Assembly (NCBI GenBank): GCA_963978545.1
Contig: OZ021722.1
Location: forward strand, 111,536,827 to 111,600,826
Direction: 5' to 3'
DNA from: Linyphia triangularis
Taxonomy: Eukaryota > Arthropoda > Arachnida > Araneae > Linyphiidae
DNA: 64,000 bases
The notes beneath the pieces were generated by a model. It did not search any database. It had not been told where the DNA came from and was given only the letters and a program-made list of their open reading frames with translations. Positions 1 to 64,000 of this stretch are shown here, piece after piece. Numbering within the stretch: the first letter of the stretch is position 1; each line of letters starts with the position of its first letter. Both the position numbers and the translations under genes were made by a program.

Positions 1-251
1 TTAACAGGAGATATTGCAGATACTTAAAAATACATTAAAAAGTAGGTAATAAATACACTTTTTTATACATTACTAATACCAACTTTAGAATAAATGCAAT
101 GTTAAAATGAATAATAATTTATTATCCTACACTACATTTGAAATCTTTTTGGTCTATTTATTCGTGTCCAGCAAATTAGAAAATTTCGAACAAAAACCTT
201 TCTTAGAAAGAAAATATTAATTCTGTCAATATTAATCAGCTCTTGAAACTT

Positions 252-284
<33 letters not shown>

Positions 285-404
285 ATGATGATATTGCTTA
301 TAAACTCTACTTTAATGAAGGGTTTGCTGTGGTGCTATATTCCCAAGGTACTTTGCCACCTGGTGCATATGATCTCGCAGGGCAAGTATTCAGTGAGATA
401 ATAT
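1..404. other. AT-rich left flank, no gene seen
   Basis: AT-rich sequence with a 28-base poly-A run at 256-283. The run could be the tail of an old retrotransposed copy, but nothing on either side is recognisable. No coding signal, RNA gene or repeat was identified before the LTR that begins at 405. Confidence 0.5.
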
Positions 405-1196
405 TGTTGCGTTGTACGGGTTCGAAAGATTTGAAGCCAAAGCAGATCAAAACTTGCAGAAATTTATTCCAAAATAACTCTTCACAGTTCTCTTACAGCT
501 CCAGAATTTCTCCTTCTAGTAGACACAATACAGCTCTTTTCACCTCAATAGAGCCCAAAACAGCAGTTAAAAACTTGACAACAACTGCTAAATCGCCGCA
601 AAAGACAATGCAATACAGCTCGCTCAGTATCTCCAGTCAACTAATTCAGTGACTCAAAATCCAAGAACTCACTTCAGTCAACTATCGGACTCAGCTAACA
701 ACTAGCTCCGTGACTCAAAATCAGTCAACTAACTAACCCTACTCACGGCCGTCCTTATATAGGAGTGGGGAACTTTCGTGAATATTCCAGAGATAGACAT
801 TTGGAGAACTTTCCAGATTGTAGTCGAAAAGTCCTTATACATGTACATGGGATACATGTACCCATACATGTACCGAAAATGTCGCCAAATGGTCGCCAAG
901 TTTGGCGACATTTGGCGATTTCTCGCCAAATTTGGCGACAAAAATTAGTTGCCAAAACCGTCGCCAATTTAGCTCTATCTCGCCAAATTGGCGAGATTCC
1001 CATTACCATAATGTTAAATACCCTGACCCTTGAAACTCGCTTCCCAGAGTTACCTCTGCAAAATCGTTATAGAGCGATAACACTCATATTGCCGGGAAAC
1101 AAACTATTGCATTGCCTTATGCGAAATGTACAGAAATTTATCTATTTACAAAATTAACACTACGAAATATTTACAAATGTACAAAAATTCGTAACA
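405..1196 (-). repeat. Gypsy-1 3' LTR (792 bp)
   Basis: Bounded by TG...CA: on the minus strand it starts TGTTACGAATTTTTG and ends GTACAACGCAACA. It is preceded by the polypurine tract. A second near-complete copy, in plus orientation, lies at 17995-18800. An inner stretch (about 886-1000) holds repeated, mutually inverted TTGGCGA/TCGCCAA motifs able to form hairpins. Another stretch (about 838-875) has nested ACATGT palindromes. Confidence 0.88.
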
Positions 1197-1502
1197 TTGC
1201 CCCCTTCCCATTGAAACCTTCCCAAGGACTGCACGTCCCTGGCAGTACAGTTCCCGGAAAGAAGGCTCAAGCTCTGCAATAGCAAACACTCTGTGTTCAT
1301 AACTAAACTATAAAATTTACTAAATTTACTAATTTAAAGACAGAAACATTACTGAATAAATAAATAAATAATTAAATAAACAATAAACGTAAAAATTTAT
1401 ATACACATGTGACCATGGTCTTAATGACTATTTACACTTTATACATTAGGGGGATTACAAACTATGGGTATTAAAAACTATGGGAATTACAAACTATGGG
1501 AA

Positions 1503-2006
1503 TTACAAACTATGGCCATAGTAAGGGGCTAACCTGTCGTAATGAACGACTCTAGGTTTAGAATTTGGTGACTTACGTATTCGGACCACGACATCATTCA
1601 GCCGGTTGAGGACTGAGTAAGGACCATCCCAATGAGACTGAAGTTTGGGAGAAAGTCCTTTTTGTCGTTTCGGGTTCCAGAACCGAACCTTATCACCTTC
1701 CTGGAATTGATGTCCTGTAGCCTTCGTGTCGTATCTGGTCTTCATCTTGTCCGTCGCCAAGTTGATTCGCTCTCTGGCAAAATTGTGCACATCTTCAAAC
1801 CGTGCCTGAAGATCCTCGACGTACACCTCTGGCGATGAAGGTGCATTTGGAGGGCGGCCAAACAACAGATCACACAGCAGACGAAGGTTACGACCGAAGA
1901 GCATCTGGGATTGGGAATAGCCGGTAGTCTCGTGGACAGCACTGCGATAGGCCAGAAGAAACAAAGGTAACTTCTGATCCCAGTCCTGTTGGTTTCTCGA
2001 AACCAT
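1503..2006 (-). pseudogene. Gypsy-1 integrase C-terminal part (frameshifted continuation)
   Basis: 168 codons continuing the integrase of the upstream fusion ORF in another frame. It starts just after the catalytic Glu region and includes the helix motif QKLPLFLLAYRSAVHETTGY, then the C-terminal GPY/F-type module (GPYSVLNRLNDVVVRI), and ends with YGHSL before the stop. The segment aligns nearly throughout with the end of the Gypsy-2 integrase, so a frameshift at about 2006-2020 separates two halves of one protein. It has no start of its own that I trust and is probably not translated separately. The polypurine tract and LTR follow about 300 bp further on, as expected for a pol 3' end. Confidence 0.8.
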
Positions 2007-3274
2007 CAGTGTGGGTTATTGATGATGGTTCTGTTATACCTCTCCACCATGCCATCCGACTGTGGGTGTAAAGGCGTCGTCTGTGTTTTGTCAATGCCAA
2101 GTAGATCACAAAGTCCTTTCATTACAGCAGAGGTAAAATTCCTTCCGTGATCAGAATGTAACTGAAGAGACACTCCAAATCTGGAAATCCAGCTCTGAAC
2201 CATTACCTCTGCAACGGTGGTAGCCTCTTGATCAGGGATAGAATACGCTTCGGGCCACTTTGTAAAATAATCCATGACATCAAGGAGGTATTTGTTGCCG
2301 TCAGCAGATCGTGGTAGTAGTCCCAAGATGTCACACGCAATCCGTTCAAAATGCGCTGTTACGTTGTAACGTTGCAGTTTTCCTCGACTGTTTTTCTTCG
2401 GTTCTTTCCGGGCGGATCTGCACCACTTCTCCACGTCAGCCCTCGCCTTACTCCAGTAGTACCGCTCTCGAACTCTTTGTAATCTCTTCATTATTCCATA
2501 GTGGCCTCCAATTGGACTGCTATGTAGTTCTTTAAGAACGTCTGTGACTCGGGATCTTGGAAGCAATAGCTGCCATCGGGATGTCTTTCCATCATCAGAT
2601 TCGAACTTCCGGTACAGCACGCCGTTTCGAATATGGAGGGAGTTCCAGAGGGCCCAATATTGCTTTGTCATCGGACTAAAGATGGAAATGTCCTGCCAAG
2701 TTGGTGTCGCATTCGAAGATTCCTTTAAATCCTCCTGTACGGCAGAGATCGCAGCAATATCCTTCTGCATTTCCTCTTGGCCAGAGAAAATTTCTTTCTT
2801 CATCTCTTCTTGACCAGAGAAAATCTCTTTCTTCATCTCTTCTTGACCAGAGAAAATCTCTTTCTTCATCTCTTCTTGACCAGAGAAAATCTCTTTCTTC
2901 ATCTCATCTTGGCCAGACAAAATCTCTTTCATGATCTTTTCTTGGCCAGACAAAATCTCTTTCTTCACCTTATCTTGGCCAGACAAAATATCTTTCTTCA
3001 TATTTTCTTGGCTCGCTTTCATTTCTTCACGCCATTTGGATATTCCCTTCTTCATTTCTTCTTGGCTTTTCTTCATTTCTTCTTGGCTCGCTTTCATTTC
3101 TAACAGCCATTCGGACATTCCTTTCCTCATCTCCTTTTGGCTTTTTATCATCTCTTTTGGGCTTTTTATCATTTCTTCTTGCCCTTTGGACATTTTCTTC
3201 TCCATTTCTTGCATTAAAGCAAAAAGCTGTTGAAATTTTTCATCTTGCTCCGCCATTGCTCTGGTAATCGGCAT
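2006..3274 (-). pseudogene. Gypsy-1 gag N-terminus fused in frame to integrase
   Basis: 422 codons from ATG at 3274. Residues 1 to about 185 are a highly charged, probably coiled-coil Gag start made of an 11-residue repeat (SGQEEMKKEIF and variants). The repeat is encoded by near-perfect 33-bp tandem units between about 2768 and 3010. At about 2720 the sequence passes in frame into integrase: the H2C2 region (HSSPIGGHYG), then the DDE core with Asp in ACDILG, Asp in LHSDHGRN and Glu in DGMVERYN. The second Cys pair of the zinc finger is lost (WCRSARKE where Gypsy-2 has CKSCDAC). Protease, RT and RNase H are absent. The ORF ends at a frameshift, and the rest of integrase continues in another frame at 2006-1503. 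It is either a decayed element or a structural Gag fusion with no enzyme activity. Confidence 0.82.
2768..3010 (-). repeat. 33-bp coding tandem repeat in Gypsy-1 gag
   Basis: Consecutive 33-bp units, of which at least three (about 2800-2900) are identical or nearly so. They encode repeats of the 11-residue unit SGQEEMKKEIF on the minus strand. An 11-residue period suits a right-handed or hendecad coiled coil. More diverged units extend to about 3110. Confidence 0.75.
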
Positions 3275-3297
3275 CAAATCCCACTTCTGACACCAGT

Positions 3298-3604
3298 TGT
3301 TGCATTGAGGGGTTCGAAAGATTTGACGCCAAAGCAGATCAAAACTTGCAGAAATTTATTCCAAAATAACTCTTCAAAGTTCTCTTACAGCTCCAGAACT
3401 TCTCGTTCTAGTAGACACAATACAGCTCTTTTCACCTCAATAGAGCACAAAACAGCAGTTAAAAACTTGACAACAACTGCTAAATCGCAATGCAATACAG
3501 TTCGCTCAGTATCTCCAGTCAACTAATTCAGTGACTCAAAATCCAAGAACTCACTTCAGTCAACTATCGGACTCAGCTAACAACTTGCTCCGTGACTCAA
3601 AATC
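3298..3604 (-). repeat. Gypsy-1 5' LTR, truncated
   Basis: About 307 bp matching the U5 side of the 405-1196 LTR, with scattered substitutions and one small indel. Its inner end (TGTTGCATTGAGG on the plus strand at 3298) abuts the primer-binding region. Similarity stops at about 3604, where Gypsy-2 internal sequence begins. Confidence 0.85.
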
Positions 3605-3607
3605 CGT

Positions 3608-5643
3608 GACACAGATCCAGCCAAGATCCATGCTATGCAAATTTGGTCTCGACCGCAAGACGTTCATCAATTGCGAAGCTTCCTAGGCCTGTGCACGTAT
3701 TACCGTAGATTTGTGAAGGGATTCTCCAAGATCGCCAGACCTTTGCATCGACTAACAGAGAGCAAGCAGAAGTTCCTGTGGACTGCCGACTGTGACGACT
3801 CCTTCAATCAACTGAAGAACGCTTTAACATCCGCGACTGTTTTGGCTTTTCCCGATGTTAACAAGGACTTTATTCTGGATACAGACGCCAGCAATGAGGG
3901 AGTTTGCGTCGTTCTTTCCCAGAAAATTGAAGGACAGGAGAAAGTCATCGCTTATTTTAGTAAGAGCCTGTCAAGATCCGAGCGGAACTACTGCGTCACA
4001 AGAAAGGAGTTAATGGCAATAGTAAAGGCCGTTGAACACTTTCATCATTACTTGTACGGCCGAAAATTCCTTTTAAGAACTGATCATGCATCTCTGACTT
4101 GGTTGCTAAATTTCAAGAATACAGAGGGACAAATAGCAAGGTGGATTCAGCGCCTGCAGGAATACGACATGGATATCCATCACAGAAAAGGAACGTTCCA
4201 TGGAAATGCAGACGCTCTTTCTAGAAGACCATGTCCGGAGAATTGTCGATTTTGTTCCAATGCCGAGTCTAAGTTTGGGGTTAACACATCGGCCGTTCGG
4301 AAAATAACCACCAAGTCGACTACTTCAGACGTGGACCCTTGGAGTGACCAGAATGTTCGAAAGAGTCAGGTTGAAGATCAAGACTTGAAACCTCTAATTG
4401 AATTCATGGAAGAAGCTACAGGAAAACCCAGTTGGCAGGAAATTGCACGCTATAGCCCAACAATGAAGAGATATTGGGCTATGTGGGACTCTTTGCACTT
4501 GAAGAATGGAGTACTCTACCGTCGATGGGAGTCCGATGATGGCAAAAGCTTCCGGTGGCAATTAATCCTTCCAAGTTCTAGAGCTACCAACGTTCCAGAA
4601 GAACTTCACAGCAGTTCTACTGGAGGACATTTTGGTGTCACGAAAACTCTTCAGAAAGTCAGGGAGAGATTCTTCTGGGACAAAGCAAAATCCGACGTGG
4701 AGAAGTGGTGCAAGTCCTGTGATGCATGCAATTCGCTGAAGGGACCGAAGACCCGAACTCGTGGAAAGTTGCAACGTTACAACGTAGGAGCACCATTCGA
4801 AAGAATTGCTTTGGACGTCTTAGGCCCCCTACCTCACACAACTAATGGCAACAAATACATCCTAGTTGTCATGGACTACTTTAGCAAGTGGCCAGAAGTA
4901 TACGCGATTCCGGATCAGGAAGCCACAACCGTAGCAGAAGTCCTCGTACGGAATTGGATCTCCCGATTTGGCGTACCCCTGCTGATACATTCCGATCAGG
5001 GGACGAACTTCAACTCTGCCGTCTTCACTGGGCTGTGTGACTTGCTCGACATGGAAAAGACTCGTACAACTCCCCTGCACCCACAATCCGATGGAATGGT
5101 TGAACGATTTAATAGAACGATTCTGAATCATCTCTTCTTGTTTGTTTCCAAGAACCAGCAAGATTGGGATCAGAAACTTCCACTGTTCCTTTTGGCCTAC
5201 AGAAGTGCTACTCACGAGACCACCGGATATACACCATCTCAAATGATTTTCGGAAGAGACCTTAGACTACCCTGCGACATCCTCTTTGGACGACCACCGG
5301 ACACCCCTTCCTCGCCTGTCCAGTATCTAGATGATCTCCAGGCACGTTTGGAAGCCGTACATCGGTTCGCCAGAGAAAGAATCAACATCATGACGGAGCG
5401 CATGAAGGTCCGCTACGATGCCAAGGCCACGGAACGTTCATTCCAGGAAGGTGACAAGGTGTGGTTATGGAATCCTAAACGTCGGAAAGGACTCTCTCCT
5501 AAGCTCCAGACGAACTGGGAAGGGCCGTATGTGGTCCTTAGGAAGATCAACGACGTCGTGGTAAGGATTCAACGGACACCCTCCTGAAACCTAGAGTTGT
5601 ACATCACAATAGGCTAGCCCCATATTATAGTAGAAGTGATTGA
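3608..5643 (+). pseudogene. Gypsy-2 pol fragment: RT end, RNase H, integrase
   Basis: Open for about 660 codons with no start codon of its own, because it is the 3' part of pol. It begins at the RT connection (QIWSRPQDVHQLRSFLGL). RNase H follows, with the first Asp in FILDTDASNEG, then RKELMAIVKAVEHF and LRTDHASLTWLL. Integrase carries an H2C2 finger (HSSSTGGHFG ... CKSCDAC), a DDE core (Asp in IALDVLGPLP, Asp in HSDQGTNF, Glu in GMVERFNRTI) and a C-terminal GPYVVLRKINDVVV module. A one-base frameshift near 5585 moves the last roughly 18 residues into another frame that ends at TGA 5641-5643. The N-terminal truncation removes gag, protease and the RT active site, so the element is not autonomous. 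Confidence 0.88.
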
Positions 5644-5703
5644 ATTGCCTTCCCTCTTAAGGACTTCACTGCCCGGAACGTGCAGTCTTTAAGAAGGGGG
5701 AAA

Positions 5704-6170
5704 TGTTGCACAAATTGTCTGTATATAGTGTAAATAGTGACGTATTATTTAAAATTCTATTGTAATTTATTTTTATCTTATTTTATATATTAACAGCGAT
5801 TATACAAGTTAGAAAAAGGTGACAACACCTAAAGCAATCGAGAAGTTTCGAGATATTTCTTTTCCGATGAATTGGCTCCAAATTTCGCGAATGTCTCACG
5901 CGCTTGTATATAAAAGACTGGAGAACGGGAAAGTTTTCAGATTGACTTCGGACTTCGTTGAAAGCTGATCGCGATCGCTCTGTTGACCTATTGGAGTGAG
6001 CTTGTATAATCGCTATATTCGAAGCTGTTCTTGTTGAAGCTTGTATTGAAGATTAATAGTGATTGCAATGTTATCTGTGAATAAATATTGTGAGTTTTCT
6101 GAAGAGAATAAATACTAGTTTTTATCTGAAAAACTGTGCCATCATTGCCTCAGTGGAAAAATTAGGAACA
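5704..6170 (+). repeat. Gypsy-2 3' LTR (467 bp)
   Basis: Starts TGTTGCACAAATTG directly after the polypurine tract and ends AAAAATTAGGAACA. It contains a TATA box (TATATAAAAG, about 5907) and AATAAA signals at about 6080 and 6107, the usual U3-R layout. The copy at 13947-14411 has the same ends and nearly the same length. Confidence 0.88.
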
Positions 6171-6790
6171 TTATATATGTATGCATATTTCATACGTACA
6201 TACTTTTAAAGAAGGCTAAAATTACTCTAATTTTATTCAAAGCCTATTCTTCCAAAACATATTTTGTATGAAACTTCTTATTCTTGTTCAAAAGTTTCAT
6301 GAAAGAAAATGTGATATTGCTACTCAAAATGAAATTCTTTACAAATTTAAAATACAATAATTTTCCTGCCCAATAATCTCTCTCTTCCAGGTATAATAGA
6401 AGAATTGGAACAAAATATTTCAATATGCGATGATTGATTAATTTGTCGTGAATTGATGTAATTTACCGATTTTGTTTTCATTACTTAAAAAAAATGCCCA
6501 GTTTAGCGATTATTCCTACATTGCTCCCCCCCCCCCCCCAAAAAAAAAACACCTCTGAAACGGGGGAAATTTTGCGATATGTTTTCCAATAAACATTACA
6601 TATTCCTTTATTTTAAGTGCAACAGTGAAGAAACAGTTGTTGATGGCTGGTGTTAGCCTTTATCTCATTTCTGCGGAGGTGGGGTTGATTAGAACACCTT
6701 AAAAGGCATTTCTATAGCTATTTTAATCAAACTCGTTAAAACCGTTTTTTAGTAATCGCTGAAATACGTGATTGTTTCAATGTCGCTACT
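6171..6790. other. Spacer, nothing recognised
   Basis: AT-rich sequence with a poly-C/poly-A junction at about 6525-6549. No gene, RNA or named repeat seen. Confidence 0.5.
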
Positions 6791-6805
6791 TTATAAGGGT
6801 CTAGG

Positions 6806-6985
6806 ACGAAAGACGAAATCGCGACAAGCCACAATCCCGAAAGCCAAAATCCAGACAGGCCACAAACCCGAATGGGACGGAATCCCGAACGACCAAAATC
6901 CCGAATGGGACGAAATCCCGATAAGCCATAATCCCGAAAGGGAAAAATCCCTATCAACCAAAAGAAATCCCTACCAACGGGAAAA
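6806..6985 (+). repeat. ATCCCGA minisatellite, copy 1
   Basis: Tandem degenerate units of about 15-17 bp built on AATCCCGA followed by AAGCC, CAAGCC or ATGGGACG. Related arrays occur at 23660-23816 (opposite strand) and 48718-48925. The downstream end shifts to ATCCCTA variants, as in the other copies. The short ORFs across it are repeat translations, not genes. Confidence 0.85.
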
Positions 6986-6989
6986 ATCA

Positions 6990-9900
6990 CATCAGAGCGA
7001 AAAATGTGTTAACAGATATTTCAAAACAATATTTTTTTATAAACTTTAAAAATTAATGAGGTCGATTGACATTCATAAAAAATAGATTTTGATTCGTTAT
7101 GAAGTGGAACATGTTGAAGTTGTCAATTAATCATTTCATAGCATTTTTCAGTTTACCTTCGATTTTATTTCTATATTGTATTAATATTCTTCCTTTAGTT
7201 TTGAAGAAAAATTAACATAAATATTACATTTTGCTATCAAAATGTAATTTTATTTCCAATGTTTATATATATTTCTATTTGCTGCCTATTTTTCACCCAC
7301 TAAAATATTCGGTTTAGAATAATATTGGTTCATTTGAAGAAATTTCCCTATATTTTAAAAGAAAGTTCTTGCATCTAATTGAAAAAAAAATTATGGCGTG
7401 ATTGTTCTTCAAAGCACTTAATAAGGTCTCTTCATTAGGTGACAAAACGGTCCCCCGGTTACGAATTAAACTCGGAAAAGCCACCCGGTTTTTACTTACT
7501 CAACTAAATAAGATTATGTTGTCTAAACTTGTGTGTACGGTTTCCGTGTGCAATATATTTACATGGAAAATCAAATTAACATGTCTGATATTATACTTAG
7601 AAATGGATAGATGTATTGCGTTTTCAGTTGTCATAAGCCTAATACTTTAGTAGGGCAAAAGAATGTTTATAGAATGGACACTTTTTCTTATGAGCGATGT
7701 ATATGTAATAGAAACATATGCAGGGAAATGTAATATAATACAAGGAGTGTATAGTTAGAATCTTTTTGGATATATTGATTTACTTGTAGGAGTTGTATTG
7801 CGTCACAGATTTTATTACTATTGAGACATTTTATTTAATAAGAGTTGTTATGCTAAATTGTCCGCGTGTTTCTATTTTACTACAATTTGAATAACAAATA
7901 TAATATGCTCCTAAGGATTGGCGTTACTTTATTTTTTTTAATTTTGGTGCACTTATTTGGAATTTAAAATTGGAAATGAGTAATACGTATTCATAAAACT
8001 AGGATGTAATATAACAAATTAAAAGTAAAATTTAAGTATCGAAAAGTATTATATTTTAGAATATTATCGAAAAAAATTACTACTAAGAAGTATTTCTGTT
8101 AAAAAAATGTAATGCTTTAGATACGAAGCCTATCCGATCAATACTATTAAATGCTTTCTAAATATTACCAGTAGGATGTAACTTCTTACCAAGACATTGC
8201 GTGTTCTATCAGTGAGGTTTTTTACATTTTGGAGTAATATTTACAGTGTCATATTTATTGAATTTTATTAATCCTTATATTGTGAATGATGCTTGCAAAA
8301 ATTGCATCTGAAGAGTAACAAAATGTGTGTATAAAATTTTTAAATATGAAAAATAAAAGAAAAACAATCATTATTTACAAACATTTAAATTCAACATAGC
8401 ACAAAAAACTGCTTTAAATCAAAATATTTATACTCATCTTTCATTTGACAAAAGTAAAAATCTACTATTATCTAATCATTTAACTCAGTTTCAAAAGGGT
8501 GGGTCAGTTTGAACTCTAAACCCATCGTTAGCCCGCTCCATGCACCACAAAAGCCTATTGTGAAGGATCTTCATGCTTCAGTAAGAGGGCGACTCATCAC
8601 ACTTTGAAATATCCCTACACTCCACGATCCGACCAGAAGGTGTTTAGCTGGAAATTTTTCTACAAGGCGGGTTAGGTCGACTAGGGATTTAAAATGTTAA
8701 GATGGTATTTAAACAAATATAAAATCATTTAGATGGTCAAAACATAATATTCTTCATTATACTATAGCTATTAACAAACCTTCTTTGCTTTATATTTATA
8801 TAAAATAAAATGGAAAAAAGTGGAAAAATAAAAAAAAGTTCTTAAACCAATCTCTGGATTTGTAAAGTATGAACACTTGCGAGAAATAAAAAATATTCAG
8901 AAGAAGTAATTAAATTAAAAATTCCGAAATATCAATCCTGAAAATGTTGATAAAATTATTTTTTCATCATTTTAAATGTAAAAGTAATTTAATATATTTA
9001 AAAATAAATAATCCTTACATAAAAGATACTTTTAAATTTTTTGATATATAATAAACAGTTAAGAGCAGCAATCATAATTATGAAATAATGGCGCAAATAT
9101 TAAAACCCGGATCGATAAAAAGAACTTACTAATGACCACAGAGAATTTAACTCTAAGTCAATAAATTTACGTGCAGCACACAAACAAAACATTGTTTCTT
9201 AATAAGAAATTTTAACAGCATAAATCATGAATTGCGTATTAAACTGTTTTCAAACAACTTTTCGAGAGGCATGAAATTAATGTTAAGTCCTGCGTTACCT
9301 AACGTAATGAGATTTTTTTCGGGTAATAATTTTATAAATCATCCATCATTGACAGATTTTATAATCTACAATAGTAGTTTGTGTTGAATCATCCACTTAT
9401 TAAGTCGGCTAACTACTTGACTAGATGCGTGTACACAAAAATCCCCAGCTGATGTAACTCAGCCCATCATTAGTCATTAGTGGCATGTTGTATTCCCTGG
9501 GTTTCCATGCACCATAAAAACCTATTGTCAAGGGACTATTGTGTCCTTCACTACCAGCAAGCAACTGCTGGTGAGACGAATCGCAACCTCCGATACTAAC
9601 AGGCCCTCTCACCTCAAAGTGACGTCACACATCGTCGATCCGCGAGCACACATTTCCCCTGCTACAACGGAACTTCTTTCAGCTTTCAACTTTATACTTT
9701 GATTATCAAACCACGGCCTTTTATTCATTAAAATAATTATAATTTTGAGAAATGTTTAGAAATTACTATTATTATTACTTTGAATTATTTTCAGGCAACT
9801 TTTAAAATTGAATAAAATATATATCTTATACAACTCTTAATTTTCAATTATTATTTTATCCCTTCATAATCTCTTATTATTTAACTTTTAAATTATCATA

Positions 9901-10105
9901 TACATTTAGACTCTTGGAAAACATTAAATGTTGCAGTTAAGTATGGATTCTTTACTTGCTGGGCCATTCTGTTTATAAGCAATGAAAGAAGGTTACTAAC
10001 TTAAAAAAACAAAAACAATTTAAATAGATCAATACAGTATAAAAATCATTTATTATTCATTTAAAAATAGCATACATGTAACAATATTATATAATATCAC
10101 TTAAC
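6990..10105. other. Long AT-rich spacer with two related dispersed-repeat copies
   Basis: No convincing coding signal in 3.1 kb. Two GC-richer patches, about 8490-8690 and 9425-9690, resemble each other: both carry CCATGCACCA, then an A-rich stretch and CCTATTGT, followed by CACTTTGA or a similar motif. They look like diverged copies of one dispersed repeat. The rest is simple AT-rich DNA. Confidence 0.55.
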
Positions 10106-13100
10106 TTAAGTGGACAATTTTCTTTTTTTAGTTTTACAGCCATTATTTTCTGAACTTTTACTTCCCTCCCCAATTTCATTTTTACTTCGATTTGCTTTTT
10201 GTAAATCATCGTTTTTTTTCTTACAATAATTATTCAGAAAGATATTAACAGAGGAACCAATTATTTTACTTAAGATATCGTCTCGAGTATGACCATTCCT
10301 GCAAATTTCATCATCAAACAATTCCTTGTTTAGTATATTATTGTAACTTATTGTACATGCTAGATTCTTTTGGCTGGGATCATGTAAAAAATTATCCTCA
10401 AAATCTATACAGAGTTTATTTACTACAATATATGTATAATAAACAGCATTAATCACATGATCTTGAGGATAGAAGAGGCTGCCTCTGTCTAATCTTTTCA
10501 GATAAGTGAATTCTTCATCAAGATAAACATTTTGATCATTTACAGTTAAAGATTGTTGACAGTGTATACATTTGAAATATTTTATAACTATGCACACAAT
10601 AACCTGCTACATAGGTAATGACAGGATATACGCCAATGTGGTTCATGAAATCAGTTTCCAAAATAGTAACATTATATGCACTACAATTTATAACACAATC
10701 TATAAAATCAATATCTGGGTTAAAATCGAATGATCTTGCATCAAATTCTTTCATTTCAGAAGAAAGTTTCAGCACAGAATGCGCTCTAACCTTTGATTCG
10801 GCTTCATACAATTGCCTAGCACTTATATTGTACTGGCTGCCACATAGTTGTCGATATAAACCAAATCTAGACTCTAAATCATCAGTTTGGAATTTACCGG
10901 GCAATATGAAATGCAAATGTAGTTCATCTGCGCAGTATGATGTCAATTCCAGTAAACAGTGAGTGGTTGAAGCCAATGCCTTGTGTGTTTCTTTTGTAAA
11001 ACAACCAGCATCACAATTCATGGCTACCCAGTCATCTAGCCACTTGATGAAATTGTTAAGGAAAATGTATTTTTCATCATTAACAGAATTTGTCAAAGGA
11101 GTTTGAAATACATTCCTATGATGCATTCCTTTATGCAAGGATTTTACATTAACAATATTCCACCGGGTCAGAATAATGTTGATAAAGTCTGATGAATCTT
11201 TGCAATGTTTAATTTTGTCCTCAAATTCAAGAAGCCCTTTAACAACATTCATTAAACACTTGAAGTACCAATTTAACGTTTTGTTTTTCTAAACTAGTTG
11301 GATGTAGAGATTTATGTGTTAAGTTAAAAGCAAATTTTGCTAAGGATTGCGATTCTAAATTGTACATATCTTTTAAAGACGACCATGAGGCAGTTCTAAA
11401 GTTAACGATATCAGTGTTGGGAAAAGGGGGATAATACAAAGATTTATTTTCAGTTTTTTTATTGAACCAGTTGTTTCTTATACATTTTAAAAGGTGGACA
11501 CTATCTGCTAAATAAAATAATGGACGAGATTTATTACATGTATGTTCATATAAAATACTTTCTTTAGGAGAATCAGCAAAAAGTTTCATACATTTTCTAT
11601 TAATTGCATTATTATCAGATATAACACAAAACACAAAGAATCCTATGTCTTCCAAACACTTGATAATTTGGACAGTAATATCAAATAAGTCCTCAGCTTT
11701 TTTAGCTTGGACAGGTAAAATATGTACAACATCTTTGAAGTTAGACAATAAACTCTTAATCATAAATACATGAGCACTGTTAGCTATATTTTCTTAATTG
11801 TATGCCATACCCAACACATTGCCACCTTCGTAGTCGAAAAACTGCTTTAAATGAATTTCATCCATGAGTAGCATTACTTTTTCGTCGTTTTCTGTAAGGA
11901 ATTTAAACTTTTGTTTAGAATAATTTAGAAAATTAGAATCGAGAGTCTTTTTTGGCATCAACTTTAAGATGAAGATAAAGGCAATGAATGGTACTTGGAT
12001 GTGGCATTACAATATTTCCACTGTTTCTAACAAAATTGAATGCATTTGGAGCCATACTATACAAAAGTGATGCAAAAACTAACAAATCAGAAGAATATCT
12101 ACAGGCATGTTTATTTACATTAAATAATACCATTTGTTCAATTAAAAATCTCATCCTATTATCTGATATTGGATCATCGAAAGACATGGTTTTCAGAATA
12201 CTGCATACATAATTAATTTTATCCAAATTTTCAAGTTGTTTACTTCTTGTTAAATCTAAAATTTGGTCTATTATGTCAAGGCTATTAATTTGAAGCGGAA
12301 GATTATAATTACCAATGCATTGCAGTTCCACTTCATCGATGTATATTTTCAGAAGAAGTTGATCATTAATGACGACTGAATGGGTGATTCGTGGCACATT
12401 TACATTTAACTGTATGATCAAGAAGAGCATCACATCAGGTTTCTTTACGATGGTCCACAAGTCATTGGAAGTATCCATTTTAGATTGAAGCTCCTCAAAT
12501 GAATTGAAACTTCTTGCCATGTCATGTTGAGCTTTTTCTTCAATACTGATCTGTATGGCCTCCGTTAATGCTGTCTCTTCCAAACGTTGACGCCTGCTGT
12601 CTGGACATTCTCGTGAAGAAACATTGGTAGACAGGCGGTCAGGAAGATTTGGAAAGACCGTTGGGTAACTTCCTTCTCTCAACTTTGGAAACTTGTATGG
12701 GACTGTAATTCTTTTGCAGGATTTTTCGTCAAACTTGCTTATCTCCAAATCAAAGTCTTACGGCCTGAAGTGTAGCTCACACACCTAAAAAAATTATTTT
12801 AATATTCCAATTCACAGCAGTTGGTTTTACAACATGATTTTAAAAATTATCACAAGTTCTACCTATTGAATATCTGATTATTAGGTAAAATTCATAATTT
12901 TTCAGAAAAAGTTTATTATGTTATTAGTTTTCGGAGTTAATTGGTATTTGCGAGCGAACTTAACAAAATAATTGAAATTTAAAATATTTAATAAAATATT
13001 TCCAATTTCTTTTTAACATATTTTTTCCTCATTATAATTTGAATAAGTTTTTTATTGTTTTACTTTTTTCGACTGCCCAACTTGCAATTTAGAATAGCCT

Positions 13101-13635
13101 GCATGAATACACCTTGATTAATCAGATCAAATTACTTAAAACAAATCCATATTCACAACTAAGTAAAATATTTATAACTTAATATTTTTAATTACACTTA
13201 AAATTAACGTAATTATATGTAATAATAACTACACTTAAAATTAACATAATTATATTTAATAATAACTATCTGCATATCTAATGTACATTTGTTCACAGAA
13301 ACATAAAATTAACAATATAAAAGCTAATTTTTTTTCCTTTTCTGTTTTTGTTTACATTCTAATGCAAATACACTTTACACAACAGGCAACACATTCTAGT
13401 AAAGATGCACTTTACACAACATGCAACTTTTTAAAGCCAAAATTAAAAATATAATAAGCGACAAAAATGCCTAAATATTTACCCTGCTTTGACGAGTAGG
13501 AATGAAATGATCCCTTTTAATGGCTCGTAACCACTTCAGTCTTGCAGTGTTGTTCTTGGGAAAGTTGAACACTCGAACTTTCGGCCCGTTCTTGTAATTT
13601 CCGTTACAGGACGGCACACAACAACTATGAGGCAT
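10106..13635 (-). pseudogene. P-element/THAP9-like transposase, decayed, two exons
   Basis: Minus strand. Exon 1 (13635-13483) starts MPHSCCVPSC and encodes the first half of a THAP zinc domain. It ends AGG|GTAAAT; an intron of about 700 bp ends TTTTTTAG at 12785. Exon 2 resumes with VCELHFRP, completing the C2CH motif. A linker and helical region follow, then NSGNIVMPHPSTIHCLYLHL. The RNase H-like core has MDEIHLKQFFDYEGGN and ISDNNAINRK; LADSVHLLKCIRNNW and the C-terminal LPGKFQTDDLESRFGLYRQL come next. That order is typical of P-like/THAP9 transposases. Lesions: an in-frame TAA inside the THAP domain (12758-12760), a frameshift near 11935, TAA at 11794-11796, and frameshifts near 11245 and 10575. 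I found no terminal inverted repeats. The enzyme is dead, and only the THAP exon could still be read. Confidence 0.85.
12785..13482 (-). other. Intron of the P/THAP9-like pseudogene
   Basis: AT-rich, bounded on the minus strand by GTAAAT (13482) and TTTTTTAG (12785). Joining across it brings together the two halves of the THAP C2CH motif in frame, which supports both splice sites. Confidence 0.75.
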
Positions 13636-13727
13636 CGCTATTGAGTCATTTTTGTAAAATATAAAATAAAATTTGACAGAACGAAGCATTAAAAAGACGT
13701 GAACATAAGTGTTGCGCGAAAGCAATC

Positions 13728-13946
13728 TTGATCTTTTAATCTACGGGTATAACTTAGTGGTTTGGTGGGCTGGCGATCTAGACCGACGATAGGTGACGTC
13801 ACTATCTTCATGTCACATGGTCCACAGGCCTTGTTAGTTTCGGAGGTTACGGACGAATCACCATAGTCTGAATCTTTCCACTGGACCTGCAGAGTGCCTT
13901 CCTCAGAGCGAGTTATGGTGGGTCTCAAAGTGTTAAGATATAATAT
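13728..13946. other. GC-richer spacer of unknown origin
   Basis: About 220 bp, less AT-rich than its surroundings, with one TGACGTCA (about 13795). ATAACTTAGTGG (about 13747) resembles a tRNA A box, but no B box follows at the right distance. It is open on the minus strand for about 75 codons, with no recognised similarity. It could be a remnant SINE or part of the P-like element. Confidence 0.35.
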
Positions 13947-14411
13947 TGTTATGAATTTTTCCGCTGAGGCAATGACGGCACAGTTTTTCAGATAAAAACT
14001 AGTATTTATTCTCTTCAGAAAACTCACAAAATTTATTCACAGGCAACAGTTTAATTACTCTCAAACTTCAACACAAGCTTCAACAAAAATAACTTCGAAT
14101 TCAGCGATTATACAAGCTCACTCCAATAGGTAAATAAAGCGATCAGCTTTCAACGAACTCCGAAGTCAATCTGAAAACTTTCCCGTTCCCCAGTCTTTTT
14201 ATATACAAGCGCGTGAGACATTCTCGAAATTTCCAGCCAATTCATCGGAAAGAAATTTCTCGAAACTTCTCGATTACTTCAGGTGTTGCCACCTTTTTCT
14301 AACTTGTATATCGCTATTAATTACTAAATAAAATTGGATAAAAATAAATTTCAATAGAATTTTGAAATAATACGTCACTATTTACAATATATACAGACAA
14401 TTTGTGCAACA
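13947..14411 (-). repeat. Solo LTR of the Gypsy-2 family (465 bp)
   Basis: On the minus strand it starts TGTTGCACAAATTG and ends CATAACA, matching the Gypsy-2 3' LTR along its whole length, including the TATAAAAAGAC region and AATAAA signals. No internal sequence flanks it, so it is a solo LTR left by LTR-LTR recombination. A 4-bp ATAT flanks it on both sides (13943-13946 and 14412-14415). In this AT-rich context that is only weak evidence of a target-site duplication. Confidence 0.88.
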
Positions 14412-15889
14412 ATATAATAATGTGTATAATATAATAATGTGTTAAGATATTATATCCCACATATTAAATAGATAATTATTAGTTTCCTAAGACATTGCTA
14501 TAAACAAAGCTTTTATAAGTATCTCTTTCATGACAACTTTCTGGAATTTTTTAGAACTATTGAAAGTAATCTTATTCCAAGTCTCATTCCAAATTCCTTG
14601 GTTCTAAAGGCCGCAGAATATTCCAGTTCACACCAAAATAATTGATTTTTGATTTTTTTTTATAGTACATCTTTTTATTTGGGGGGGAGGGGGAGGGGCT
14701 GTTTACTAAATAAATTGAACTTTAAACTTGAAAATGTTTATGCTAACCCCTCTATTTTATTTTTTCATTCGATCTAGAACACTTCGTTTAGTTTCTAGTT
14801 CATTTTAATGAAAAACCCGCGGTGCAGATCTCGATATTGCCGAGTGTATTTTTAAGATTCAGAATTAAACCATGGGTATTTAATGGATGCGTGTTTCAGA
14901 ACGGTATTAGTCTACGATTTCTCTAAAACTACTTGGATTTCATGTGTCGTGTTCAACAAGATGTTAAAAAAATAAGTAAAGTATCTCAATCAGAAACGAA
15001 TTTAATTTAATATAATTCTTAAACAAAGTTGAAAATGGGGCAACCTCTCACGTAGTCCAAATAAGATCGGAAATTGACAAATATAAAATTCATACATCTA
15101 TATATTTAATGGACAAGACTTATTTTATTAAGAGTCACTCCTCTTTACGACCAAGATGTCCTTTAAAAGGTCTTAAACTGTAGATGAGCCAGAAAGTTCT
15201 AAAAATGCGAAGAAAAATATTTTACTAATTGGTTTGATTACAATATTTTTCAACATTGCTTTATCGAACATGTCTCTACTACGACAAGTATTTTTGACAA
15301 ACCGAATGACAGCTTTTAACAGGATTTGTTTTGTTTGCGATTTTCAGACCATACATTTTGATACGTTAATATCTACTCATTAGATCGATTTCAATTAATT
15401 TTTGTTTTTTCTGGGAGGATATGTGTCGTTTAGTAAAATCTGTGAGACATAGTTTTTTTTTTTTAAAGATGTATTATAAATCTGTATAATTTCAAAAATA
15501 TGATGATTTTTACTAGAAAAAGTTACAATCCTACTATTTCAGTAGGAAGATGTCAATTAAGTACATCTGAGCATTTTTTTTAAAGTTTGTATAGAGCTGC
15601 AAACTATTTATACTTACTATTCCACTGTGTATAGAGTGAGAACTGAAAAGTTTGAAAGAAATGGTATTATGGAATTTTCCCATCTACCCTTTTCGGCAGA
15701 CAAAAAATGCATCCAAGTGGTACTAAGGTGTTCGGATAAAATTTGTCAGGATTTCAAAAGTTGACTGGAATAAAGGTGCTGTATTGTTAGGGGGTTGTCG
15801 AGCATCAGCGATCAGGGGACATATATCCTAGTTCTGGTTTCATCTGCAAAATACTTTTTTTTTAATTATATCACACTTATTACTTTGAA
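14412..15889. other. AT-rich spacer, nothing recognised
   Basis: No gene, RNA or named element seen. A G-rich run lies at about 14681-14698 and short poly-T runs occur throughout. Translations in all frames are interrupted. Confidence 0.45.
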
Positions 15890-16600
15890 TTACCCGTATG
15901 TATGCATCGGGTAATAAAAGTATAGTATACGGTAATTTTTTTTTTTTGATTTCTTGGCATTTCTCCTCGTTTTGAAACATCCTGATTTCAAAAAAGTGAT
16001 CTAGAAAAAATGCCTGTGTCTGTGTAAGTGGTCAGCATAACTTCCTAACAAATTGACCTACGATGTTCAAATTTGGTGTGCGGGTTGGTGATGGCACAAG
16101 GACCTACCATTAAGGTTTTCGTCAAAATAGCGCATGCCCATAAGGTAGCTGCCATTGAAAAAAATTATGTTTTTCAGTAATTGATAAAAAATGGCTCAAA
16201 CGATTTTGTTCAAAATTGCTGTGGTAATGCCTTTTAAGGTGTTCTAAATATTCCCCTCTCAAAAACTCCTATAAAAATGCTTTAATTGTGTAAAAAATTG
16301 AGAAACGAATGTCTGTAACACAGTTCTCTTTCCTTGGGCATACCTCGTCAAAGACCGTTTTCTCTTTTCTCCTCAGTTTTACTTACAAGAAAGAACAATT
16401 ATTGAAAAGTATATCACCAAAATTATTATCATTATTATTTTTAAAAGACCCATACAAGAATTATCGCAAAAAATGTCGCCAAAACCGGCAATTTTTTCTA
16501 AATGAACGATTAAAATATGAAAACGGTAAATGACACAAAACCACGTAATTATTATGGTGTAATTGAAAGTTGTGCGATGTTCCACATCCCTAGTTTTATA
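15890..16600 (+). repeat. Dispersed repeat family R, copy 1
   Basis: About 700 bp closely related, in the same orientation, to 46590-47350. Shared landmarks are GGTCAGCATAA, CAAATTGACCTAC, GACCTACCATTAAGGTTTTC and AGGTAGCTGCCATTG. Parts recur at 17150-17370 (same strand), 23822-23990 (opposite strand) and 52140-52400 (opposite strand). There is no coding capacity, and the family was not identified. Confidence 0.75.
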
Positions 16601-17994
16601 TGTTTTACAAACGTAAGGGTAAAAAATTGGTATTTCATAAATATTTTTTTTTTTTTTAAATTTATGTAAATTTTCTAATGCAATGTAGCATAGCAATGAA
16701 TGTAACATTTTTTAAAGGGGACAAATTCATACTTGTGAAAACATAATATTTTGATATTTCTTAAGCGTTTTATGTAAAAACAATCCCATCGTTGCAGACA
16801 TTCGCTATAATTTCTAAAGGTTGTAATTTATTCAATAATTGTCGATTATGTGTGTTTTTTGCGTTTTCTTGAAATATTCATAAATTTTTCCAGTTACCAT
16901 TAAGCTAAATTTATTACAATCTTATTAGTTTTCGAATTAAAATCGATTGGTTCAATTATTTTTTCATGGGGCAAAACGATCAAAATGAAGGCTACTTCGT
17001 AACACCTAAATTTCAAGGGAAAATACATTCAAGAATGATTTTTTGAATCGAAGGGAAAAAACCATGAATTGAGAAATTCTATTTGGAATGCCTACTGATT
17101 TTTAAGTAGAAATGTCAGAAGTATTATATCCATTGATTAAATTATGTCTTTCAACAATTGCCAAAAAACGGTTCTAACGCTTTTGATCAAAATCGGCAAC
17201 AATTGCCTTTAAGATAATTTAACATTCTCAACTCTAAAATTTCCCTAGAAATGCAACAAAGGCATAAAAAGTTGAAAAAAGAACGTCTTTAACACAGAGT
17301 TCTCTACCCTTGAGCGTCGTCTATCAAAGACAGTTCCTCTCTGTTTCACTTACAAGATATGTTTGGTTTGTATTGGAATGAAAAAAAATATTTTTAGTTC
17401 TAAGAAATTAATTACCTGAAATGTTGTACAAAAGTCAAATTGATTTCCTTCTTTTTCTAATCGATATTGTTAAATGTGAATTTTTTTAATTTGGTTGTAA
17501 TGCATTAATTCAATGGCTCTATCCTACAATTTTTCATGTTTTATAAAGCTAAATGAATGTTGTTATTAGCGATTGCGCTGGGGGTGCTTTTTTAGCAAAA
17601 TGCTTTAGAACTTTCTTAAATGCTAAAGAGTGAAAGTGTTGTTTAGCTTTTTTGCTAAAATATTTTGACACTAAATGTACAAAATCGCCGTTTTTGTTTT
17701 CCCAAGGTTAGTCATCAGCCTAAAGGCTCAAGTAAAGAAAAGTGAAAAGTATTTTTTCAGTTGAGATTTTGGTATCAAATAACATTATATTTAAAGTTAA
17801 TAATGATTTTATAGTAAAAAAGTGTTTTAATTGTGTTAAATTAAACATCCCAAGTGATGGAACTCGTAATCATTTTAACAAATTGCTAAAATAAATTGGG
17901 ATTTTAGCTTTTTTTGCTAAAGAAATTTTGTACTCCAGCTTAAACAATGGTTGTTATACTAGTTATTGATGTTTTTGGAATTAATATGTCATAC

Positions 17995-19044
17995 TGTTAC
18001 GAATTTTTGTATATTTGTAAATATTTAGTAGTGTTAATTTTGTAAATAGATAAATTTCTGTACATTTCGCATAAGGCAATGCAATGGTTTGTTTCCCTGC
18101 AATGAATCTCCCAACGCTTGATAACGGGTTTTACAGAGGTAACTCTGGGAAGCGAGTTTCAAGGGCCAGGGCATTTAACATTATGGTAATGGGAATCTCG
18201 CCAAATTGGCGAGATAGAGCCAAGTTGCCGACGGTTTTGGCGACTAATTTTTGTCGACAAACTAGGCGACCATTTGGCGACATTTTCGGTACATGTATCC
18301 CATGTACATGTATGGACTTTTCAACTACAATCTGGAAAGTTCTCCAAATGTCTATCTCTGGAAAGTTCACGTATGTTCACCTCTCCTATCGACGGCCGTG
18401 AGTAGGGTTAGTTGTTGTTGACTGATTTTGAGTCACGGAGCTAGTTGTTAGCTGAGTCCGTTAGTTGACTGAAGTTAGTTGTCTCTCAACGTTCATTGTG
18501 AGAGCTGTATTCCCGACTTGAGTTAGTTCTTGAATTTTGAGTCACTGAATTAGTTGACTGGAGATACTGAGCATTCTAAAGCGAACTGTTTTGCATTGTC
18601 TTTTGCAGCGATTTAGCAGTTGTTTGTCAAGTTTTTAACTGCTGTTTAGTGCTCTATTGAGGTGAAAAGAGCTGTATTGTGTCTACTAGAACGAGAAATT
18701 CTGGAACTGTAAGAGACCTGTGAAGAGTTATTTTGGAATAAATTTCTACAAGTTTTGATCTGCTTTGGCGTCAAATCTTTCGAACCCGTACAACGCAACA
18801 ACTTTGTCGCCAAATTTGGCTCTATCTCGCCGATTTGGCGAGATTCCCATTACCATAATGTTAAATGCCCTGCCCCTTGAAACTCGCTTCCCAGAGTTAC
18901 CTCTGTAAAATCCGTTATCAAGCGTTGGGAGATTCATTGCAGGGAAACAAACCATTGCATTGCCTTATGCGAAATGTACAGAAATTTATCTATTTACAAA
19001 ATTAACACTTCGAAATATTTACAAATATACAAAAATTCGTAACA
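17995..19044 (+). mobile_element. Palindromic Gypsy-1 LTR insertion with 4-bp target-site duplication
   Basis: A complete Gypsy-1-family LTR (17995-18800, TGTTACGAATTTTTG to CAACGCAACA, AATAAA at about 18734) is followed directly by an inverted copy of roughly its first 240 bp (18801-19044). Both outer ends are therefore the U3 terminus TGTTACGAA. The whole unit is flanked by ATAC at 17991-17994 and 19045-19048. Arm B has an uninterrupted site (about 51456-51464), so it inserted as a unit or was rearranged after insertion without loss of flanks. The two inverted segments differ at only a few positions. Confidence 0.88.
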
Positions 19045-19996
19045 ATACTATTTAACCTGTCGCGTATTTTTTTCTACTCGCTAAATGTAATTTAAAATTA
19101 ATGGGCTAATTAATTCTTTCTAAAATACTGTTTAATACTATGTTTAATGATTATCTTTCAAATAAGTACAAAAGTGTCCTTGTTTGAGCTTGGTATAGTT
19201 TTTTTTTTTTTTTTTTTTTTTTAATTTCTTGTAAATCAAATATCTATTCTAACTACAAAAATGTTCTGTAATTGTTTTTAAAATTATCTTTTCTATAAGT
19301 CCATTTAGCTACTAAATGAAACAGTTTTTTTAAATTTTACTTTTTTCACTTTAGTTTAATTTACATTAAAATCCTGTAGTTGATAGAAATTCTTTTTCAC
19401 TTCACAATACTTCTTTCACTGTAATGGAAAGAATTAACTCAGTAAAATAATGATGTCCAGTCCAATAAATAGTAAATTCCTCCGTGTCAAGTCCCACGTT
19501 CCTAGAAAGGAAACTAAGATAAATGTTTTGCTTTATAGTTTTGGCCTTATAATTTTGTCTCACTCTAATATTTATTCCCTAACGATATACTGGAATTTCA
19601 TTTTGATTTCATAGAATCTTTTTTTCCAAATTAAAAGACCACATTTAAAATTTGTCTTTTCATTCACCCAAGGATTGGTATTTCTTAAAAAAAAAGTAGA
19701 CGCAATAGCTATTGAAAAGAAATTGGCGTAATTGCTAAGTGACCTCTTAAAATTTCCAACTTATAATACTCATTTAGATGTCTTTGTAGTGCTGATATTC
19801 TGCTATTTGTTTACAGATGTGGAGATTTGTTCATATTTTAATATTGAAAACTATGTGTAGGTATTGAGAATAATTAAATTGGTAACTCTGATGAATTTTA
19901 AAATTAATTATTTCAAAACAAGTGAGGTCATGATTTCGTGTTCGGGTTATTTAAATCTCTTATCTGGATTTCACACCTAAGCTGATGCCTCGTTCC

Positions 19997-21530
19997 CAGT
20001 GGCGGCTGGTGCAGGGGGCCAGGGGGGGGGGGGCAGGCCCCCTCACTTTTTTCGGACCCTGGTCCCACTTATATATACTTGATAATGTTGTTTTGGAATT
20101 TCTGTAAAATATTTAAAAATGCAAAACAAATGAAAGCAGTTATTAACCTCACAATATTAACTATTGTGCGTTAAAGCAAAAGCTCTCTTGCAACAAACTC
20201 GCGAAAATGTCAATCGACCGCAACCATATTAATGAAAACACACTTAATCAATCTCTTCTCTTAAATACTCCATGATTATGACCTTGAAGTTTATCCACGG
20301 GAACGCAATTCTTGAGGGTTAAACGACCCTTTTCTCGAAGATTTTGAAAAGAACATAGTAAAGTTTGTAGCCAGGTCCTTCACTTTCTGTGTTTTTAGGG
20401 AAGGAAGAAGGGGGGGGGGGGGAATAAAGGGTAACTTTCTCTTACATCAGTATCAATTTACTACAATTCTATAAGGAATGGTCCACTTTGTGTGTTAGCC
20501 AAAAGTAGTCGAGCTCGAACTGGAACTGTCGAAAGAAGTGTTGGCATTTTCTACAGAGCAAGCGTACAAGAAAATGACGGTGAATTAAATTTGGAGAGCC
20601 AGAGAATATAGATAGAAAACTACAATTATACGTGCTGAAAAGGGAATTAATTTTTCAACAACAATCTCAGTAAGATCATTTAATTTTACCCTTTATTTTT
20701 CAAATATAAGCGTAAGCTTTTCTTAAGAAATAAATTTTTAAACACAGAATCGTGATTTTTAAAAAAATATTTAGAGATTAATTTTGTCCGGATAATCTCA
20801 TCGCATGGATTAGCCCAATTGTTAATGTATCTTAATTATCATAAAAGTATAATTTTCTTTTTAATTCATTCGATTTTAGAGGTGATTAGTTAAATGAGTT
20901 ATACAGCAAGTAAAATTGGGCTGTCCTAATCTCCCTCCTCCCATCCTATTTCCCCACCTAATTGCTGCTATTGTCACGTATAATGAACTGTACACAAGAA
21001 ATACAACGTCGGTGCTATGTCTCGCAAGTATTTATCAGAAAGAATTCTAGAGCAACGTCCAGTAGCAGAAGAAACTATCCTCTGCCCCACTCAACTCGAG
21101 TGACTCTCTTATAAAGCCAGATCGAATATTCCAGTTCATTCACCGGAAACAAGTAAAGTTGGATTTGCATAGCAAAACTAGGACATCCATCCGGAAACAA
21201 GTCGTACCGGAAATGATAGAACGTTCTAGAAGGTTCTTCTGGGAGCAAGAAATAAATAGAAATTAAACTTCAGTAAAGTGGGTGCCGGTGGTATTCGAAC
21301 CACCAACCTATAGGATCACCAGCCTCATGCGCTACCTCTCGGCTAAAATTCCACATGTATGAATAACCAAATGCGGCACTATAATAGACAACAATGGTCA
21401 TCGTAGCTACCTCACTGACTTGACTAACGTCTAAATACGCTTCTGAGTATGCTGACATAGGACCCACTATATCTTCGACATCTTTTTACTTTGGTATAGC
21501 AATAAAACTTTATTTTATGAATAGCAAAAA

Positions 21531-21562
<32 letters not shown>

Positions 21563-22261
21563 GCAATTGAAAGATTATTATAAGTATTTTAATCCATATA
21601 AATGTGTTTGACTTTCCCCAACAAAGAATATTAACTATCTTTATCATTCAGTTGCTTGAAATATCCATTTATAAGGACAACAATAAACGAATTTTTGGTA
21701 CATTCCACAAGTGACAAAAGGACTCTGGCTGAACAGTAAACAACCAAATTTTTAAAAAGTAAAAATATAAGACTGAAAATATTTTTCTGTTGAGTAATGA
21801 AATTTTGAACTGAAATATTAATGAAATTTTGAACTGAAATATTAATGAATCAATAAGCATTAATTTTATGTTCAAATGAATAATTTAAAATCTCTACTTT
21901 TTCTGAAAATCTCCCCACTTTTCTTCTCTTCATTTATAAATTTTCGAAATGCATGAGCCATTAAGTTCAAAAGCCCATGGGACATGAGGTTAATTTTCAT
22001 AAGCCATTGGCTCAAACGAAATGCTGCAGTGTTAAATTTGTTATATTCATTTTACTAAAACATATATTTAATTAAAATTTATTTGGATAATTTGTTTAAC
22101 TACTCCTATAGCTTTGTTTTATGTGCATTTGAATAACATTTAATTGCATGAAACTCATACATTTTGAAATTTGCATTCACTCTCCCCCCCCCCCCCCCTC
22201 AAAAAAACATGCCATTGTTAATTTGGGCCCCCTTACTTTTGCTACTCACTAGCCGCCACTT
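19997..22261 (+). mobile_element. Non-autonomous hAT-like DNA transposon (2265 bp)
   Basis: Starts CAGTGGCGGCTGGTG and ends CACTAGCCGCCACTT. The ends form 15-bp terminal inverted repeats with two mismatches and the CAGTG start typical of hAT. The 8-bp CTCGTTCC (19989-19996 and 22262-22269) flanks it, the length expected for hAT. The matching place in arm B (about 50467-50474) is uninterrupted. No transposase is visible inside. The contents are AT-rich, with G/C homopolymers next to both ends, a poly-T run at 21536-21562 and a tRNA-like segment. It must rely on a transposase encoded elsewhere. Confidence 0.88.
21281..21350 (-). repeat. tRNA-like segment inside the hAT element
   Basis: On the minus strand TTTTAGCCGAGAGGTAGCGC resembles a tRNA D-arm/A box, and GGTGGTTCGAATACCACC resembles a T-arm/B box. 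The T loop has an extra base, and the acceptor halves do not pair (GTGGAAT against GGCACCC). It is therefore a degenerate tRNA or the head of a tRNA-derived SINE, not a functional tRNA. No isotype is assigned. Confidence 0.6.
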
Positions 22262-23659
22262 CTCGTTCCTTATATTCAAGAAAACTATCAATCTTTATTA
22301 TCATCTTTTAACCATTCTTCCTTCCCAAACGTGCAAACTATTGCCAGTGTTAAAAAATAGAAAGAAAAGAAAACACCCCATACCTAGTACCCCATATAGT
22401 GCTCTCCCCACTGAAGCTGAAGCGCCCCCTCCCCCCCGGGAAGTAAGTGAATGGTCTGCTGACTATTACCTAGAGCATAGACGAATGGTCAACGTTCTGC
22501 AACACCTTACATTTCTTGTTAATTATTGTTTCTTACCAAATGATTTTAACTGTAAGTGAAAACTCTAACAATATTTACGAGGTGCTTTTTTACTTTCTTC
22601 TTTTTATTGAGAAAAATAAAGTTAATAAATACTCGTTTATTTCAATGCGATAGAATACTTTCGATCATACATTCAGGTTCAGTAATTTTGAATAGTTATG
22701 TCAAAAATTAGTATAGAAAGCCATACCAAAAGATATTGTAGACATACGTTTTCAACATTTTGAAACCATTGAGAAATGTTCTTATTAAAATGAGACATTT
22801 TATAAAAGGAAAACATGCCAAGCTAATAAATTTCCATTCAAGAGAGTCGTCTCTTATAAATCTAGTGAACAATTGGATGATCAATTGGAAATTCAAATTT
22901 CAGATAAAAATGTTTTTCTTTCTTTTAAAGGTAAAATTGTATTGCTCTAAATTCAGCTGATTTTGATTTACAAAAAAATTATTCTTTATTGATTGCCATT
23001 TTGTTGGTTAAAAAGACAGAAAAAGTATATTTTTACATCAAAACCCCCCATCTCTCTAAGGGGATCTTCATTTATTCATTTAAAATTACTTTATTGCATT
23101 TCTAAATTTATAATTGATTTTATTATTTTATTTTAATTCAAAATTTTATTTTAATTTTGAGTCTTTTCCTTCGTTTCAATTTTTATCTCAAGCTGACACT
23201 GAATAGGTTCAATAACATCATTTAAAAGTTTGAAAACCTCTATTGCAAAGCATGCAATCGTTTTATAATTTTTGCATACATTGTAAAATCTATATTTTTT
23301 GTACATGAATGCACATAATTTTGTAATCAATTCTTCAAACACGTTGTTTTAATTTAATTTTTTAAAAGTATGACTGAATATGAATTAATTTCTTTAAACT
23401 TATGATATAATGGATATTCTGTTTTAATGATTGCACTGTAATTATTGTATAACTAAAATTATGGATTTTTCTTGAAGCTTTTTTTTTTCTGTAGCATTAA
23501 AATCAAAATTAAATTAAGAAAATAAAACTATACAATATAAAATAAAGCTATTCAGAAAAACATAATGAAAAGCTTTTAAGAATTGGAACGTTTTCAATAG
23601 AAAATTTACCAATAGTCAATTTTTTAACAAATAGTTCATATAAGGATTTTGTAGGGATT

Positions 23660-23816
23660 TTTTTTAGGTAGGGATTTTACGTTTTTCGGGATTATGACTT
23701 GTCGGGATTATGTCCTATTCGGGATTGTGGTCGTTCGGGATTTCGAGCCATTCGGGATTTTGGCTTGTCGGGATTCTGACTTGTCGGGATTTCGGCTTTC
23801 GGGATTTTGTCAGGAA
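23660..23816 (-). repeat. ATCCCGA minisatellite, copy 2 (arm A)
   Basis: Plus-strand units read TCGGGATT with CTTGT, CGTTC or CCATT spacers every 15-17 bp. It is the inverted counterpart of the array at 48718-48925 and sits at the edge of arm A. Confidence 0.85.
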
Positions 23817-23989
23817 CCCACTTTATAAACATGTGCAATTTTGATGAAAACCTTAATGCTAGGTCTCATGGCCATAAATAACCAGTACATAAAAATTAAA
23901 CATCTCAGCTTAATCATTTTTGGGAGTTATGCTGATCACTAACAGGCACATAAACATTTTTCTAGACCACTTTTTAACACGCTTTTATA

Positions 23990-24757
23990 AGTTTCACCTG
24001 CATGTTTGCTTGTAACCGACTTTTTTTGGCTCGATTTTGCCCTACTTTGAGCGATCACATTTGATTCAAACTCTGCACACTTATCAAAGACCGATGACAA
24101 TACAATAATTCAATAAGTTAATTCCAACCAACCAACCTTCTCCGGAATCTGAAATATTATTTTTCTTTTGATTTAGCTAAGGCATGAATTATATTTAATT
24201 ATCAATAGTTAAGTCAAATCTTTATCTTTAGTGTAGTAAAATTTTTAATTTCCGATGACAAAATAATTGAATTATAACCTAAAATTCATAAATAGTTATT
24301 TTTGCAACTAGTTTGGAAACTAATACTTTTTCAAATGAGGCAAAATGTTTATTTGATAAGTGCGATATGTTTTGTATATTATTGTTAGAACCAGTTATAA
24401 AGGACAGTAAAAACAGTGCAAGTCGAATCTGGCCGAGGTCTTTGTGATGCACCTAGGTATACAATACAATTTAAGGTAAAAAAAGTAACGTTATTTGCAA
24501 ATATTCACTTGTAAATCCCCAGTAGACCAGAATCTCTTTTTATCTTAAAACATACAATTTACTAATTTAAAAACCTTTTAATTATTGAAAAAATTTCAAA
24601 AATATTGTATTATAAAAAATACACGATTTCTAATCAGTGAAAATGTAAAAGAAAACATTGAAATTGCGAAATTATTATTTTAAATTAATGAATGAATTAT
24701 TTAGACAATGAGTTTTGTTGTTGTTGTTGTTTCTAATCTCCCTTTTGTCTGACGAAG
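23990..24757. other. AT-rich spacer, nothing recognised
   Basis: No coding or RNA signal seen. A TTGTTGTTGTTG tract at about 24718-24731 precedes the 3' end of the LINE remnant and may be its tail. Confidence 0.4.
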
Positions 24758-25430
24758 TCAGACAATATCAGTGAAGCCATTGACATTAATGAAGTCTGAC
24801 ACTAGTTGTGGACAGTTATAAATGTCCTCCCAGTCCAGTCCAAGGCAATCCAAAATGTGCTGAGGTGATGCCTGTTCTTTTTGGCATTTAGGGCAAGGAG
24901 GAAAATTTTTGCTTCCCCCGGAATATGTGAGGCCTTTAAGGTGACCACTAGCAAGTCGGGACAGACGGGTATTGGTGTGCCTATCACAAGGAAGAGATAG
25001 GGAGTGTCCTGGCTTTTTGGCTTTATACCATTCGTGAGATGGAGGTATATGCCATTTCGCTTTATTTTGAGCTATTTTCTTTGAGTATAACTCTTGATAT
25101 GTGAGTTCTTGAGTAGAGAGGACAGGGTGTTCTAGTCCCTCCTTAGCAAGAGTGTCAGCCAATTCATTTCCGTGGATGTCTACATGTGACGGGATCCACT
25201 GAAAGTGCACTTTGTGCAGTCGGGATATACTCTTGACTTTGCGTATTATGGATAGACTGGTTTTGTCTCCCACGAGGGCCCAGTTTTTAAGGTGTTGAAT
25301 GGAACTTCGGCTATCGGATAGAATCCATAAGTCTCCGTAGTTGACCTCGCCAAAGATATTCTCTAAACCCAGGTCAATTGCTATTAATTCGCTTCGAAAG
25401 ACAGAGCAGAAATCTGGATTACGTTGTTTG
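24758..25430 (-). pseudogene. LINE ORF2 3' remnant: RNase H domain
   Basis: About 220 codons open on the minus strand, with no start of its own. It begins inside RNase H (FRSELIAIDLGL, LWILSDSRSSIQHLKNW) and continues with HFQWIPSHVDIHGNELADTL, the conserved RNase H C-terminal motif. A Cys/His tail (CPKCQKEQASPQHILDCLGL) follows, then the stop at 24758. The upstream RT and endonuclease are missing. RNase H followed by a CCHC tail places it with I-superfamily LINEs. A 5'-truncated copy is normal for this class, and the TTGTTG tract just beyond the stop fits a LINE tail. It lies immediately 3' of the TDPOZ gene on the same strand. Confidence 0.8.
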
Positions 25431-25541
25431 TGTGTACAATGAGTTTTAATGTCTTCAATAACAATCCAGAAAATTTTTGGTACCTATTTAAAGTACGTTC
25501 CAAGAGGGAGTCAATACTTACAATCAGTTGTTACCCACAAT

Positions 25542-27028
25542 TCATTTTTTCATTTTCGTCAAGTACAGTTCACTAAAAATATCAACTGTTAAGTGGATAT
25601 GCTTCTTCAGCATTTTATTCCAGTCCTCCGAACCAATTATTTTGCTATGATTCGCAATTATGAAATCTTTGGTGGTCGATTTCAAATCCTGATCTTCATG
25701 AAAGTCAGAATGCACCAATATTTCACAAGCGTTGGAGGCACAAAGTCCCGCTCTCAAGATCGAACAGCTTGCGCGCTTCAACTCATCAATTGCAAATTTG
25801 TCGGCAGCAAAATACAGATTCATTGCACTTTCCCAATGCATGTTCTCTTCCATTCTGTTGAAATATACGAACAGCAACATCCTCTGGAGAGTGTCCGCGT
25901 CCACATCTGGAATCTCAGCGTCTTCCTTCACTTCAGTAGTAAACATGGCCCTGAACACTGGGGATCTGGCACTGAGGAGATTTTTATGAACAGGAAATTC
26001 TCTGCCACCAGCACGAAGGATCAAGTCACTGAGTATTCCCTCTTCATACATGCATTGCATGTCGTGCATGAATCGACTGCGGGACTCGTAGTCATACTGC
26101 ACATTATCAATTTTTGTTTCATCAACTACTTGGAAACAATGAATTTGATTATCATTGTTGCTATCTGCATCTCCAGTCCAAAAGAAGCACTCCACTTGCA
26201 TTGATAATATGCCCATTGGTAAATACAAGGTTTTATTGCTACATAGAAAACCTTTGTTTAGAAAAGATAAAAACGGCCAAATTTTTGGACTCCAAACTTT
26301 CCTCCTGGACTCAAAAGAATACCAGAAACTTTGACATTTAGATACTCTTCCTAAACTATCTATTAATGATACGTAACATACAAAATGAAGTCTCTGATAT
26401 TTCGTTGAACTGACGTCGATTTCGACTTCACCATTCTTTTCTACGACGTACTCGAATGTTAAAAACTGAGTTTTTGAATCAACTGTCTTCACATGCAAAC
26501 TTTTTCTCTGCTGAGGCTTTAGATGACAAAAATTATTGATTCTCCATACGAAACTGATTTTCTCGATTCTGGTTCGCGAAAAGCGTCTCCTGCTTCCGTA
26601 TTGAACTTCCTCCACAATCGACAGATAACGGTCAAAGTGTCAAAAGGTAAATAATCGATTTTTCTCGAAACAAACACCTCGCTTCTTTCAACAAAATGCT
26701 GGCATAACCAACTGTGACCTCTTCTAAATCCATGATTCTCAGTTTCCATCCATTTCAAAGTAGAACCCTTGTTGTCCACAATGGACAGATTGCAATCTAC
26801 AGTAATAATTTGTGTTCCATTATCCTCTGAACCACATCGTGTAAGATCCAAAGAAATATAACTATCGTCATCAGCAAGTGGATTTAAGTTAATTTTCCAT
26901 TCTGTATTATCTAGCGAATTTGACAAAAAGGCGGGACTCTTAATGACACCTTTCCAACCTACGTTTAGGTTTTCAATCGTCCAAACGAACGTTACACTAT
27001 CTCTTTCGACGTTACGTTTTCTCTTCAT
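25542..27028 (-). CDS. TDPOZ protein: double MATH, BTB, BACK-like (one frameshift)
   Basis: Likely a cullin-3 substrate adaptor of the SPOP/TDPOZ type: MATH domains bind targets and BTB binds CUL3. ATG at 27028; stop at 25542. MATH 1 (residues about 10-140) begins FVWTIENLNVGWKG. MATH 2 begins ISFVWRINNF and ends QVECFFW. BTB carries SDLILRAGGREFPVHKNLLS and RSPVFRAMF; a helical BACK-like tail follows. The two MATH halves are in different frames. The frame changes near 26550, in an A-rich stretch just before MATH 2, so a one-base indel splits a protein of about 490 residues. It is either a young pseudogene or an assembly error. There is no intron, as usual for spider TDPOZ copies. Both halves are otherwise open with all domain landmarks intact. 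This is the only likely host gene in the window. Confidence 0.82.
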
Positions 27029-28058
27029 CGAAGCGGTTTTTTTTGTTTTTTTTAAACTGAAGGAGAGTACGTGGAAGTGTGGAAGGAGACCAATCTATTT
27101 TTACAATACCTCCTGTCCGCTGTCCTGTCCTGCGTCAGCACGTCAGTAGTAGATAAAGAAAAAACAAGTTTTGCATTAGGGCTGCCAACTCTTAGATGGC
27201 TGGAATCGCCAACAGTCCATTGAAAAATCGCAAAATCTAAAGGCTAAGAAAATCGGCAACATTTTTACAAAATAGCTCATGGCTGTCAGGTCAGGCAATT
27301 ATCGAAGTCCGTTTCGAGGTTTTGTGATAATAATCTCTTTTTTTTTCAGACGAATTTCAACTTTTTTTGGCAATTGTCTGCTTTACCAGTGGTTTTCTGC
27401 TGTCTGGTGTTCGGATTATTCAGGAGTAGATAGAAGAAGACATACTTACTCATTGCACTATCATTTCCGGTTTTGTTCTCAACCATTTACTTTAAAGTGG
27501 TTTACTTTTTGTTGATTAATAGGCATCAAGTATGCAGTTGTTCATTTAGAATATGACCTATTTTTAAATTTTATTTTCATTATTCTTAATGGAAACAAGG
27601 CTTCGATATTGAAATTGTATGTTATAATTTTAAATCCTTTATTAAATCTTTTATATTAACTTCGATTATATGTGTCGATTGTGAGCAAATCTGCGGAGGC
27701 CTAATTAATCCCTTTACCGTCATCCAGTCGGGCTGAAACTTGGCAGATAGGTTTGATGACATTGACAGTGCATTCAATCAAATTTTGAGGCTGTTACTAT
27801 CACTAAATCTTTTATATTAACTTTTCACTTTTATGGAATACTAATAAACCAACTGGCCGTACTCTAAAATCGCGCCTTGGCAGGCTTTTAACCGACCATT
27901 GTTGAAACTCTTTCCTGTTGGCAATTTTTTTTTAATAATTCAATAATAAAATTATTTTGATCAGAATAAATCAATGATGAGCATAAATTCACGTCTATTT
28001 TTAATAAATAAATTTTGAAATGTACTTTGCCGCAAATTTTGCTGATAGAAATGTTTTA
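27029..28058. other. Spacer upstream of the TDPOZ gene
   Basis: About 1 kb with no gene seen. It should include the TDPOZ promoter, but no clear TATA box was found. Fragments near 27700-27790 (ACCGTCATCCAGTCGG...) recur loosely at about 28385-28460 and 28525-28560, suggesting a diverged dispersed repeat. Confidence 0.4.
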
Positions 28059-28232
28059 AGCTTGGCGTCCACTGTCGCTAAGCAGAGCAGAGCGGAGTGG
28101 ATTAGAGCCAATTACAAGGCTGCCAATGTCTACTACAGCACTAGCCTCGATGTTACAAAGGACCTTGACAGCCATGTAATTGGCTCTAATCTAATTCACT
28201 CCGCTCTGCTCTGCTCAGCGATAGTCAAGCTT
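28059..28232. mobile_element. Short foldback (MITE-like) element
   Basis: Two arms of about 64 bp, 28059-28122 and 28169-28232, are inverted copies around a 46-bp loop. Both outer ends are AAGCTT. The arms share AGCAGAGCAGAGCGGAGTG and TTAGAGCCAATTACA, with two small indels between them. Transcribed, it would form a long hairpin. No clear target-site duplication and no coding capacity. The superfamily is unknown. Confidence 0.75.
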
Positions 28233-29019
28233 TAGAGATTCGCGCTGTGTTAATGAATATAAAAATTGACAGTGCATATAAGGTATTCTTTGAAAACTCC
28301 GTTTCTATGGGTTATATTATATTAAATTCGATTTTGTGTGTGGAGTACAAAGCTGCAAAGATGATAAAAAACAAAATTAATCCACTTCCCTTCATCCAAT
28401 CGAACTGAAAATTAACAGATAGATTTGTAGTCGATGGCAAAGCATTCTATCAATTTTTGGATGCAGTAACTAAAAGGTCGCTTTTACACACGTTTCTATT
28501 GTTGGTTTTGGTGACTAATTAATTCTCTTACCGTTATCCAACTGAACGTTAACTCAAAGGTGTATTGTAAAATTAAAAAGACGAAACATTTGAAGTGCGT
28601 TTCGAATATTTCATAAATGTTTTCTTTTTTCGTACAAATAATTACTACGAAACTTAATTCGGATCTGATGGTGCTAAAAGAAATTAAAAAAACTAACGGA
28701 AGAAGCACGTAAAAGCTTGTGGTTGACACATGGAACGAGAAAAAAAATCTAATTATTATAACTATTATAAGAAGTCAACTGATTTCCAGAAAATCCTACT
28801 TTAAAAATTATTGCGCTGTTATATATCAAGTCAAAGGAACATCTTTAAGGAATTTACAGGATGTATTCTTAAATTTTATTTAAAACTAGCTGAATACCCG
28901 CACTTTACTACGAAATTTTGTCATATACATTTTAGTAATCTGAAGACATTCATGCATTTTACAATTCGGCGTTTGATCCAGTTCGAATCCCTGGAAACTG
29001 GTTTATCAAAATTATAATA

Positions 29020-29520
29020 CCTTATATATGCTTGCCTTTGTTGGTATTTGTTCCAAATGTGTGACTATATTAGAAGTGGAACATTGGTGATATTTTGGAG
29101 ATAGAAACGGTTTGACTCCTTTTAGATACTTTAAAATAGTTAATCGAGATCAGGATAGCTTATTTACCTGTGCTTGATATGGTTTCAATTTTCAGAGATG
29201 TGATAATATGGAATATCCCTCATTAGGAAGATTTAGACCCTTTTTGACCCATTAAACAGTAAATGGACAGCTTAACTCAATAACACTTGCATCGTATTTA
29301 AGAGTTGTGTCATCATTAGAAGCGTTATTCAACGTTGGACACCTGTCTTTAAAATTGGATGATCGACGTCAAATAGTTGATTTTATCTGTGCTTGCCCTT
29401 GTTGACATTTGTACAGAATTTCAGAGTTGCTATTACATTGAAAGATTCCTGAATTGGAACGATCCTTTTCCGACCTCTTAAAGTTATTTAATCGACATCG
29501 GAATAGTTGTCTTTTTGTGT
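29020..29520 (+). repeat. Degenerate tandem repeat, about 170-190 bp unit
   Basis: About three diverged units share GCTTG(C/A), TTTG(T)TG(G/A)CATTTGT, a TTAGAAG/TTGGAAC motif, GACC/CTCTT and TTAATCGA(C/G)ATC. Just upstream, at about 28887, is ACTAGCTGAATACCCGCACT, a string resembling the start of widespread arthropod repeats. Poorly conserved. Confidence 0.45.
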
Positions 29521-30383
29521 GTGTTTGTGTGACATTTGTCATGGTCAAGAGAACCTTTAACCACCCGCAGTTTGTATCATAAGGTAAGTTTTTAAGTATG
29601 GGGGGGGGGGGCATATATATATGTTTGATGGATGTATAAACCTTGATTTCTTTCAAAATGTACCTTTTTGTGATATCCACAGAATTTCCTTCTTTTTTCT
29701 TCTACTTTTATTTTCAATCGATCCATCATTTAATATTTTGAAATGATTGTCTGGACACACATGTGGCTTCTACCAACAATTTTAGCTATTTCAATAAGAT
29801 TTTCCTTTTTTTCTTTTTCTTTTTTAAATAATTTGAATAGGAATCATTACTAATTTTTCTTCGAAGAGCAATTTTCTATTTAAAAGTTTAGATTTAAGTT
29901 CGTCTAACAAATTTCATCACAAAAAAATTGGAATTGAAAAGGTTAAGAATAACAATATTTAAGATTACATTAAAATAGCAGTCAAGTTGAAAATATTTAA
30001 AGGTAAATAAACATATTTTTCACATGTGTATTCCCAATTTTTTTATTGCAAAATTTGTCTAAAAAAGTTTCAAAGCTGTGTGACTAATTTGATTTTTAAT
30101 AAATTATTATATTTTTTGTGTGTATACAAAGTAAAATGTCCATAGTTTAATGCCTCTGCAAAAAGCTTTGCTATAATTACATTTTTTGCGCATTATTCAC
30201 CATACAAAGTGCTAATGTGCTCAAAAAACGTAGTGCATTCTTAATTGTTTTAGCCACTTTATATACTTCTATAATATTTTTCTTATGAAAGAATTATAAA
30301 TACCTTTGATTGCGAAGTCGCAAAAGACAACAAAACAACCGTGAATACAAATTCAATGTCTTTGATACCAAACATTAAAAGAT
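29521..30383. other. AT-rich spacer left of the BEL element
   Basis: No gene recognised. A poly-G run lies at about 29600-29610, followed by a short AT repeat. The sequence adjoining the BEL 5' LTR (AACATTAAAAGAT) does not match that beyond the 3' LTR (ATTATTTACAC). Confidence 0.4.
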
Positions 30384-30467
30384 CAGTTCTTTTTTCCCTT
30401 GGCTGAATCTCCACAGCTCTTGGCGCCTTGGCGAACTTTTTTTCTCCGGCAACCCTGCGTGGTTGTT
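30384..30467 (+). repeat. BEL 5' LTR, left piece (ends with the MULE target site)
   Basis: 84 bp identical to the start of the 3' LTR at about 45279. It ends with GTGGTTGTT (30459-30467), the first copy of the MULE target-site duplication. Confidence 0.9.
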
Positions 30468-32661
30468 ACTAGCGCTTAGTAAATACAGGATGAGAACGTG
30501 CAGAGCACAGTCTCATCCAATCAGAAGAGACCACTGATTACGTCATAAATTGGAGTGTTTAGCTGGCAGACCGGTAGGTGGCAGCACGAAAACTTTAATT
30601 TTTTAAGAAAATATTTCGTTAAACATTATAGAAGGGTTTATTTGAAATGCGTTGGCATAACTTTATTAAATAGTTGAAAAACTTCCGGTTTTTTTTATAC
30701 ATACCTTTAAATATATAGAGATGTTTTTCCGTAACTATTTCTCACCAGTTCAAAAATTTTAAGATGTCCTAATCAACAAACGTTTCTTAGTCTATAACTT
30801 ATGAACGATCATGGATACAAAAAAAAGTTGACCTTCAGTAAGCCGAATGTTGAAAACAAATAGATGTAGATTACAAAATAGTTTAACCAAGGATTACTAC
30901 AAAACTAAACTTGTAGCTTCAAGATAATATAACCAAAGAATTTTAAAGAAATTACAAGTGTTCTTGCCCCCCAATAGATTGGAACGATTCTTTAAAGTGT
31001 TATGGCCATTGTGTAGCCCAGAGTAAAAAAAAAAAATCCTATATACCCATAGATGATGAAATCAGCAGTGGTGTAGTTTAAGAGCAGAATTTCACTACCT
31101 TTTTACAATGACTAAAATCAGTCTCTTAATGTCAAAATTCCCAATAAAATTTTTAGAATTGTTGATAGCATTTCACTACCTTTTTATTTTACACCATTCC
31201 ACACAGGTTGAAATCTCATGAATTAGTCTAGAGTGAGTGTTCACACTAAATATTCCAAACTTAACTAAAACAAGTAATTGTAATAAAAATGTATAAAATT
31301 GCACATTAATTTAAAGACTAATAAAAACATCTTGGTTCTTCACAAAAGTATAACTAGTTTTTAACATTTATCACACAACCTGTTATACTTATTAATAATT
31401 TCAATATATGTAAGCGGAGAAAGCCTGTGTACCACTTATACCTATTAATTGAAAATTGCTTTAAAAGTATTTGTGTTAAAATAGTTTAAATTATAATTAC
31501 AGTGATTTGATACCACAATTCACAGGTACAAAAAGATAATTTTGTAACTTCCATCTCCCAATATATATTTAATGAATGACTAAAATACGCAGATACTAGA
31601 TAATCATTTGTTACCCGACATGTGAACTATTAACCTGTCAACTTTAATACATTTAACAAGCAAAACTTGTGTCACTAGAATACACATTAAAAAAAGAAAA
31701 CCGTGTTCATTTATAGGATCCAATTTTATTTCCTGTTGCACAGGAATTTGAATAAGATCTTAGTTCTAATCTCGGGTACATTTCAAAACTTCCAGACGGT
31801 ATCACATAAGTGATTACAGTTATAGAAAAACACATCAAGTAACACTTTTATTTTAAATAATGCAATAGAAAAAACTTTTCTTAAAAATACAAGTAATTGA
31901 CATTCAATGCATAATTACTGTTATACATAATTCAACGTGTACATGGGTACAATTAAAATACTTAGATCCCATATAAGAATAATGAAACATAATTTTAAAA
32001 AGATGCAGGAAAAAATATATGCCTATATTTTTAAGACGCGGAAAATCTGTTTACACGCATATCATTTGCCGAATACACACTACATCATTTCAGTTGTGTT
32101 ACAATACCTATCTGTAAGAAGAGTTATTACAAGATTACTCATTTTGAGAATCTTTAGATTGCTCAGAATCTTCGTTGTACACGCTACATCCACAAGAGCA
32201 CCATTCGATCTTTCTTCACATGGTAACTTAGAATTAGGTTTGAGGAATGGTCCGGGCTCCGAAGAGTACTCCTTACACCAGACCAAATGGGGCCTTACGC
32301 AAGGAGCTGGCTATCCGCCACCTGCCAACCCGCCCGGTGGCTGATCCCCACAGCCTCCAGTTTGTGCAAGCACATGCTGGCCCGGGTACATTATATTTAC
32401 ACATCAAAACAAGTTTTTAGCACTTAAAAAATCTGTTATTTTCTAAACATCAAAATATTTTCCCTTGCAATTGCTTTAGGTTTATAACAGAAATCTAATC
32501 ACAATAAGAAATCCAAAATATCAATCAAACTAACACAATATTTACTTTGTTTATACACAGCACATTTTCAAAAAAAAATCAAAGCATTTGTATGACAACT
32601 ATGTTAGAAATTGAAAAACAATTACTGAAGCACAATGAGAAATCCAAAATATCAATAAAAC
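30468..32661 (+). repeat. MULE left terminal inverted repeat (2194 bp)
   Basis: Inverse of 37480-39673, same length, with about seven single-base differences noticed by eye. It is mostly AT-rich, except for a GC-rich island at about 32190-32390 (mirrored at about 37750-37950). An open frame of up to 135 codons (31937-32344; first ATG at 31943) occurs in both repeats because they are copies of one another. It has no recognisable domain and I do not call it a gene. Confidence 0.92.
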
Positions 32662-33720
32662 AGTGAAACTAACACAATGTTTACACAAAACACATATTCA
32701 AATATGCATGTTCTAACAATTGCTTTAGGGTTTGAAAAACAGTTACTGAAGCACAATGAGAAATACAAAATATCAATGAAACTAATATAATGTTTACACA
32801 TTACTTAATAATCAAAACTTAACAAATACAAGTAATTGTAATTAAAATGTATAAAACTGCACGTTAATTTAATACAGCTGACTCAATAAAAACATCTTGG
32901 TTCTTCATAAAAGTTTAACCACCTTTTAACATTTATCACACAACCTGTTATACTTATTAATTAATAATTTCAGTATTTGTATTAAAACTGTTTAAATTAT
33001 AATTACAGTGATTTGATACCACAATTTAGAGGTACAAAAAGATCACTTTTAAGTTTTCATTGCGTAATATTTTTGTATCAGCTATTGGCTTTACAGTTAA
33101 AGTTAATTCAATAATTCAGGATTACAATTACTTAAAATACATATTATTTTTTTCATACAAATCATTAAAAACTAATCTAAATCCACAAAACTCCAAATAA
33201 CTTTCTGTGAAAAACAATTTTAACAATAGGAAAAAATATTTCGCTTAAACTAGTATTTCTAACCCTAACTTTATTTGACAAAGAAGCTCTAACTGTAACT
33301 TTAGTTGGTTTTCATTTCGAAACCAAAACCCACAAACTTTAAAGGTTTTAGTTTGCAATTTCTAGTACCGGATGCTGTACCAAGTACTACCACAAAGTAA
33401 GTACCTTACTTCTTATACTTTGTTCCTAGAAGTTTAGCGTGACTTGAAAACTTGCGATTTTTTTTGCGATCTTCGTCAGTTTCTTTGAACGTCAGTTTGT
33501 TGGTTCCTTGATTGTTTTTCTAATTTTCTTTATTAATTATTGTTCATTAATTTATTATTAGCTTCGTAAACATTTTTTTGTTTTTTCTCTTTATAAATTC
33601 ATTTTCTGATTCGTCACCCAAAGTTGTTTAGTAGTTTGGATTTGTTGGACTACTGTTTGCTTATGTATGTATAGAGTAATTTTATTTATATCTATATGAG
33701 AATAGTTTTGTTAATTTATC
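32662..33720. other. MULE interior upstream of transposase
   Basis: Contains further subterminal repeat units (about 32662-32790) and a diverged direct copy (about 32805-33055) of a stretch of the left TIR (about 31250-31545), with a deletion of roughly 60 bp. The last 600 bp before the ATG should hold the transposase promoter. It is AT-rich, and no single TATA box stands out. Confidence 0.6.
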
Positions 33721-36192
33721 ATGGATAAAAAGTTATTTAAGTGTGACTTGTGTGAAAAAAATTTCACTCGCTGCTCAAGTTTAAAAAGACATTTGAGAAC
33801 TCTTCATCCTTTTGCATCTCATTCTCAGTTTAATGAAAAGAGAAGTTTGGCAGTATCCTCAACACCTAGGGCATCTTGTGTATGTGATGTGTGTGGAAAA
33901 GTATTTTGCCGCCCTGTCCGTGTTCTTCAGCACAAAAAAAATGTGCACAAAATTCTGATTAGCCATGAAAAGTCACAACCTTTAGTGACCAAGGGCCCTA
34001 AAGCTAACTTAAAGATGCCTTACAAATGTTCCGAATGTGATAGCTCATTTTCCACAAAAAGGACCTTTTCAAGTCGTTTTTCTATGAACCATCCAGAAAT
34101 ACAGATTGAGACCATAGTCATGTGCTTTGCAAACCACAACCAGTTCATAAAGTGGAAATTATTAACAGAAAAGAAAACAGCCTCTTCTTACATATTGAGA
34201 AACAGATACAAGACAAAGATGGCTGTTATTCATAGTTATGCATGCAATCGCAGTGGAGAATTTAAATCTCTAAGCAAGGGAAAACGGCACATAAAATTGA
34301 AAGGCTCTATTAAGAGTGGTTCTTTTTGCCCTGCAAGAATGCTCTATGAAGTGCCGTTAGGTGAAGAGGTTATTACCGTAAGGTTCATCTCTACACATGT
34401 CGGACATCAATGCGAGTATGGCCGATTAAGATTACCAAAGGCTGACAAGGATGAAATTGCTGGGCAGCTTCTCTCTGGTATTCCAAAGCAAAATATTTTG
34501 CTCAATATATCGGAAAATGTTCTGGACCCAAGTAGACTTGCATTAACACGAATGCAGGACCTTCGGAATATTGCTACTTCTTATGGGGTTAATTCCTTGG
34601 AGCAAAGAAATGCTAATGATGTCCTGTCAGTAGAAAGTTGGGTGATGGAAATGCGCAACAGCGAATCGTCTCCAATTTTAATATACAAGCTTCCTGGAGA
34701 AGTAGATAAGAAATTCAGTGCCCTGTTAGAAGGTGATTTTGTCCTCGGTTTCATGAATGATGCACAGCTGGAGATCTTCAAAATATATGGCCAAGACATA
34801 ATATCCATGGATTCCACTCATGGAACCAATATGTATGACATTCAACTGTCTAGCATTGTCGTAAAAGACAATAACTGGGAAGGATTCCCCGTTGCATTTC
34901 TTTGGTCTAACAGGCAAACTGAGGATGTATATCGGTACTTCTTTGAAGCTATCAAAGAAAGGCTCGGCAGTATACCAGCACGAACATTCATGTCCGATGA
35001 CTTTCCGGCATTTTATAATGCATGGCATTCTGTGTTTGGTCCATGCCAGTTTCATCTAATTTGTGATTGGCATGTAAAACGTGCATGGAGTAAGAATCTA
35101 AATACTGGAGCACATCTTGTTGTAGATCTGGAAAAGCGACAACAGCTATTAAATGTGTTGTACATGATTATTAATGAAGTTGACGAAATCACTTTCCAAC
35201 AATTATTAATGAGTGCAGAGAAGGAATTTTCTTCTGATGCTGATACTGCCAGCTTTTGGAAATATTTGTCTGATAATTACCTACACAGAATTAACCAATG
35301 GGCAGCATGTCGTCGGCTTGAAGCTAATATTAATACAAATATGTCCATCGAAAGATGGCATAAAGATTTAAAGTACAACTCTGATTTAAAGGGTAAATGC
35401 GGTAACAGGTTGGATAAAGCGATTCACAGTTTGATGAAATCTTTGAAAATGAAACTGATGAATCGCTTATCTTCTCTTAGTCGAGGAAAAGTTACCAAAA
35501 AAATCAGTATTTTAAGAAAAGCACACAAGCTTGCTGAAGAAACGGATATTGTTGTTTATCAAGAAGAAGAAGGAGTTTGGATTGTGCCATCATTCACAAA
35601 CATTGGCTTGATTTACAAAGTGCGATGCATACAATTGGATCCATCCCACAGTTGTACAATATTGTGTTGCAAGTGCAATATGTGCATCCATCAAATGCGT
35701 TGCAATTGCCCAGAGTCTGCTATCCGTTACAATTTTTGTAAACATATACATTCTGTATGTTTAAAGCAAATGGCAAATCAATATCCAATAATGGAAAATA
35801 CTACAGGCAATTTGGAAATAGTTTGTAATTCTCAAACTGATAACCAGTTCAAAGAGAAATCGGCTATTGAATCTGAGCTACAGAGAGTTGGCACATCCTC
35901 TATGAATGCTGAAGCCAAAAAGGAAGCTCTGGGTATTTTGGCTTTACTTGAGACCAATACTAACTTTGATGAATGTAAACTAATATTACATACTTTGAAA
36001 ACACTCAAAGGCAACATACAAGCATTGAGAACTAACAAGCCATCTTTACCCCCAGTTATTCAAAGAAATCCCTCAAATAAAAACATTCAACAGCAACGAG
36101 TCTTTCCAGCTAAGAAAAAGAGGTCCAAGAAGATAAAAATGATGCCCCAATGCAGCCAAAAGGATGTTCTTGCAGTGATTTTAAAGAAATAA
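33721..36192 (+). CDS. MULE transposase with C2H2, FAR1-like, DDE and SWIM domains
   Basis: 823 codons, ATG to TAA, uninterrupted. It should bind the TIRs and catalyse DDE cut-and-paste in the nucleus. Residues 8-29: C2H2 finger (CDLCEKNF ... HLRTLH). About 55-77: second finger (CDVCGKVF ... HKKNVH). About 103-125: degenerate third finger (CSECDSSF, first His replaced by Arg). About 165-240: zinc domain of FAR1/WRKY-GCM1 type (YACNRSGEFKS, SFCPAR, THVGH). MULE core: Asp364 in ISMDSTHG, Asp426/427 in FMSDDFPAFYNAW, then HLICDWHVKRAW, and Glu544 in NMSIERWHKDLK, which fits the catalytic Glu. SWIM finger about 650-675 (RCNCPESA ... CKHIHS). A basic tail (KKKRSKKIK) may act in nuclear import. It is the only gene in the element and lies between its TIRs. 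An uninterrupted frame with all catalytic motifs argues that it is functional. Confidence 0.93.
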   Translation: MDKKLFKCDLCEKNFTRCSSLKRHLRTLHPFASHSQFNEKRSLAVSSTPRASCVCDVCGKVFCRPVRVLQHKKNVHKILISHEKSQPLVTKGPKANLKMPYKCSECDSSFSTKRTFSSRFSMNHPEIQIETIVMCFANHNQFIKWKLLTEKKTASSYILRNRYKTKMAVIHSYACNRSGEFKSLSKGKRHIKLKGSIKSGSFCPARMLYEVPLGEEVITVRFISTHVGHQCEYGRLRLPKADKDEIAGQLLSGIPKQNILLNISENVLDPSRLALTRMQDLRNIATSYGVNSLEQRNANDVLSVESWVMEMRNSESSPILIYKLPGEVDKKFSALLEGDFVLGFMNDAQLEIFKIYGQDIISMDSTHGTNMYDIQLSSIVVKDNNWEGFPVAFLWSNRQTEDVYRYFFEAIKERLGSIPARTFMSDDFPAFYNAWHSVFGPCQFHLICDWHVKRAWSKNLNTGAHLVVDLEKRQQLLNVLYMIINEVDEITFQQLLMSAEKEFSSDADTASFWKYLSDNYLHRINQWAACRRLEANINTNMSIERWHKDLKYNSDLKGKCGNRLDKAIHSLMKSLKMKLMNRLSSLSRGKVTKKISILRKAHKLAEETDIVVYQEEEGVWIVPSFTNIGLIYKVRCIQLDPSHSCTILCCKCNMCIHQMRCNCPESAIRYNFCKHIHSVCLKQMANQYPIMENTTGNLEIVCNSQTDNQFKEKSAIESELQRVGTSSMNAEAKKEALGILALLETNTNFDECKLILHTLKTLKGNIQALRTNKPSLPPVIQRNPSNKNIQQQRVFPAKKKRSKKIKMMPQCSQKDVLAVILKK

Positions 36193-36850
36193 CCTAAATA
36201 TATTCAGTGAGTATATTTAATGCAGTCTTGTACCTATCTAATTTTAAGTAATTTTTTTATTCTTTAAAATTCTAGTTAAGCCCTGTATACTAGTGCTTAC
36301 TGTGCAAATGAGTTACATTACTATAAAAATGTTAGGAAAACAAATTTGAGGTCACTATTTGATAAAGCCGAGAAATATTGCTCGATTAACGTAGTGCATT
36401 TGTACTGCTGAAAATTTATCAAAAATTACTTGTCAAAGATTCATATCTTTCAAGCATTCTTGTTTACTTCATTTTATGTTTTATTTTAATGAAATATCAA
36501 CAGCTCAAAGCACACTGCTTGCAGTTTCTATAATCTTTCTTCTTTGCTAAAGAAAACTCTTTGTGGTAATGATATGATCTTTCTAATAACATTTTGTTCT
36601 AATGTTGCTACTAATTTCTTTGTTTCCATTTATTTTGTAGGTTCAGTTTCAAGATGCAACTCCATATCAGTAAGATTTTAACTAGCTAAAAACATTCGAT
36701 GTAGGACTGTTAGTGCTATCTTTGAAAAATTGTATTGTTTGAACATAGGCCTGGTATTTAATTTTCCTCTGAAATATTTTTTGTGTTTGTGTATTGTTGT
36801 ACAATCAAGTAGTAGTATAAGACTCAATATGTAGGAGACAAAAAGTTAAT
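36193..36850. other. MULE transposase 3' region
   Basis: AT-rich, no second ORF of note. No perfect AATAAA was seen near the stop. It leads into the subterminal tandem repeats. Confidence 0.45.
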
Positions 36851-37640
36851 TTTATTGTTTTATTGATATTTTGAATTTCTCATTGGGCTTCAGTAACTGT
36901 TATTCAAACCCTAAAGATGTTGTTCTAACATATATATTTGAATATGTGTTTTGTGTAAACATTGTATTAGTTTTATTGATATTTTGGATTTCTCATTGTG
37001 CTTCAGTAACTGTTATTCAAACCCTAAAGATGTTGTTATAACATATATATTTGAATATGTGTTTTGTGTAAACATTGTATTAGTTTCATTGTTTTATTGA
37101 TATTTTGGATTTCTCATTGTGCTTCAGTAACTGTTTTTTAAATCCTTAGTTGTTGTCCTTCGAATTCTTTGATTTTTTGAAAATGTGCCATGTGTAAACA
37201 AGGTAAATTATATTATCGATATTGGTTTTATTGATATTTTGGATTTCTCATTGTGCTTCAGTAACTGTTATTCAAACCCTAAAGATGTTGTTATAACATA
37301 TATATTTGAATATGTGTTTTGTGTAAACATTGTATTAGTTTCATTGTTTTATTGATATTTTGGATTTCTCATTGTGCTTCAGTAACTGTTTTTTAAATCC
37401 TTAGTTGTTGTCCTTCGGATTCTTTGATTTTTTGAAAATGTGCTATGTGTAAACAAGGTAAATTATATTATTGATATTGGTTTTATTGATATTTTGGATT
37501 TCTCATTGTGCTTCAGTAATTGTTTTTCAATTTCTAACATAGTTGTCATACAAATGCTTTGATTTTTTTTTGAAAATGTGCTGTGTATAAACAAAGTAAA
37601 TATTGTGTTAGTTTGATTGATATTTTGGATTTCTTATTGT
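36851..37640 (+). repeat. MULE right subterminal tandem repeats
   Basis: About seven units of roughly 110-135 bp, each starting near TTTTATTGATATTTTGGATT then TCTCATTGTGCTTCAGTAA. Starts are near 36860, 36972, 37092, 37224, 37348, 37481 and 37616. The last two lie in the right TIR. The left end has only about three inverted units (about 32500-32800), so the array is asymmetric. Repeats next to the TIR are plausible transposase-binding or promoter sequences, but this is inference. Confidence 0.82.
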
Positions 37641-39673
37641 GATTAGATTTCTGTTATAAACCTAAAGCAATTGCAAGGGAAAATATTTTGATGTTTAGAA
37701 AATAACAGATGTTTTAAGTGCTAAAAACTTGTTTTGATGTGTAAATATAATGTACCCGGGCCAGCATGTGCTTGCACAAACTGGAGGCTGTGGGGATCAG
37801 CCACCGGGCGGGTTAGCAGGTGGCGGATAGCCAGCTCCTTGCGTAAGGCCCCATTTGGTCTGGTGTAAGGAGTACTCTTCGGAGCCCGGACCATTCCTCA
37901 AACCTAATTCTAAGTTACCATATGAAGAAAGATCGAATGGTGCTCTTGTGGATGTAGCGTGTACAACGAAGATTCTGAGCAATCTAAAGATTCTCAAAAT
38001 GAGTAGTCTTGTAATAACTCTTCTTACAGATAGGTATTGTAACACAACTGAAATGATGTAGTGTGTATTCGGCAAATGATATGCGTGTAAACAGATTTTC
38101 CGCGTCTTAAAAATGTAGGCATATATTTTTTCCTGCATCTTTTTAAAATTATGTTTCATTATTCTTATATGGGATCTAAGTATTTTAATTGTACCCATGT
38201 ACACCTTGAATTATGTATAACAGTAATTATGCATTGAATGTCAATTACTTGTATTTTTAAGAAAAGTTTTTCCTATTGCATTATTTAAAATAAAAGTGTT
38301 ACTTGATGTGTTTTTCTATAACTGTAATCACTTATGTGATACCGTCTGGAAGTTTTGAAATGTACCCGAGATTAGAACTAAGATCTTATTCAAATTCCTG
38401 TGCAACAGGAAATAAAATTGGATCCTATAAATGAACACGGTTTTCTTTTTTTAATGTGTATTCTAGTGACACAAGTTTTGCTTGTTAAATGTATTAAAGT
38501 TGACAGGTTAATAGTTCACATGTCGGGTAACAAATGATTATCTAGTATCTGCGTATTTTAGTCATTCATTAAATATATATTGGGAGATGGAAGTTACAAA
38601 ATTATCTTTTTGTACCTGTGAATTGTGGTATCAAATCACTGTAATTATAATTTAAACTATTTTAACACAAATACTTTTAAAGCAATTTTCAATTAATAGG
38701 TATAAGTGGTACACAGGCTTTCTCCGCTTACATATATTGAAATTATTAATAAGTATAACAGGTTGTGTGATAAATGTTAAAAACTAGTTATACTTTTGTG
38801 AAGAACCAAGATGTTTTTATTAGTCTTTAAATTAATGTGCAATTTTATACATTTTTATTACAATTACTTGTTTTAGTTAAGTTTGGAATATTTAGTGTGA
38901 ACACTCACTCTAGACTAATTCATGAGATTTCAACCTGTGTGGAATGGTGTAAAATAAAAAGGTAGTGAAATGCTATCAACAATTCTAAAAATTTTATTGG
39001 GAATTTTGACATTAAGAGACTGATTTTAGTCATTGTAAAAAGGTAGTGAAATTCTGCTCTTAAACTACACCACTGCTGATTTCATCATCTATGGGTATAT
39101 AGGATTTTTTTTTTTTACTCTGGGCTACACAATGGCCATAACACTTTAAAGAATCGTTCCAATCTATTGGGGGGCAAGAACACTTGTAATTTCTTTAAAA
39201 TTCTTTGGTTATATTATCTTGAAGCTACAAGTTTAGTTTTGTAGTAATCCTTGGTTAAACTATTTTGTAATCTACATCTATTTGTTTTCAACATTCGGCT
39301 TACTGAAGGTCAACTTTTTTTTGTATCCATGATCGTTCATAAGTTATAGACTAAGAAACGTTTGTTGATTAGGACATCTTAAAATTTTTGAACTGGTGAG
39401 AAATAGTTACGGAAAAACATCTCTATATATTTAAAGGTATGTATAAAAAAAACCGGAAGTTTTTCAACTATTTAATAAAGTTATGCCAACGCATTTCAAA
39501 TAAACCCTTCTATAATGTTTAACGAAATATTTTCTTAAAAAATTAAAGTTTTCGTGCTGCCACCTACCGGTCTGCCAGCTAAACACTCCAATTTATGACG
39601 TAATCAGTGGTCTCTTCTGATTGGATGAGACTGTGCTCTGCACGTTCTCATCCTGTATTTACTAAGCGCTAGT
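37480..39673 (-). repeat. MULE right terminal inverted repeat (2194 bp)
   Basis: Inverse of 30468-32661. The outermost several hundred bases look identical between the two. Seen differences lie near the GC-rich island and include CATATG versus CACATG at the position mirroring 32221. Equal length means no indels have accumulated. Confidence 0.92.
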
Positions 39674-39682
39674 GTGGTTGTT

Positions 39683-39815
39683 CTTGAAACTGCAGTCTTC
39701 TATTTTTAGAAGCGCTTTGTATTGACACTAGCCAAACTATGGCTCGTCATTTAGTAATTAAAAAATTAAATAATGAATACAGTCCACAATTATTTTAACT
39801 TAACTCGCTAAAACA
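39683..39815 (+). repeat. BEL 5' LTR, right piece
   Basis: Continues the LTR after the second GTGGTTGTT (39674-39682). It runs from CTTGAAACTGC to GCTAAAACA, identical to the 3' LTR. The internal leader follows (TTTTGGTCACCGCGC, a candidate primer-binding site). Confidence 0.9.
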
Positions 39816-39904
39816 TTTTGGTCACCGCGCACATTCGGAGTCACCCGCGAAATTCTGAATTTATTTATTTTTAACTTTAACAACCGAAACTATTTTTTTT
39901 TAAT

Positions 39905-40945
39905 ATGACGAATTTGGTCGTTCTACATCGCCGACGCGGCAATGTCAAGGGTCAGCTGACTAAGCTGTCCAAGGCTATGGAGGATGTCGAGTCTGTCGAC
40001 AATGAAATGTTATTGGCTCATCAAGACCAGCTCAACAAACTTGAGAAGAAATTTGAAGATTTAAAGATGGATTACTACGCATCAACACCCGAAGGTGAAT
40101 TCGATACTACTGAGAAATCATTGACGGATATAGACGATGAAATCCGGGCTTTGGAGGTAAGAATCTCTACCTCTTTAAATAAATTAAGAAAAACAAATAT
40201 TGATAAAACTTCTGAAAACAAAACTGACTGTTCGAAAACTTTGGTTGACGACCATTCGCAGTCAGCCAATGTGGTTTCGAAACTGAAACTACCGGAAATT
40301 CCTCTTCCCATTTTTAGCGGGAAAATTGAAGAATACACGTTTTTCAAAGCGCAGTTTGTCAATTTAATTGACCAAAATCCGTCCCTCTCGGACATGGATA
40401 AGATATATTATTTGCGCGGTGCGCTACGTGGCGACTCTAAATGTATTGAAACTATGGATGATTCTTATGGGTCGTTATTAGAAGCACTGGATAAGAGATA
40501 TGAAAATAAACGTTTAGTTATAGATACGCATATTCGATGCATATTAAATCTTGAACCGATGAAACATGAGTCAGAAAGGGAGCTCAGAAACTTGGTTGAT
40601 TGCGTCAAACGAAATCTAAGAGCACTTTCAGTTTTGAAATTTGAGAGGGATAAACTGTCGAATGCATTACTTTTGAATGTGTTGTTAAGCAAATTGGATA
40701 GAGACACTAGAAAAAATTACGAAGCTTCATTAACCACTAACGATGTCCCCAATTTTGATGACTTTATTTTGTTTATTGAAAGAAGAATTTCAATACTTGG
40801 TAGCATTGCCAGAAATTCCAAACCAAACACGCTTGAAAGGTCTAAAACATTTTTTGTAAAATCTAACAAAAATTCTAAAGACTGCCCTTTATGTCACCAG
40901 CCTCATCCACTTTATTTATGCACAAAATTCAAGGAAATGAAATAA
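39905..40945 (+). CDS. BEL/Pao gag, ended by an in-frame TAA
   Basis: 346 codons from ATG. The N-terminal third is charged and helical. Residues about 125-290 match the DUF1759-type Gag region of Pao elements (LPEIPLPIFSGKIEEYTFFK, YYLRGALRGDSK). A Cys/His motif follows (CPLCHQPHPLYLC). TAA at 40943-40945 then stops the frame in the middle of the zinc-binding region, because downstream codons in the same frame continue FCKQHKVCMKCLSHKY. In this family gag and pol normally share one frame. The stop is therefore a nonsense mutation or, less likely, a readthrough site. It encodes the structural protein that packages the RNA in cytoplasmic particles. Confidence 0.88.
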   Translation: MTNLVVLHRRRGNVKGQLTKLSKAMEDVESVDNEMLLAHQDQLNKLEKKFEDLKMDYYASTPEGEFDTTEKSLTDIDDEIRALEVRISTSLNKLRKTNIDKTSENKTDCSKTLVDDHSQSANVVSKLKLPEIPLPIFSGKIEEYTFFKAQFVNLIDQNPSLSDMDKIYYLRGALRGDSKCIETMDDSYGSLLEALDKRYENKRLVIDTHIRCILNLEPMKHESERELRNLVDCVKRNLRALSVLKFERDKLSNALLLNVLLSKLDRDTRKNYEASLTTNDVPNFDDFILFIERRISILGSIARNSKPNTLERSKTFFVKSNKNSKDCPLCHQPHPLYLCTKFKEMK

Positions 40946-43900
40946 GAGAATCGTTTTGATTTCTGCAAACAGCATAAAGTGTGCATGAAATGTTTGTCCC
41001 ACAAATATGACAAAAATATATATTGCCAGTCAAAAGGCACATGTAAAGCTTGTTCTCGTGCCACTCACCACACTTTGCTACACAAGTTCTCAGCACAAGC
41101 TGAAAGCAATAATTTAACAGAAACTTATTCACCCACTACACAAGCTGAATTTCAAACGCCAATTTCAGATCAACCAAATATGAATGATCATTTAGTGTCA
41201 GACACTCAATTATCCTTTTTTGCAAAGGGTGAGAAAAACGTCCTTATCAATACAGCTGTCTGTTACATTAAGAATTCTAAAGGTCAACGTATTGCCGTCC
41301 GCGCGATCCTTGACTCAGCTAGTGAATCCAGCTTTCTTTCTGCTGATGCTGCCCAATTTCTGGGTTTGAAAAAAGAAAAAACTGACGTCCCCATTTGTGG
41401 TTTAAACGATAAACCATTTCGTGTAGTTTCTCAAGTTTCTGCCAATATTTCGAATCAGGATAATAACTGTCACTGGAACTTAAAACTTCTCATTGTACCC
41501 AAAATAGCAAACGCCATGCCGTTTAGAAACTTAAATATTTCAAACTTAAACATCCCTAAGAATATTGTTTTGGCTGATCCTAAGTTCTTTTTGGCTCAAA
41601 AGGTTGATTTATTATTAGGTGCCGAACTTTTCTACGATTCATTAAGGGAAGGCAAAATTAAATTGACTGAAAACCTATTCCTGCAGCCAAGTTGTTTTGG
41701 TTACTTAGTGTCAGGAAGTGTTCAACATGATAGCCCTTTCTCCGTTAATCTCTGTTTTCTTGCTACTACCCTGGAATCTCTCAATAAAACCTTGACTTCG
41801 TTTTGGGAAACTGAGAACTCCCTTGATGACAATAACATTTGCGACAGCGACGAACTGAAATACTGTAACGATCATTTCCAAAACACTCATTCCCGTAAAC
41901 CCGATGGGAGATATGTAGTCGAGTTGCCATTTAAACCAGGTATGTCGGAAGACTTGCTGGGCGGCTCAAAACAGATGGCATCTAAAAGGTTAGATCGCTT
42001 ATGGAATAGGCTAGAAACTGACCCCATCATGAAGGCACTCTATTCTGAATTTTTAAATGAATACGAAGCTTTGGGTCATATGGTACAGGTACCAGAAGAT
42101 GCTTACTTCGAAGATGGTTATTATTTACCCCATCATGGTATCTTAAAACCAACAAGTCAAACCACAAAGTTGAGGGTAGTATTTGACGCAAGTGCCAAAA
42201 CTACAAGTAAATATTCTTTGAATGATCTACTTTCTAAGGGTGGAGTTATACAAGATGATTTGTTTTCTATACTCATACGATTTAGAAAACACACCTACGC
42301 CTTCACTTCAGATGTGAAACAAATGTTCAGACAAGTTGAAGTAGCTCCCTCCCAAACTAAGTTCCAAAAGATTCTTTGGAAAGAGAGTAAGTCCGCTCCT
42401 ATTAAGACTTACCAGCTTAAAACGGTGACATATGGCACTGCCAGCGCACCTTTTCTTGCCACAAGAGTCTTAAAACAAATTGCATTAGATGAGAAGGATG
42501 ATTTTCCTCTCGCTTCAAGTGTTGTCCTACAGGACTTTTACATGGATGACTGTCTGTCGGGCTCTTCCGACCCACACGAGTTCGAAACACTTCAAACAGA
42601 ACTGACACATCTCCTTCAAAGAGGAGGTATGACCCTACACAAATGGCAATCCAACAAAGGACACACAAGTGACCCTATTTTTCCTTTCGATAGGAACTCG
42701 GATGAAATTACAGTTAAAACTTTAGGTCTATTATGGAACAGTTCTAATGACTTATTTACCTATAAGATATCCTTTAATTCAAATTCTACCATAACGAAAA
42801 GAGAAGTTCTGTCCCAAATTTCCAGAATATTTGATCCCCTTGGCCTCCTCGGCCCAGTTATTACAAGGGCAAAAAATTTTATGCAACAGCTGTGGCTTCA
42901 CAAGTTGGACTGGGATCAACCACTCCCTTCAGAACTTGCAGTACAGTGGCAGAATTTCGTAGAGACTTTACCACAAATACAACATATTAAGGTGCCCCGT
43001 TGTGTCCTGCCCCTTTATTTCACATCAATTTCCTTGGTAGGATTTGCGGACGCGTCTTCAAAAGCGTATGGATGCTGCGTGTATATACACACCATCACGG
43101 ATACTGGTAATCGCTCCAGTCGCCTTCTGTGCAGCAAAAGTCGTGTATCTTCCCTTCGGACCCCATTGACAATCCCTCGAGCAGAATTGTCCGCTTGCCT
43201 TCTGCTCTCCAAGCTCGTGCAGAAGGTTATTCAAGCCTTCAAGCACAAATTTGATTGTGTGCAGCTCTTCTCCGACTCCACGATTGCCCTGGCATGGATT
43301 AGGACCTCCCCACATCTTCTGAAGACCTTCACGAGCAACAGGGTTGCTCAGATACAGCAGCTAACCTCAGACTTCCAATGGCTGCACATCACCTCCTCAT
43401 CTAATCCTGCAGACTCTATTTCCAGAGGGCTGGATGCTCCAGCTTTGTCCTCCAATGAGCTATGGTGGAATGGACCGGAGATGCCCCCCTGTCCGGAACC
43501 TGCTGTCCATCACCCTACAGAGCAGCAATTCCTTGAAGAGCTTAAGGTTCCCCCAAAGATGACCCTCTCATCTTACAGTATATCCTTTTTTGATTCTTTA
43601 ATTGAAAGATCTAATAACTATTGTAAACTGATTAGAATACTTGCATATGTGTTCAGATTTTTTAATAATTGTCATAAAAATAATATTCAACGCCAGACTG
43701 GCCCTCTCACAAGAGAGGAATTTGAAGATGCTGAAATGGTCTTAATTAAGAACCTTCAGTTGGAGCATTTTCTACCAGAGCTTGCTTCTCTAAAGAAGGG
43801 AAATTCAGTTCCAGTAAAAAGCAAACTACGTTTCTTACACCCTTATTTAGATAGTCATGATGTAATCAGAGTGGGTGGACGTTTAGATAATTCGGATGTA

Positions 43901-45094
43901 AGCTTTAACCATAAACATCCCACAGTTTTGCCCTCGGGTTCTAAATTAGTAAAACTAATTTTCCAATTCTATCATAAGCGCGACTTTCATGTCGGACCAC
44001 AGGCCTTATTAAACACAATTCGTCAGAAATATTGGCCACTTGGTGGTAGAAATACAGCTAGGAAAGTTGTTTATGAATGTGTACCATGTTTTAAGATGAA
44101 ACCAATTGTTGCAAGCCAGCTTATGGGAGATCTTCCCACTGAAAGAGTTGTCAGTAACCCCCCGTTTTCTAATGTTGGAATTGACTTGTGCAGCCCCTTT
44201 CAAATTAAATATAAGGGCCAAAGAAAGGGCACATTGCAAAAGATTTATGTTGCAATATTTGTTTGTATGGCCACTAAGGCTGTGCATTTAGAATTTATTT
44301 CTGACTTAACATCTCAAGCCTTAATTGCAACCTTAAAAAGGTTCTTCTCTCGTAGGGGTAAAAGCTATAAAATATTTAGTGATAACGGGACGAACCTAAC
44401 AGGAGCTAGTGCAGAATTAAAAAGGTTACAGAAATTGTTTGTTAATAGTGAAGAAGTTGTAAATTTTTTGAATTCAGAGCGAATTGATTGGAAGTTTATT
44501 CCTCCCAGAGGTCCGAATCACGGTGGGCTCTGGAAGGCTGGGGTTAAATCATTCAAGTACCACCTTAAAAGAGTAGTCGGTGACTCAAAATTAACTTTGG
44601 AGGAGTTTAATACCATAATGATACAAATCGAGGGCATCCTGAACTCACGCCCATTAACTCCTTTATCCATTGATACCGACGACTTTCAGGTATTAACTCC
44701 TGGACATTTTTTAATAGGTAGACCAATCAATTCTCTTCCGGAGCCAAATTTGATTGATAAAAATGAAAACTTATTGAATAAATGGGAAAGGCTTCAAAAA
44801 ATGGTACAGTCAGTTTGGAAATTTTGGAGAAACAACTATTTAAGTCACTTGCAACAACGCAGTAAATGGTTGTTCAAAAAACAAAATGTTAAAAAGGGAA
44901 TGATGGTGATTCTTAAGGACTCAAACCTACCTGTTGGAAAATGGCCATTGGCCAGAATCATAAATGTCATTCCAGGAGCTGACAACAATGTTAGAGTTGT
45001 TGATCTAAAGACGCCTACTGGGCAATTTAGAAGAGCTATTACAAAAATTTGCATTTTGCCTATAAGTGATAATACTGCTGCACCTGCCCTTTAA
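40946..45094 (+). CDS. BEL/Pao pol polyprotein (protease, RT, RNase H, integrase)
   Basis: Same frame as gag, open for about 1380 codons to TAA at 45092-45094. Order from 40979: the end of the Gag zinc region (CMKCLSHKY, CKACSRATHH); a DUF1758-type aspartic protease (AILDSASESSFLS, about residue 112); reverse transcriptase of the Pao type with KLRVVFDASAK and YMDDCLSGSS (about residue 520); Peptidase_A17-associated region; RNase H (VGFADASSKAYG, about 687); integrase with HHCC finger (YECVPCFK), Asp in VGIDLCSPF (about 1066), Asp in FSDNGTNL and the Glu region WKAGVKSFKYHLKR; and a DUF5641-type tail (WPLARIINVIPG). No frameshift was found. With identical LTRs this is a nearly intact young element, disabled by the gag stop and the LTR insertion. 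Confidence 0.93.
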   Translation, partial: ENRFDFCKQHKVCMKCLSHKYDKNIYCQSKGTCKACSRATHHTLLHKFSAQAESNNLTETYSPTTQAEFQTPISDQPNMNDHLVSDTQLSFFAKGEKNVLINTAVCYIKNSKGQRIAVRAILDSASESSFLSADAAQFLGLKKEKTDVPICGLNDKPFRVVSQVSANISNQDNNCHWNLKLLIVPKIANAMPFRNLNISNLNIPKNIVLADPKFFLAQKVDLLLGAELFYDSLREGKIKLTENLFLQPSCFGYLVSGSVQHDSPFSVNLCFLATTLESLNKTLTSFWETENSLDDNNICDSDELKYCNDHFQNTHSRKPDGRYVVELPFKPGMSEDLLGGSKQMASKRLDRLWNRLETDPIMKALYSEFLNEYEALGHMVQVPEDAYFEDGYYLPHHGILKPTSQTTKLRVVFDASAKTTSKYSLNDLLSKGGVIQDDLFSILIRFRKHTYAFTSDVKQMFRQVEVAPSQTKFQKILWKESKSAPIKTYQLKTVTYGTASAPFLATRVLKQIALDEKDDFPLASSVVLQDFYMDDCLSGSSDPHEFETLQTELTHLLQRGGMTLHKWQSNKGHTSDPIFPFDRNSDEITVKTLGLLWNSSNDLFTYKISFNSNSTITKREVLSQISRIFDPLGLLGPVITRAKNFMQQLWLHKLDWDQPLPSELAVQWQNFVETLPQIQHIKVPRCVLPLYFTSISLVGFADASSKAYGCCVYIHTITDTGNRSSRLLCSKSRVSSLRTPLTIPRAELSACLLLSKLVQKVIQAFKHKFDCVQLFSDSTIALAWIRTSPHLLKTFTSNRVAQIQQLTSDFQWLHITSSSNPADSISRGLDAPALSSNELWWNGPEMPPCPEPAVHHPTEQQFLEELKVPPKMTLSSYSISFFDSLIERSNNYCKLIRILAYVFRFFNNCHKNNIQRQTGPLTREEFEDAEMVLIKNLQLEHFLPELASLKKGNSVPVKSKLRFLHPYLDSHDVIRVGGRLDNSDVSFNHKHPTVLPSGSKLVKLIFQFYHKRDFHVGPQALLNTIRQKYWPLGGRNTARKVVYECVPCFKMKPIVASQLMGDLPTERVVSNPPFSNVGIDLCSPFQIKYKGQRKGTLQKIYVAIFVCMATKAVHLEFISDLTSQALIATLKRFFSRRGKSYKIFSDNGTNLTGASAELKRLQKLFVNSEEVVNFLNSERIDWKFIPPRGPNHGGLWKAGVKSFKYHLKRVVGDSKLTLEEFNTIMIQIEGILNSRPLTPLSIDTDDFQVLTPGHFLIGRPINSLPEPNLIDKNENLLNKWERLQKMVQSVWKFWRNNYLSHLQQRSKWLFKKQNVKKGMMVILKDSNLPVGKWPLARIINVIPGADNNVRVVDLKTPTGQFRRAITKICILPISDNTAAPAL

Positions 45095-45276
45095 TTGTCT
45101 TTTATTAAACTTTATTTTCTATTTTGTTTAAAGAAATTTTTTGTATTTTTGCTTACTAGTTTTATATTAGTTGTATTTACTCTTTGTATCATTGCATATA
45201 CCTTATGTATATATTATTTCAAAAAAATTGTATTTTCCTTGAAATATCTCTATATTTCAACGCCCGCCGGGATTTC

Positions 45277-45495
45277 TGCAGTTCTTTTTTCCCTTGGCTG
45301 AATCTCCACAGCTCTTGGCGCCTTGGCGAACTTTTTTTCTCCGGCAACCCTGCGTGGTTGTTCTTGAAACTGCAGTCTTCTATTTTTAGAAGCGCTTTGT
45401 ATTGACACTAGCCAAACTATGGCTCGTCATTTAGTAATTAAAAAATTAAATAATGAATACAGTCCACAATTATTTTAACTTAACTCGCTAAAACA
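45277..45495 (+). repeat. BEL 3' LTR, intact
   Basis: 217 bp (from CAGTTC at 45279) identical to the two-piece 5' LTR. It provides the empty site CCTGCGTGGTTGTTCTTGAA for the MULE insertion. It ends GCTAAAACA before ATTATTTACAC flank. Confidence 0.9.
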
Positions 45496-46145
45496 ATTAT
45501 TTACACTCACAAGGCAATAGCTGTCATCCACCTTCTTCCCTCTTGTCAACTATTCATTGCTGTTTTTATTTACAACTGTTGTCACCCACCCCTTAAATAT
45601 ACAGTGGTCATCTCCCAAGAAGGAGGACATGACACACAGCACAGTGGAACAAGTGTTGACCGCAAACAGCCGAAATAAAGATTTATTGACAAAGGGGAAA
45701 GGGGGTTTTCGCGCTCGACTGTTGAAGTGGATGAGACAAGATATCCCAAGGTTTCGGCTTGTAGGGTTAGCTGATCAGCTGACACTGAACTCAGATACCA
45801 TTCCCCATCCACCCCCTATTGCCAGGTCAGGGGGGGGGGGAGATAACATCCGGTGTGCTTTCTTTAAAATCTTTCTAGTCAGTAATGTTTTAAGCTTGGA
45901 CAGGATCGGCTTGTCCTGGCATGGAGTTTAGATTTTTACATCTCTCAGCTTTGATTTTAGGCATATCCTCCTGAGACCCACAACTGTTTGAAACATGATT
46001 TCAAGCTAATTTTTATGTATATTATTCTTTTGGTCCTTGTAACGTACTTTTAATGTTATTGGGTTTCAACTATAAAGATGGGACAAAAAATGACAATCTC
46101 CTTAAACTTGCAATAAATTTAAATTTAATTATTCAGATGGGAAAT
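45496..46145. other. Spacer, nothing recognised
   Basis: Moderate-GC stretch about 45650-45860 with a poly-G run at about 45830. Open frames of up to 124 codons here lack domain or codon signal. Possibly an unidentified repeat. Confidence 0.4.
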
Positions 46146-46438
46146 TTAATCATGAAAGGCAGTAAAACAATTTCGTTCGAGGAAGTGATACATAAAAATA
46201 CTTTGCAATTAGTGTAAAAAAAATTGTTCTCGCAGAACATCCGACAACGTGGGGAAAAAGTCTTAGTGTTCATTGCTGGCATGTGCTTCGCGCCAACTTT
46301 TCGTGACGCCTCTACTGGCAGAGGAACTGGTTTTTGCCGTTTCTTTACAGACTCCACTTCTTCACAATCGGTAGAACTGTTATCAGCTGTAGGACTGAAT
46401 TCGGCTATTTTAGGCAAAGAAAAATTATGTGCCCACAA
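46146..46438 (-). pseudogene. piggyBac transposase C-terminal fragment
   Basis: About 95 codons on the minus strand resembling the end of piggyBac (PGBD4-like) transposases. A linker with KPVPLPVEASRKVGAKHMPA precedes a Cys-rich tail (CRMFCENN ... TNCKVFLCITSS) like the family's C-terminal zinc ribbon. One frameshift near 46165 puts the final CFTAFHD and stop (46146-46148) in another frame. The catalytic domain is missing. No terminal repeat or TTAA boundary was identified. The call rests on the motif pattern, not a database search. Confidence 0.6.
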
Positions 46439-46589
46439 TCCGATGTGCTTTTAAATGTACGCGGTGTCTCAGGAGAAAATGCCTTGTTATTTGTCTTCCT
46501 AAAATATGATTTAAATGTAAAATATTTGAAAGTAGTACCACAACCACTATTGTTACAAAATAAGAATGAGCAATTATTACTTTCAATTA

Positions 46590-46646
46590 CCCATATGTAT
46601 ACACAGGGTAATGAAAGCATAGTATTCGGTTTAAAAATAAAAAATA

Positions 46647-46699
<53 letters not shown>

Positions 46700-47350
46700 G
46701 TTTCTCCACGTTTTGGAACATCCTGAATTCAAAAAAGGGATATAGAAAAAATTTGTGTCTGTGGTCAGCATAAATCCAGAACAAATTGACCTACTATGTT
46801 CAAATTTGTTGTGAGGGTTGTTGATGGTACAGAACAGGGACCTACCATTAAGGTTTTCGCGTATTAAGTAGCTGCCATTGAAAAAATCATATTTTTCAGT
46901 AATTGCTAAAAAACGGCTTTAAAGATTTTGTTCAAAATCGCTGTAGTAATGCCTCTTAAGGAGTTTTAAACGTCACCACCTCTGAAAATCCCTTAAAAAT
47001 GCTTTAATGGAGTAAAAAGTTGAAAAACAAATGCCTTTAACACAGAGTTCTCTTTCTTTGAGCATACCTCATCAACGATAGTTTTTCTTCTCTCCCCAGT
47101 AGTTTCATTTATAAGAAGGGAAAATATAAAAATTGTCGAAAAGTATATCGCCAAAATCTTCTTTTTGGCAGAATTTTTTTTTTTTTTTTTTTTTTAAGGA
47201 CCTATACAAGAATTATTGCAAAATATATCACCAAATTGGCCACTTTTGCTAAATGAAGGATGAGAATATAAAAACGGTAAATGTCACAAAGCTATGTAAG
47301 TATTATAGTGTAATTGAAAGCTGTGCGATGTTCCACATCCCTAGTTTTTC
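46590..47350 (+). repeat. Dispersed repeat family R, copy 2
   Basis: Same orientation and order as 15890-16600, from the start near GTATACACAGGGTAATGAAA to GTGCGATGTTCCACATCCCT. A (TA)n plus a long poly-T run at about 46646-46697 expands a T-run found in copy 1. No coding capacity. Confidence 0.75.
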
Positions 47351-48707
47351 TCTATTTTATTTGGCTTTGTATATATTTTTTTAGAACTGCTCAATTTTGA
47401 CTTTACGATTGCCCAATTTGGATTTACGACTGCCCGAATAAGCCACGACTACCCGTTAGAATAGGCCAGGGTTTTGTTGCGTCTTAGAATTCGATTTATT
47501 TGACAGGCAATTGAAAGAATCTCTTACAATATGTATTCAGAACAAGTATTATTCAGTAAAAAATGTATGCTTTTTCTCAAATGATTTTTAATAAAATTTT
47601 CTTACAAAAATATATCAGTAGACAGGATAGTAATGAGTCGATAGTCAAAGAGTTTTTCGGATTTTCTCCTTAATGATGCGTAAATGCACGACATTTTCCT
47701 CTTCAAATACCATGGGCGAAAACAGTCAAAATGTCAAAAAGAGGAAAATATTCGGAGCTTTATTTTGGACTACAAAAGTAGCTGAATAATAATATAAAAG
47801 TGTGCTGATGATGTACAGAACAGTAGTGGAGTTAGAAATTTTTTCTGAGGTGGCTACATGCAAGTTTAGTATGATAAAGACCTATAAAGTCTACTAAAAA
47901 CAATAACATTGTAGAACGAGCAGAACTTTTCAGAGGAACAAAAAGCGTAATTCCACGTAAAAGTGGAAGACCCCTGAAAAACACCACCACCTGACATTCT
48001 ACCTACGGTTCACAATGTTTTGGCGCAGCAATACCCTACTGTAGCTTTTGCGCTTGATAACGTATAAATTTATTATTAGATTCTACATAGATGCCTTAGA
48101 AGGGAGTAAATATACTTAGCCGACGCAACTTTTAATTTGTACTTTCTTTTTTAATTTTGCTAACGCTTTATTTCTATTAATAATCATTTTCACAAACATT
48201 ATATAGTAAAGAATACTTTAAAATAATATTAAAATAAATCAACTCATGAGGCCCTCCAAAGGGAGGACTTTTTTTTTCCGCAAGGATTACTAAATATATT
48301 TTTTAAAAAATAAAAATTCTGGGATAAAGTTATTTGAGTTTATAAATATATTATACAAAAAGAATAAAAAATAAAAAGTTACAAAAGTGTTTTTTTTTTT
48401 TTTTTTTTGATGAAAACGTAGTGTAGATAAGAGGCTTGAAAAAAAAATGTGCAGAGGAGAGGCTGATAAGTCTGATGTAAATTAATGAAAACACATGTAT
48501 TATATATATTTCGATTAAACATTTTGGCACCAAGAAATAGTTTCAACAAATGATCGGTTAAAATGGGATTTATTAGTATTCCGAAGCGATTATAGAAGCA
48601 TGTGTGATTGTAAAATCGATCTTTTAGTGAGAATGACAGTCCCAAAATTTGTTAGTAACAATTGTCGTCGGCATCAAATCTTATCTACCAAGTTTCAGCT
48701 CGATTGG
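47351..48707. other. AT-rich spacer, nothing recognised
   Basis: No gene seen. A poly-T run lies at about 48390-48408. About 48620-48710 loosely resembles fragments near 27720 and 28390 (a diverged dispersed repeat). Confidence 0.4.
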
Positions 48708-48717
48708 ATTGGGTTCC

Positions 48718-48925
48718 GGACAAAATCCCGAAAGCCGAAATCCCGACAAGCCAGAATCCCGACAGCCGAAATCCCGACAAGCCAAAATCCCGAATGGGTC
48801 GAAATCCCGAACGTTCACAATCCCGAATAGGACGAAATCCCTACAAGCCATAATCCCGAAAGGGACGAAATCCCGACAAGCCCCATAATCCCGAAAGACG
48901 TAAAATCCCTACTTTAAAAAAATCC
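48718..48925 (+). repeat. ATCCCGA minisatellite, copy 3 (arm B)
   Basis: A dozen or so units of 15-17 bp built on AAATCCCGACAAGCC and variants. It is the counterpart of 23660-23816. Overlapping short ORFs in all three frames are products of the repeat. Confidence 0.87.
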
Positions 48926-49386
48926 CTACATGAACTGTGTTAAAAAATTGACTTTTGGTAAATTTTCTATTGAAAACGTTCCAATTCATTATGTTTTTCT
49001 GAATAGCTATATTTTATATTGTATAGTTTTATTTTCTTCTTTTAATTTTGATTTTGATGCTACAAAAAAAAAAATCCTTCAAGAAAAATCCATAATTTTA
49101 GTTATACAATAATTACAGTGCAATTATTAAAACAGAATATCCATTATATCATAACTTTGAAGAAATTAATTCATATTCAATCATATTTTTAAAAAATTAA
49201 ATTAAAACAACGTGTTTGAAGAATTGATTACAAAGTTATGTAGATTCATGTACAAAAAATATAGATTTTAAAATGTATGCAAATATTGTAAAACGATTGC
49301 ATGCACTGCAATAGAGGTTTCCAAACTTTTAAATGATGTTATTGAACCTATTCAGTGCCAGCTTGAGATACAAATTAAAACGAAGG

Positions 49387-49564
49387 TTGTTTGGTTGTTT
49401 TCAGATTATCTGGCACTGTCAGCAACACGAGGGCTATAATGCACCGAAACATTCGTCATTAGACAAGCCAACCTACATTTACAAACACCCATGCCTAACC
49501 CGGTACTCGAACCCGCAACTTCACGGTCTAGAAGCTAGCACGCTAACCACTATACCGTTTGGTC
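49387..49564 (-). mobile_element. tRNA-derived SINE (178 bp) with 12-bp target-site duplication
   Basis: Flanked by TTAAAACGAAGG on both sides (49375-49386 and 49565-49576). Arm A has the corresponding site once without the insert (about 23168-23180). The minus strand starts with a tRNA-like head: TATAGTGGTTAGCGTG resembles the A box and GGGTTCGAGTACC the B box, spaced as in a pol III promoter. A tRNA-unrelated body follows. It is most like an Asp/Glu-type tRNA in the A-box region, but the anticodon arm is not assignable. The driving LINE is unknown. Confidence 0.87.
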
Positions 49565-51191
49565 TTAAAACGAAGGAAGACTCAAAATTAAAATTAAATT
49601 TTGATTTAAAATAAAATAATAAAATCAATTATAAATTTAGAAGTACTTAATTTTAAATGAATAAATGAAGATCCCCTTAGAGAGATGGGGGGGTTTTGAT
49701 GTAAAAAAATACTTTTTCTGTGTTTTTAACCAACAAAATGGCAATCAATAAAAGAATAATTTTTATGTAAATCAAAATCAGCTGAATTTAGAACCATAAA
49801 ATTTTACCTTTAAAAAAAAGAAAAAAAAAGAAATTTATCTGAAATTTGAATTTCCATTTGATCATCCAATTGTTCACTAGATTTATAAGAGACGGCTCTC
49901 TTGAATGGAAACGCGTAATTTTATTAGCCTGGCATGTTTTCATTTTATAAAATGTCTCATTTTAATAGGAACATTTCTCAATGGTTTCAAAATGTTGAAA
50001 ACGTATGTCTACAATATCTTTTGGTATGGCTTTCTATACTAATTTTTGACATAACTATTCAAAATTACTGAACCTGAATGTATGATCGAAAGTATTCTAT
50101 CGCATTGAATTAAACGAGTATTTATTAACTTTATTTTTCTCAACAAAAAGAAGAAAGAAAGAAAGCACCTCGTAAATACTTTTAAGAGTTTTCACTTACA
50201 GTTAAAATCATTTGGTAGGAAACAATAATTAACAAGAAACGTAAGGTGTTGTAGAACGTCTATGCTCTAGGTAATAGTCAGCAGACCATTCACTTACCTC
50301 CGGGGGGGGGGGGCTTCAGCTTCAGTGGGGAGAGTAGTATATGGGGTACTAGGTATGGGGTGTTTTCTCTTCTTTCTATTTTTTAACACTGGCAATAGTT
50401 TGCACGTTTGGAAAGGGAGAATGGTTTAAAGATGGCAATAAAGATTGATAGTTTTCTTGAGTATAAGGAATGAGGCATTAGCTTAGGTGTGAAATCCAGA
50501 TAAGAGATTTAAATAACCCGAACATTAAATCCTGACCTCACCTGTTTTGAAATAATTAATTTTAAAATTCAACAGAGTTACCAATTTAATTATTCTCAAT
50601 ACCTCCACATATTTTTCAATATTAAAATATAAACAAATCTCCACATTTGTAAACAAATCGCAGAATATCAGCACTACAAAGGCATCTAAATGAGTATTAT
50701 ATGTTGGAAATTTAAGAGGTCACTGAGCAATAACGCTAATTTCTTTCCAATAGCTTTCGCGTCTACTTTTTTTTTTTTATGAAATACCAATCCTTAAGTG
50801 AATGAAAAGACAAATTTTAAATGTGGTCCTTCAATTTGGGAAAAAGATTCTATGAAATCAAAATGAAATTTCCGTACACCGGTAGGGAATAAATATTAGA
50901 TTGAGACAAAATTAAAAGGCCAAAACTATAAAGCAAAGCGTTTTCTTAGTTTCCTTTCTCGGAACATTGGACTTTTACGGAGGATTTTATTTATTGGACT
51001 GGACATCATTATTTTACTGAGTTAATTCCTTCCATTACAGTGAAAGAAGTCTTGTGAAGCGAGAATGAATTTTTGTCAACTACAGTATTTTAATGTAAAT
51101 TAAACTAAAGTAAAAAAAAAGGAAAAGTAAAAAAACTGTTTCATGTTTCGTTCCGTATAGCTAAATGGACTTATAGAAAGGATAATTTTAA

Positions 51192-51359
<168 letters not shown>

Positions 51360-52876
51360 TTAAATATAGCATTAAATAGTATTTTAGAAAAAATTAATTA
51401 GCCCATTAATTTTAAATTACATTTAGCGAGTAGTAAAAATATACGTGACAGATTAAATAATATCACATATTAATTGCAAAAACATCAATAACTAGTATAA
51501 CAACCATTGTTTAAGCTGGAGTAGAAAATTTCTTTAGCAAAAAAAACTAAAATCACAATTTTATTTTAGCAATTTGTTAAAATGATTACGAGTTCCATCA
51601 CTTGGGATGTTTAATTTAACACAATTAAAACACTTTTTTTACTATAAAATCATTATTAACTTTAAATATAATGTTATTTTATACCAAAATCTCAACTGAA
51701 AAAATACTTTTCACTTTTGTTTACTTGAGCTTTTAGGCTGATGACTAACCTTGAGAAAACAAAAACGGCGATTTTGCACATTTAGTGTCAAAATGTTTTA
51801 GCAAAAGAGCTAATTTTTAGCATTTAAGAAAGTTCTTAAGCATTTTGCTAAAAAAGCACCCACATCAGCGTAATCGCTAATAACAACATTCATTTAGCAT
51901 TATAAAACATGAAAAATTGTAGGATAGAGCCATTGAATTTATGCATTACAACCAAATTCAAAAACTTCATCCTTAACAATATCGATTAGAAAGAGAAGGA
52001 AATTAATTTGAATTTTGTACAATATTTCAGGTCCTTGACTTCTAAGAACTAATTTTTTTTTTCATTCCAATACAAACCAAACATACTTGTAAGTGAAACA
52101 GAGAGGAACTGTCGTTGATGGACGACGCTCAAGGGTAGAGAACTCTGTGTTAAAGACGTTCTTTTTTCAACTTTTTATGCCTTTGTCGTATTTCTAAGGA
52201 AATTTTAGAGCTGGGAATGTTAAATTATCTTAAAGGCAATTTTTGCCGATTTTGATCAAAAGCGTTAGAGCCATTTTTTGGCATTGTTGAAAGACATAAT
52301 TTAATCAGTGGAAGCTACCTTATGTGCATACGCAATTTTGACTGAAACTTTAATGACAGGTCCTATGGCCACCACTAACACGTATTCGAAAGTAACCTGT
52401 ATTCCCAGGACGGAGATATAAAATTTCTACTATAATACTTCTGAAATTTCTACTTAAAAATCAGTAGGCATTTCAAATAGAATTTCTCAATTCACGGTTT
52501 TTCCCTTTCGATTCAAAAAAACATTCTTGAATGTATTCTCCTTTAAAATTTAGGCCTTTGTAATTATTTAGGTGTTACGAAGTAGCCTTCATTTTGATCG
52601 TTTTGCCCCATGAAAAAATAATTGAACCTATCGATTTGAATTCGAAACCTAATAAGATTGCAATAAATTTAGCTTCTTGGTAACTGGAAAATTTATGAAT
52701 ATTTCAGGAAAACGCAAAAAACACACATAATCGACAATTATTGAAAAAATTACAACCTTTAGAAATTATATCGAATGTCTGCAACGATGAGATTGTTTTT
52801 ACATAAAACGTTTAAGAAATATCAAAGTATTATGTTTTAAAAGTATGAATTTGTCCCCTTTAAAAAATGTTACATT

Positions 52877-53181
52877 TGTGGCGCCTACCACAGCCCACCA
52901 GAAACCATACTCTAACGTCATGCCAAGAACCCTATTCCATCTAATGATGAAGAGAAGGACCTGGCAACAAAAGTTAATGTTGACTTGAAGAGCTCAGATT
53001 TTAAACAGTTGATGTTCACGCTAAATGCAATGTTATGTTTGTCCAATTGTAACGCAACCTACTTCATTTAAATTTAATTGTTTTAATCCTATTCTTAAGT
53101 AAATAAATAGTAACTGTTATGTACGAGAGCACAGAGAGTGTTATTTACCATAGATATAACACGCACACGTGCTTCACTACA
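52877..53181 (+). repeat. Gypsy-3 5' LTR (305 bp)
   Basis: TGTGGCGCCTACC to GCTTCACTACA. One A/G difference from the 3' LTR (ACTCTAACGTC here, ACTCTGACGTC there). Confidence 0.93.
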
Positions 53182-53357
53182 ATGGTGACAGGACACATGC
53201 AACCTATGTAAACTGCAATCACGTTCCATCCCCTTGAATTTTGGACGCAAAAACAAATTCCTGGATTATTTCGCCCAGACAACTGACGCCGAATCTCTGT
53301 GAGTAAATTGTTTCATTTTCCCCCGTATTACATTTCTGAAAGAACTGACTTGAAAAA

Positions 53358-54120
53358 ATGACCAATGAAGAAGCGATCGGCAGCGCACGCGGTGCAGATT
53401 TTCCGCCATCCATTGCACGAGTTGCAGTTAAAGCACCTCCGTTCTGGCTTGCTAACCCGGAAATATGGTTTCGCCAGATGGAAAGCCAATTTGTTCTCGC
53501 AGGCGTGATGACAGAAACAACAAAGTTTCATCATGTCGTTTCGGCACTCCAGCCTGAGGAGCTTGCCATCGTTGGTGACCTCCTTTTAAACCCACCAGCA
53601 GAAAACCCATACACCGCCATCCGAAATCGCCTATGTATACAATACGCCAATACTGAGGAAGAACGTCTGCGTGACCTCATATCCGGCATGCAACTGGGGG
53701 ACAAAAAACCTTCACGGTTGCTATTGGAAATGAAAAGCAAAGCCGGAAGAAGAGTAAGTGACGAGCTTTTAAAGTCACTATTTCTACAACGCCTTCCCGC
53801 ACATGTACAGCAGATTCTAGCTATTTCTAACGATGAGCTAGAAAAATTGGCAGAGATGGCTGATGGAATTCTGTCGGTTGCTGGCAGCGCTGCAATACAG
53901 GAGGTGAAAACAGAAGACAACACACTTCGGCGCAGATGCTGGCAGAAATTTCAACTCGCTTGTCACGACTGGAGACAAGACCTAGTACGCCGTCAAGAGA
54001 TAGCTCTAGGAGAGGCAGCCGCCGACGAAGTTCAAGCCGTCCTCCAGCTGACCCAGAACATTGTTGGTATCACCAGCGTTTCGGAAGAAGAGCGACAAAG
54101 TGTACAGCCCCATGTACTTT
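53358..54120 (+). pseudogene. Gypsy-3 gag (frameshifted)
   Basis: ATG at 53358. The first 190 or so codons form the capsid region (FWLANPEIWFRQMESQFVLA, RLPAHVQQILAIS). At about 53930 the frame changes; in the new frame an Arg/Ser-rich linker leads to the CHCC zinc motif CWYHQRFGRRATKCTAPC (about 54055-54108). A second frame change at about 54115 leads into protease. Both shifts are equivalent to a single missing base. Gag would assemble the particle and bind RNA; in this copy translation would stop early or yield a wrong tail. Confidence 0.85.
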
Positions 54121-57100
54121 CGTGCAGGAAAACTAGAGAGGCCGTCACTCGCGCAAGTGGGTGACGGCAAGGCTGAGGTGCTACGTTTGTACTTGGCGGA
54201 CAAGTCAACAGCGTCACAGTATCTCACAGACACAGGTGCCGATGTTTCAGTGGTACCACCCTCTGTCTTTGAGAAAAGCCGATCTCCTGCCAAGCTCCAG
54301 TTGTTCGCGGCGAACGGTACAACAATTCCCACTTTCGGTCAGAGACTCTTACAGTTGGATTTAGGATTGCGACGTGCATTTCACTGGCCGTTCATCATCG
54401 CCTCAGTGTCCCATCCAATCATCGGGGCTGACTTCTTGAGACATTTTGGACTGCTGGTTGACATCCGACAGTGTTGCTTGATTGACCCTCTCACCCAGCT
54501 ACGATCAAATGGCAAGGTTATTGTCAAGGAATCTCCCGGAGTAAAATCAATCTGGGGTGAAACCAAGTTTCATTCCTGCTCTCCAGGTTTCCTTCCCTCA
54601 TTGAGGCCGGACCCACACCACGCCAGGTCAAGCACGGGATACAACATCACATTCCAACAAGTGGACCCCCTGTGTTCGCGCGACCAAGAAGACTTCCACC
54701 TGACAAACTCAAAGCTGCCAAGAGGGAGTTCGAGTACCTAGTGGCATCTGGCGTCTGCAGGCCTTCAAGCAGTTGCTGGTCCTCTCCCCTGCACATGGTC
54801 ACAAAGAGCAACGGAGATTGGCGTCCGTGTGGAGATTTCCGCAAGCTAAACAGCATTTCGGTTCCAGACCGGTATCCAGTTCCACATATTCAGGACTGCC
54901 TGCAGGTGCTGGAAGGTAAGAAGCTGTTCTCCACCATCGACCTGGAAAAAGCTTATCACCAGATACCAGTCGCAGAGGAAGACATCAAGAAAACAGCTGT
55001 AACAACTCCATTTGGACTGTTCGAATTTCTTTTCATGCCCTTCGGATTGTCAAATGCAGCTGCAACCTTCCAGCGATTTATTCACCATGTGTTGCAAGGT
55101 CTCGACTTCTGCGTTCCGTATTTCGACGACGTCCTTGTGGCTTCAGAAGATGAGGAACAACACCTTGAGCATCTTCAACAAATTTTCAAACGCTTTGAAC
55201 AATATGGTGTTCGGTTGAATGCTTCTAAGTGTGTTTTTGGCCATACCGAAGTAAAATTTCTGGGACATATGGTGACTCCCAAAGGCATTACTCCACTGCC
55301 AGAAAGAGTGACAGCAATCACCAACTTCCCAAAACCAGAGACTGTAAAAGAAATGCGTCGATTTCTGGCCATAAGCAATTTTTACAGACGGTTTGTTTCC
55401 AATGCAGCTTCAACTCAAGCACCGCTGAACGCATACCTGAAGGGTGCCAAAAAGAATGACAAACGGCCCATTGTCTGGACTGAGGAAACTTCTATTGCCT
55501 TCGATAGATGCAAGAAGGATTTAGCAGAGGCCACTGTCTTGCACCACCCATCCTCGCAAGCCACACTGGCAATAGTGGTTGATGCATCAGATTCTGCAAT
55601 GGGAGCCGCACTGCATCAGCATGTAGAACAGGGTTGGCAGCCGCTTGCATTCTACTCGAAAACTCTCTCACCAGCACAAAAAAAGTACTCTGCATATGAT
55701 AGGGAACTGCTAGCTGCCTACATGGCAATTAAATACTTTCGACATATGGTGGAAGTTCGAAGTTTTATCCTCTTCACCGACCACAAGCCCATCACTTATG
55801 CATTCTGCCAGAAGGAAGACAAATGCTCACCGAGACAGCTGCGACAGTTAGACTATATCAGCCAATTCACCACAGATATCCGACATCTCAAGGGTACCGA
55901 CAACTCAGTAGCTGATGCCCTGTCCCGAATAAATATCTCCATAATCAGCACACCATCACTTATCAACTTCCAACAGATGGCTGCAGAACAGCTTACTGAT
56001 GTGGAATTGCAGAGGATTTTGTCATCCCCAAATACAACGTCCCTAGGGTTACAGCCATTGTCTATTGGCCAACCAGCAGTTACTCTCTACTGTGACATTT
56101 CGACAAAATGCATTCGTCCTTTTGTGCCAGAACTATTTCGTCGAGAGGTGTTCAATAATCTTCACTCCCTTTCTCATCCAGGTGTTCGAGCATCAGTGAA
56201 ACTGATTGGAGAAAGATACGTCTGGCCATCAATGAATGCAGACATCTCATCATGGGCACGCACATGCCTGCAGTGTCAACAATCCAAGGTGTCAAGACAT
56301 ACCAGAAACACAGTTGGCAGTATTGTTCCACCCAGTGCAAGGTTCGAGCATGTCCACATCGACCTGGTAGGCCCCCTTCCTCCATCGGAAGGTTTTCGCT
56401 ATTGTCTCACATGTGTTGACAGATTTTCGAAATGGCCAGAAGCTTTTCCTTTGGTGGACATCACAGCAGACACAGTTGCCAAAGCTTTCTACAGTGGTTG
56501 GGTTTCTCGCTTCGGCACCCCACTCAGGTTGACAACTGACCAGGGGACACAATTTGAGTCTTCTTTACATGATGCACTGACCAAGTTCCTGGGAACAGCT
56601 CGTCAAAGAACAACACCTTACCACCCGGCATCAAACGGCCTTGTTGAGAGATTTCATCGACAGTTAAAGGCGGCAATCATGGCCCACGGAAACCCTCAGT
56701 GGACAGCAGTTCTGCCGACAATCCTTTTGGGTTTCAGAGCTGCATGGAAGGAAGATCTACAGGCTACTACAGCCGAGATGGTATATGGTTCAACTATCCG
56801 CATTCCTGGAGAATTCCTATGCCCCTCATCAAGTGTTCCTGACCCAACTACATTTGTGGGGAAGATGCGAGAGGCAATGAGTAAGCTACTCCCTCCAAAT
56901 CCCCAGCTACATGGCAAACAGTCAGTTTTCATCAGCAAAGATCTGCCTACATGCAGTCACGTTTTTTTGAGAACGGATGCAGTGAAGAAAAGTCTGCAAC
57001 CACCTTATGAAGGCCCTTTTGAAGTTGTCAGTCGGGGTGAGAGATTCTTCAAAATTCGAAGGGGCACCAAGGAGACGACAGTAAATATAGAACGTCTCAA

Positions 57101-57281
57101 GCCAGCCTACATAGCAAAGGAAGCTGACAGAAAGGCACTACCTGCAACAGATGCATCTACACCTACAACTAGCTCTCAAACAGAACCAGCATTGCCCCAG
57201 CAAGAAGCTCCAAATCCGGTCCTGGTAACGAGGACTACTCGATCAGGAAGAAGGGTGAAATTCAACAGCAGATACCTTTAA
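54115..57281 (+). pseudogene. Gypsy-3 pol: protease, RT, RNase H, integrase (one frameshift)
   Basis: The protease segment (about 54115-54560) carries YLTDTGADVSVVPP and IIGADFLRHFGLLVD. The frame changes between about 54545 and 54590. From there to TAA 57279-57281 it is open for about 890 codons. RT has FARPRRLPPDKLK, SSPLHMVTKSNGDWRPCGDF and the YFDD box at 55119-55130. RNase H has VVDASDSAMGAAL and FTDHKPITYAF. Integrase has an HHCC finger (HSLSHPGVRAS ... CLQCQQSK), Asp in HIDLVGPLPP, Asp in LTTDQGTQF, Glu in NGLVERFHRQ and a GPFEVVSRGERFFKI module. No stop codon lies inside the long RT-integrase stretch. It would be a functional enzyme set apart from the upstream shift. Confidence 0.9.
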
Positions 57282-57309
57282 TGTCTCGCTATCGCTGGTG
57301 GGGAGCTAC

Positions 57310-57614
57310 TGTGGCGCCTACCACAGCCCACCAGAAACCATACTCTGACGTCATGCCAAGAACCCTATTCCATCTAATGATGAAGAGAAGGACCTGGCAA
57401 CAAAAGTTAATGTTGACTTGAAGAGCTCAGATTTTAAACAGTTGATGTTCACGCTAAATGCAATGTTATGTTTGTCCAATTGTAACGCAACCTACTTCAT
57501 TTAAATTTAATTGTTTTAATCCTATTCTTAAGTAAATAAATAGTAACTGTTATGTACGAGAGCACAGAGAGTGTTATTTACCATAGATATAACACGCACA
57601 CGTGCTTCACTACA
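57310..57614 (+). repeat. Gypsy-3 3' LTR (305 bp)
   Basis: One substitution from the 5' LTR. AAATAAATA at about 57534 is a possible polyadenylation signal. CATT follows directly. Confidence 0.93.
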
Positions 57615-57924
57615 CATTCATTGCTATGCTACATTGCATTAGAAAATTTACATGAATTAAAAAAAAAAAAAAAGATTTATGAAATACCACTTTTTTACCT
57701 TTACGTTTGTAAAACATATAAAACTTGGGATGTGGAGCATCGCACAACTTTCAATTATACCATAATAAGGACGTGGTTTTGTGTCATTTACCATTTTCAT
57801 ATTTAAATCGTTCATTTAGAAAAAATGGCCAGTTTTGGGGACATTTTTTGCGATAATTCTTGTATGGGAGTAGTTAAAAAATAGGGCTCCGGGGCCATGG
57901 CGGTATGCGGTACAGTATGGTATG

Positions 57925-58215
57925 ACCGGATATGACGTCACCGGAAGTCACGTGACCGGAAGTGGAGTTGAGTTGTTCCCCTCCTCCTGCTGTTTTGGTT
58001 TCGGTTTCGTTATAAGCTGTTTGTGTATGACGTCACAGTGTGAATGACGTCATAATTTGTTTTATATCAAAGTTTTGAGAGGTGGCAACACTTTTTAGTT
58101 TCGGTTTACCTTTCAGACGGAGTTGAGTTGTTCTAGGGCTGCTTCTAAGTGAATAAGTTAGAATTATAGGTATTTTTGACTAGTGACGTCACAGCGGGTA
58201 TGACGTCATGACTTG
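57925..58215 (+). promoter_or_regulatory. CRE/ETS/E-box motif cluster in tandem 156-bp units
   Basis: Five perfect TGACGTCA palindromes start at 57933, 58028, 58045, 58184 and 58201. Four form two pairs with identical 17-bp spacing. The pairs are 156 bp apart, and GAGTTGAGTTGTTC (about 57964 and 58121) repeats at the same distance, so the region is two diverged tandem units. At the left edge ACCGGAAGT occurs twice (57940, 57955) around TCACGTGA (57948-57955). TGACGTCA is the CREB/ATF site, CCGGAAGT an ETS site and CACGTG an E-box. No gene is recognisable downstream, so it may be a transposon promoter or a host enhancer. Confidence 0.6.
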
Positions 58216-59082
58216 CTTTATGTGAGAGATCGACAAAATGCTTGCTTACGATTAGTCGGCTTTAAACACGTGACTAAATGGACGCTTGTGATTGGCTACA
58301 CAGTTTAGTAAGATAGTTTTCTACTAAGTTTAGGGTAGTGGCGCCATCTAGGAGTGAATTTAAGAGATATTTGCATTAAATTTCTAAGATCAGAGATATA
58401 TGCAAATAAAAAAAAAAATCTTAACACGACTTTTAAGTTTAATAAAAGTGAAGGCCTAAAGAACCCTAACACCGAGCTACACGTGACATTTCAATATTTT
58501 ACCAAACAATTGTTAAAATATCGACTATCGGACGTTGCCTTCATGGGAACTCATCTACCCACCCCCCTTCCCTAACCAATTTTGAATAAGCTAATTTGAA
58601 AGACTTTAGAAAATGTTAATTATTTTCAAGCTAAATTTTAAAAGTGACGAATCACCTCCGGCCCGATACCTCTTTTAGGAAGAATTGGTACCGCCTCACT
58701 CCTCCCTATAAAAAGAAAAAAAACTTATTCTAAAGAACGTATATTTCTTTGAAATATGAGGTCACTAACCAACCATCCAATACTGACTTTCATGAAAATT
58801 TTAGTTTTGAAAATAATTATTTAAACACTAAGGTAAAAATAAAAAATATTTTGAATAGAAATTTTTACTAATATCTACTTGTATGTAGCTTTTTTCCGAA
58901 AAAACTTAATGAATTTCACGAAAATTTTAACTTACCCTTAACAGTTTTCATGAAAATTGTAATTTTGATACAAACAAATTTAACTTTAGTGTTACAGTTT
59001 ACTCTTCATGCAAATGTGCAGAAATATCTTAATTTTTTTAACTAGCAAATCTTTCTTTATGATGTTATTACCAATGACTCCC
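58216..59082. other. Spacer, nothing recognised
   Basis: Contains TGGCGCCATCTAGGAG at about 58339 and AT-rich DNA. Short ORFs lack signal. Confidence 0.4.
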
Positions 59083-59752
59083 AACGGCTCCCAATTGGCT
59101 CCCAATACCTGTTAAATGCTTCCTAACTGCTCCCAATACCTGTTAAATGTTCTCAATACCTGTTAAATGTTCTCAATACCCGCTAAATGCTCCCTAACTG
59201 CTCCCAATACCTGTTAAATGTTCTTAATACCTGTTAAATGTTCTCAATACCCGCTAAATGCTCCCTAACTGCTCCCAATACCTGTTAAATGCTTCCTAAC
59301 TGCTCCCAATACATGTTAAATGCTCTCAATACCTATTAAATGCTCCCTAAATGCTCCCAATACCTGCTAAATGCTCCCAATATCTGCTAAATGCTCCCAA
59401 TACCTGTTAAATGCTCCCTAACTGCTCCCGATACCTGTTAAATGCTTCCTAACTGCTCCCAATACATGTTAAATGCTCCCAATACCTGTTAAATGCTCCC
59501 AATACATGTTAAATGCTCACTAACTGCTCCCAATACCCGCTAAATGCTCCCAATACCTGTTAAATGCTCCCTAACTGCTCCCAATACCCGCTAAATGCTC
59601 CCTAACTGCTCCCAATACATGTTAACTGCTCCCAATACCCGCTAAATGCTCCCTAACTGCTCCCAATACCTGCTAAATGCTCCCAATACCTGTTAAATGC
59701 TTCCTAATTGCTCCCAATACATGTTAAATGCTCTCAATACCTGTTAGAAATT
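59083..59752 (+). repeat. Two-unit minisatellite (20-mer and 11-mer)
   Basis: About 670 bp made of CTCCCAATACCTGTTAAATG (20 bp, with CCCGC, ATGTT and CTGCT variants) and CTCCCTAACTG (11 bp) in irregular alternation. Higher-order 51-bp combinations recur. No coding frame. Confidence 0.93.
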
Positions 59753-59929
59753 AATCTGTCTATGTTAGTTATATTAATCAAAATAGTTTTTATTGTACAA
59801 TGGTACTTACTTAAGTTGACGAATGGCAACACAGAACTAGCTGCTAATGCTGAATAGAGATGTGATAACTGATTTTGGATACTTTAATGCCTAAATAAGA
59901 GAGAAAAAGTAACATACTTGAACATCTTA

Positions 59930-61100
59930 CAACTAAGAATTCAAAAGTGAACGTGAAAATTTACTTTACGAATAAAAATCATGTCTTTAAAATGTGTACG
60001 AATATCACTAAATAAGAGAAAAAAGTAACATACTTAAACTCTTTACGACAAATAACTCATTAACGTAAAAAATTTACACATAAAAATCACTTTAAAATGT
60101 GTAAAAGTGAAAATCTAAATAAGTGAAAAAAAGTAACTTACTTAAAATTTCTAAAATAAATATTTAACCTTTACGCGAAAATTCCCATCATATATAAACA
60201 TCACGACTTTAAAATATAACATACAAGAGAAAAGTAACGTGCTTAAACTTTCAATGACAAATAACTTTAACATTAACGTAAAATTTACTTTACACATAAA
60301 AATCACGACTTTAAATTTGAAATGTAGGAGGAAAGTATAACATACCTATAATTTCTGACAAAGAATTCAAACATTGCCGTTCATGTCTTTAAAATGTATA
60401 ATGACAACTCTAACTTTTAGAAAAAAGAAACACTAAAAATTTACAAGGCAAAGAATTTAAAATTGAACGTTAAAATTAACTTTACATGTACTATCACACT
60501 CTTATATCAATGATAAATAAGATAAAAAAGGAACTCTAAAAATTTATAAGGCAAAGAATTTAAATAATACGCGAAAATTTACCTCACATATAAAAATTAT
60601 GACTTTTAAATGTGTAAGAATAACGCTAAATTAGAGAAAAAGAAATATTAAAAATTTATAAGGTAAGGAATTGAAACAATACGCGAAAATTTATTTCAAA
60701 CATTACATTTTTATCTTTAAAATGTGTAAGAATAATGCTAAATTAGAGAAGAAGAAAAATAACATACTTAATCTTTCTTCGACAACAATTTAAACAATAC
60801 GCGAAAATTTCATACACAATTATTTTCTTAGGTTAATGTTAAATAATGGGAAATTTAACAGAATAAAAATTTCAAAGAAAAAGAATTTTAACCTTTACAC
60901 GAAAATTTACTTCACATATAAATATCATGTCTTTAAACTTTAACGTGACAATTTACTTCTCATATACAATTAAACTCTTAGGTTAATGTTAAATAAAAGA
61001 AAAAGTAACATACTCAAAAATTTCTAAGATAAGCATAACGTAAAAATTTCATATCATGTGTTTAAAATGTAACATATAAGAGAAAAAAAAAATAACATAC
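59930..61100 (+). repeat. Degenerate satellite, about 110-120 bp unit
   Basis: Around ten diverged units share the order AAAGAATTTAAAC, ACGCGAAAATTTAC, ACATATAAAAATCA, GACTTTAAAATGTG, CTAAATAAGAGAAAAAGTAA and CATACTTAAAA. Unit length varies by indels. It ends at the 3' tail of the LINE at 61104. Confidence 0.78.
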
Positions 61101-61103
61101 TTA

Positions 61104-62985
61104 ATTGTTTATTGTTTATTTGTTGTTTTATGGCGCAAAGGCAACACAAGGGCCATGCTGCGCCAAACAAACGATAAAAGAATCTAGAATGGGTGATGAG
61201 TTATAAATAGATGAAGATAAAATATGATATAATAAAAGTAATAAAATGTGTTAAAACTCATTTTAAAAAATGAAGTGGTTTAAAAGGTTTAAAACTAGAT
61301 ATGAACAAAAACATTAGATATAAAAACCCGATCACTCTTAGAAATGCAAAAAGATTTGGATGGGGGTTTTCCCCAACCAAATCTTCAAGTTTTAAAATGG
61401 TTCTTTTAAAAAATTTAAGACGTTGTGAATAAAATGTTGGACATGAAATTAAAATATGGTGCACAGTAATATCGCAACGACAAACATCACAAAAAGGCGA
61501 GTCTTCTCCCAGTAATAGATGTCGATGCGTGAATCGGGTGTGACCAATGCGCAGACGAGTTAATTTAACATCTGTCCGACGCATTGGATTTACTGGCCAC
61601 ATATGAAGATGATTTTCAATGCTGTGAAGTTTGTTGTTGGTTTGCAAATCCCATGCTTCTTGACGCAAAGAAAAAATAAACTTATGAATAGATTATTTAA
61701 TGTCTTGGTAGGGGACAGGCTGCTGAAACGGGATTGAATCCGATTTAGCAGCAGATTCAGCCAATTCATTTCCTGAGATACCTACGTGACTAGGTACCCA
61801 GCAAAATAAAATAACAAAACCTTTCCTCTCAAGTTTGTGTAACAGAGATAATATGTCAGGAGCTATTGGATGACACATGTTGTTAAAGTGCTCCAGACAT
61901 GTTAAAGCACTTAAACTATCGCTGTATACACAAAACTTGCGATGGGAACAGAAAGAAATATGCAGCAAAGCACAACAAATTGCCACCATCTCAGAAGTAA
62001 AAAAAGAGCAGAATTTATGAAGCGTGAAACTGACTGTGGATGTGTCAGACACAACACCACAGCCAAAACGTTCACCTGCTTTGGATCCATCAGTATAGAC
62101 TGCATGGTAGTCACTATACTGATATCGGTGCAAACAAAAGATCTTCTGTAAAATTTCTGGGGCAGTGTCTGCTTTATAATGCATCGCAAATGGATTTAAA
62201 AACTGAAATGATGGAAAATTCCATGGAGGAAAGATCTGAGAATTAGCCAGCTGGATATCTAGGTCACTTAGAGCTGCATCCGACAGAACAGATTGAGCTC
62301 TTTCAGAAAATGGGCGAATGCTAGATGGACGTGCATTATATAGCCTACCAAGTAAAGGATGAGAAGGATCAGATTTTATTCTACAGTAGTAGTTAGCGCT
62401 TAACTTTTTACGCCTAAGGTCAAGAGGGAGTTGACAACACTCTGTCAACAGACTTTCAATGGGTGAGGTGCGAAATGCACCTAAACAAATACGGGCAGCA
62501 GTATGGTGGACGGTATCCAAACTCCGCAAAAGAGATGCTCCTGCTGAACCATACGCAACGCATCCGTAGTCAATACGAGACAGGATAATTGAATTATAAA
62601 TACGCAGCAAAGAAGTGCGGTCCGCTCCCCCAAGAAGTATTAGAAAGCACCTTGAGGATATTAAGCGACCTATCGCACTTCTTGCGCAAGGACAATATAT
62701 GAGGGAGAAAATTCATCTTGTTGTCGAAAATGACTCCCAGATACCTTATCTGATTGACAATAGGGATGGGCGTGTTGCGTATGTGGATTTCAGGGTCAGG
62801 GTGAAGACCCCTCCTCCTACAGAAACGGACACAACTGCTTTTAGATAGTGATAGTTTATGGCCGTTTTGTTCACACCATTCTACAAGTCTGTTAACAGCA
62901 GTTTGTAATTGACGTTCAATTAAGCGCATGTTTGATCCTTGACATGAGATTTGCAAATCATCAACATATAAAGTTCCAAAGGGTG
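61104..62985 (-). mobile_element. LINE copy 1 (I-superfamily-like), 5'-truncated
   Basis: Minus strand from just before the RT YVDD box (62985) to an A/T-rich tail (AAACAACAAATAAACAATAA, about 61104-61127). A 3' UTR hairpin-like motif TTTGGCGCAGCATGGCCC precedes the tail and is shared with LINE copy 2. It encodes the RT end, RNase H and a Cys/His tail. Its 5' boundary abuts the 3' tail of copy 2. Confidence 0.85.
61258..62985 (-). pseudogene. LINE copy 1 ORF2 fragment: RT end, RNase H, CCHC tail
   Basis: Begins PFGTLYVDDLQISCQ, with the RT catalytic box at 62957-62968, then RYLGVIFDNKMNF. A frameshift in a G run near 62635 moves to the frame holding YNSIILSRIDYGCVAYGSAG. RNase H follows: AVYTDGSKAGERFG, the Glu in TSEMVAICCALL, CVYSDSLSALTCL and FCWVPSHVGISGNELAESAA. 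A TAA in PYQDIK|SIHKF (about 61693) interrupts it where copy 2 has a sense codon. The last part carries LTRLRIGHTRFTHRHLLLGE and CDVCRCDITVHHILISC. RNase H fused to RT fits the I superfamily rather than Jockey. Two lesions and the truncation make it dead. Confidence 0.85.
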
Positions 62986-64000
62986 AGTTTGTTTGTTTAT
63001 TGAGGTTTTATGGCGCAAAGGCAACACAAGGGCCATGCTGCGCCAAAACAAAAGTTAAAAGAAAAACTAGGATGGAAGATGAGTTATGAATATGATGAAA
63101 GGTGACAAAATATAATTTAAGAATGTTAAAAACACATTTCTAAAATGATGAAGAGGTTAATAAAATTTAAAAAATGAATATGTTTAAAACAGCTAGATGT
63201 GATTTAAAAACCCGATTGATCTTAAAAATGCAAAGAGATTTGGATGGGGAGTTTCACCAATCAAATCTTGAAGATTTAAACTGGTATTCTTAAAAAACCT
63301 AAGACGATGTGATTGAAACTTAGGACAAGAAATTAAAATATGAACCACAGTAAGATCGCAACGACAAATATCGCAAACAGGTGGATCTTCTCCCAGCAAT
63401 AGATGTCGATGCGTCAATCGGGTGTGACCAATGCGCAGACGAGTCAGTTTGACATCTGTCCGACGCATTGGATTAACTGGCCATTTAAAAAGATGATTTT
63501 TGATGAAATGAAGTTTGTTATTTACCTGCAAATCCCATGTTTCTTGACGTAAGGATACTATGAACTTATGAATTGAAGTTTTAATATCTTGGTAGGGAAC
63601 TGGCTGCTGCAGCGGGATTGAAGCCGCTTTAGCAGCAGAATCGGCCAATTCATTTCCTGAAATTCCCATGTGACTAGGTACCCAGCAGAACAATATAGTA
63701 AATCCTTTCCTCTCAAGTGTGTGTAACTTAGACAAAATGTCAAAGGCAAGAGGATGGCTATTGGTTTTAAATTGCTTCAGACTTGACAAGGAGCTTAAAC
63801 TGTCAGTATACACACAAAATTTGCGATTGGCAGAGTGAGATATGCAGCAGTGCACAAGAAATTGCTGTCATCTCAGAAGTGAAAACCGAGCAGGATTTAT
63901 GAAGTGAAAAAGCGACTGTGGATGTGTCGGACACAGTACCACAGCCAACACGTTCACCTGCTTTGGATCCATCAGTAAATACTGCTTCATAGTCAGCATA
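62986..64000 (-). mobile_element. LINE copy 2, same family, runs off the window
   Basis: Minus strand. Its tail (CCTCAATAAACAAACAAAC, about 63005-62986) lies against the 5' end of copy 1, so it either inserted into copy 1 or sits in tandem with it. It shares the 3' UTR motif GGCGCAGCATGGCCC. Confidence 0.85.
63193..64000 (-). pseudogene. LINE copy 2 ORF2 fragment: RNase H and CCHC tail (partial)
   Basis: At the right edge the minus strand reads AVFTDGSKAGERVGCGTVSD and SEMTAISCALLHIS. A frameshift near 63835 moves to the frame with FCVYTDSLSSLSSL and FCWVPSHMGISGNELADSAA. Then QDIKTSIHKF (sense where copy 1 has a stop), LTRLRIGHTRLTHRHLLLGE and CDICRCDLTVVHILISC, ending at 63193. The RT lies beyond the window. 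Closely related to copy 1. Confidence 0.83.

Follow-up and report, generated by a model that had tools for sequence, protein, structure and literature searches.

Mutator-like elements (MULEs) have been described repeatedly in arthropods (PMC6446971, PMC13359780, PMC5225508), and the statement in the initial annotation that they are poorly documented there is out of date. A 2026 survey reported 322 arthropod MULE types, with complete elements of 1875–9972 bp, transposases of 313–1136 aa, and terminal inverted repeats (TIRs) of mostly 20–95 bp, ranging from 13 to 1193 bp in its text and total row and up to 1527 bp in its Hemiptera row (PMC13359780). The element described here belongs to the same superfamily, but its 2194-bp TIR exceeds the maximum given in that survey, whether 1193 or 1527 bp is taken. 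Its likeness to the Spectre, Ghost, and Phantom clades was judged by described features. Spectre is known from arthropod hosts including spiders and combines a C2H2 finger and a MULE transposase with intact TIRs (PMC6446971); the finger–transposase combination is also present here (fingers 1 and 2; finger 3 is altered in the copy under study). However, the sole complete Spectre element of that study has 74-bp TIRs (76 in the table) and an 8-bp target-site duplication (TSD), compared with 2194 bp and 9 bp here. The Ghost clade shares aphid and spider hosts and SWIM as a listed zinc-finger type, whereas in that study it was without a complete element and its arthropod members were without recovered TIRs (PMC6446971). 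The Phantom/Muta1 type shares the status of an animal MULE (an active one), an 8–9 bp TSD, a long TIR with subterminal tandem repeats, and a DDE triad plus essential H and W. Muta1 of Aedes aegypti transposes in yeast and has, for comparison, the residues D214, D283, H307, W401, and E419. It differs in having a FLYWCH finger, a 504-aa protein encoded by two exons, a TIR of 145 bp, and a length of 3.2 kb (PMC5225508), as opposed to C2H2 fingers with a SWIM-like motif, an 823-aa protein encoded by a single exon, a 2194-bp TIR, and 9.2 kb here.

Long TIRs are also known from other elements. Galileo of Drosophila mojavensis has long TIRs that expand through tandem repetition and the recruitment of internal sequence, for which recombination was proposed, but it belongs to the P superfamily, makes a 7-bp TSD, and has TIRs of up to about 1.26 kb, the longest of which were never found in nearly complete copies in that report (PMC3573991). 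The Tm1 Mutator/Foldback element of root-knot nematodes, for which TIR expansion was discussed, shares foldback-like TIRs, a Mutator transposase, and a 9-bp TSD, and differs in its Phantom-type transposase of 496 aa, its length of 2.6 kb, and its TIRs consisting largely of 13–15 bp repeats (PMC3169594). Foldback-type elements are marked by tandem repeats inside TIRs of great length; the array found here overlaps the inner TIR border. The kind of element is known; what is new is the TIR length and the evidence of arms apparently copied onto each other.

We analyzed a stretch of 64,000 nucleotides (the window), which contains copy A of the element inside a BEL/Pao retrotransposon. The features are as follows.

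30384..45495, + strand: BEL/Pao retrotransposon, host of the MULE insertion and not part of the MULE, which lies in its 5′ LTR
30459..30467, + strand: left TSD, GTGGTTGTT
30468..39673, + strand: complete MULE of 9206 bp with TIRs and TSD, copy A of five (identical ends in the four others)
30468..32661, + strand: left TIR, 2194 bp
30468..30545, + strand: terminal 78 bp ending ACGTCA, putative ancestral TIR, judged from the shorter end of MITE-like relics and from locus L045
33721..36192, + strand: transposase gene, 823 codons, an uninterrupted open reading frame needing no intron
33742..33807, + strand: C2H2 finger 1 (aa 8–29)
33883..33948, + strand: C2H2 finger 2 (aa 55–76)
34027..34092, + strand: C2H2 finger 3 (aa 103–124), in which residue 119, expected to be the first His, is Arg in copy A
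34798..35079, + strand: MULE DDE core (aa 360–453) with D364, D426, and C448-x2-H451; E544 lies downstream
35701..35745, + strand: SWIM-like CxCx9CxH motif (aa 661–675), a pattern match only
36852..37681, + strand: tandem array of a 76-nt unit, repeated seven times at 113–134 bp spacing
37480..39673, − strand: right TIR, 2194 bp, differing from the left TIR by 7 mismatches
39674..39682, + strand: right TSD, GTGGTTGTT
45279..45495, + strand: 3′ LTR of the BEL/Pao retrotransposon, an empty site with GTGGTTGTT once (45354–45362)

Copy A is a member of the MULE superfamily, with a match to PF10551, the DDE, C-x2-H, and W residues, TIRs, and a perfect 9-bp TSD, a length within the 8–11 bp known for MULEs. 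The 2194-bp near-identical TIRs, 9-bp TSD, and uninterrupted 823-codon gene reported in the initial annotation were reproduced base for base. The two arms showed 99.68% identity over 2194 bp without gaps; the mismatches were confined to TIR positions 1402–1963, and the outer 1401 bp were identical. The array of 76-nt units starts in the 3′ region and continues into the right TIR, so that the inner TIR border falls inside it. A second row of tandem repeats was detected outside the TIRs, and a 135-aa open frame lies inside each TIR, which was not taken as a second gene. Since the 3′ LTR of the BEL retrotransposon keeps the matching target site uninterrupted, the insertion of copy A into the 5′ LTR is younger than the retrotransposon.

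The MULE core of the window protein matched PF10551 with E = 3e-12 and 47.3 bits (cut-off, 27.6), and all 20 members of the transposase alignment matched the same profile, bearing out the DDE MULE core that had been proposed. D364, D426, and the C448/H451 pair were each conserved in 19/19 homologs, and E544 and W527 in 18/18 and 17/18 of the homologs covering those positions, respectively. The predicted model places D364 in a strand, D426 behind a later strand, and E544 within a helix, which is the RNase H order. A CxCx9CxH-type pattern was present in 16 of 19 homologs. Nevertheless, neither a SWIM nor a FLYWCH profile was among the eight Pfam matches of the window protein obtained with HMMER at E ≤ 10, a search in which most matches beyond about 0.1 are removed by filtering; the SWIM finger claimed earlier therefore stands as a motif and not as a profile match. 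A sequence search of solved structures returned 35 hits at E ≤ 1, the best at E = 0.0028, comprising zinc-finger proteins and one unrelated enzyme and no transposase. Screening of viral contigs for transposase relatives yielded 10 pattern matches, none of which encoded a relative.

The exact 20-base element end occurred 11 times in the 1.35-Gb host genome (6 forward and 5 reverse), whereas its reversed control occurred 0 times. Ten of the 11 ends paired into five elements, indicating that the matches did not arise by chance. The search for ends with flanking 9-bp duplications, suggested in the initial annotation, thus revealed five near-identical copies (A–E) on three contigs, with perfect TSDs in four and a match at 7/9 positions in copy B. 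The core divergence among the five copies was 3/4106 to 19/4105 (0.07–0.46%), so the other copies are not all old and degraded. Repeated assembly of one locus was ruled out because the flanks, TSDs, and private inserts differ. An exact 31-bp solo end at C10:1995491 was considered as a small two-ended element, which was not supported: the 9-mer flanking it occurs once, and no second end was found in the 10-kb locus L044 when as many as 3 mismatches were allowed over 20 bases.

Other loci in the host genome carry much shorter TIRs. The sister lineage L045, whose left end is eroded and whose frame has one stop, retains ACTAGCGCTT as well as an 88-bp TIR, and its ends had no inverted match beyond these 88 bp. 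Five relic loci (six junctions) fuse TIR position 516–532 to position 76–78 of the other end. A separate family, L048/L049, has a 53-bp TIR and, in L048, an 8-bp TSD, and lies nearer to Spectre with its TIR of about 75 bp and 8-bp TSD than the five-copy family does. Short matches to the inner TIR (68–94%) were found on C1, C2, C3, C5, C8, C9, C10, C12, C14, and C15, many of them in TIR 1774–1906. The L046/L047 pair was 100% identical over 6770 bp, up to the end of L046; no ends or TSD were assigned to it.

The sister lineage and the relics point to an original TIR length of about 78–88 bp. From this length, the TIRs would have grown to 2194 bp by copying of one end over the other, probably the right over the left, a polarity based on two degraded relics (L050 and L051) in which the left side is either lost or without a match; later conversion between the arms has probably helped to hold them nearly identical. 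We give an even chance to a ratchet in which a short TIR of ~78–88 bp was lengthened by arm-copying repair, with borders in the tandem array and conversion ongoing. Alternatively, long TIRs could be ancestral and the short ones of the sister lineage and relics secondary losses. The relics are internally deleted and therefore cannot report the full TIR of their parents, L045 is degraded, and inner arm sequence is held by the C10 relic L051 and by an old relic at C1:3072863–3073565, in which pieces of TIR 606–1547 stand in order at 68–75%; the latter indicates that inner arm sequence, in one or more copies per element, predates the five-copy family. We nevertheless regard ancestral long TIRs as unlikely, since L045 lacks an inverted match past 88 bp, TIR 533–2194 gave 0 matches in L045, L048, and three relics (C15, C5, and C12), and the sister TIR and the shorter end of the relics terminate at a common ACGTC(A). 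Near-identical TIRs in copies that are all young would also follow if these copies had descended very recently from a single symmetric founder, without ongoing conversion between arms, and 13 substitutions private to one arm of one copy have not been transferred to the opposite arm, compared with 2 that are private to a single copy but present in both of its arms; homogenisation is accordingly incomplete. This explanation appears quite improbable, however, because copy D carries in both arms an identical 43-bp duplication and one shared base at TIR 1513, and copy C one shared base at TIR 359, all absent from the other four copies, and six left/right differences of copy A appear as a mosaic in C and D. 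A D-specific indel at TIR 558 is likewise in both arms, but it lies within a run of A in which it could have recurred by slippage, and assembly collapse of the two arms may also be a source of shared-arm variants. Homogenisation between arms is supported by the copy sequences; its direction and repair route are inferred.

The family was recently mobile, as seen from the five copies, their low core divergence, and the empty site in the sister LTR. From the superfamily, we infer a cut-and-paste chemistry: the transposase, with N-terminal C2H2 fingers, an RNase H-like DDE core, and a C-terminal SWIM-like knuckle, would bind to the ends of the TIRs, cut out the element, and integrate it at target cuts staggered by 9 bp. 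The initial annotation called copy A a complete, probably active MULE with everything needed for autonomous movement. Its assignment, structural completeness, and family-level movement hold, but active status is too generous for copy A itself: residue 119, a predicted zinc ligand of finger 3, is Arg in copy A only and His in 4/4 sister copies and 11/11 homologs covering the position, so autonomy of copy A is not supported, and this substitution has probably cost it full transposase function. The full 823-aa frame is present in A, D, and E, and copies D and E, which keep both this frame and His119, are better candidates for an autonomous source. The family could instead be extinct or close to it, after a small burst in the recent past whose copies are now all immobile, with copy A an inactivated insertion. 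There are only five full copies, the frames of B and C are broken, copy A is without its finger-3 ligand, B, C, D, and E hold nested inserts or expansions, and the proteins of D (T48P) and E (K72T, also in B) carry amino-acid differences; set against this are the intact frame with His119 in D and E and the 3 differences in 4106 core sites between A and E, and we consider a dead family a serious possibility, though one we do not favor. That the transposase is a domesticated ZSWIM-like host gene in a coincidental inverted repeat, as a further match to the ZSWIM1-3 RNase H-like profile might suggest, is scarcely credible and has already been refuted, since the element exists in five copies, each bounded by TIRs and a TSD, that lie at different sites, one in a retrotransposon LTR. 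Overall, we are highly confident in a recently mobile MULE whose TIRs would have been extended by arm-copying, with copy A probably impaired and D and E retaining the full frame and His119.

These results bear on why the ends of some DNA transposons measure tens of bases and those of others kilobases. Both states occur in one genome, about 88 bp in the degraded sister and 2194 bp in the young family, and, together with private mutations in both arms, they make TIR growth and inter-arm conversion traceable. The copies also show that the competence of a given copy is not established by an open frame combined with near-perfect TIRs. The family is a candidate recently active MULE in a probable spider, and the ratchet, if true, would explain the repeated evolution of foldback-like ends in unrelated transposons and could be quantified in individual copies of a recently active MULE whose transposase genes are intact.

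The window element consisted of two long terminal inverted repeats (TIRs) with a gene between them:

30468-32661, left TIR arm, 2194 bp
33721-36192, transposase frame, 823 codons, uninterrupted
37480-39673, right TIR arm, 2194 bp

Alignment of the two arms revealed 7 mismatches and 0 gaps over 2194 bp (99.68% identity). The outer 1401 bp were identical, the first mismatch lying at TIR position 1402, counted inward from the outer end of the element. A tandem array on the right side spanned the inner TIR border, and GTGGTTGTT flanked the element on either side as a target site duplication (TSD). The equal, near-identical arms, the 9-bp duplication, and the uninterrupted gene reported in the initial annotation were thus borne out. 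Short matches to TIR positions of approximately 1774-1906 (window:32240-32373) recurred on several contigs, and this stretch is possibly a dispersed repeat within the TIR.

Searching the host genome (1.35 Gb, 369 contigs) for the exact 20-base end yielded 11 occurrences (6 forward and 5 reverse), with 0 and 0 for the reversed control. Ten of the 11 paired up into five elements:

C1:111567294-111576499, copy A (window), 9206 bp
C1:76353647-76364829, copy B, 11183 bp
C2:199779-211044, copy C, 11266 bp
C10:33431426-33440975, copy D, 9550 bp
C10:70644729-70654707, copy E, 9979 bp

The nine bases flanking the ends matched fully in A, C, D, and E, and at 7 of 9 positions in B. The copies differed in size because of nested or expanded DNA: the terminal 30 bp of B were interrupted by about 1.74 kb of DNA, whose ends looked hAT-like by eye, and its gene by a 239-bp insert; E contained 777 bp of inserted DNA with ends that looked Helitron-like by eye; the internal tandem array was expanded in C and D; and D had a 43-bp duplication in each arm. 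Ten pairwise comparisons of the core from the left TIR to the array (2195-6300 of copy A) gave divergences of 0.07-0.46%, lowest between A and E (3/4106) and highest between B and C (19/4105). Coding differences were few, and the full 823-aa frame was present in A, D, and E. In C, a 13-base insertion shifted the frame, with a stop after 747 codons; B, read from its start codon, stopped after 28 codons at the 239-bp insert and had another cluster of changes, including a one-base insertion. The family's exact 31-bp end also occurred alone at L044:5001-5031 (C10:1995491), with no partner found within this 10-kb locus, and is perhaps a trace of failed excision repair. Apart from the five copies, all listed transposase relatives with at least 50% identity (8 loci by our grouping; 55 of 594 candidates scored) lay on C10, which makes up 6.8% of the genome and is possibly a sex chromosome or a low-recombination chromosome.

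The proposed DDE MULE core was supported by a Pfam match of the window protein to MULE (PF10551) at 3e-12; the ZSWIM1-3 RNase H-like domain matched at 6.2e-07. A protein search returned 19 relatives at E <= 1e-3 with 22-51% identity over the alignment (best local alignment, 52%). D364, D426, C448, and H451 were kept in 19/19 relatives, E544 in 18/18 and W527 in 17/18 of those covering the site. The spacing of DDE, H, and W resembles that in Muta1 of Aedes aegypti, an animal MULE capable of transposition in yeast, in which D214, D283, E419, H307, and W401 proved necessary (PMC5225508). In the AlphaFold2 model (mean pLDDT 75.1, pTM 0.56; ten-residue means of 78-96 for residues 351-460), D364 lay within strand 360-365, D426 directly past strand 422-425, and E544 within helix 540-553, a predicted order that is RNase H-like, as expected for a DDE enzyme. 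The SWIM finger claimed earlier was recovered as a pattern, a C-terminal CxCx9CxH at aa 661-675 with counterparts in 16/19 relatives, but not as a profile: Pfam gave no SWIM match to the window protein at E <= 10, and no SWIM profile stood among the families listed (25 of 28) for the 20 alignment members. C2H2 fingers 1 and 2 were canonical. Finger 3 is formed by C103, C106, residue 119, and H124, and residue 119 was Arg in the window copy but His in copies B, C, D, and E and in all 11 relatives with a residue at that site. Judged from these sequences, Arg119 is a change private to the window copy; it likely weakens or abolishes the third finger. This speaks against the claim that everything needed for autonomous movement is present in the window copy, which is probably not fully autonomous itself.

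The window MULE interrupted a direct repeat whose uninterrupted second copy lay at 45279-45495. The 84 bp to its left and the first 142 bp to its right, TSD included, matched this copy at 100% (217 distinct bases); lengthening the right-flank match to 145 bp lowered identity to 99%. GTGGTTGTT was present once in the intact repeat (45354-45362), representing the empty target site. Frames between the repeats encoded Pao retrotransposon peptidase, reverse transcriptase, and DUF1759 domains, identifying a BEL/Pao element with two LTRs. Retrotransposon insertion makes both LTRs from one template; since the MULE is in one LTR only, it was inserted after the BEL/Pao element. In the latter (window:30384-45495), the LTRs were identical across 217 bp and the gag- and pol-like frames were long and open; inspection by eye showed no target duplication belonging to the BEL/Pao element itself.

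The ten arm sequences of copies A-E were aligned, with the nested inserts of B and E excluded. The two arms of D agreed in a 43-bp duplication at 1354 and in a base at 1513, as did the two arms of C in a base at 359; none of these variants occurred in other copies. A D-specific extra base at 558, also in both arms, counts for little because it sits in a run of A. The left/right differences of copy A at 1402, 1469, 1559, 1668, 1752, and 1963 were retained at 6/6 sites in E and 5/6 in B; in C, the outer three sites of the left arm were of the right-arm type; the arms of D agreed at all six. The seventh difference (1859) was private to A. The simplest account of these patterns would be conversion between the arms of single copies, from right to left in C. 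Thirteen substitutions were each confined to a single arm of a single copy (79, 131, 262, 339, 421, 973, 1235, 1415, 1739, 1847, 1858, 1859, and 1967) versus 2 that were shared by the two arms of a copy and absent from the other copies; inter-arm conversion is therefore incomplete.

A sister lineage, L045 (60% aa identity, one stop), ended on the right in ACTAGCGCTT, as in the window family. Its inverted end similarity covered 88 bp from the right end and halted at ACGTC. The search showed no inverted match of greater length between the two ends; at the left end, the outermost bases were eroded. At six junctions in five relic loci, with pieces 71-88% similar to the TIR, position 516-532 was joined straight to 76-78 of the opposite end at the same motif, ACGTCA, as expected of a MITE-like derivative. 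No target duplication was seen at the C15 relic, the sole relic read at two flanks. Two C10 relics kept inner sequence 3' of the gene: 2001-2309, partly shared with the array, in L050, and 1560-2329 in L051. Neither had inner-arm or array sequence 5' of the gene, where L050 was unmatched and L051 truncated. An older relic (C1:3072863-3073565) contained ordered pieces of TIR 606-1547 at 68-75%, and the same search showed no gene there; inner-arm sequence therefore predates the window family on at least one end. The left arm may have been overwritten by a copy of the right, a border falling within the array; this would amount to a 25- to 28-fold growth of the TIR. In L051, the stretch corresponding to TIR 1669-1811 had turned into a minisatellite in which a 133-bp unit occurs 31 times:

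L051:4713-8838 (C10:73.39 Mb), minisatellite, adjoining a degraded transposase

A second MULE family in this genome (L048 at C4:54.36 Mb and L049 at C10:43.11 Mb) showed 35% aa identity. Its two loci were 99.7% identical across 5.7 kb; the TIR measured 53 bp, and L048 had an 8-bp TSD. Open 608-aa frames appeared in five rows of the transposase-relative listing, and this family is probably also recent. Two further loci (C1:20.50 Mb and C9:83.84 Mb) were identical across 6770 bp and had an open 749-aa MULE-like frame. Other features in the window were as follows:

25545-26615, minus strand, BTB/POZ (TDPOZ-like) frame, intact, single exon
10536-12748, P-element-type transposase pieces (PF12017; PF21787 slightly below the cut-off)
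3635-5587, Gypsy-type retrotransposon frames (RNase H, integrase domains)
54672-57281, Gypsy-type retrotransposon frames (RNase H, integrase domains, reverse transcriptase)

The BTB/POZ frame had 22 relatives, 19 with a source name (18 spiders, judged by organism name, and one poppy); the best named relatives were spiders, with identity of at most 33%, which makes a spider the probable host.

The TIRs of drosophilid FB elements can reach kilobases. The passages on Galileo used here describe TIR growth via recruitment of internal sequence and tandem repeats, and state that nearly complete copies never carry the longest TIRs (PMC3573991). For arthropod MULEs, the consulted parts of Dupeyron et al. 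describe the Ghost and Spectre clades and give TIR lengths of 14-500 bp in the text and a table maximum of 640 bp (PMC6446971), and those of Chen et al. 2026 report 322 MULE types in 222/4268 arthropods, with TIRs of 13-1193 bp and a Hemiptera table row reaching 1527 (PMC13359780). Together with PMC5225508, these reports mean that a young arthropod MULE as such is not new. The 2194-bp TIR exceeds the figures in the consulted parts of PMC6446971 and PMC13359780, and "longest" holds only against these cited papers. The family is real and recently mobile; the initial description "complete, probably active" overstates the case for the window copy with its Arg119. The family is ordinary in kind; what is unusual in it is the length of its TIRs and the signs of inter-arm conversion.
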